DNA from: Anaerohalosphaeraceae bacterium
GTDB lineage: Bacteria > Planctomycetota > Phycisphaerae > Sedimentisphaerales > Anaerohalosphaeraceae
DNA: 34,260 nucleotides
Assembly (NCBI GenBank): GCA_030641315.1
Contig: DAOWHR010000210.1
Coordinates: 1 to 34,260, forward strand
Direction: 5' to 3'
Below the pieces are notes generated by a model. That model had not been told where the DNA came from, searched no databases, and saw only the letters and a program-made list of their open reading frames with translations. Positions 1-34,260 of this stretch are shown piece by piece. Numbering within the stretch: the first letter of the stretch is position 1; each line of letters starts with the position of its first letter. Made by a program: the position numbers and the translations under genes.

Positions 1-63
1 CGAACAGCTATCCTGTCAAAGAGATAATCTTGACCCGGCCCACCACGCGAAGAGGAATCCGAC

Positions 64-1134
64 ATGCAAGTGCGCGCAATCATCCTGACCGGCTTTGGCA
101 TCAACTGCGAGGTGGAGACCGGCGAGGCCTTCGCGCGGGCGGGGGCCGAGGCGAGCCTCGTCCATCTCAACGACATCGCGGCGGAGCCGGCCATGCTGGA
201 GGACTTTCAGATTCTGGCCGTGCCGGGGGGCTTCTCCTTTGGCGACGATGTGATAATCGAGGGGCTTGATGCGACGATACTGCGCGGGGACAAGGTCGGT
301 GTGATCGGGCCGAACGGATCGGGCAAGACCACCCTGCTGAAGATTCTGCTGGGTGAGCTGAAGGCGCAGGACGGGAAGATACGGCTTGGTGAGAACCTGG
401 AAATATCGTATTTCGATCAGCTGCACAAACAGCTGGACGAGGAGAAAACTGTTTGGGAAAATGTGGGTGAGGGGTATGATTCAGTTGAAATCAACGGGCA
501 CAAAAAACATGTGATCGGGTACTTGCAGGATTTTTTGTTTACGCCAACTGAGTCAAAAAAGCTTGTGCGTTATCTTAGCGGCGGTGAGCGGAACCGTGTG
601 CTGCTTGCGAAAATGTTCGCAAAGCCCGCTAACGTGATGGTACTCGATGAGCCGACGAACGATCTTGATATGGAGACGCTGGAACTTTTGGAAGAGATGC
701 TGGCTGGGTATGCAGGGACGGTGCTGCTTGTGAGTCATGACCGGTCGTTCCTGAATAATGTTGTGACCAGTACGCTCGTTCTTGAGGGAGCGGGCAAAGT
801 TAAGGAATATGCGGGTGGGTATGACGACTGGCTGAGACAACGGGTTGTCGATGAGCCGGCAGAAGTTAAGAAAGCTGAAAAACCGGTGCGGAAAAAGGTA
901 GAGGGTAAACGAAAGCTCAGCTACAGGGAAAGGCAGGAACTGGAGGAACTGCCAGCAAAGATCGAGTTGCTCGAGCAGGAGGTTGCCGCGATGCATGATG
1001 CGATGGGCAGTGCGGATTATTATAAAAAGGATGCGACAGTTATCGCCATGGCTGCAAAGAAAAATGAGGAACTGGAAACAGAACTTGCTACCCTTTACGC
1101 AAAGTGGCAGGAACTTGAATCGATCGAGGGATGA
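64..1134 (+). CDS. PurQ N-terminus joined in frame to the C-terminal half of an Uup-type ABC-F ATPase (chimeric ORF)
   Basis: Two unrelated proteins are read in one 356-residue frame. Residues 1-63 match the start of PurQ, the glutamine amidotransferase subunit of FGAM synthase: strand AIILTGFGINCE and the loop PGGFSFGDDV. PurQ normally continues to about 220-270 residues with catalytic Cys and His, which are absent. From about residue 60 the text is the second nucleotide-binding domain of an ABC-F protein: Walker A GPNGSGKTT (82-90), signature LSGGE (171-175), Walker B VMVLDEP (191-197), H-loop SHD (224-226). A basic linker and a C-terminal coiled coil (about 284-355) follow, as in Uup. The first ATPase half, around 300 residues, is missing. 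The join falls at FGDDV, which both families carry. The PurQ part is clearly more GC-rich than the later Uup part. ATG 64 has AGAGGA upstream. An assembly join or microhomology-driven recombination is likelier than a working fusion. Confidence 0.85.
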   Translation: MQVRAIILTGFGINCEVETGEAFARAGAEASLVHLNDIAAEPAMLEDFQILAVPGGFSFGDDVIIEGLDATILRGDKVGVIGPNGSGKTTLLKILLGELKAQDGKIRLGENLEISYFDQLHKQLDEEKTVWENVGEGYDSVEINGHKKHVIGYLQDFLFTPTESKKLVRYLSGGERNRVLLAKMFAKPANVMVLDEPTNDLDMETLELLEEMLAGYAGTVLLVSHDRSFLNNVVTSTLVLEGAGKVKEYAGGYDDWLRQRVVDEPAEVKKAEKPVRKKVEGKRKLSYRERQELEELPAKIELLEQEVAAMHDAMGSADYYKKDATVIAMAAKKNEELETELATLYAKWQELESIEG

Positions 1135-1235
1135 GTGGTTCAGATACGAATTTGATTATAGATTTGCGATTTTGTATTTGGTTTTTTTATGCGGTTAGTT
1201 TTTGTTTTTGTTGGCGGATTTGATTTTGATTTAGC

Positions 1236-1242
1236 AAAGGAG
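1236..1242 (+). promoter_or_regulatory. Ribosome binding site fixing a GTG start
   Basis: AAAGGAG lies 6 nt before GTG 1249. It supports that start codon for the large P-loop ATPase gene even though it is not ATG. The 114 bp between the preceding stop and this start is T-rich and shows no other gene. Confidence 0.7.
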
Positions 1243-1248
1243 CCATAG

Positions 1249-4200
1249 GTGCTTAGAGACCCTTATTACAAAGACATTTTAGAGCGACTCAAAAAAAGGC
1301 TTGATCCAGAACTATTTGAAAGATGTGCGTGTGATTTGTTGAGGGGCATTTATCCTGGCTTAGTGCCGATTCGTGGTGGCAGTGATTCGGGTATGGATGG
1401 AGCTATCCCAGATACTAAAGGGAACGCATTTCCTTTAGTTAGTACAACGGAACAGAATGTAATTGGCAATATGACTCGCAGCCTTGAGTCATATCTATCT
1501 GAAAAGGGTGATAGAAGAAAAGTTGTTGTTGCTACATCACAAGAGCTAACACAAACAAGAAGACGGAACCTTGAAGTAAGAGCCAGTGAATTAGGCTTTA
1601 CTTTAATCAACGTTCACACTCAATCGGCTCTTGCAGAATTGTTGTATAACAATCCTTCATGGTGCAATGAACTGCTAAACCTTACAGGCAAACCTTTGGC
1701 TCTGGCAGTACTACCTAATTCTCGAAGACCATTGGTTTGTCGAACTTTAATTGGTCGTGAAGACGATATGCGTTGGTTGAGAGAAACAGAAGGTGACTTA
1801 TTAATTACGTCCCAGCCAGGTTGTGGAAAAACATTTTTATTGTACAGGTTTATTAAAGATAACGAAGGTTTATTTGTTATAGATGATGATATTACAGAAG
1901 TCAGCAATTGTATTCGTTCACAGCAACCTAAGATAATTGTCGTAGACGATGCTCATGTAAAATCTAAATTATTAATAAGGCTTAAAAGGCTTAGGAATGA
2001 GATAGGAGCCGATTTCAGAATATTCGCAAGCTGTTGGCCGAGTCATGTGGGAAATGTTTCTGCTGACTTAAACATATCATCGTCTTCATGTCGTTTTCTC
2101 AGTTTACTAACAAGATCAGATATTGTTAAGGTTATTAATGAGTGTGGAATAGGAGGTCCAAACCAACTCATATACTCAATAGTGGAACAAGCTGTTGGTA
2201 AAGCAGGTTTAGCAACAACGCTTTGCTATTTGTGTATAAATGGGGGTATTGACGAAGTTGCTACAGGTGATGCTTTATACAATGATACTCGGAGAACTTT
2301 CGAGAATATTGTTGGCGAAAAAGCTTTTCAGGCCCTTGCAGTTTTCAGCCTTGGAGGAAATGCAGGAGTTTCAGGTGAACAAGTCGCAAAAGAATTGGGT
2401 GTGTCTTTGTCAGATATCGAGACAATAACAACTCATCTAGCTGCGGGGGGAGTACTAGAAGAAGTGCATCAAAATAAAATCAGAGTTGTACCTAAAGACT
2501 TACGATTTATTTTGGTCAGGGAAGTTTTTTTCAAACAAGCAACGGTTTATCAATATAAAAAAATAATCTCAGGCATATCAAATAAAGCTGAAGTATTATT
2601 GACGTTGATAGGTGCAAAACACAGAGGAGCAAAAGTGCCAGATTCTTTTCTTCAAGAATTACTCAACGAAAGTTTTTCGAAAGATTTATGGGAAGAATAC
2701 GCATGGCTTGGCTCATCTGAATGCACTTGGGTTCTTGAGAATCATTCAGATAAAACAATAGAAATAACACATGCGGCGCTACGTCATGTTCCCGAAAATA
2801 TAATACCAGCACTTTTAAGCTTAGCTGTTAATGACGACAGGCAGCAGCATTCGTACCCTAGCCATCCAATGCGATTAATTGCAGACTGGATAAAATCTGC
2901 CAGGCCTGGACAAGGGGATGTTATAAAACGGCGTAAAATAGTATTTAACTGTTCAAGAAGTTGGGTGAATCAAGGAGGCGATTTCGATACAGGTTTCGAA
3001 GCTATGTGTGCTTCATTTTCTCCTTGCTTTAGTACATCAGAGACTGTTCCAGGTAATGAAATGGCATTTTCACTCCTGAATTCAGTCATTCTGAGGAGTG
3101 AGATGGAAGAAATACAGTTATTATGGCCGGAATTGCTAGGTTTCTTAATAAGCGGTCATGTTCAATCTTGGGAACCTATTCAAGGGCTTGTTCATGGGTG
3201 GCATTATCCTGGGCCAAGTTCTGACAAATTGTCCGAAAGTGACAGGAAGTACATGAAATCATTTGTTAGAAAGATGCTATATGATCTTAAAGATGTTGCA
3301 GAGAATCATCAGGGGATGCTTAGGTGGATTAAGGGATTTGCACGAGGAACTTACCGAATACATGTAAATATCGATCCTGAGTTTGAGACACTTTATCCTA
3401 TTCGAGAATGGAAAGATTGGAAAAGATTGGAAAAAGAAGAAAGGGTGCTAGTTGATGACCTAGCAAAGAAGTGGAGCCAAAAGAAACCATCTACAATTGT
3501 GCGAAAACTGTTGTCATTCAAAATGACTGCCGAACAAGCTGGTGAAAAATGGTCAAAATGGGTTCCTACGTTGCTTGATAATATTACATGTTCAACCAAG
3601 GAACCTTGCAAGTGGATAAAGTCATTTTTGGAATATGATGCAGATAGGAGTTACATTGCACCTTTTCTTCAACAGGCTATTGGAATAGATGAAACCGGCT
3701 GGGAGTTATATGCTCTTTTATGTTTCGCAAAGGAAAATTTAAAATACTCCATTGTTACAGTAGTGCTTTCAAGTAATAATCTTTCCGATACACTTTTTGA
3801 TGTAGTATCGAATTTATTAGATGAACTTGGAGAAAATGTCGGTGACATGTTTATGTATAACAAGATACCTGAACAAATAGTTAAAAAAATACTAAATCAT
3901 AGGAATAATCATATTTGTGCCGCTATTGCAGTTGCAGAATGGAAAAAAGAACCTGAGGGGATAATACATGACAATATTGTAGATGATTGGCGTGCTGGAA
4001 TACTTAAATGCTCACACGATTATTGGTGCTTGGGAGAAATTTTTAAAGCTGATCCATCTATTGCATTTGATTGGATGTTAGCACGTATCGAAGAAGATTT
4101 CAATGGCATATGGCAAATACTTGAACTTGATAGCGGACCTCTGACTGAAGCAATAGAAGTATTAGACCTAAAACAAAAAGAGATATTTATCAGAACTATA

Positions 4201-4593
4201 CCGAATGACTGGAAATATCGAAAACTAATTCGTTATATAGTCTCTGATGATCTTTATTTGTATAAAATTCTGCTTGGTTGTGACAAGATAAAAGCACATC
4301 ATTTGTCCCCTCTTAAAGGTTATCCCAATGACGTATGGGTTGATAAGGCTAAGATCGCATTGGATAATGGGCATGAAGAGGAAGATATTGTAAGTGCAAC
4401 AGTGGGGGTATCTATGTCATGGAGTGGAAATGATTCAGATATGTGGAAAAAATGGGTTGATAGTTTTGAGGGATTATTATCAGATTCAGATTGTCGAATT
4501 CGCAGGATTGGGGAGAAAGGTTATCAATACACAAATATGAAAATGGAACAAGCTCTAAAAGAAGAGCGACGAGAGAGTATTTATGGACGATAA
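1249..4593 (+). CDS. Large STAND-like P-loop ATPase with nuclease-like N-terminus; candidate defence protein
   Basis: An 1114-residue protein with three regions. Residues about 20-145 resemble the Mrr/PD-(D/E)XK-like heads of defence ATPases: a helix with FERCACDLL, then GGSDSGMDG (D50 as a possible metal ligand), a strand, a basic RRK segment and KVVVATS. The usual ExK is not evident; TTEQ stands about where it would be, so catalysis is uncertain. Residues about 165-345 form a P-loop NTPase: Walker A SQPGCGKT (188-195), Walker B IIVVDDAH (229-236), a later strand with FASCWPSH, and GLATTL (about 320-325) in the place of the STAND GLPLA motif. Residues 355-430 look like a winged helix. The rest is long and helix-rich with many W/L repeats, probably a solenoid sensor. 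The gene is visibly AT-rich against its neighbours and stands alone, which suggests acquisition. The family name is not certain; a fold of the novel-STAND type is my inference. Confidence 0.6.
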   Translation: MLRDPYYKDILERLKKRLDPELFERCACDLLRGIYPGLVPIRGGSDSGMDGAIPDTKGNAFPLVSTTEQNVIGNMTRSLESYLSEKGDRRKVVVATSQELTQTRRRNLEVRASELGFTLINVHTQSALAELLYNNPSWCNELLNLTGKPLALAVLPNSRRPLVCRTLIGREDDMRWLRETEGDLLITSQPGCGKTFLLYRFIKDNEGLFVIDDDITEVSNCIRSQQPKIIVVDDAHVKSKLLIRLKRLRNEIGADFRIFASCWPSHVGNVSADLNISSSSCRFLSLLTRSDIVKVINECGIGGPNQLIYSIVEQAVGKAGLATTLCYLCINGGIDEVATGDALYNDTRRTFENIVGEKAFQALAVFSLGGNAGVSGEQVAKELGVSLSDIETITTHLAAGGVLEEVHQNKIRVVPKDLRFILVREVFFKQATVYQYKKIISGISNKAEVLLTLIGAKHRGAKVPDSFLQELLNESFSKDLWEEYAWLGSSECTWVLENHSDKTIEITHAALRHVPENIIPALLSLAVNDDRQQHSYPSHPMRLIADWIKSARPGQGDVIKRRKIVFNCSRSWVNQGGDFDTGFEAMCASFSPCFSTSETVPGNEMAFSLLNSVILRSEMEEIQLLWPELLGFLISGHVQSWEPIQGLVHGWHYPGPSSDKLSESDRKYMKSFVRKMLYDLKDVAENHQGMLRWIKGFARGTYRIHVNIDPEFETLYPIREWKDWKRLEKEERVLVDDLAKKWSQKKPSTIVRKLLSFKMTAEQAGEKWSKWVPTLLDNITCSTKEPCKWIKSFLEYDADRSYIAPFLQQAIGIDETGWELYALLCFAKENLKYSIVTVVLSSNNLSDTLFDVVSNLLDELGENVGDMFMYNKIPEQIVKKILNHRNNHICAAIAVAEWKKEPEGIIHDNIVDDWRAGILKCSHDYWCLGEIFKADPSIAFDWMLARIEEDFNGIWQILELDSGPLTEAIEVLDLKQKEIFIRTIPNDWKYRKLIRYIVSDDLYLYKILLGCDKIKAHHLSPLKGYPNDVWVDKAKIALDNGHEEEDIVSATVGVSMSWSGNDSDMWKKWVDSFEGLLSDSDCRIRRIGEKGYQYTNMKMEQALKEERRESIYGR

Positions 4594-4648
4594 GCATATT
4601 TTGTGAAAAGCATTTGCAACTTTTTAGGGTTGATTGCAATTGTTTGTC

Positions 4649-4677
4649 TTGACCTGCGAATTTAGATTGACTAAAGA
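4649..4677 (+). promoter_or_regulatory. Possible sigma-70 promoter before the lipoprotein gene
   Basis: TTGACC (4649-4654) is followed after 17 nt by TAAAGA (4672-4677), 23 nt before ATG 4700. The -35 is good but the -10 matches the consensus at only three positions, so this is weak. A separate promoter is plausible because the 106 bp after the large ATPase gene has no other content. Confidence 0.25.
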
Positions 4678-4699
4678 ATAGTTGAATAAAGGAAAATGT

Positions 4700-5392
4700 A
4701 TGATGCGAAGACTAGTATTTTTGACGGTTGCAGGTTTTGCGGTGATTTTGTTTGGTTTGGCTGGGTGCGGGATTGGTGAAGGTGGTTCTGGGGAATCGGC
4801 AGCGGGCAGACAAGTATTTATCGATGACTTTGACGGCGGGCTTGAAAGTTGGCAGTTTCTTAATGCCGGCAGTTGGGAGATACGAAAGGAAAGCGGAAAT
4901 CCGGTGCTGGTTCTGCTGAAGAAGGGTAAGCAGCTTGCTGGTGTGAGGAGGCCCGGGGAATATGGGCTTATTGGCAACAAACAGTGGACAGATGTCACTG
5001 TCACGGCTAAGATAAAGACGCTTATGCCCGATGCAATTAAAGGGCGTGATGTTTGTATTCTGTTCGGGTATGTTGACGATACGCATTTTTATTATGCCCA
5101 TTTGTGCAGCGATTCGAACGGAACGGTGCACAATGTGATTATGAAGGTTAACGGCAGCGAACGGAAAGCAATTATGAAAGAAAAGCTGCCCGAGGTTCGT
5201 TTAACCAGTCAGTGGCACACGGTGCGAATTGAGCATTTGAGCAGCGGAAGTATAAAGGTATGGATGGATGATATGAAAGAGCCATTGATGACGGCAGATG
5301 ATAATGACTATCCGGTCGGGATGGTCGGAGTTGGCAGCTTTGACGATATCGCGATGTTCGATTCGGTCGAAGTCGAAGGGATAATAAATTAA
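4700..5392 (+). CDS. Lipoprotein with DUF1080-like (3-keto-disaccharide hydrolase type) beta-sandwich domain
   Basis: A 230-residue protein. I start it at ATG 4700, which has AAAGGA 6 nt upstream; a TTG at 4682 is also open but would place that AAAGGA inside the gene. A short basic start (MMRR), a hydrophobic stretch and the lipobox LAGC (Cys23) mark a lipoprotein. The body (about 38-230) begins FIDDFDGGLESW and has the strand pattern, conserved W and late VGVGSFDD typical of the concanavalin-like DUF1080/3-keto-disaccharide hydrolase fold, although LamG-like relatives without enzyme activity look similar. It ends 18 nt before the oxidoreductase gene, so the two are probably one transcript. 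In planctomycetes such domains often sit beside Gfo/Idh/MocA oxidoreductases. That suggests a shared step in which a sugar is oxidised at C3 and the glycosidic bond is then cleaved. The pairing is seen; the reaction is inferred. Confidence 0.65.
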   Translation: MMRRLVFLTVAGFAVILFGLAGCGIGEGGSGESAAGRQVFIDDFDGGLESWQFLNAGSWEIRKESGNPVLVLLKKGKQLAGVRRPGEYGLIGNKQWTDVTVTAKIKTLMPDAIKGRDVCILFGYVDDTHFYYAHLCSDSNGTVHNVIMKVNGSERKAIMKEKLPEVRLTSQWHTVRIEHLSSGSIKVWMDDMKEPLMTADDNDYPVGMVGVGSFDDIAMFDSVEVEGIIN

Positions 5393-5410
5393 CAGGAAGG
5401 ACTTCAAAAC

Positions 5411-6841
5411 ATGAACAATCAGGTAATTACGAGGCGGGATTTTGTTAAGGGCGCAGTTGCGGTTAGTACTGTTTATTCTTTGATGCCCGGCAGTGTTATT
5501 GGTGCCAATGATCGGGTCAATATCGGGGTGATCGGTGTCGGCGGACAAGGGACGGGGCATGTGAGAAGATTCTCAAAGATTGATAATGTTGAAGTTGTTG
5601 CCGTAAGTGATCCCGATCTTACACATATGGATATTAAGGGTTTTGGCGGAGCAAAACACCAGGATTTGCGCAACCTTTTGGAGATGAAGGATATTGACGC
5701 GGTTGTGATCGCCACTCCTAATCACTGGCATAGTCCGGCAGCGATAATGGCGAGCCAGGCGGGTAAGCATGTTTATGTCGAAAAACCTGTCAGCCATAAC
5801 ATCTGGGAAGGCAGGCAGATGGTCAGGGCTGCCCGGAAATATAACAGGGTCATTCAGGCCGGGACTCAGCAGCGTTCGTGCCCTGCTGTGCAGGAATGTG
5901 CAAAGGATGTTCAGGCAGGTAAATACGGCAAAGTGCTTTGGGTACACTGTTCCAAACTTGGCGCGCGAAAGCCAATCGGCAAAGTAACCAAAGCGCTGTC
6001 TATTCCCGGTCACATCGATTACAATCTGTGGGCTGGCGGCGCTCCTATGACTCCTGTTATGCGCAAGTCGTTCCATTATGACTGGCATTGGCAGTGGCCG
6101 TGGGGAAGCGGCGAGATGGGTAACTGGGGCGTGCATTATATTGACGATCTGCGGCATTTACTCGGCTGGGCTGATGTCCCGACGAGCATTCAGGCTGCAG
6201 GGAATCGTTGGTGGGATGATGACGGCCAGACGCCTAACATGCATATGTGCCTGATGGAGCATGAGGGTGTTAAGGTTGTCGTCGATATTCGTAATATGGA
6301 AGATACCGCTGGCAAAGGAGGAAGCGGCGGCGCGGTTTATCTTCGCAGTCGAGGCGGCAATCATATCATGTGCGAGAAAGGTTACATCAAGATCGCCCGC
6401 GGCGGAGGCAAGAGCTATGACCTGGACGGCAAAATGATCAAGCAGTATAAAGGTACTGGCGGTAGTGGACACGATGTGAATTTTATCGAAGCGGTCCGGT
6501 TGGGAAGTAATAAGAACCTGACTTGCGAAATAGAGATCGGTCATCAGAGCACTGTGATGTGTCATCTGGCGAACATAAGCTGGCAGATCGGCAGCGAGGC
6601 GAGCGTCGATGAGGTACGTGAGAACATGAAGCGTCACAATGATGCGACTAACACGGTAGAGAGCATAATTGCGCAGCTTGACGGCAACAAGGTCGATCTT
6701 AAGAGCAAGCCTTTTGTGATGGGACCAAAACTGACGTATGATACCAAGGCTGAAAAGTTCACAGGTACCGGTGCTGTGCGTGCCAATGTATACCTCAGTA
6801 GAGAATATCGCAAGCCTTTTGTGATCGATGAGATAGTTTAA
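5411..6841 (+). CDS. Tat-exported Gfo/Idh/MocA family NAD(P)-dependent oxidoreductase
   Basis: A 476-residue protein starting with a twin-arginine signal: RRDFVKG at 8-14, then a hydrophobic run ending near residue 32. It probably folds with its cofactor and is exported whole. The Rossmann domain follows, with GVGGQG (42-47) for dinucleotide binding, TPNHWH (102-107) and the family motif EKPVSHN (124-130), whose Lys is the usual catalytic residue. The C-terminal domain includes a Trp-rich loop (about 222-232) and GVHYIDDLRHL, where the His/Asp match the second family motif. Length and order fit the planctomycete exported subgroup. The substrate cannot be read from the sequence; inositols or glycosides oxidised at C3 are usual for the family. 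It lies directly downstream of the lipoprotein, with AGGAAGG shortly before the ATG. After its stop the next 429 bp hold no intact gene. Confidence 0.88.
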   Translation: MNNQVITRRDFVKGAVAVSTVYSLMPGSVIGANDRVNIGVIGVGGQGTGHVRRFSKIDNVEVVAVSDPDLTHMDIKGFGGAKHQDLRNLLEMKDIDAVVIATPNHWHSPAAIMASQAGKHVYVEKPVSHNIWEGRQMVRAARKYNRVIQAGTQQRSCPAVQECAKDVQAGKYGKVLWVHCSKLGARKPIGKVTKALSIPGHIDYNLWAGGAPMTPVMRKSFHYDWHWQWPWGSGEMGNWGVHYIDDLRHLLGWADVPTSIQAAGNRWWDDDGQTPNMHMCLMEHEGVKVVVDIRNMEDTAGKGGSGGAVYLRSRGGNHIMCEKGYIKIARGGGKSYDLDGKMIKQYKGTGGSGHDVNFIEAVRLGSNKNLTCEIEIGHQSTVMCHLANISWQIGSEASVDEVRENMKRHNDATNTVESIIAQLDGNKVDLKSKPFVMGPKLTYDTKAEKFTGTGAVRANVYLSREYRKPFVIDEIV

Positions 6842-6877
6842 GTGTGGTTATTATGGTTTGTAAATGGCATTAAATGA

Positions 6878-7089
6878 GTCGAAAGGACATGGAGGCCTGC
6901 CGGTTCTGAGGATATCAGTTACGCCAACGATAAACTTGCGGTGATATTTGAAAGCGGCAGCAAACACTACAGGCACAAGTGGCGATTGCGACACAGCCAT
7001 ATTGAAGACAGGATACTGTTTCTGCGAATGGATGGGTTGAAGTGATCGTAACGATCGATCAGAATACTTTGGGATATTTAAAGCGGTGA
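6878..7089 (+). pseudogene. Decayed coding remnant in two frames
   Basis: The 429 bp after the oxidoreductase gene hold no intact gene. One frame is open from 6878 to TGA 7043-7045 and reads like protein (ANDKLAVIFESG, then a basic stretch), but it has no start codon near its beginning. A second frame through the same end reads VSANGWVEVIVTIDQN and stops at 7087. Two protein-like segments in different frames suggest the tail of a frameshifted gene. I do not recognise the family; the segment ending FESG could come from an exported carbohydrate enzyme, but this is a guess. The end of the remnant overlaps the first copy of the 65-bp direct repeat. Confidence 0.25.
7001..7065 (+). repeat. 65-bp direct repeat, copy 1
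   Basis: This segment matches 9361-9425 in the same orientation, with 6 mismatches in 65 positions and no gap. The core GAAGACAGGATACTGTTTCT and the 11 bases after it, 7004-7034 in total, are identical. The two copies lie 2360 bp apart and bracket the palindrome cluster and the GT-C-like gene at 7271-9214. Confidence 0.9.
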
Positions 7090-7155
7090 TAAGTTTTAAT
7101 TTCCAACATGGCCGCTTTGGCCGTCCGAAGGACTAAGCCTGCGGTATAAATCCGC

Positions 7156-7175
7156 CGTCTTTAGACGTTTTTTTT
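7156..7175 (+). terminator. Short palindrome followed by eight T residues
   Basis: CGTCT-TT-AGACG is followed directly by eight T residues on the + strand, as in an intrinsic terminator. The stem itself is short, but flanking CCGCCG/CGGCGG could extend the structure. It would stop readthrough from the lipoprotein/oxidoreductase transcript before it meets the opposing operon. Confidence 0.5.
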
Positions 7176-7198
7176 CGAGCGGCGGTTTAGCCCACCGC

Positions 7199-7226
7199 AA
7201 AGAAACCACCGGCTTCAGCCGGTGGT
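7199..7226 (-). terminator. Likely intrinsic terminator of the 13-gene minus-strand operon
   Basis: A perfect 9-bp stem (7205-7213 with 7218-7226, TTCA loop on the + strand) is followed on the minus strand by TTTCTTT. It lies 45 bp past the stop codon of the last operon gene (7271). Together with the terminator at 7156-7175 it separates convergent transcripts. Confidence 0.55.
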
Positions 7227-7270
7227 AATTGACTATTCCCGAGTAAAGCAGTTTGGGGGGTATTTTACCC

Positions 7271-9214
7271 TCATATTTTCAGGCTCTCAAAATCCACATC
7301 TGTTCCAGTCACCAGGTAAACGTGATATTCGGCATATACTTTTCGAAAGAAACTGAAATGATTTTCATCAGTGCCACAATAGAAATCATTAACTGTATCT
7401 GGCGGCCCCAAGTATGATATAAACTGCCGCGGCACCATTCTTTTTAATGGATCCAAGTAAAGATAGCCTACCTGAGTTTTGTGTATCATACCCATGTATT
7501 CCATTTCTACACTCTTGTTTCGTACGTATTTATGAGAGTGATAATTAACTTTTCCGGGCAGATAGTCAAAATCCACATCTATAAAATAAACAGGGGGTTT
7601 ACCTTTATTTTGCTTTAGAAGTTCCTGTAAAACTTCAGGGTTAATAGTGTCACCGCTTTCAGGCCGGAACAAACCTGCACGCACAGTATAATGAATGTCT
7701 ACATGATCATTATTGTACAAACGAGTTTCTTCCATGTGCAATACATTTGTAATGACAACTGAATCTTTCGGTAAATTAGTTTGTATCCATTCTGAAATCG
7801 AACGAATCCCACAATACACTCCATTTGTTACTAATCGTGTTGAGTAAGCATGTATTATCTGGTCAGCCAAACCAATAACAATAATGCAAATGAAACCATA
7901 TACAATAAAAGATGGTATCTTTTTAGTTTTTCTGAGATTATTGTATAGCCTCCTCAAAACCAGTGAAACTATGATTGATGTCGGCAAAAGGGCATAAGCA
8001 AAATGTACTTCTTCCGTAAAAAGCCATAAGAAAGGAATAAAAAATGCCAGAAACCACACTGCCAAAAATACATCTTTGCGCATAGCTTGCAACGGATATA
8101 CAAAACATAAAAACAAATAGAACCAATTGTCATTATAGTCATGCTTTATGAGAGCGACTATCAGAAAAATTGTAAAGGCAAATGGAATATAATAATTAGC
8201 TAAATGCGACAAGGCATTATTTTTAAATCTTCTGAATATTTCACTCCATTGTCCCTGCAGCACAAGAAATTCAAAACCTTTCCATGCAGCAAAAATATAA
8301 TCTAATACAATTACTGCCAATAAGATTGGAGGTATCAGAGTTAAAAAATGAGGCGGTGCCAACCAACGTACAGATGAAATTAGTCTGGCAATACTAAATC
8401 CTCCGGCATCGGTACCAGCCGCCATCTGGTCGCCAAGAGAACCAAGAGCAAAAACAGGTTTCAGGGGCAAGTCATAAAAAACAACAATCTTGATAAGAGC
8501 AGTTGGAAAAACTGCGTGTAAGAATGCCAGGCAGCATGCAAATATAAGTAAATTAAAAACCTTTCTTTGCTGAAGTTCGAGTAAAATTATCAGAATTGGC
8601 AAAACCCCAATGAACTCGCGAAACCAGCAACCGAAAAACATTATAAAAAAGAGTAGCCCACCATACCGTTTTTTATGCTTTTCAGTTTCAAGTAATTTCC
8701 AGTAAAGAAGTAATCCTGAACAAATAAGCAGTGGGACAATTGCCTGAATGCCAGCAAAAACTATCCAGGAGCCGGTAATCATCGGTGCAGAAAAGATGAA
8801 TAACAAAACTGAAAAAACAGCCCAATTTTTAGATTTTAAAAAATGCTCAGATACTTTAAAAAATGTCACACATAACGCCCCCAGGATTAAACCGACCCCC
8901 AAAAACCAAGGGTACTGAATCATATCAGGATCAATAAACAGCATCCTTCCAAGGCAATCGATTGATGCACTTAAAGGCCTGTAGCCTGACGAAGTAGGAG
9001 AACTAAACGCAGTGTGCAATATTTTTGGTATTGTTGAAACGCCTTCCCAAGCCAAAGGTTTCGGTGTTTCAAATAAATTGTATACTAAATGAGGACTGTC
9101 ATCCCAAACAAAACCTGTGCCGCTTCGGTACCAAGTAAATGTTAAAGCAACTATAATTACAGCCAGAAAGCAATAAAGTTTATTTTTCATACCATCATGC
9201 ATTAACGGTCCCAT
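7271..9214 (-). CDS. Polytopic membrane protein, GT-C glycosyltransferase-like
   Basis: A protein of up to 647 residues; ATG codons at 9214, 9202 and 9190 are possible starts and none has a strong ribosome site. MKNKLYCF from the third gives the cleanest membrane start. After the first hydrophobic helix comes GFVWDDSPHLVYN with D38 D39, the position of the acidic catalytic motif in the first outer loop of GT-C enzymes that use lipid-linked sugars. About ten to twelve further hydrophobic segments fill residues 90-460. The last 180 residues are soluble and probably extracytoplasmic (VVITNVLHMEE, PPVYFIDVDFDY). This is the last gene of the operon, separated from the one before by 197 bp, unlike the tight spacing elsewhere. 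It is bracketed by the 65-bp direct repeat, so it may be a late addition. The sugar and acceptor are unknown. A role in adding a residue to a surface glycan or protein is inferred. Confidence 0.6.
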   Translation of the reverse strand: MGPLMHDGMKNKLYCFLAVIIVALTFTWYRSGTGFVWDDSPHLVYNLFETPKPLAWEGVSTIPKILHTAFSSPTSSGYRPLSASIDCLGRMLFIDPDMIQYPWFLGVGLILGALCVTFFKVSEHFLKSKNWAVFSVLLFIFSAPMITGSWIVFAGIQAIVPLLICSGLLLYWKLLETEKHKKRYGGLLFFIMFFGCWFREFIGVLPILIILLELQQRKVFNLLIFACCLAFLHAVFPTALIKIVVFYDLPLKPVFALGSLGDQMAAGTDAGGFSIARLISSVRWLAPPHFLTLIPPILLAVIVLDYIFAAWKGFEFLVLQGQWSEIFRRFKNNALSHLANYYIPFAFTIFLIVALIKHDYNDNWFYLFLCFVYPLQAMRKDVFLAVWFLAFFIPFLWLFTEEVHFAYALLPTSIIVSLVLRRLYNNLRKTKKIPSFIVYGFICIIVIGLADQIIHAYSTRLVTNGVYCGIRSISEWIQTNLPKDSVVITNVLHMEETRLYNNDHVDIHYTVRAGLFRPESGDTINPEVLQELLKQNKGKPPVYFIDVDFDYLPGKVNYHSHKYVRNKSVEMEYMGMIHKTQVGYLYLDPLKRMVPRQFISYLGPPDTVNDFYCGTDENHFSFFRKVYAEYHVYLVTGTDVDFESLKI

Positions 9215-9315
9215 TTCAGAATCATCTACAGTTAATAATTGACAGGCTCTCTTGTTTATGTCTTTAGCTAAATCCCGTATTTAAATTTTGAATCGCAACG
9301 CTTCTCTATTTTTAT

Positions 9316-9335
9316 CAGCCCGCTAATGCGGGCTG
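9316..9335. repeat. Perfect 8-bp hairpin between operon genes
   Basis: CAGCCCGC and GCGGGCTG are separated by TAAT. Neither side has an immediate U-tract (the + strand has TTTTT 10 nt later), so termination is uncertain. The position, about 80 bp past the stop of the preceding membrane-protein gene, fits an RNA-stabilising or attenuating stem. Confidence 0.5.
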
Positions 9336-9360
9336 GTGTTTATCGTTTTTAGCTGCCTGT

Positions 9361-9425
9361 ATAGAAGACAGGATACTGTTTCTGCGAATGGATGCGTTGG
9401 ATTGATCGTAACTATCGACCAGAAT
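9361..9425 (+). repeat. 65-bp direct repeat, copy 2
   Basis: Second copy of the sequence at 7001-7065, differing at six positions. It overlaps the last four codons and the stop of the membrane-protein gene that ends at 9412. Flanking sequence outside the 65 bp is not similar to that around copy 1. Confidence 0.9.
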
Positions 9426-11190
9426 GGACTGTCGCCGCAGGCGGTATTGTGTACAGTATTCCATGTTCTCCTTGTGCGATGACAGGAAGATCCAACGTCC
9501 ATCCGGTCAAAATATCCGTAATCCCAAATTCCTGCCTGATCTCCTGCCAGCGTTCGACCGTTCTATTTTCCCACAGTTGCCTGTACATATCCGGCGGGAT
9601 CTGGCTATGCAGGTATTCGGCTGGAGGTTCCTTTAACAAGTCTATCGAATAGACTTCAAGCAGGATATTATTGAATACTACAGTAGATTCAGGCGCATAA
9701 GTGAAAAAATTAACCGATGTCATATCGGCCAGGATGGGTCTTCTCGTTTTCAATTGAATCAGCGTGGAATCATGCGATGCCACCAATAGACCTTCTCTTT
9801 TCGATATCATGGCATAAAAAACATCGTTGGTCCAGTCGGCGAGTTTTTCACCTTTATAAATGTATTTCTTGAAATATCTTTCACGAGGCAAGTTGACAGC
9901 TAAATAAACTGGAATGAAAACAGCGAGCATCGCGGCATATCCAAGGGTGTTCTTTTTAACCGCGTAAAACTTATTTCTGTCAAAATTCAGACTTTTGTTA
10001 TACGCCAAGCAGAAAAGCCAGAGTATAATTATCGCAAAAAGAATGACTTGAACTTCTTCGTTACGGGCAAAGAAAGTCAGAATTAGAAAACCTACAAACA
10101 GTTTGCAGTTCAGTTCATAATCCCTGCATTTTTCTGAAACCAGACAACCTATAAGGCAGGCAGGCAATACGAGATTGCTTAGATTTACATATCGACCAGG
10201 CATTAATATCAACAAAAACGAAGGCACCTTTTCCGGCGGCAACTGAGTTATTAAGCCTGCAACCAAAGACGCAATACCCCACACCAGAATCAATCGGAAC
10301 AAAAACAGCAGCGAATCTTTGGCCTTAAACAATTTCATGCCTAAAAAAGAGGTCACAAGGCCGTAGAAACAAAAGATCAGACCGTAAATCCTGTCCGAGC
10401 CATCGGGGCCGGAGTACCCCCAAAACATTTTGATCCTGTGGGAACCCCAATATTTGACAAAACTGTCAAGATATCTTTTTTGTATTTCAGGGTCGATGGT
10501 TGGCAATTGGCGCATCAAATAAAATTGATAGCACAATAAAGCGAGGCTGATCAAAAAGCCCAACAGGAAACTTCGGTAATGTTTCCGTAGAATATTGCTG
10601 ACATAATCCCATTGAAACACCGCTGACAAACATATTGTAATTATAAGCCAGAATCCCATTGAGGCGTGAACGCAAGGGAGGAGGCCAAGAAGAAACAATG
10701 CTGAACTGTTTTTGTTATTTCCCAGCAAAGCTACGATCAGGACCGTAAGAGATAAACTTAAAATACCGTATGTATGAATCCTCCCCAATAGCCAGATAGG
10801 ATAGACCACTCCATAGCCAACATAATTAGCAAGATATACCAAAAGTACTCCAAGCAGCGATATTTTAACATTCCTGCCTATGGCAAAGATCAGCAATGCC
10901 AACCCCTGGAATGAGACCATGCCCAGCATACCTGAGATAAGAAATGAAATCGCCCTTTCCGAGACTCCCAGATGAAGCAGTGAGGCCGAGAAATGATTCA
11001 CCAATGTGAATGCTTTTAGATGATACATATAAAACGGGTTGTCCGGTGGATAGTTTACCAGGGAGGCTAAGACCTGACCCGTTTCGACACTGACCTGCCA
11101 TGTCACATTTGACAGGCCAAGGCAAAACCCCATTATACCTGACAGGAGGATCACATTACCGAACTCAGATCTTATTAACGGCTTAAGCAT
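9412..11190 (-). CDS. Large polytopic membrane protein of the glycan operon, GT-C-like
   Basis: A 592-residue protein whose ATG is separated by a single base from the stop of the preceding gene (TAA-A-ATG), so the two are translationally coupled. It has about eleven to thirteen hydrophobic helices through residue 420 and a hydrophilic C-terminal part of about 150 residues. The first outer loop (about 30-60) reads VNYPPDNPFYMYH, with acidic and aromatic residues as in GT-C transferases, but I see no clean DD or DxD motif. A later loop carries QLPPEKVPSF and MPGRYVNLSN. I cannot assign a family with confidence. O-antigen polymerase or ligase-like, or GT-C transferase, are the options given its place beside two other giant membrane proteins and polyprenyl-type glycosyltransferases. 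The stop codon lies inside copy 2 of the direct repeat, so the exact C-terminus may have been changed by the event that made the repeat. Confidence 0.5.
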   Translation of the reverse strand: MLKPLIRSEFGNVILLSGIMGFCLGLSNVTWQVSVETGQVLASLVNYPPDNPFYMYHLKAFTLVNHFSASLLHLGVSERAISFLISGMLGMVSFQGLALLIFAIGRNVKISLLGVLLVYLANYVGYGVVYPIWLLGRIHTYGILSLSLTVLIVALLGNNKNSSALFLLGLLPCVHASMGFWLIITICLSAVFQWDYVSNILRKHYRSFLLGFLISLALLCYQFYLMRQLPTIDPEIQKRYLDSFVKYWGSHRIKMFWGYSGPDGSDRIYGLIFCFYGLVTSFLGMKLFKAKDSLLFLFRLILVWGIASLVAGLITQLPPEKVPSFLLILMPGRYVNLSNLVLPACLIGCLVSEKCRDYELNCKLFVGFLILTFFARNEEVQVILFAIIILWLFCLAYNKSLNFDRNKFYAVKKNTLGYAAMLAVFIPVYLAVNLPRERYFKKYIYKGEKLADWTNDVFYAMISKREGLLVASHDSTLIQLKTRRPILADMTSVNFFTYAPESTVVFNNILLEVYSIDLLKEPPAEYLHSQIPPDMYRQLWENRTVERWQEIRQEFGITDILTGWTLDLPVIAQGEHGILYTIPPAATVHSGR

Positions 11191-11191
11191 T

Positions 11192-14140
11192 TTATTCGAC
11201 CCCTGATCCTCTATGGTCCATCACTTTTCCACCTTTTTCTGCCACGAGCCTGAAACCAAGATGTTCGTGCCTGAAATCCACGGGGTAGTTTGTCTGCAAT
11301 TCAGCGAAATCGCTGCACCGATCACGCCAGCTTCCTCCAAAACATTTACGAGGTGTATCCTCTAAGCATTTGACAGGCGAATCATTCTGTATGGGTGTAG
11401 AGGTCCACTCCCATACGTTGCCGATCAGGTCGTTGGGACATCCCGGTGTGGCTCTAAAACTGCCTACCGGATTGGTTCTTTCCGAAGAATTCGATATATT
11501 CCATGCATACTTATTGATCTGTTCCTGAGTGGGTTCATCTTCAAAATCACTTTCGAGCCGCTCTGCGAGAGACATGTATTCGTCAATAGTCGGCAGACGG
11601 TAAACCAGAGTTTTGTCGTTTTGGTTAAGAATTTCTATGAACCTCAAAACATCAAGATACGAAACATTTTCGACGGGAAACCTGTCGTTAATAAATCTGC
11701 TCGGATTAACATCCATAACTCTTTTCCATTGCTGCTGGGTCACTTCAGAAATACCAACCATCAGTTCATTTCCTGCTATCCGATAATTGTCAAATCCGAT
11801 CCCGATGTAATTGTAAAGATCAGCCGAAGCATTACCATTATCGTGATCAGTTTCCACCTGTACGTCAATTGTTTGACCACTGAAAGCCGAATAGATCAAT
11901 TTTTCTTTTTGATAATCATATTCAAGGATATATTTAGGTGAACTGTTGTCAATGTACCTGTTAAACAAGCCATCGATGCAGGTTTCGTGATACCATCCAA
12001 ACGCATGAATCTCCGGACAGCGGTCCAATATCCTGATCGAAAAGTCATTTTCGGTTTCGTGCTGATGTATGAAGGTTCTGGTGGAATCGTAGTAATTCTT
12101 TAGCGAAGAAGTCTGTCTGCTAACTTCCCTACATATTTGAAAGCTTATGCAGGAATGGTATAGGATCAATATTGCGAGACAACTTGTCAAAACCAAATAG
12201 GAGTTGAATTTCAAAAGCTTGTCAAAATCTATCATCATGTAGACAAGATAAAGCAACAGAGCTGTAAGGCAATATGAATAATGCGTAAAAATCACATGGT
12301 TCGACAACCTTGTATCAATCATTGCTGCCCGTCCAAGACACATCAGGCCACTGATACTCAATAGTATTAAGACCACCATCAATGCATTGGGATCAATTTT
12401 GACCAGATACTTTTCTTTTCTCCTAAAGATAATTATCAAAAGAAATGTGGTGACAACTATTCCAAGAGCAGTTACCTGAAAGACGACTTTATCGGTATAT
12501 TGGGCCTGGCCCCAAAACGGGAAGATCAATGTAGAAAAGACAAACAGTAGCATTTTGAAGACATTGAGAATTGGTGCGAATAAACCGATCGATTCAGACT
12601 GAACGGTCATAGCCAGGTTCGGGTAGGCAAAATACAGGTGAACAAGAAGAAGAATGAACCAAAGAAGAAATGGGCAAAGCAGCCATACAAAGCTGGCCTT
12701 ATCTTTTTGTCTGCGTGCGGGATCATTCGGTTTTCTGAATAAGAGCCAATATGAAACGAACATAACAGCAGGGACAGGGAAAGCAATCTCAGTACACAGG
12801 AGATTAAGAAACAACAGCAAAGACAATAACAAAGTGCCTGCTTTGACAGTCAACTGATCATCATTAATTTTACGAAAAACTATTATCGACAGGATCAACA
12901 GCAATGTTGTTAGAATATAGCCGTCCATGTGCGGCCAGATTACGGCATCAATTTTTGTGACCGCGACAGCAAAAAGCAAGGCGATGAGGAAAGAAATTTT
13001 TCTTTTGCTATGCTGAAGCATCAGGGCCAGGAAACAGAAAGTTGTAATAATGTGTTTCAAAACAGTGGATATATGGCCTGCAACGTAAGATTCACCAAAA
13101 ACTACCCTGTTAAATGCCAGCATCCCATGATGTAAAGGTCTGAACATCAAACGGTCATAAGGCAGGTGAAGCTGCCAGTCTATGTGGCTAAGGAAGAACT
13201 TAAGTCCCGTAGGCTCATCTTTTGATGAGAAGAACAGGAACCAGTCATCGTGGCGAAACAAATGAGAAAAACTCGGCCAATAAACCGCTGCTGTTAATAG
13301 AGAGAGCGTTACTATTGAAAAAACTTTTGCGGATATCGTTATCTTTTCCTCTTCAATAAACAACTGATGTGTTTTTTCCTTAAAGAAAGGAATATAACCT
13401 GAGTGGAAGAAAATTTGCCTGAAAACAAAAACCGGCAACAATAACAAAATGAACGTTGTCCAACTTAGGAAAGGCCGTGCAATGACAGCATAATACCCTG
13501 AGGTTAAATTCACAATCAGAACGATCACAAAAAACAGACAGAGATAGAAAATTATACCACGTTGGAGAGGTGATGCTTTAAATTCGCTTTCAGCCGCATC
13601 AATCTTAAACTTAATGATGGAGAGCAGAAATAGGCCTGACGCTATTCCCACAGCATAGATCAACCAGTTCCCAGAAAGCCATTTGTCGTCTTTAAATCTT
13701 AGAAAGAGCCTGGCAGTGTACGCTTTTCTGTAATTATAAGCATAGATAATACATTTTGCTGGTTGTTCCCGGTCAAACGAAACTTCCAATTTGTTATTGC
13801 CATCGTGAACAAGCCCCGAATCGACAAAAGCATAGACACGTTTTTTTCGGTTCACTTCATTAAATGTTATTCTATCAACATCCAGCGTCTTGCCGTTGAG
13901 CTTAACAATTGAAGGCCAGGCATCATTGTCACCTTTGTATGCTATTTTCATTACATAAGAATCTTTCTCCATGAATAACAAGGTATCGATCTTATGCGAG
14001 ACAGGATGGGTCAGCTTATTAAATTCGACCGGTGAGAATTTCTTCGCAGACATTATATAGCAAAAGACACTGATAAAACTTACGTAAGTCAAAAATAAGC
14101 ACGTTATCAGGGTAGATTTTTTTTTCAAGAAATATGACAT
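11192..14140 (-). CDS. GT-C-like membrane protein fused to a C-terminal FGE-sulfatase (SUMF1-like) domain
   Basis: A 982-residue protein in three parts. A membrane helix (9-30) leads into an outer beta-rich domain (about 35-150). Many transmembrane helices follow (about 156-680), with FRHDDW (296-300) placed like the acidic motif of GT-C glycosyltransferases. The last part, about 794-968, is clearly an FGE-sulfatase domain: EVTQQQW, NPSRF, PVENVSYLDVLRF, YRLPT, GNVWEWT (907-913), FGGSW (934-938) and LGFRL (961-965). In true formylglycine-generating enzymes two Cys follow the GGSW-like motif. Here that stretch has D and F at those places and one Cys offset, so oxidation of a sulfatase is unlikely. 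Many FGE-fold domains bind or modify other substrates. The domain should lie outside the membrane with the C-terminal tail. I know of no standard family with this layout. Gene spacing to both neighbours supports operon membership. Confidence 0.75.
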   Translation of the reverse strand: MSYFLKKKSTLITCLFLTYVSFISVFCYIMSAKKFSPVEFNKLTHPVSHKIDTLLFMEKDSYVMKIAYKGDNDAWPSIVKLNGKTLDVDRITFNEVNRKKRVYAFVDSGLVHDGNNKLEVSFDREQPAKCIIYAYNYRKAYTARLFLRFKDDKWLSGNWLIYAVGIASGLFLLSIIKFKIDAAESEFKASPLQRGIIFYLCLFFVIVLIVNLTSGYYAVIARPFLSWTTFILLLLPVFVFRQIFFHSGYIPFFKEKTHQLFIEEEKITISAKVFSIVTLSLLTAAVYWPSFSHLFRHDDWFLFFSSKDEPTGLKFFLSHIDWQLHLPYDRLMFRPLHHGMLAFNRVVFGESYVAGHISTVLKHIITTFCFLALMLQHSKRKISFLIALLFAVAVTKIDAVIWPHMDGYILTTLLLILSIIVFRKINDDQLTVKAGTLLLSLLLFLNLLCTEIAFPVPAVMFVSYWLLFRKPNDPARRQKDKASFVWLLCPFLLWFILLLVHLYFAYPNLAMTVQSESIGLFAPILNVFKMLLFVFSTLIFPFWGQAQYTDKVVFQVTALGIVVTTFLLIIIFRRKEKYLVKIDPNALMVVLILLSISGLMCLGRAAMIDTRLSNHVIFTHYSYCLTALLLYLVYMMIDFDKLLKFNSYLVLTSCLAILILYHSCISFQICREVSRQTSSLKNYYDSTRTFIHQHETENDFSIRILDRCPEIHAFGWYHETCIDGLFNRYIDNSSPKYILEYDYQKEKLIYSAFSGQTIDVQVETDHDNGNASADLYNYIGIGFDNYRIAGNELMVGISEVTQQQWKRVMDVNPSRFINDRFPVENVSYLDVLRFIEILNQNDKTLVYRLPTIDEYMSLAERLESDFEDEPTQEQINKYAWNISNSSERTNPVGSFRATPGCPNDLIGNVWEWTSTPIQNDSPVKCLEDTPRKCFGGSWRDRCSDFAELQTNYPVDFRHEHLGFRLVAEKGGKVMDHRGSGVE

Positions 14141-14204
14141 ATTCCACTTTTTTCGATCAAACTAAGGAGTTCATTCCAATTGTTTTCTTTAATCAGAACT
14201 ACTT

Positions 14205-14909
14205 TCATCTCCAACAAAAGCATTCCCTGATGAACTGAAAATAGTATGCCGCTCCCCATCGTAAAATCTGTAATTTTCTTTCGCCTCCTATCCTTTCTGG
14301 TTCATCTGCCGGGATCTCAGTGATCTTAAGTTTCTTCTTGGCAGCACGTACAGAAAGCAACGGTTCCCAGCTTATCTTGGTTCTGAACAACTTTTCAGCG
14401 GTTGAGTATGCCTCATCAGTGTGCAGCTCCAGGTCATAGATCAACTGAGTCCTGTAAGCCCTAAGAATGACCATCACATCGGTATAGCTTCCGCCGTGTA
14501 AAATATTTACGGTCCTGGTAAAGAGCCAGTTGCCAAAACTTGTGATGAAATCGTCGTCATCACTTTTTGCGTCCTGCAAATACCTTGAGCCAATTACCAT
14601 GTCATATCCTTCTTTCATCTTGTCACACAGTTGGGGGATGGCTTCAGGGACGCTGTTACCATCGGGGCTGAAAGTTACAACAACATCCCCTTCAATATAT
14701 GGCAACACTTCATTGTAGGCATGACGAAAGCCTTTTTGTTTCTGAACATACACAAAATATCCCTGGCTCTCTGCGTATTCTACGGTTCCATCTGTAGAAC
14801 CGCCATCAAGAATAATAAGCTGATCATACCATTGTTTCTTTATCAAAGGCATAATAGCCTTCATTCCATCAATTTCGTTTAGAGTCGGGACGATCAAAGT
14901 GATTTTCAT
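14205..14909 (-). CDS. Family 2 glycosyltransferase (dolichol-phosphate mannosyltransferase-like)
   Basis: A 234-residue soluble GT-A fold protein. It opens with ITLIVPTLNE and the nucleotide-binding LDGGSTDGT (34-42). The usual DxD region reads FSPDGNS (80-86), as in the DPM1-like branch, and MVIGSRYL follows. There is no membrane helix, unlike the next gene upstream. Such enzymes move a sugar from a nucleotide, usually GDP-Man or UDP-Glc, to polyprenyl phosphate on the inner face. The product could feed the GT-C-like proteins encoded just downstream. GAGG lies close before ATG 14909. Donor and acceptor are inferred from the family and context only. Confidence 0.8.
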   Translation of the reverse strand: MKITLIVPTLNEIDGMKAIMPLIKKQWYDQLIILDGGSTDGTVEYAESQGYFVYVQKQKGFRHAYNEVLPYIEGDVVVTFSPDGNSVPEAIPQLCDKMKEGYDMVIGSRYLQDAKSDDDDFITSFGNWLFTRTVNILHGGSYTDVMVILRAYRTQLIYDLELHTDEAYSTAEKLFRTKISWEPLLSVRAAKKKLKITEIPADEPERIGGERKLQILRWGAAYYFQFIRECFCWR

Positions 14910-14988
14910 GTTACCTCGTTATTAAAATCTTCATTTGTTGTTAATAAATTTATTTTGCCTGATAATACGAAGGAACGATACCTTGTAA

Positions 14989-15942
14989 TTAATCGTCCTC
15001 GTCTTCGATACCTAATTTGCTTTCAATTATATAAGGCGGTCGGTTTTTCATCTGCTGGTGCATATTGCCAAGATACAAACCCAAAATGCCGATGGTAAAC
15101 AAAATCGTCCCGCTAAGAAACAGCATTGTAACCATGATCGCAGGCCAACCCGGCTGATGCATATCGAAAAAGACACGGGATATAACGATATAAAGCAAAT
15201 AGCAGAAAGATACTATAGATACCAGAAAACCAATTACCAGCGAATAATACAAAGGGACATCCGAGAAACCTGTCAAACCTCGTATAAACTCCCTGGTTGG
15301 ATTGACGGAGCTGAAAAGTGAGAACTTAGTCTTGCCTGCACGTCTTGCGAGCCTTTCATAGTGAACCTTTGTTTGTTTGAAACCAATCCACCTTACAAGA
15401 CCCCGCATAAACGGATCGTATTCATTAAGCCTTATAAGCTGATCTACCGCACGCCTTGAAAGCAATTTGAAATCACCAGTGTTCTCCGGGATGTCTATAT
15501 CCGAAACAGAATTGATTATTCTGTATGCCCTTTTGGTGAGCCACATTTTAAGCGGATTTTCGCCAGCCCTTTTAGTTCTTGTAGTATGAACGACATCGAA
15601 GCCCAGTTCGTATTTTTCCAAAAGTTCGGGTATCAATTCAGGAGGATCCTGCAAGTCTGCATCCATGTATACCACAGCATCACCTTTTGCATGACGAAAG
15701 CCGGCCATCACACATGGAGATACACCGAAACGCCGTGACATATTAATGATCCTGATCTTTTTATCGGTATCGGCGAAACTCATCAGCAACTCCAGCGAGC
15801 TGTCTGTAGAAGCATCGTTTACGAATATCAGCTCATAATCAAGCTCAAGCGGATCGAGCGTATTTCGCAAACGCTCGACCAAAGGTTTCAAAACATCCTC
15901 TTCGTTTCGGAATGAAAATATAACAGACAACAGCATAATCAC
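14989..15942 (-). CDS. Polyprenyl-phosphate glycosyltransferase, GtrB/ArnC-like, with C-terminal membrane helices
   Basis: A 317-residue protein. The GT2 domain has VNDASTD (41-47), MDADLQDPPE (93-102) and the later GDFKLLSRRAV, typical of the GtrB/ArnC/DPM branch. Two hydrophobic helices (about 230-256 and 265-292) anchor it, and the tail is acidic (EDEDD). It should load undecaprenyl phosphate with a single sugar on the inner face, for flipping and use by GT-C transferases. That fits three such candidates in the same operon. The start is ambiguous: GTG 15942 has AGGGA 4 nt before it, while ATG 15936 lies two codons on with 10 nt spacing. Confidence 0.85.
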   Translation of the reverse strand: MIMLLSVIFSFRNEEDVLKPLVERLRNTLDPLELDYELIFVNDASTDSSLELLMSFADTDKKIRIINMSRRFGVSPCVMAGFRHAKGDAVVYMDADLQDPPELIPELLEKYELGFDVVHTTRTKRAGENPLKMWLTKRAYRIINSVSDIDIPENTGDFKLLSRRAVDQLIRLNEYDPFMRGLVRWIGFKQTKVHYERLARRAGKTKFSLFSSVNPTREFIRGLTGFSDVPLYYSLVIGFLVSIVSFCYLLYIVISRVFFDMHQPGWPAIMVTMLFLSGTILFTIGILGLYLGNMHQQMKNRPPYIIESKLGIEDEDD

Positions 15943-15987
15943 ATATTCCCTGATTTAATAACTATAACCATTAACCCGAAATAGCAA

Positions 15988-17457
15988 CTATATACAAGCA
16001 TATTTTCTCTCAAGCTTTCTGGAAGTCATTTTATTTATATAATCAACGGTTTTATCTCCGAACTTCTTACGCATCATGGCAAGGTACCTTGGGCTCTTAT
16101 GATATGCCTCGAATGCATAGTCCCTGAAAGCAAGTACCTGTCCGCCGCTTAAATATTTCGTCGGCAACGGCTGAGACTCGTAGCCATACTGAGAGTAGCC
16201 ATGCCACGTATCCGGCAGCTGCCAATTATTTTCCAACGCGATGTCGAACAGCTGCGACCCAGGAAATGCCATTGCGCTGTATATGTTAGCATACTCGGCG
16301 TTGATATCGAACATCAACGTGAGGGTTTCATTCATCGAATCATAATCGTCTTCCGGCAAGCCAAAGATATAGTTCGCACAAATATAGAATCCGAGATCAT
16401 AACTCAATTTTACCACATCCTGAACCTGCTCCATTTTGTAGCCTTTTGTGACATCGTCGATAACTCTTTTGCTGCCGGATTCAAAACCGTAGGCAAGCCA
16501 GTTAATCCCTGCCTGCTTCATTTTAACCAGCATCGGCTCGGTAACAGTGTTTACCCTGGCGTATGCCCACATGTTAAGGTCATATTTTCTTTCTATGATC
16601 TTATCGCACAATTCAACGACGCGTCTTTCATTCATCGCAAACATTTCATCGCTGATCTTGATATTTCTTATGCCGTAGCTGTTGACAAGGAAATCGATCT
16701 CATCGACCACATCATCCGTGCTTCTATAACGAATCGTGTTTTTACCAAACAGTGCGTTTATGCAGCAAAAGCTGCACTTAAACGGGCAGCCGAGGCTGGT
16801 ATAAATGACCGCATAGGGACTTCTATTGTCGATGTCATCAAAGCAATGCCAGTTATGTGCCCGATATTTATCCATTGGCAGCATATCCCATGCCGGCTGG
16901 CCGACAACGCTTAAGTCCTGCATAATAGCAGGCCTTGGATTCGACACGATGCTTCCATCCTGTTCGTAAATGAGTCCTTCTATCTGATAATTGTCCCCAT
17001 TGTTCCTGAGTACGTCAATCAATTTCGGTATTGTATGAAAGCCTTCCCCCTGACAAACAAAATCCGCCGCACTTTCTTTTGCTGTTCGTTCAGGCAAGGC
17101 ACTTGGGTGGAGTCCTGCCAACATAGTTTTGATATGCGGGTCCAACTGTTTCAAGGAGGATATTATCTCATCGGCCCCTGACATATTCATTGTCGAAGCG
17201 GAAGGATTGGTCCCCGAGACAACGACAACTGCAAGGTGAGGTTTTAGATACTGAATTTCCTTTGCGGTATCTTCATGCGAAAGGTCCTGTGCCTCCTCAT
17301 CATAGAGGACTACCGAATAACCAAGCCCGCGTAAATATCCAGCCAATATAGCCGACCACAACGGAGGTTCGATCGCGGTCAGTTCAAAATCATTCAACTG
17401 ACCATAAATGAGCTTTCCGCTTGCCGGTTTTATCAATGCAATATCAATCCTGCGCAT
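15988..17457 (-). CDS. B12-binding-type radical SAM enzyme of the glycan operon
   Basis: A 489-residue protein. Residues about 6-150 form a cobalamin-binding-type Rossmann domain. The radical SAM domain starts near 215, with C224-PFK-C228-SF-C231 binding the 4Fe-4S cluster, and later shows ISDEMF, YGFESGS and IFGLPEDD. The N-terminal domain lacks an obvious DxHxxG, so cobalamin, if bound, would be held base-off without the His ligand, as is usual in this class. Members of this architecture methylate or rearrange unactivated carbons. Here, between a sugar 3-dehydratase and glycosyltransferases, a C-methylation or ring change of a sugar, or a lipid modification, is plausible but not shown. GGAAAGG lies 6 nt before ATG 17457. 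Confidence 0.85.
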   Translation of the reverse strand: MRRIDIALIKPASGKLIYGQLNDFELTAIEPPLWSAILAGYLRGLGYSVVLYDEEAQDLSHEDTAKEIQYLKPHLAVVVVSGTNPSASTMNMSGADEIISSLKQLDPHIKTMLAGLHPSALPERTAKESAADFVCQGEGFHTIPKLIDVLRNNGDNYQIEGLIYEQDGSIVSNPRPAIMQDLSVVGQPAWDMLPMDKYRAHNWHCFDDIDNRSPYAVIYTSLGCPFKCSFCCINALFGKNTIRYRSTDDVVDEIDFLVNSYGIRNIKISDEMFAMNERRVVELCDKIIERKYDLNMWAYARVNTVTEPMLVKMKQAGINWLAYGFESGSKRVIDDVTKGYKMEQVQDVVKLSYDLGFYICANYIFGLPEDDYDSMNETLTLMFDINAEYANIYSAMAFPGSQLFDIALENNWQLPDTWHGYSQYGYESQPLPTKYLSGGQVLAFRDYAFEAYHKSPRYLAMMRKKFGDKTVDYINKMTSRKLERKYACI

Positions 17458-17486
17458 CCAGGGCCTTTCCTTATTTAAAACATGTA

Positions 17487-18656
17487 TCAGACATTATTCA
17501 GCATTTGACACAGGGCTTTGATTCGGTGTTCTTCCAAGACCGGGTAATTGCCGATGTAGTAACCATAAAAGTGAACATGTTCAACATGCGGGTACTTTAA
17601 CCACTGATCCTTAGCAACGATGTCTTTAAGATAAGGCTGCCTCATCTGATTTCCGCCGCCGCTGCTTCCCCTGCGGAACTCAACGTTAGCATCTGTCATG
17701 GCTTGTTCCAGTCTTTCACGAAAAACGGGATCCTGTTTTTTCAGGATCAGATTAAACGCATAATTACAGCTGCCTTCCAGATCGAAATCCGTTCTGAATT
17801 TTTCCGAATCAAGGTTATCAAGGAAGCACTTGAGATTCTGTCTGCGTTTTTCGTTATTTTCATCAAGCCTTTTCAGCTGAGACAAACCAAGAATACCGCC
17901 TATCTCGTTACCTCTGACATTATATGCGGGATAGGCGAAAATAAAGTCAGGACTGAGGTCCGGGTTTGAGTCGATGAACTGCTGTTTGATTTTTTCGTCG
18001 GTTGCTTCACGCACCATTCCGTGTGAACGCATCATACGTGCCATTTGATACACGTTTTCATCATCGGTACAGATCATTCCGCCTTCGATAGTGCTCATGT
18101 GATGAGCGAAATAAAATGAAAAGTTCGAGATCAGCCCGAATGAACCTAACCTTTGCCCTTTAAAAGTTGCGCCATGCGACTCACAGACATCTTCTATAAG
18201 AGGGATGTTTTTATCTTCCAAAACCTTCAGGAGCTTATCGCTTAGTCCGTTAAATCCCTGGACATAGGTCATAAACACAGCTACGGTTCTGTCTGATATT
18301 TTTGAGATAACCTCATCTTCATCCATGCAGAGGTTTTTCGGATTGATGTCGACAAAAACAGGTGTTAAGCCGTTTTGAATAACGCTGGCAATATCTGAGA
18401 CCCAGGTCAAAGTAGGAACGATAACCTCGCCGGAGCCAAAAAGATGCTTTATTACAGACATCGTAACAAGGTTTGCAGAAGCACCGGAATTAACATATAT
18501 GCTATGTTTAACGCCGACCCATTGCGACCACTGCCGTTCAAATTCTCTGACTTTTTCCGACTGCGTCAGCCGGGGCGTATTTGAAAGAAAATCCCTGAGG
18601 ACATCCAGGTCCTCCTGAGGAATATTATTTACCATCAAGGGCCAATCCAGTTTCAC
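17487..18656 (-). CDS. ColD-like PLP/PMP-dependent sugar 3-dehydratase (DegT/DnrJ/EryC1/StrS fold, Lys replaced by His)
   Basis: A 389-residue fold-type I PLP enzyme. The overall sequence is that of sugar aminotransferases (VNSGASANL, EDVCESHGATF, YNVRGNEIGG), but the stretch that normally holds the PLP lysine reads SFYFAHHMSTIEGG. The second His (residue 186 here) takes the place of that Lys. This exchange marks GDP-4-keto-6-deoxymannose 3-dehydratase (ColD) and the related DdhC/E1 enzymes, which use PMP to remove the 3-hydroxyl. I do not see the extra Cys set expected for an iron-sulfur E1, so the ColD route fits better. The expected product is a 3-deoxy-4-keto sugar nucleotide. I start at GTG 18656, which has AAAGGAG 7 nt upstream. 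An ATG at 18674 is open but lies upstream of that ribosome site. It follows the transketolase pair, which suggests that both act on one sugar. Confidence 0.85.
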   Translation of the reverse strand: MKLDWPLMVNNIPQEDLDVLRDFLSNTPRLTQSEKVREFERQWSQWVGVKHSIYVNSGASANLVTMSVIKHLFGSGEVIVPTLTWVSDIASVIQNGLTPVFVDINPKNLCMDEDEVISKISDRTVAVFMTYVQGFNGLSDKLLKVLEDKNIPLIEDVCESHGATFKGQRLGSFGLISNFSFYFAHHMSTIEGGMICTDDENVYQMARMMRSHGMVREATDEKIKQQFIDSNPDLSPDFIFAYPAYNVRGNEIGGILGLSQLKRLDENNEKRRQNLKCFLDNLDSEKFRTDFDLEGSCNYAFNLILKKQDPVFRERLEQAMTDANVEFRRGSSGGGNQMRQPYLKDIVAKDQWLKYPHVEHVHFYGYYIGNYPVLEEHRIKALCQMLNNV

Positions 18657-18663
18657 TCCAGCA

Positions 18664-18670
18664 CTCCTTT
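18664..18670 (-). promoter_or_regulatory. Ribosome binding site choosing GTG 18656
   Basis: AAAGGAG on the minus strand lies 7 nt before GTG 18656. An in-frame ATG at 18674 is upstream of it and has no comparable site of its own, so the shorter protein is preferred. Confidence 0.65.
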
Positions 18671-18698
18671 GCATAAACTGACAAATCCTGAAAATATT

Positions 18699-19676
18699 TT
18701 AATTAAAAGTTTTCGACAACTCTGTTTTATTATTTACGGCACTTAGCAGATGCTTCTTTGAAAGCGATGCCTCTTCGTGTATTACATCTCTGCCGCCCGA
18801 TTTAAATATGTATTTATCGGCAAATCCGAGACTTTTCAGCTCAACGTTCAGACCCTTGCGGCCTAGAATACTCCGCATCAGGCTGTCGAGTCCTCCTCTG
18901 TCCTTAAAACCCTCTTCAACAGTAAATATCCTGGTGTATTTTTCGAGTTTTTCAGCCAGTGTATCTTCGTCCGGCGCCAAATTGAATATATCTATCAGGC
19001 CGACATTATGTCCCTGCTGCGAAAGTTCATTAACGATCTCCAGTGCTTTATGTGTCATGTATCCGGTTGAAACAAAACAACTCTCATCGCCTGAAGCAAG
19101 TTCGTTAAAACCTTTTTGCCAATTTATTTGATCGCAGCTCATGTAAATATTGGGCAAGGGTTTTCCGTCAAGCCTGATATACTTGGGAACGTTGCATTCG
19201 ATGGAAAAATCCACGAACGACTCAGCGGTGACCCAATCACAGGGACTGCACGAGACAATATTTGGAAGTGTTCGCATAATCGAAATGTCTTCGAGGCAGT
19301 GATGAGTCGGCCCAGCGACATCATAGCTTACGCCTGCACCTACCCCGACAAGATTGACATTTAAACTTCGGTGCTGAGCTGACAGAGCCAGATTGACCCT
19401 GATCTGCTCATAAGCTCTCATCGACAAAAAGCCCGTAATCGCATAAGCGTAAACAATGAAACCTTCTCCAGCCAGACCGGCAGCGACGTTTACAAGATTT
19501 TGCTCTGCGATACCGACATTGATAAATCTTTCGGGGAAATCCTCCCTCAGCTTGTCAAGTGAAGGGGCGCCGAAATCGGCCGCGAGAAAAAATATCCTGT
19601 CATTGTGAAACATCTTTTCGTAAACAGCTGAAATGATGGCATCTCGCATTGTCTTAACAGATACGGTATCGTTCAT
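18699..19676 (-). CDS. Transketolase C-terminal subunit (split transketolase)
   Basis: A 325-residue protein carrying the pyrimidine-binding and C-terminal domains of transketolase. VGIAEQN (54-60) includes the Glu that activates thiamine diphosphate, and GPTHHCLEDI (about 125-134) is the usual substrate/cofactor loop. The C-terminal domain begins near 195 with an STGYM segment. Its ATG overlaps the stop of the N-terminal subunit gene (ATGA, 19673-19676), a strong sign of coupled synthesis and a two-chain enzyme. A housekeeping transketolase is normally one long chain. A split pair embedded in a glycan operon probably serves sugar synthesis, either by making a C7/C8 keto-sugar phosphate or by adding a two-carbon unit to an activated keto-sugar. 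Which of these is inference. Confidence 0.88.
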   Translation of the reverse strand: MNDTVSVKTMRDAIISAVYEKMFHNDRIFFLAADFGAPSLDKLREDFPERFINVGIAEQNLVNVAAGLAGEGFIVYAYAITGFLSMRAYEQIRVNLALSAQHRSLNVNLVGVGAGVSYDVAGPTHHCLEDISIMRTLPNIVSCSPCDWVTAESFVDFSIECNVPKYIRLDGKPLPNIYMSCDQINWQKGFNELASGDESCFVSTGYMTHKALEIVNELSQQGHNVGLIDIFNLAPDEDTLAEKLEKYTRIFTVEEGFKDRGGLDSLMRSILGRKGLNVELKSLGFADKYIFKSGGRDVIHEEASLSKKHLLSAVNNKTELSKTFN

Positions 19677-20488
19677 TTCATTTTCTCCAGTATCTCGTCG
19701 ATCCTGTCAGGTTTAAGAGTCATAACATGACTCATTGGATGGTCCTGAAGGCCTTCAACGCCATTTCCTTTTCGCGTGTTCGCTATCAGGGCCTTGGGCC
19801 TGTTATTGTCATTTGTTTTAAATAAAGTCAAAGCAGAAATTAATTGCTCGATATCATGCCCGTCAACCGAAGCAGTCTCCCAGCCGAAAGCTTTGAATTT
19901 AGAGTCAAGCGGATCCAGTGCCATGATATCCTTCTGATACCCGAGCATGGAAATCTGATTGTTATCTACAATAAAAACGAGGTTATCCAGTTTGTGACAT
20001 GCAGCAAACATAACACCTTCCCAGACAGCGCCTTCATTGAGTTCTCCGTCACCACATAAAACATATACTTTTGAATCAAGATTTTTTCTCTTCAAAGCGA
20101 TAGCTACTCCGCAGGCTACTCCGAGGCCGTGCCCCAAAGAACCGTTGATAGTTTCAAAACCTGGAACGGCAGTATCGGGGATCACACACAAGAATGAATC
20201 TTTCTGGCCGACGTTTTCGAGTTCTTCTTTCGCGAAAAAGCCCAGATCGGCCAGAATGGGATACATAGAAACCGCCCCATGTCCCTTGCTTACAATAAAT
20301 CTGTCTCTGTCTTGTGAAAATACATTTTGCGGGTCATAATTTAATATCCCACCATAGTACAAGGCCACAAATGTTTCAATGTCGGAAAGGGATGAAGCGA
20401 TCCTGGACTCAGGGGCAAGTTTGTGTATCTTCAAAGTCTCAGCTTTTACCCATTTGGCCTTTTCTTTAAGTTTTTGGATGTCATTCAT
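19673..20488 (-). CDS. Transketolase N-terminal subunit (split transketolase)
   Basis: A 271-residue protein equal to the diphosphate-binding domain of transketolase. It shows SKGHG (67-71), GSLGHGLG (116-123) and the thiamine diphosphate motif GDGELNEG (146-153) with DNN (175-177) about 27 residues later. It stops before the pyrimidine domain, which the next gene supplies, so neither gene is a truncation. AAGG lies about 7 nt before ATG 20488. Upstream is the sugar kinase gene, 36 bp away. Confidence 0.88.
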   Translation of the reverse strand: MNDIQKLKEKAKWVKAETLKIHKLAPESRIASSLSDIETFVALYYGGILNYDPQNVFSQDRDRFIVSKGHGAVSMYPILADLGFFAKEELENVGQKDSFLCVIPDTAVPGFETINGSLGHGLGVACGVAIALKRKNLDSKVYVLCGDGELNEGAVWEGVMFAACHKLDNLVFIVDNNQISMLGYQKDIMALDPLDSKFKAFGWETASVDGHDIEQLISALTLFKTNDNNRPKALIANTRKGNGVEGLQDHPMSHVMTLKPDRIDEILEKMK

Positions 20489-20524
20489 AATTTGCCTTGA
20501 TCTCGTGGCTGCAACAAATTCTCA

Positions 20525-21613
20525 TTAAACAAGTTTTTTAATTTTATGCGTTTGAACATCATCAAGTTCTCTAAACATCTTTATTTCTCTCTTTGCCCTG
20601 TCATTTTCGGCAACACTGTAATCAATCTTTTCCGGTTCATAAAAAATGATCTGACTGCCGCTTCGTTCGAAATTAAAGGGCACATGAATATACTGTGACA
20701 AAGCTTCTCTGACCCTGAACTGCTTTTCCGGCGGCACAAATAAGAGTAAAAACCCGCCGCCGCCTGCCCCGGTTATCTTTCCGCCTATAGCACCTGCGGC
20801 ACGAGCCCTGAGATACAGATTGTCGATATGATCGTTAGAGATGGCATTGCTGACTTGTTTTTTTAGCTCCCATGACTTGTGCAACAGCTCACCAAACCGG
20901 CAAATATCAGTCGACTCATTAAGAATATCAACCCCATGGTCAACGATCTTCTTCATTTGCAACATCACCTTCTCTTTTTTGATCAGATCGTTGCTGTAGC
21001 CTTCGACGATCTTGGAAGCTGTTCGCTTAACGCCTGTATAGAACAGCATCAAGTGACTTTCCAACTCCTTAATTCTTTCCGTCGACAATGTCAGGGCCTC
21101 AACATCTATTTGTCCCTTATTTGAAAAATCTATCCTGTTAAGTCCTCCAAATGCAGCGCAAACCTGGTCCTGAGAACCAACGTTTTCTTTGATCATTTCC
21201 TGCTCAATAAATATGCTTTCCATAGCAAGCTGTCTTTTGCTGGGCATTATACCTTTATAAGCATAAAGCGAATGCAGCAGACCTACAGTAAACGATGAGC
21301 TTGAACCCATGCCGCTTCTGCCTGGCAGGTCCCCGTCGTGATGCAGTTCGAGACCTTTTTGGATATCCAGAAATTTCAGCGTTTCCCTTACTGCTGGATG
21401 TCGTATCTCATCTACATATTTACATTCTTCAGTAATTCCGTAAACAACTCGGAAACGGTGTTCGAAGAACGGGGGCAATGTTCTGCAGGTAATATAGCAA
21501 TATTTATCTATGGAAGTGCTCAACACACTTCCTCCATGTGTTAAATACCATGAAGGATAATCTGTTCCACCACCAAAAAACGAAATCCTAAAAGGTGTCC
21601 TGCTAATTATCAT
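20525..21613 (-). CDS. GHMP-family sugar kinase, D-glycero-alpha-D-manno-heptose-7-phosphate kinase-like
   Basis: A 362-residue GHMP kinase. The start SRTPFRISFFGGGTDYP (4-20) is the signature of the HddA/heptose kinase branch, with PGRSGMGSSSS (97-107) as the phosphate-binding loop and KITGAGGGGF (279-288) near the C-terminus. HddA phosphorylates the anomeric position of D-glycero-D-manno-heptose 7-phosphate on the way to GDP-heptose; the related LmbP works on an octose in lincomycin synthesis. It is followed by the transketolase pair and preceded by a matching nucleotidyltransferase, so it most likely primes the sugar that enzyme activates. Heptose, octose and fucose kinases share this fold, so the chain length is open. 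No GmhA isomerase or GmhB phosphatase is in the window. Confidence 0.82.
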   Translation of the reverse strand: MIISRTPFRISFFGGGTDYPSWYLTHGGSVLSTSIDKYCYITCRTLPPFFEHRFRVVYGITEECKYVDEIRHPAVRETLKFLDIQKGLELHHDGDLPGRSGMGSSSSFTVGLLHSLYAYKGIMPSKRQLAMESIFIEQEMIKENVGSQDQVCAAFGGLNRIDFSNKGQIDVEALTLSTERIKELESHLMLFYTGVKRTASKIVEGYSNDLIKKEKVMLQMKKIVDHGVDILNESTDICRFGELLHKSWELKKQVSNAISNDHIDNLYLRARAAGAIGGKITGAGGGGFLLLFVPPEKQFRVREALSQYIHVPFNFERSGSQIIFYEPEKIDYSVAENDRAKREIKMFRELDDVQTHKIKKLV

Positions 21614-21643
21614 TTTAAAAAAATCCTTTTTTTAAAAAACTAC

Positions 21644-22363
21644 TCAACAGTTCGTCAGTCCACCAAAAAAATGCTCGGCCGATGCATAAGATTGGGGCGT
21701 TCCAATATCAATAAACTTCCCCTCGGTATAAAAACCAAATATCTTAGTACTATCTATAGACGCAAACAGCTCTTTTTCAAGTGAAAAAGTCTTATTTTCG
21801 GGTATTAAGTCAATAATCGGCCGTTCTATGAGATAAATACCTGCATTTATCAGGCCGGGCTCGGCTAATTCGCCCTTTTCCTTGAAATCGACGATATGCC
21901 CCTGCTGATCTATGCATACTCTGCCGTATCGTGATGTATCGTCAACTTTGGTCAGCAAGAGTCCGACCTGCATTTTTTTCTCAAAGTACCAATCGATGAA
22001 TTTGTTTAAGTCCACATCGATATATGAATCACCATTGAGCACCAAAACCGCATCTGACCCCAGAAACGGTTCAGCAAATCTCAATGCCCCCCCGGTCCCA
22101 AGCGGAGTTGCTTCTATCGAGTAACAAAGTTCCAGGCGACCATAACTTGTTCCAAACGTATCTTTTATCATATCTGCCATATATCCACTACAGAGTACGG
22201 CCCTTCTAATGCCGGCAGTTTCGATCTGATCGAGCAGATATGACAGGAAAGCCCTGCCGCAGACCTCAGCTAAAACCTTTGGTCTGTCAGAAACAACCGA
22301 CCTTAGTCTTGTACCAAGCCCCCCTACCAATATGACCGCAGTAATATCAGAAATTTTGCTCAC
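21644..22363 (-). CDS. Sugar-1-phosphate nucleotidyltransferase, HddC-like
   Basis: A 239-residue nucleotidyltransferase of the Rossmann-like GT-A type. GGLGTRL (14-20) binds the nucleotide, SDRPKVLAEV supplies the conserved Lys29, LNGDS holds a metal-binding Asp, and the chain ends with FIDIGTPQSY. Short members of this form next to a HddA-like kinase make GDP-D-glycero-alpha-D-manno-heptose. The base (GDP against ADP, CDP or dTDP) cannot be proved here, but the ColD-like and GDP-fucose-synthase-like neighbours point to GDP. I start at GTG 22363, which has AGGTGA 7 nt upstream. The longer ATG 22405 would overlap the previous gene by 35 bp. Confidence 0.82.
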   Translation of the reverse strand: MSKISDITAVILVGGLGTRLRSVVSDRPKVLAEVCGRAFLSYLLDQIETAGIRRAVLCSGYMADMIKDTFGTSYGRLELCYSIEATPLGTGGALRFAEPFLGSDAVLVLNGDSYIDVDLNKFIDWYFEKKMQVGLLLTKVDDTSRYGRVCIDQQGHIVDFKEKGELAEPGLINAGIYLIERPIIDLIPENKTFSLEKELFASIDSTKIFGFYTEGKFIDIGTPQSYASAEHFFGGLTNC

Positions 22364-22370
22364 GCTTTGA

Positions 22371-22376
22371 TCACCT
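22371..22376 (-). promoter_or_regulatory. Ribosome binding site overlapping the upstream stop codon
   Basis: AGGTGA on the minus strand includes the TGA stop of the upstream reductase gene and lies 7 nt before GTG 22363. It decides the start of the nucleotidyltransferase and indicates coupled translation. Confidence 0.6.
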
Positions 22377-23324
22377 ATTAATAATCTCTGAGTAATTTTG
22401 CACAAACCAATCGTATGTCAGTTTAAGTGCGTTGTCAAAATTCATTTCAGGCATCCAGCCAAGACCCTGAAAACGGGTACAGTCAAGCATCTTTCTCGGA
22501 GCACCATCCTGTTTGGTTGTATCCCAGACAATACTGCCTCTGTAACCGGTAATAACGGCAATTTTCTCTGCCAGTTCCTTAATTGAATGATCCGCCGAAC
22601 ATCCAACATTATAATGGCAGTTTTCCAGCATGTCGACATTTTCAACCGCAAAAATAGAAGCCCTTGCAACATCCTCACTGAAAACAAATTCCCGCCTGAC
22701 ATCGCCGGTTCCCCAAAGCGTCACTTGTTTGTCGTCACTAAGGCAGGCCTGATAAAAACGTCTGATCAAAGCAGGAAGAACATGAGAGCTTGACAGGTCG
22801 AAGTTATCATAAGGCCCGTATATCGTATTCGGCAAAAGCGCAATGAATCGGCGATTATCATACTGGTCATTATATGACCTGCAGGCAAAAAGGCCAGCTA
22901 TTTTGGCAGCGGCATATCCCTGGCTTGTCGGCTCTATGGGACCGGTCAGAAGATGTTCTTCTTTCATGGGTTGTGGACAGTTCCTGGGATAAGTACATGA
23001 TGAAGCATAGAAAACGACATTTTTGACTTCAAACTTACAAGCTGCCTCGAATACATTGTCCTGTATCGCCAGATTGACATGCAGATAGCTTGCCGGATAA
23101 GCCTTATTGTCAGCTATTCCACCGACTTTACCAGCTGCCAGGAACACATACTCGGGTAAGTTCTGTGAAAAATAATCAAAAACAGCTGACTTGTCGGTCA
23201 AATCCAGATGTCGATGAGAAACGTAAATAAGATTAGAATAACCAGCCTTGCCAAGCTCCTTTAACATCGCAGAGCCAAGCAATCCGCTATGTCCGGCGAC
23301 AAATATCCTGGAGTCTTTAAACAT
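22371..23324 (-). CDS. GDP-L-fucose synthase-like epimerase/reductase
   Basis: A 317-residue extended SDR. GHSGLLGS (11-18) binds NADP. The catalytic set of GDP-4-keto-6-deoxymannose 3,5-epimerase/4-reductase is present: Ser109 and Cys110 in SSCTYP, Tyr137 and Lys141 in GYAAAK, and His181 in SSSHVLPALIRRF. It should therefore epimerise and/or reduce a GDP-4-keto sugar. In Campylobacter, close relatives act on GDP-6-deoxy-4-keto-heptose instead of the hexose, which suits this operon. The companion 4,6-dehydratase (GMD-like) is not in the window. I start at ATG 23324, with AGG 7 nt upstream, which gives an 8-bp overlap with the gene before. ATG or other starts further upstream would only lengthen the overlap. 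Confidence 0.82.
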   Translation of the reverse strand: MFKDSRIFVAGHSGLLGSAMLKELGKAGYSNLIYVSHRHLDLTDKSAVFDYFSQNLPEYVFLAAGKVGGIADNKAYPASYLHVNLAIQDNVFEAACKFEVKNVVFYASSCTYPRNCPQPMKEEHLLTGPIEPTSQGYAAAKIAGLFACRSYNDQYDNRRFIALLPNTIYGPYDNFDLSSSHVLPALIRRFYQACLSDDKQVTLWGTGDVRREFVFSEDVARASIFAVENVDMLENCHYNVGCSADHSIKELAEKIAVITGYRGSIVWDTTKQDGAPRKMLDCTRFQGLGWMPEMNFDNALKLTYDWFVQNYSEIINR

Positions 23325-24252
23325 TACGATACCTGCTGTCAACTATGACCGTGTAGGCTTTAATAAGCTCTATGATACCGCGTTTAAGAGTATAATCAGG
23401 TTTGAAACCTGTTTTTTCAATTTTTTCATTTGAAACGATATAATCCCTCTTGTCCGGGTCTTCTCCAAGCTCGGCCTCGATGTATATAAAGTCCGGGAGG
23501 AGTTCTTTGATCTCTGCGCAAAGTTGCAGCTTGGAGATATTCGCATCTGAAAGCCCAACATTGTAAGGCTCATCTTTCATGGTCTCAAAATTATCTATGA
23601 CATGCATAAACGCCTTTGCAACGTCTCTGATATGAATATAATTACGCTTGAAGTGCCCCTCAAAGATCACAATGAAGCGGTCGTTTACAGCCCGATAGAA
23701 CAACTCGTTTCCCAGAAGGTCCCAACACATTCTCTTTCTTGCTCCAAAAACAGTAGCAAGTCTAAGGCTGACAGAATTTCCCCTGTCCAGAACGATCCTT
23801 TCTGCGTCAACTTTGGTTTTGCCATAAAGAGAAATGGGATTTAAGGGCGTCTCTTCCGTGCAATATATACCTTCCTGCCCTACTCCATAGCCACTGTTTG
23901 TGATCGGGATCAAAATTTTCTGCTGCGGGGACAAAACCTCTGTCAGCGTCTTTATTGCGCCGGTATTTGTGGTTTCGGCTCCCAAGGTGTCCCTATGGCA
24001 CAGGGGCATTCCTACCAGCGCCGCAAGCGGGATGACCATATCTTTACCCTTTACCAGACCAGCAAGCAACGATCTATCCCTTGTATCGCCGCGAACAACC
24101 TGAAAGGTTTCATAATCACAACAATCCATTAGTGAATTTGGGCCAAACATGAAATTGTCAAGGACTGTAACCCGATTACCTTTTTCCAAAAGCTGACGGA
24201 CGAGCACGGAACCAAGGTATCCTGCGCCGCCGGTAACTAAGATGTCATACAT
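23317..24252 (-). CDS. NAD-dependent sugar epimerase/dehydratase family protein (extended SDR), first gene of the operon
   Basis: A 311-residue extended SDR. TGGAGYLGS (7-15) binds NAD, and Tyr143/Lys147 in SLYGKTK form the YxxxK pair. The active-site strand has TNS (118-120) where 4,6-dehydratases carry T-D-E, so epimerase or reductase activity is more likely than dehydration. The substrate is unknown, probably the GDP-heptose or deoxy-sugar made by its neighbours. The open frame extends to an ATG at 24357, but the text before MYDILVTGG is not protein-like, AGGA sits 8 nt before ATG 24252, and a candidate promoter lies within the extension. The shorter start is therefore preferred. Its 3' end overlaps the next gene by 8 bp. 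Confidence 0.78.
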   Translation of the reverse strand: MYDILVTGGAGYLGSVLVRQLLEKGNRVTVLDNFMFGPNSLMDCCDYETFQVVRGDTRDRSLLAGLVKGKDMVIPLAALVGMPLCHRDTLGAETTNTGAIKTLTEVLSPQQKILIPITNSGYGVGQEGIYCTEETPLNPISLYGKTKVDAERIVLDRGNSVSLRLATVFGARKRMCWDLLGNELFYRAVNDRFIVIFEGHFKRNYIHIRDVAKAFMHVIDNFETMKDEPYNVGLSDANISKLQLCAEIKELLPDFIYIEAELGEDPDKRDYIVSNEKIEKTGFKPDYTLKRGIIELIKAYTVIVDSRYRNV

Positions 24253-24315
24253 ATTTACCATCCTGATATGAAATAATATTTCAGTTTTTTGCGTTATTCT
24301 CCAGAAACGTAAGTG

Positions 24316-24344
24316 ATTGTCCAGCAAATGTCCATGAAAGTCAA
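24316..24344 (-). promoter_or_regulatory. Candidate sigma-70 promoter of the glycan operon
   Basis: On the minus strand TTGACT (24344-24339) is followed after exactly 17 nt by GACAAT (24321-24316). That is a five-of-six -35 and a four-of-six -10. It lies about 64 bp before ATG 24252, the first gene of the thirteen-gene run. Confidence 0.4.
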
Positions 24345-24357
24345 GATTTGTTCCCAA

Positions 24358-24576
24358 ATATCATTCGCTGATACAATACCTGTTGGGCTGTGCATTTGAC
24401 CTTTTTTTTCTACAGACGAAAGCAGAACATGTAATTGGGGGAGGTTTTGTTATTGTTCTTCTGAATTTCAGTCTATGCAGGAATGACAGTCATGGGCAAT
24501 TTACGGAGGCTGTGATGGCGACGCCGACGAGCCATTACGGTATGGTGATCAATTCCCCAGCTATGCCAAGGATGTG
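24358..24576. other. Intergenic stretch without a recognised gene
   Basis: Together with the promoter segment this makes a 324-bp gap between the sulfatase stop (24577) and the first operon gene (24252). A + strand frame runs from 24383 into the sulfatase gene on the opposite strand, but it has no ribosome site and no recognisable protein pattern. I see no hairpin with a U-tract after the sulfatase gene, so readthrough into the operon cannot be excluded. Confidence 0.4.
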
Positions 24577-26652
24577 TTATTGGTTTGTTTCGATATACAT
24601 CTTACCATTTTTATAGAGTGATAAACGTTTATTGATCTGATCAGCCATATTCTTTTGGTTTTGGGCGGCAGCGATGTCGATAGCCTTTTTTGCGGTTTCG
24701 ACAGCATTATCAAACTGACCGGCAGAGGCATAGGAAGCGGCAAGAGTATCCAGATAACCCGGTTGTTTGAAGCTGGTCAACCGGCAGGCATTGCTTGCCA
24801 AACGAACTGCCTGATCGGCATTTCGCAAGTCCGGATCGTCGGTCGTCGCCAATAACCATGCCAAGTTGTTCAGTATCTGCAGATCGTCAGGTTTAATGCG
24901 ATTTGCGTGTGTCCAGTGATGGATGGCTGATCGAAAGTCGCGTTGTTTGTAAAATGTGGCGGCCAGGTTGTCATGAGCATTAAAGTAGTCGGGTTCCTGA
25001 CGAACAACCTCCTGCCATTGAGCAACAGCCTCATCTTCTTTTTTCAATCTGCTCAAAGCGGTTGCCAGATTGTTTCGGGCTTTATAGTCGGCAGGATCGG
25101 TTTTTAGATCATGCCGCAGATAGGTTACGGCCTGGGCCATTCGATCTGTTTTAACTGTAAAGATGCTCGCCAAGGGGTAAAGAAACTCAAGGTCCGGACG
25201 TTCATTAAGCAATTGGGAGCATAATTTCCACCCTTCTTCATACTTTTGAGCCGACTGTGCGCCTTTTAGAAGACGATAACGTTCGTGGAAACTTATGCAG
25301 TTTTTGGCATCCAGCTTTGTTACATCCAGCTCGAAGACTTCTTCTACGCCGCTACCGACATAGCCCAGACTTCTCAGTCTGTCGATAGTCGACTTGTCCA
25401 GTTTAAGGCTGGTGTCAGTTTGATCGCTGTGGAGATTATCGTCCAGTATCAGCTGCAGATTTTTTTGCATCAAAGCGGCACGTTTGCTTTGGGTTCGAGC
25501 AAGGTTGTTTTTTTCAGCGGGGTCATTTTTGAGATCGTAGAGTTCTTCCTTTGTGGTATATATATATTTCCATGAACCTTCAACGACAGCAAGTAAAGGA
25601 TTGCATTTGTATTGCGTAGGAGTCAAAGACTCTGTGTAAACATATCTCGGCTGGTGTGTTTTCGCAGACTCTGAAAAGAAACCGCAAAGGTTCTGTCCCT
25701 GCACATGAGGAGGAGTCGGCAAGTCAAGCATGCCCAGCACGGTCGGCATGATGTCGATGAGGCCGACAGTATCGCTTATACGTCTACCGCCGCGAACGCC
25801 TGGCGATCTCACGATCAAAGGTACTTTGACAGCGCTTTCATATACAAAATAACCATGGGTGGACTCACCATGTTCACCGAGCATTTCACCATGATCGCCT
25901 GTGATGACGATCAAAGTTGAATCATACAGTTTGAGAGTCTTAAGTTTGTCTATGACCTGGCCGATACAATGGTCGGTGTAGGCGATCTCGCCCGCGTATA
26001 AATCGTCGGCGAAACGGGAGGCGAAAGGCTCGGGTGGATCATAGACAATATGGGGATCGTAATAATGCAGAAAAAGGAAGAAGGGCTGCTGTGAGTTATT
26101 ATCAAGCCAACCGCAGGCCTGCTGGGTTGTTATTTGTCCTTTTTGCTCGGCGAACGGATCGCCCTCAAAAGTCGGGGTAAAATCTCCATAGTACTCATCA
26201 AATCCCTGATTAAGTCCGAATTTTGGAGCAAGAACGACAGCGCTTACCACAGCGGATGTCTTAAAGCCGTTTTGCTGCAATATTTCCGACAGGGTGACAT
26301 TATCTTCCGAGAGTTTTTCGGTGAGGTTATCATGCACCCCGTGGTATGGAGGAATGGTGCCGGTAAGCATCGAACTGTGGGCCGGAAGAGTCAGTGGGAC
26401 GGGACTGTAAACATTTTCAAAAACTATGCCTTTGGCGGCAATCGCATCGATATTCGGAGTTGTCCTGTGAGGATAACCATAGCAGCTTAAGTAATCGGCT
26501 CGACAGGTATCGATGCTTATCAGAACCACGTTGCGTATCTTTTGACCGCTGGCGACCCTGTTTCGCACGCCCCAAATCACGCAGAGAGCAATCACTATAA
26601 TGATCAAAACGGTAGATAGAATTTTTGCTTTTGAAAATGACGATAAACTCAT
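24577..26652 (-). CDS. Membrane-anchored sulfatase-family hydrolase with C-terminal TPR repeats
   Basis: A 691-residue protein. One N-terminal helix (about 10-28) anchors it, with the body outside. The alkaline-phosphatase-superfamily domain (40-430) has ISIDTCRADYL (46-56) with metal ligand Asp48, GDHGE (252-256) with Asp253/His254, and STHGYF. The place of the sulfatase signature C/S-x-P-x-R reads T88-L-P-A-H92. The nucleophile is then Thr, as in phosphodiesterases and phosphotransferases of the superfamily, and formylglycine cannot form. A sulfatase name may therefore be wrong; phosphate ester or phosphoglycerol-type chemistry is possible. Residues from about 470 hold TPR-like helices (NNLATAL, NAHDNLAATFY, NNLAWLLA), probably for protein contacts. 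GGAG lies 5 nt before a short AGATT spacer and ATG 26652. It stands just upstream of the glycan operon on the same strand. Confidence 0.85.
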   Translation of the reverse strand: MSLSSFSKAKILSTVLIIIVIALCVIWGVRNRVASGQKIRNVVLISIDTCRADYLSCYGYPHRTTPNIDAIAAKGIVFENVYSPVPLTLPAHSSMLTGTIPPYHGVHDNLTEKLSEDNVTLSEILQQNGFKTSAVVSAVVLAPKFGLNQGFDEYYGDFTPTFEGDPFAEQKGQITTQQACGWLDNNSQQPFFLFLHYYDPHIVYDPPEPFASRFADDLYAGEIAYTDHCIGQVIDKLKTLKLYDSTLIVITGDHGEMLGEHGESTHGYFVYESAVKVPLIVRSPGVRGGRRISDTVGLIDIMPTVLGMLDLPTPPHVQGQNLCGFFSESAKTHQPRYVYTESLTPTQYKCNPLLAVVEGSWKYIYTTKEELYDLKNDPAEKNNLARTQSKRAALMQKNLQLILDDNLHSDQTDTSLKLDKSTIDRLRSLGYVGSGVEEVFELDVTKLDAKNCISFHERYRLLKGAQSAQKYEEGWKLCSQLLNERPDLEFLYPLASIFTVKTDRMAQAVTYLRHDLKTDPADYKARNNLATALSRLKKEDEAVAQWQEVVRQEPDYFNAHDNLAATFYKQRDFRSAIHHWTHANRIKPDDLQILNNLAWLLATTDDPDLRNADQAVRLASNACRLTSFKQPGYLDTLAASYASAGQFDNAVETAKKAIDIAAAQNQKNMADQINKRLSLYKNGKMYIETNQ

Positions 26653-26762
26653 AATCTCTCCGCAAAACTATATTGTTTATGGGCCTGTACCATGCCAGCA
26701 GTAAGGCGATTATAGCAGATATTGCCCTATTGCGCCAAGAGGATATGAAATTGCCCGGATCG

Positions 26763-28214
26763 CTACTCGTAATTGCTCTGCATCGCCGCGAGCCAGGCAT
26801 CGATAAAAACCAGCAGATCGTTTATATCCACCAAACCATCCTGTCCGGCGAGGTCGGCGCCTCCGCAGTCACCACAGTTGACAGTGAGCCAATTTACGGC
26901 AAAGGCTACAAAGTCAAACAGGTCAACGCTATTGCTCCTGTCAAGATCGCCGGGGGAATAGTCAGTGAAACAGTGGATCGAACCGTGATCGGTACTGACA
27001 TACAACGAGCCGCCAGCAACAGCCAATCCTCGTACCCTGCCGTTTACCGGCGCAGTCCAGATCACGCTGCCATTGGTGGTACTTATCGCCGCGACCTCAT
27101 GATTGCCGCCTGCGAAAAGTGTAGTGCCAGCAAGGATCAATTCATACGGATACGAACTTGAAACAGTCCAGATAACCGCTTTGTCACTGCGTCTGATCCT
27201 GGCAAGTTTTGTGTCTGACGAATAGTACGAGTTAGTATCAGTAACGACCAGGCAATTGCCGGGTCCCCATGCCATACTTTCTCCTGAGCCGCTGGACGCG
27301 TCATACTTGGCGATATAGCTTCCCGAACCGCTGTAGTGGGGGCCAATAAACAGCTTGTTGTCGTTGGTCAATAGTGCATAAGCACCGCCCTGTCTACCGG
27401 CGCCGATCGAGCCGAGGTACCCGCCAGTCAATCTGTTATAGAACGTCGGCTGTGTTTTGCCAGCTGGCATATAAAGATTGCTGGCCGAAGCAAGCGGATA
27501 TCCCTGCAGCGGTCTTGGAGGCGTTTTCTTCCAAACCAACACTCCGGTTTCAGCATTACATGCACAGATAAAACGGCTGAGGTTTGTATTAGCGCCTGAA
27601 AAAAGTCCCGCACCCCAGTATGCCACGCCGTTATCGACCAGTACACCGGTACGAACAGGGCAAACTGAAACCATTCTGCCATCGGCCATCATTCGGTCAT
27701 CGTTGCCTATTGCACTGTATTTCCAGACAAACGATCCGTCGTCAGCATTTAGACAATAAACGTATCCGTCGTCACTTCCGAAGTATACTTTTCCTGCGTA
27801 AACTGACGGCGCAAAACGTATGGGGCCTCCTGTGTAATACTTCCACAACTGAGAACCGTCCCCGGCATCAAGGCAGATGACCTTGTCACTGTTGGACGAT
27901 CCGAAATACACTTTGCCGCTGCTTGCGACAACTCGAAAAGCACTGTCAATTTCAAGTCTGGATTTATTATTGTAAAGCCCCTGCCAGAAATCCTGCAATG
28001 CGGGAGATTCAGCCCCGGCCGGTCTTGGCGAACGGTCGCTGCCCCAAACCCAAGCCTGTCTTAATTGATCCGGAAGCTGTTCGGTAGTATGGGCACTCCT
28101 GTTTTTGTCATGCAGATATGTTGGCCAGTCCTGTGCTGTTGTCACGGCACAAAATAGGACCATCAGGAATAAGCCAAATATTAACATCGCATATTTATTC
28201 GGATACTTGATCAT
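26763..28214 (-). CDS. Exported PQQ-type beta-propeller protein with C-terminal dockerin-like pair
   Basis: A 483-residue protein. A signal peptide (about 1-27, ending VTTAQ) leads into DWPTYLHDKNRSAHT, the usual opening of planctomycete PQQ-like propellers. Repeats of the form GKVYFGSxDGxVYCLNADDG and A-x-x-x-x-G-x-V-I-W follow through about residue 415, each giving one blade. No quinone-binding enzyme residues are evident, so binding or scaffolding is likely. The tail has two calcium-loop/helix units: GDLDRSNSVDLFDFVAFAVNWL-like near 422-443 and a second ending DINDLLVFIDAWL near 475. These resemble type I dockerins but in this phylum occur without cellulosomes, and may serve anchoring or sorting. 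A gap of 61 bp to the next gene upstream is compatible with one transcript. Confidence 0.8.
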   Translation of the reverse strand: MIKYPNKYAMLIFGLFLMVLFCAVTTAQDWPTYLHDKNRSAHTTEQLPDQLRQAWVWGSDRSPRPAGAESPALQDFWQGLYNNKSRLEIDSAFRVVASSGKVYFGSSNSDKVICLDAGDGSQLWKYYTGGPIRFAPSVYAGKVYFGSDDGYVYCLNADDGSFVWKYSAIGNDDRMMADGRMVSVCPVRTGVLVDNGVAYWGAGLFSGANTNLSRFICACNAETGVLVWKKTPPRPLQGYPLASASNLYMPAGKTQPTFYNRLTGGYLGSIGAGRQGGAYALLTNDNKLFIGPHYSGSGSYIAKYDASSGSGESMAWGPGNCLVVTDTNSYYSSDTKLARIRRSDKAVIWTVSSSYPYELILAGTTLFAGGNHEVAAISTTNGSVIWTAPVNGRVRGLAVAGGSLYVSTDHGSIHCFTDYSPGDLDRSNSVDLFDFVAFAVNWLTVNCGDCGGADLAGQDGLVDINDLLVFIDAWLAAMQSNYE

Positions 28215-28275
28215 ATAATTAACTTTCTTGCTAATTACTTGTCTATAATACCAGTGCTGTGTCCGTGATAAAGTA

Positions 28276-31200
28276 CTAGTTCGGCATAAATGTCATCGAA
28301 GTCTGAAGCTGGAAATCACACGAACAGCCCGCCCCGCTTTCCGGAACGAGCACAAGACCGCCTGCGGCCATCATGTTCAGCCAGCATCCGATCCTTGTTT
28401 CGCTTGTCAACGGATTAGCGCTCACCGCTGGCAATTCGTACATACATGGATTACCTTTTCTGGCGAAGAAATGTGTCTCACATGCCGAAAGCGTACCACA
28501 ACCGCCCGTCGCAAGTCCGCCAGTTCCCAGAGCGATATTACTTGTGGCTCCTGTTGTCAGATCGACCCTGTAATATTTATTGTACATCCAGTTGCCAACT
28601 ATGACCGGGTGTTGATCCTGTTCGCCATGCGCATTGGCTGATGTTCCTGTTGCGTATGTGCTGGTCCAGGCCTGATCCAGATTCGATGTATGATAAGCAT
28701 AATGAGCATAAACATGGCCGCCGGAAGTGTATGATCCTGTCGCTACAACCAGGTCCCGGCTTGGCACATAGCTGAGATACATAACCTGCGTAAACGGCAG
28801 GTTAATCGGCTGAGAGTCGACGACCTGGCCTGTTGTCTTATCCAGTTTGATAAGGTACTCACTTGTAAGGGTCGCCCCTGTTACCCTGCCGTCAGCGTCG
28901 TTATAAGCCGAAGAATTGCGGCTTTCGACGAAGTAGACGTAATCACCGGCAACCAATATGCATGGATTTATAATCGCGCTGCCTGTCGGATTCTTGTAAG
29001 TCCAGTTGACCGTATCGGTCAGCGTGTCGATGCTGAACATATATTCACTTGTCGATGCTGGCCTGTAGCTGTAGTATGCCTGGTCGACATGTGCCCTGCT
29101 GTGGCCGATCAGAGATGCTCCTTCTTTCTGTGCACTGCCGATAAGATTTTGTCCATCGACAGCAAGATAACCCCAGTTGCGGTTTTGGCCGGATGTAAGT
29201 TGAGGAGCCTGGAACGTTGCCTCTAATTGGCCGGTTATCAGGTCAAGCCTGGCACAGTCATCTTTGTGAGCGACAAAGACCGCATCATCGGACAGAGCCG
29301 TCCATCCGCAATCATGGAATATCGCAACACGCGCCGATTGAGGTATTGACATATCCCAGTATCTGGTACCGTTGTAAGCGTCATAAGCCATCAGTCGATC
29401 CACACCGGGGGTAATGATAACACCCTTGTTGTAGAGTGACGACATTGGGCGGTTGTGCCTGTCAACAATGTATCGAGGGCCGGGATTGCCATACCATAGA
29501 ACCTGCAAAGTGTTGGTTATTCGGGTGTCTCCGCTGTTTGCCGTGTTGCCGGGGTCCGCATAGTGATGGGTCCATTTACCGGCACCAGGCAATTCGCCTC
29601 GTGATATGACTGCCCATAAGCCGTTGGTTTCGCTGATGTTCGAATCCTGCCCATCGAGCCATGTTTCCAACGCGGTTCTGTCCAGTGCAGGGTTTGTACC
29701 TGCCGGCTGGCCAAGGATAGCCAGACCGCCGTCCGGTCTTAAAACTCGAAATACCTCAGCGGATGTGCCCGGGCAGGTTCCCTGTGCGATCATCTTGTCG
29801 GATACAACAAGATTGGCCGTAAAGTCACGGCATTTCAGTTCGGCTGTCGAAATCTGTATTACACTGACGCGTGTGCCGTATACGCCTGCCTGATCGAGAT
29901 ATTCTCTGGCTTGAGCGATCTTTAACGGATCGGATTCATAGCCGATAATTTTCAGATTTGTTCTCTTTGCTATCTCGTATGCCAGTCGTCCTGTCCCGCA
30001 GCCGTAGTCGATACAAACTCCCTTGTCGATACCGGCGGTATTTACGATGTATTCGGCGGCCTGTGTATAGACATCCGTCAGTTCGTCAACCGGATATGGA
30101 CTCGGGCCGGCAGGAACCGGACCCGGACCGGCATCGAAAGCAGAATAAAATTCGTGTGTCGCTTCGGGCAGTCCGTTCATAACGATTCGATAGCTGTATG
30201 TTGTTTCAGGATCAAGTCCTGTTATTTTCAATTCATGATCTGTCTTTGCAGAAACGTCAGTTACGGTCTGAGTGAGTGACGAAGCAGTACCGTATTGCAC
30301 AATGGACGCCACCGGAGCAGACGTTTTGTAGTAGATCGTAACTTCACCTTCGTTATAAAAATGCACGTAAGGACCTGCCTTTAAAGTCGTAACTTCGGCG
30401 GCTTCTGTTGTGAAGTTCCAAATCGATCCTGTGTACACGGTCGCAGGGTTTGTGCTTTCATCGACAACATCAACACGCCAGTAGTACCTGATACCGTAAT
30501 CAAGTTCGACCGGGACGTTAGTGTTAGTCTGTCCTGTCGCCATGCTGTTGAGACTGGTTTGATCAGTGCCGAACCAGACATTATACTTTGGACTTGTAAT
30601 ATCAGTGGTACCATGCCAGGAAAGTGTGCCGGTATCAACCTGAACATCCGGAGCGTTATCTGCCGGAACCGGGATGGTTGCAGCAGGAACTACTTCGCCT
30701 GATTCACTGCTGACGGAAGCATGGTCCAACAACGTGTAATAATCACCTGTAAAACCAATACCAATGGCATGGCCGGCGTTTGCCGATGTTGCGGTATATT
30801 CGACAGTTTTATTATACCATACGCCCATGGGGACAGCCTCGTCCGACAGCAGACCAGTTGCAGTTGCCAGTATCGAAGTCGGTGCAGCAGAGCCATCTGT
30901 ACCAGGATCGACAGTAGCGTCATAAATGAATAGGGTCCAGTTTAAACCGCTCTGGCTGCCGTTATTGTAAGTTCCGACATCGACACTGAAAGTGTAGGTT
31001 GAACCGGATTCAAATACCGCGGCCAGATTCTGAAACCATGTTGAGGCGGCAGTTATAACATACCAGCCGTCGCCAGCCGGTGCTCCGCCGTAATAACCGT
31101 TACCGAGCCATGACCAGCCGCTGGTTTTCCATGGAGACCAGTTATACGAATAGAATCCGGATACTCCGTCCTGATCAAAGCTTGGGTTGCCGACAGTTAT

Positions 31201-31281
31201 CATGTCCGCTTGGCAGACCGAACCAAGTCCGCAAATCAGCAAAACCAGAAAACACACAGCAAGTTCTCTGCATCTATCCAT
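28276..31281 (-). CDS. Exported fusion: N-terminal beta module, FN3-like domains, SAM methyltransferase fold, PQQ-type propeller
   Basis: A 1001-residue protein. I start at ATG 31281 (MDRCRELAVCFL), which has GGGTGG 5 nt before it; a TTG at 31326 is open but lies inside the upstream terminator region. After a signal peptide (to about 26) comes the beta module shared with the next two genes (about 30-190). Two FN3-like segments follow (about 205-295 and 300-385). Residues about 415-565 are a class I methyltransferase: DYGCGTG (425-431), the acidic residue after strand 2 in IGYESDP, and EVFRVLRPDGG. The rest begins GAGKWTHHYADPGNTANS and is a PQQ-like propeller. A methyltransferase fold inside an exported protein is odd, since S-adenosylmethionine is not available outside the cytoplasm. 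It may be a retained fold used for binding, or the signal may be cleaved differently. The C-terminus ends without dockerin or PEP-CTERM tail. Confidence 0.78.
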   Translation of the reverse strand: MDRCRELAVCFLVLLICGLGSVCQADMITVGNPSFDQDGVSGFYSYNWSPWKTSGWSWLGNGYYGGAPAGDGWYVITAASTWFQNLAAVFESGSTYTFSVDVGTYNNGSQSGLNWTLFIYDATVDPGTDGSAAPTSILATATGLLSDEAVPMGVWYNKTVEYTATSANAGHAIGIGFTGDYYTLLDHASVSSESGEVVPAATIPVPADNAPDVQVDTGTLSWHGTTDITSPKYNVWFGTDQTSLNSMATGQTNTNVPVELDYGIRYYWRVDVVDESTNPATVYTGSIWNFTTEAAEVTTLKAGPYVHFYNEGEVTIYYKTSAPVASIVQYGTASSLTQTVTDVSAKTDHELKITGLDPETTYSYRIVMNGLPEATHEFYSAFDAGPGPVPAGPSPYPVDELTDVYTQAAEYIVNTAGIDKGVCIDYGCGTGRLAYEIAKRTNLKIIGYESDPLKIAQAREYLDQAGVYGTRVSVIQISTAELKCRDFTANLVVSDKMIAQGTCPGTSAEVFRVLRPDGGLAILGQPAGTNPALDRTALETWLDGQDSNISETNGLWAVISRGELPGAGKWTHHYADPGNTANSGDTRITNTLQVLWYGNPGPRYIVDRHNRPMSSLYNKGVIITPGVDRLMAYDAYNGTRYWDMSIPQSARVAIFHDCGWTALSDDAVFVAHKDDCARLDLITGQLEATFQAPQLTSGQNRNWGYLAVDGQNLIGSAQKEGASLIGHSRAHVDQAYYSYRPASTSEYMFSIDTLTDTVNWTYKNPTGSAIINPCILVAGDYVYFVESRNSSAYNDADGRVTGATLTSEYLIKLDKTTGQVVDSQPINLPFTQVMYLSYVPSRDLVVATGSYTSGGHVYAHYAYHTSNLDQAWTSTYATGTSANAHGEQDQHPVIVGNWMYNKYYRVDLTTGATSNIALGTGGLATGGCGTLSACETHFFARKGNPCMYELPAVSANPLTSETRIGCWLNMMAAGGLVLVPESGAGCSCDFQLQTSMTFMPN
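30712..31197 (-). repeat. Shared beta module, copy A
   Basis: The region coding from GNPSF to LDHASV. It is clearly related at DNA and protein level to copies at 31456-31946 and 33473-33964, including the shared stretch YDATVDPG, the motif GLLSDE and the ending GDYYTL. Confidence 0.85.
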
Positions 31282-31322
31282 AGAAACCACCCCAATTGGT
31301 GAATAACAATAAACAATTAATA

Positions 31323-31358
31323 GCAATTGCCCCGGTACATACAGTCCGGGGCAATTGC
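31323..31358 (-). terminator. Strong intrinsic terminator after the PEP-CTERM gene
   Basis: A perfect 13-bp stem (31323-31335 with 31346-31358) encloses a 10-nt loop. On the minus strand it is followed by TATTAATTGTTTATTG. It lies 25 bp past the stop of the PEP-CTERM gene and before the ribosome site of the next, so the two genes are probably separate transcripts. Confidence 0.8.
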
Positions 31359-31382
31359 TTCTCTAAAATCTGACAAAACTAA

Positions 31383-32012
31383 TTAAGCTCTTTTTCTTCT
31401 AATCAGTGCCAGGCTGCCAAGAGCCAACAAAGACATTGTTGCAGGTTCCGGTACTACAGCAGCATGATCGAACAGGGTGTAGTAATCACCATAAAAACCG
31501 ATGCCGATAGTGTGGCCTTCCTGAGCGGCTGTTGCGTCAAATGACACTGTTTTATTGTGCCATACACCCATGGGGATATCCTCGTCCGACAGCAGACCGG
31601 TTACAGTTGCCAGTATCGAAGTCGGTGCAGCAGAACCATCCGTACCAGGATCGACAGTAGCATCATACAGGAACATTGTCCAACTGTCATAACCATCTGC
31701 ATGTGGTTGAGGCGAATAGGTGCCGACATCAATAGAGAAACTGATCGTTTCGCCTGCTGCAAATGTTGCTGACAATTCCTGAAACCATGTTGCGCCGGCT
31801 GTGATAACATACCAACCGTCACCTGCAGGAGCACCGGAATAGTAACCGTTGCCGAGCCAGGTCCATTGGCTGGTTTGCCACGGAGACCAGTCATACGAGT
31901 ATGACCCGGATACACCGTCCTCATCAAAACTCGGATTGCCAACATCGATGCCAGCAAAACTGACACCTGTCAGGGCGATCACTGCTACAAAAATAATTAA
32001 CTTCTTCATCAT
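31383..32012 (-). CDS. PEP-CTERM sorting domain protein with the shared beta module
   Basis: A 209-residue protein. GGAGG lies 5 nt before ATG 32012, which I take as the start; the open frame goes up to 32051. The signal peptide is MMKKLIIFVAVIALTGVSFA. The body (about 21-178) is the shared beta module. The chain ends with the PEP-CTERM signal: VPEPAT, a hydrophobic helix and RRKRA. Exosortase and its partner enzymes would recognise this tail and transfer the protein to the surface. No exosortase is in the window. The protein is little more than the module plus the sorting tail, so its job is probably structural or sugar-binding. Confidence 0.85.
   Translation of the reverse strand: MMKKLIIFVAVIALTGVSFAGIDVGNPSFDEDGVSGSYSYDWSPWQTSQWTWLGNGYYSGAPAGDGWYVITAGATWFQELSATFAAGETISFSIDVGTYSPQPHADGYDSWTMFLYDATVDPGTDGSAAPTSILATVTGLLSDEDIPMGVWHNKTVSFDATAAQEGHTIGIGFYGDYYTLFDHAAVVPEPATMSLLALGSLALIRRKRA
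31456..31946 (-). repeat. Shared beta module, copy B
   Basis: Second copy of the module. It differs from A and C mainly by a short insertion after DVGTY. It shares the long block around YDATVDPGTDGSAAPTSILA, exact in A and B and slightly changed in C. Confidence 0.85.
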
Positions 32013-32102
32013 TCGTACCTCCACAAAATAAATAGTTATAACCGACAACATATCGGCTAATTTATGAAAACATCATGCAGGCTACGCATCCTGCACTAAA
32101 AC

Positions 32103-32137
32103 CGGTCTGCATCCGACTCATCGCCAAATGCGGACCG
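32103..32137 (-). terminator. Hairpin after the PA14 protein gene, probable terminator
   Basis: CGGTCTGCAT (32103-32112) pairs with ATGCGGACCG (32128-32137) at nine of ten positions. On the minus strand it is followed by GTTTTAG. It lies about 60 bp past the stop of the gene ending at 32199. A second small stem, GCAGG/CCTGC, follows it at about 32077-32094. Confidence 0.5.
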
Positions 32138-32198
32138 ACTTTAATTGTCAAACTACCCATTACTTATACATAGCTGCTACATCGTCAGGAGACAATCT

Positions 32199-34037
32199 TT
32201 AAGGCAGTGTATGTCTCAACGCTGTATCGGGGACTACAACTATCGTTGTTTCTCCCGGTAGTTTCCAACCAACGGAGACATGGTCACTGCCGCCGCCTTC
32301 TTTGTGCAGCACTTCAATATAGTAGTAGCTGCCCGCTGTCAGAGATACGGGCGACGAGGCCTGTCCCGCCTGAGCATCCCATTCGTCCACAGTAGTATAT
32401 CCAATTACCTGAGCGATCTGATTACCCAGAGCCGGATCCGTATCGACCGGACTTGTACCGGAACTTAAGAACAGTCGAGACCCGTCGTCCGAAGCGATGT
32501 AGAATGTATAATCACCGGTCACAGGTGCCACGATGTAGCCGTAAATCCGCTGACCGTAGCTGTCGCCGAGGGGACTGCTTCTTAACTCGCCTGTAACAAA
32601 GTAAGCGCCATCCGGAGTGTTAGGATAAGCTTCTGCGTCAAGCAAATCGTTTGGATCACTTCCATCAATACCGGTCCAGTATTCAGCGATCAGTGCGTTT
32701 TCAGGATCGCCAAAATCACCGTCAAATATCCAGCCCTCGGTCAGAGCTGTAGAGTCCAGCCACTCGGCCGCAAAGACAGCAAAATCTTCCATATCCACGA
32801 TACAGTCATCGTTACGGTCGTAATAATTAGCCGTCCGTGCGCCTGTTGCTTTGGCTGCATCGCAGGCATCAGCATAAACGACAATCTCTTTCTGGCTCGA
32901 AAACGAACCCGTCGCATCAGTAGCCGTAAGTTTCAAGATGTATGTACCCACCTCGCTAATGGTCGCTGTAGTCTCAGGATCGTACGCGTCAGCAAATGTA
33001 ACTTTCGTTGTCAAACCGCCGCCCAAAGCTTCAAATGCCTTCCAGCCGTTAATCGTAAGAGTACTGGTTCCGTCGTCCGTCACCGAACCACCCATCGCCA
33101 GACTGTTAGGGGGACTTGCCATTTCCAGAGTCGTTAGGATATTGTCACCCGCTTCAACCAGAGGGTTGGCATCGAACTTTTTTGTCGCAAAGCCCCATAC
33201 CGGACTCGTATGAGGAACTATATCACCATAAGATGTTATCCGCCAGTAGTACGGTGCGTCAAAATCAAGATCAGGCGATACCGTGTGTGTCGTCCCCGTC
33301 AATCCGGTCACTGATACGGTGCCGGAACTGGCAAAGTTAGGATCGCCCCTGTATTCGAGATCGTAACTTGTAACGGTATATCCCGAAGGAGGAGCCCACT
33401 CAAATGTAACTGCAGGGTCGATACCGGGCGATTCGTCAGGAGGATATATGGCATTAGCATAAACCGACGACGCTGCTTCTGCGTGATCGAACAGGGTGTA
33501 ATAATCACCAACAAAACCGATACCGATAGTATGACCAGCTACTGCCTCAGTCGCCGTATATGATACGGTCTTATTGTACCAGACTCCCAAAGGAGTCGCT
33601 TCGTCCGACAGCAGGCCGGACTTCGCAGCCAGGATAGATGTCGGTGCGGCTTCATAATCGACACCAGGGTCAACGGTTGCATCGTAAAGGAATATTGTCC
33701 AATTGTCACCTGCCTGTGCTCCGTTGTCATAGGTGCCGACATCGATAGAGAAGTTTATCGTTTCACCTTCTGTAAACGTGGCTGAAAGGTCCTGGAACCA
33801 TGTAGTACCGGCGGTGATAACATACCAGCCATCGCCTTCCGGGGCGCCGCCATAGTAGCCGTTACCAATCCACGACCAGCCGCTGGTTTTCCACGGGGAC
33901 CAATTGTATGTATAACTTCCCGTGCCGACATCGTCTTCGTCAAAACTGGGGTTTTCGACGACGATCTCGGCAAAGCTTATGCCCGCAAACGCAACGAGCA
34001 GCATTGCTAAAACTAACATTTTTGTTCCGCACTTCAT
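32199..34037 (-). CDS. Exported multidomain protein: shared beta module, FN3-like, PKD-like, dockerin-like, PA14
   Basis: A 612-residue protein. GGAGG at 34046-34050 is 8 nt before ATG 34037 but only 2 nt before ATG 34043, so I prefer the former; ATG 34067 lies upstream of that site. After the signal peptide (MKCGTKMLVLAMLLV, to about 23) comes the shared module (about 26-188). An FN3-like domain (200-288, ending YYWRITSYG and VWGFATK) and a PKD-like domain (295-390, GTYILKLTATDATG) follow. A single dockerin-like unit, DRNDDCIVDMEDFAVFAAEWL, lies at about 407-427. The last 165 residues are a PA14 domain (YGYIVAPVTGDYTFYIASDDGSRLFL), which usually binds glycans. No catalytic domain is seen. 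The likely role is binding carbohydrate at the surface. Confidence 0.82.
   Translation of the reverse strand: MKCGTKMLVLAMLLVAFAGISFAEIVVENPSFDEDDVGTGSYTYNWSPWKTSGWSWIGNGYYGGAPEGDGWYVITAGTTWFQDLSATFTEGETINFSIDVGTYDNGAQAGDNWTIFLYDATVDPGVDYEAAPTSILAAKSGLLSDEATPLGVWYNKTVSYTATEAVAGHTIGIGFVGDYYTLFDHAEAASSVYANAIYPPDESPGIDPAVTFEWAPPSGYTVTSYDLEYRGDPNFASSGTVSVTGLTGTTHTVSPDLDFDAPYYWRITSYGDIVPHTSPVWGFATKKFDANPLVEAGDNILTTLEMASPPNSLAMGGSVTDDGTSTLTINGWKAFEALGGGLTTKVTFADAYDPETTATISEVGTYILKLTATDATGSFSSQKEIVVYADACDAAKATGARTANYYDRNDDCIVDMEDFAVFAAEWLDSTALTEGWIFDGDFGDPENALIAEYWTGIDGSDPNDLLDAEAYPNTPDGAYFVTGELRSSPLGDSYGQRIYGYIVAPVTGDYTFYIASDDGSRLFLSSGTSPVDTDPALGNQIAQVIGYTTVDEWDAQAGQASSPVSLTAGSYYYIEVLHKEGGGSDHVSVGWKLPGETTIVVVPDTALRHTLP
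33473..33964 (-). repeat. Shared beta module, copy C
   Basis: Third copy, from ENPSF to LFDHAEA. By eye it is closer to copy A than to B around NWSPWKTSGWSW and GVWYNKTV. Confidence 0.85.
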
Positions 34038-34120
34038 TTTCATTGCCTCCAAAAAATAATATTTCATTTTAATCTGTCCTTAATTAATTTGCTGACAATA
34101 AGGTCTAACTGCCTTCGGCA

Positions 34121-34260
34121 TTATTTCTTGATCCAGTCAGGCCAGGGAGCGTCACTTAGCGTCCAGCTATTGTTCGTGTCAAATGTCTTATGCCATTTGA
34201 GCGTCCATAATTCTTTGATGGTTACATGCCGGGCCGAAGCATCAAGAAAAACGATATTGA
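34121..34260 (-). CDS. C-terminal end of a pseudopilin-like (H-X9-DG type) protein, cut by the window edge
   Basis: The last 45 codons of a minus-strand gene are read from the window end to TAA at 34121-34123. They run NIVFLDASARHVTIKELW, then KWHKTF and end WPDWIKK. This is the pattern I associate with planctomycete proteins that begin with a prepilin cleavage site and end in an H-X9-DG-like region (V-F-L-D-x-S-A-R-x-V). The N-terminal half with the prepilin motif is outside the window, so the assignment rests on the tail only. It is 84 bp upstream of ATG 34037 and on the same strand. Confidence 0.6.
   Translation of the reverse strand, partial: NIVFLDASARHVTIKELWTLKWHKTFDTNNSWTLSDAPWPDWIKK

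Follow-up and report, generated by a model that had tools for sequence, protein, structure and literature searches.

A GT-C-like membrane protein of Planctomycetota with a lectin-like FGE-type end that may recognise its sugar acceptor

What would an FGE-type domain do at the end of a protein that crosses the membrane many times, and is the join between the two parts genuine? The question is raised by a gene in a 34,260-nt stretch of contig DAOWHR010000210.1 (assembly GCA_030641315.1), from an Anaerohalosphaeraceae bacterium (Planctomycetota); this whole stretch is called the window below. The gene reads from 14140 to 11192 on the minus strand, the strand being a detail that an earlier note on this DNA had left out, and forms an open reading frame of 982 aa with an ATG start and no internal stops. 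As that note had claimed, an FGE-type domain is carried by a polytopic protein: the PF03781 match is preceded by about 15 membrane segments, as counted from hydropathy and positive-inside charge. The gene and its parts are as follows.

11192..14140, minus strand: whole gene, GT-C-like membrane protein with a C-terminal FGE/CLec domain, 982 aa (open reading frame; homologues L002 and L155)
13676..14044, minus strand: N-terminal periplasmic all-beta domain, aa 33-155, weakly conserved at 21% identity (predicted model)
13337..13675, minus strand: three extra membrane segments ahead of the GT-C core, aa 156-268 (hydropathy, positive-inside count)
12137..13336, minus strand: GT-C-like core, aa 269-668, about 11 TM (relatives' alignments, positive-inside count)
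13241..13252, minus strand: HDDW, aa 297-300 (HDEW in L155), catalytic Asp motif of the first outer loop (alignments; M1 of PMC7801869)
13136..13144, minus strand: FRP, aa 333-335, equivalent of the (SHKSY)RP motif M2 (alignments; PMC7801869)
12788..12793, minus strand: TE, aa 450-451, equivalent of KE in motif M4 (alignments; PMC7801869)
11906..12046, minus strand: conserved outer segment, aa 699-745, between the last TM and the FGE domain, 72% identical (alignments)
11237..11803, minus strand: FGE-type C-type-lectin-like domain, aa 780-968, non-catalytic by FGE criteria (Pfam, PDB sequence match, AlphaFold2, Foldseek)
11306..11338, minus strand: GGSWRDRCSDF, aa 935-945, site of the FGE Cys pair, here D940 and F945 (homologue alignments)

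The join was judged real, and neither a chance event nor a misassembly, because two further proteins are homologous to this one through both parts. A pattern scan of GTDB genomes, which matches exact peptides and which diverged members would escape, returned L002, encoded on a 2.27 Mb contig of a Planctomycetota MAG; it aligns with residues 5-968 of the window protein at 38% identity, across both parts. When 148 genomes of the order to which the window genome belongs were searched, the L002 genome came up a second time, with identical contig coordinates and assigned to another family within that order; the search also yielded a third member, L155 (genome G818), which is cut by a contig end, aligns with window residues 219-968 at 43.75% identity and is 61.6% identical to L002. 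At that contig end, L155:9720-9765 is Illumina adapter read-through (GTGACTGGAGTTCAGACGTGTGCTCTTCCGATCT), which translates to VTGVQTCALPI at the start of the truncated homologue. The earlier note had allowed that the parts might usually be separate genes and their join an isolated event; this was examined and the contrary was seen, all three members found being fused (3/3), and no split or unfused ortholog appeared in the 148 genomes of the order, 89 of L155's family, 298 of L002's class or 392 of the phylum. An assembly error or an isolated fusion is thus ruled out by two fused homologues, one of them on the 2.27 Mb contig. No further GT-C/FGE fusion was present among the long GT-C open reading frames examined by Pfam or by reading of the C-terminus, nor was any of the 29 top FGE relatives a polytopic fusion, each having at most two TM segments. 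Since fused homologues are few and unfused orthologs are absent from these samples, the fused family is real but rare.

The nature of the outer domain is clear from several lines of comparison. PF03781 (FGE-sulfatase), the sole Pfam domain found on the protein, scores 68.3 bits over aa 795-966 (E 1.1e-18), where the cut-off is 23.3, and this score above the curated cut-off, together with the FGE-type fold, places the domain in the PF03781 superfamily. The SUMF1-like fold that had been read from the letters is borne out by this match and by the presence of GNVWEWT (907-913), GGSW (935-938) and GFR. Profile positions 65-254 of 255 are covered, the first ~64 columns being without a match. An AlphaFold2 model of the domain, built on an alignment of 34 sequences (the window protein, L002 and relatives from viral contigs), reached a pLDDT of 89.9 and a pTM of 0.87, and is complete and compact with a short first hairpin that recurs in several viral-contig FGE-like proteins. 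A truncated, dead FGE remnant, which the partial coverage of the profile would fit, is excluded by this complete, compact model and by 47% conservation between homologues. The best sequence matches among solved structures were the DGR variable protein TvpA (1.2e-7) and the FGE paralogue SUMF2, and a Foldseek search of the PDB with the model returned TvpA (3.1e-11), CarF (1.9e-10), PvdO (2.8e-8), human FGE (1.6e-7) and the type IX secretion protein PorK (2.6e-7), with a probability of 1.00 for TvpA, PvdO and FGE. Pfam scans of 19 window proteins detected no reverse transcriptase, which together with a template repeat is the mark of a DGR variable protein. CLec is a general ligand-binding fold, and in CLec-fold DGR proteins the ligand site is formed by the C-terminal stretch (PMC6328139). 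As for conservation of residues in homologues, which the earlier note had asked for, W938, R939, T950-P953 and F956-E959 are invariant in all three members; they fall within this C-terminal stretch, and by analogy with those proteins they may line a pocket in the window protein.

At the positions of FGE Cys336/Cys341 (GGSY-x-C-x4-C), the window protein has D940/F945, just as the Asp and Phe of the earlier reading, L002 has D/L and L155 has N/L; none of the three members carries the catalytic Cys pair of a functional FGE. The emphasis that had been laid on this loss was misplaced. The pair is also absent from 26 of the 26 other relatives with a readable motif, at least one Cys position being substituted in each; a missing pair is therefore usual in this branch of PF03781, and a special meaning of the loss is excluded. 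Judged from its residues, the FGE/CLec domain appears to be one in which FGE chemistry was lost or never present. Type I sulfatases carry at their nucleophile site a Cys that is to be modified. The window encodes a sulfatase-fold protein with C-terminal TPRs at 24577-26652 (minus strand), in which TLPAH stands at the nucleophile site, apparently with Thr for Cys; activation of this sulfatase by the FGE-type domain is unlikely, given a domain that lacks the Cys pair and a target site that seems to hold Thr.

The membrane part was read through its relatives. In its core (aa ~270-500) it is similar to GT-C proteins of the TMTC/PMT-like kind from Planctomycetota, and a two-sequence profile of the pre-FGE part gave GT-C-like matches in 42 other genomes of the phylum, with a best E of 9.7e-11 and mostly within about 290-520; the relatives examined mostly end in C-terminal TPR repeats, and some have weak PMT or PMT_2 matches. 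In TMTC proteins, motif M1 is DD (DE in some active GT-C enzymes, as D55/E56 and D77/E78), M2 is SHKSYRP, and M4 is KE, the Lys of which is said to bind the donor phosphate (PMC7801869). Alignment to the relatives puts the first-outer-loop HDD on DD, FRP on YRP and TE on KE. The catalytic Asp expected of a GT-C enzyme in the first outer loop is present in all three members (HDDW, HDDW and HDEW), and the HDEW of L155 shows that D and E both occur at the second position, whereas the first Asp does not vary. At the M4 position, Glu is kept and Lys is replaced by Thr in 3/3 members, a departure from TMTC that counts against reading the protein as a GT-C transferase. With TE for KE in every member and an FGE domain where TPRs would be expected, the protein falls outside TMTC (GT105). 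No curated GT-C model, in Pfam or NCBIfam, reaches its cut-off on the window protein, which is therefore filed as GT-C-like rather than under a named GT family, and the membrane part matched nothing in a profile search of the PDB. The connection to GT-C is thus made by way of distant relatives, which weighs against the transferase reading. The GT-C-like assignment made earlier stands on a core that aligns with TMTC/PMT-like proteins and keeps Asp and RP.

The outer location proposed for the FGE domain was likewise supported. Over the 15 TM segments, K/R per residue is 0.22 in inner loops vs 0.071 in short outer loops, which places both the HDD motif and the FGE domain outside; because the segmentation was hand-set from hydropathy and the TMTC model, this charge topology is supportive rather than independent proof of an FGE end that would face the periplasm. 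A polytopic core with its motif loops outside is likewise read from hydropathy and the positive-inside count only. The full-length AlphaFold model, built on two sequences, has a pLDDT of 36.5, and in the predicted model the N-terminal beta domain has eight strands at low confidence (pLDDT about 45-70), with no usable Pfam match. Conservation between the window protein and L002 is highest in the first outer loop with its catalytic Asp (74% identity), followed by segment 699-745 (72%), the FGE domain (47%), the TM core (37%) and the N-terminal domain (21%). A view of the FGE domain as a passive appendage is disfavoured, because 47% is kept there vs 37% in the membrane core.

The genes upstream are as follows.

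14205..14909, minus strand: GT2, AglJ/polyprenyl-P hexose synthase-like, putative donor maker paired with the GT-C gene (profile matches)
14989..15942, minus strand: GT2, PgfS/GtrB/ArnC-like polyprenyl-phosphate sugar synthase, member of the conserved cluster (profile match, synteny)
15988..18674, minus strand: B12-type radical SAM protein and DegT/RfbH-like aminotransferase, common to the L002 and L155 clusters (profile matches, alignments)

The GT2 at 14205-14909, upstream of the GT-C-FGE gene, shares 56% identity with the GT2 that immediately precedes the L002 gene, and the radical SAM protein and aminotransferase are common to all three clusters, with 53-70% identity to those of the window. 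The same cluster was found in genome G763 (L164), with epimerases, a nucleotidyltransferase, a GHMP kinase, a split transketolase, the aminotransferase, the radical SAM protein, the PgfS-like GT2 and a 592-aa membrane protein; there the PgfS-like GT2 directly precedes the 592-aa gene, and neither the AglJ-like GT2 nor the GT-C-FGE gene is present. Because both are missing from this otherwise syntenic cluster, the two were taken as a two-gene module. To judge from the sequences, the pair behaves as a donor synthase and the transferase that it supplies should. In genome G708 (L163), a GT2 with 76% identity has another membrane protein next to it, and this change of neighbour, together with the absence in L164, suggests exchangeable donor/transferase modules. 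No flippase gene was seen within the 34,260-nt window.

Other features of the window were recorded alongside. A split transketolase (N and C halves, 18699-20488, minus strand) lies beside the aminotransferase and radical SAM protein and is kept in L164 and L165; such a cluster may make a branched or unusual sugar. Two more polytopic proteins without Pfam matches are encoded at 7271-9214 and 9412-11190 (both minus strand), the former with WDD and YRPL motifs of GT-C type. Three paralogous secreted proteins (28276-34067, minus strand) have in common an N-terminal domain of ~200 aa that is 51-67% identical; one has a PEP-CTERM end and another has a methyltransferase domain inside it. On the plus strand, 1249-4593 encodes a protein of 1114 aa, possibly of defence type, that weakly matches nSTAND3 NTPase, and 64-1134 begins as a PurQ-type glutamine amidotransferase (aa 2-63) and continues as an ABC-F-like ATPase without its first half, which has the appearance of a deletion or a misassembly close to where the contig begins.

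Taken as a sequence-based reading, the window protein is probably a membrane enzyme that attaches sugars outside the cell membrane, and its outer FGE/CLec end most likely aids recognition of the sugar acceptor. The account that we favour, with somewhat better than even confidence, is that of an extracytoplasmic GT-C transferase in which the TPR tail is replaced by a non-catalytic lectin-like domain for acceptor recognition. What we infer for catalysis, donor, acceptor and the role of the FGE domain runs as follows: the neighbouring GT2 would load polyprenyl phosphate with a sugar in the cytoplasm, a flippase would turn the charged lipid outward, and the GT-C core would transfer the sugar in the periplasm by means of the Asp of the first-outer-loop HDD/HDE motif. 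Segment 699-745 would tether the FGE/CLec domain over the active site, where the domain, in the place held by TPRs in most relatives of the core and by a CBM in GT136, would bind the acceptor, a surface glycan or a protein, and so set specificity or processivity. That the ligand of the domain may be the growing glycan or a protein acceptor, as the earlier note suggested, remains the best inference.

Other readings of the same evidence concern either end of the protein. The FGE-like domain could be a structural or partner-docking module, serving oligomerisation or anchoring the transferase to an envelope complex, with acceptor choice left to the GT-C core by itself; a Foldseek hit, PorK of the type IX secretion ring, has this fold, and many relatives are single-TM or soluble proteins. 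We regard this as unlikely, since the domain covaries with the transferase and donor synthase as a two-gene module and occupies the C-terminal position where other GT-C enzymes have TPRs or CBMs. Very unlikely, in our judgement, is a second enzyme that would act on the sugar or acceptor, by oxidation or some other modification, with no need of the FGE Cys pair: the fold is common to non-FGE enzymes and pathway proteins (PvdO, EgtB, OvoA, CarF, ToxD and CalU17), and W938, R939, T950-P953 and F956-E959 are invariant, but the Cys pair is absent and a metal or catalytic set was not recognised. The chemistry of EgtB and OvoA requires an additional domain, which is absent from the window protein.

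The membrane part, for its own, might be a sensor, a ligase accessory or a flippase-like protein of GT-C ancestry rather than an active transferase, as the change of the M4 Lys to Thr and the GT-C family models, all below cut-off, would allow. Against this stand the catalytic-Asp first outer loop as the best-conserved stretch (74%), the DE for DD of the third member, a variation known from active GT-C enzymes (PMC7801869), and the pairing with a GT2 donor synthase, so that we hold a non-transferase to be quite improbable. Should the transferase reading be true, a ligand-binding fold known best from FGE and hypervariable DGR proteins would serve as the acceptor-recognition arm of a membrane glycosyltransferase, offering a concrete place to study acceptor choice in a phylum with little-studied surface glycans; if the two-gene module is exchangeable, it would provide a route to altered surface decoration. 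A broader proposal, which we put forward tentatively and at less than even odds, is that of a GT-C class in which an FGE-type CLec domain replaces the TPR or CBM tail and selects the surface acceptor, its GT2 and GT-C-CLec cassette being carried between planctomycete glycan clusters and altering their decoration.

The earlier statement that the combination is not a described family is consistent with the libraries and literature searched, in which no published description of GT-C with FGE was found, but GT-C enzymes with an extra C-terminal acceptor-binding module are known as a kind of architecture (GT136 ORF12, Emb/AftD, and TMTC with TPRs). What appears to be new is the FGE/CLec domain as the accessory module of a GT-C transferase. 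The fold is shared, by sequence and Foldseek, with TvpA (2y3c), SUMF2 (1y4j) and PvdO (5hha), and TvpA-type CLec domains are ligand binders; unlike the window protein, these are soluble or single-domain and none is joined to a polytopic transferase, and hypervariation was not seen in the window protein. With the TMTC/PMT clan (GT105-like), the protein has in common the DD/DE first outer loop, the RP motif, the Glu of KE and a C-terminal outer accessory domain, whereas it has FGE/CLec for TPRs, Thr for the Lys of KE, four extra N-terminal TM segments and a beta domain. The mycobacterial arabinosyltransferases Emb/AftD, compared by published description, are also GT-C enzymes with outer domains, of CBM type rather than FGE/CLec and in other GT families (PMC11127046). 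GT136 ORF12 of Citrobacter youngae is a GT-C enzyme whose C-terminal CBM binds the unmodified acceptor polysaccharide backbone, within a three-component periplasmic glycosylation system that uses a polyprenyl-phosphate donor (PMC11127046). Compared by its architecture as published, ORF12 differs in that its extra domain is a CBM and its donor synthase comes from another family, but it shares the GT-C core, the donor synthase encoded nearby and the extra C-terminal outer domain, and it is the closest functional precedent for an acceptor-binding outer module.
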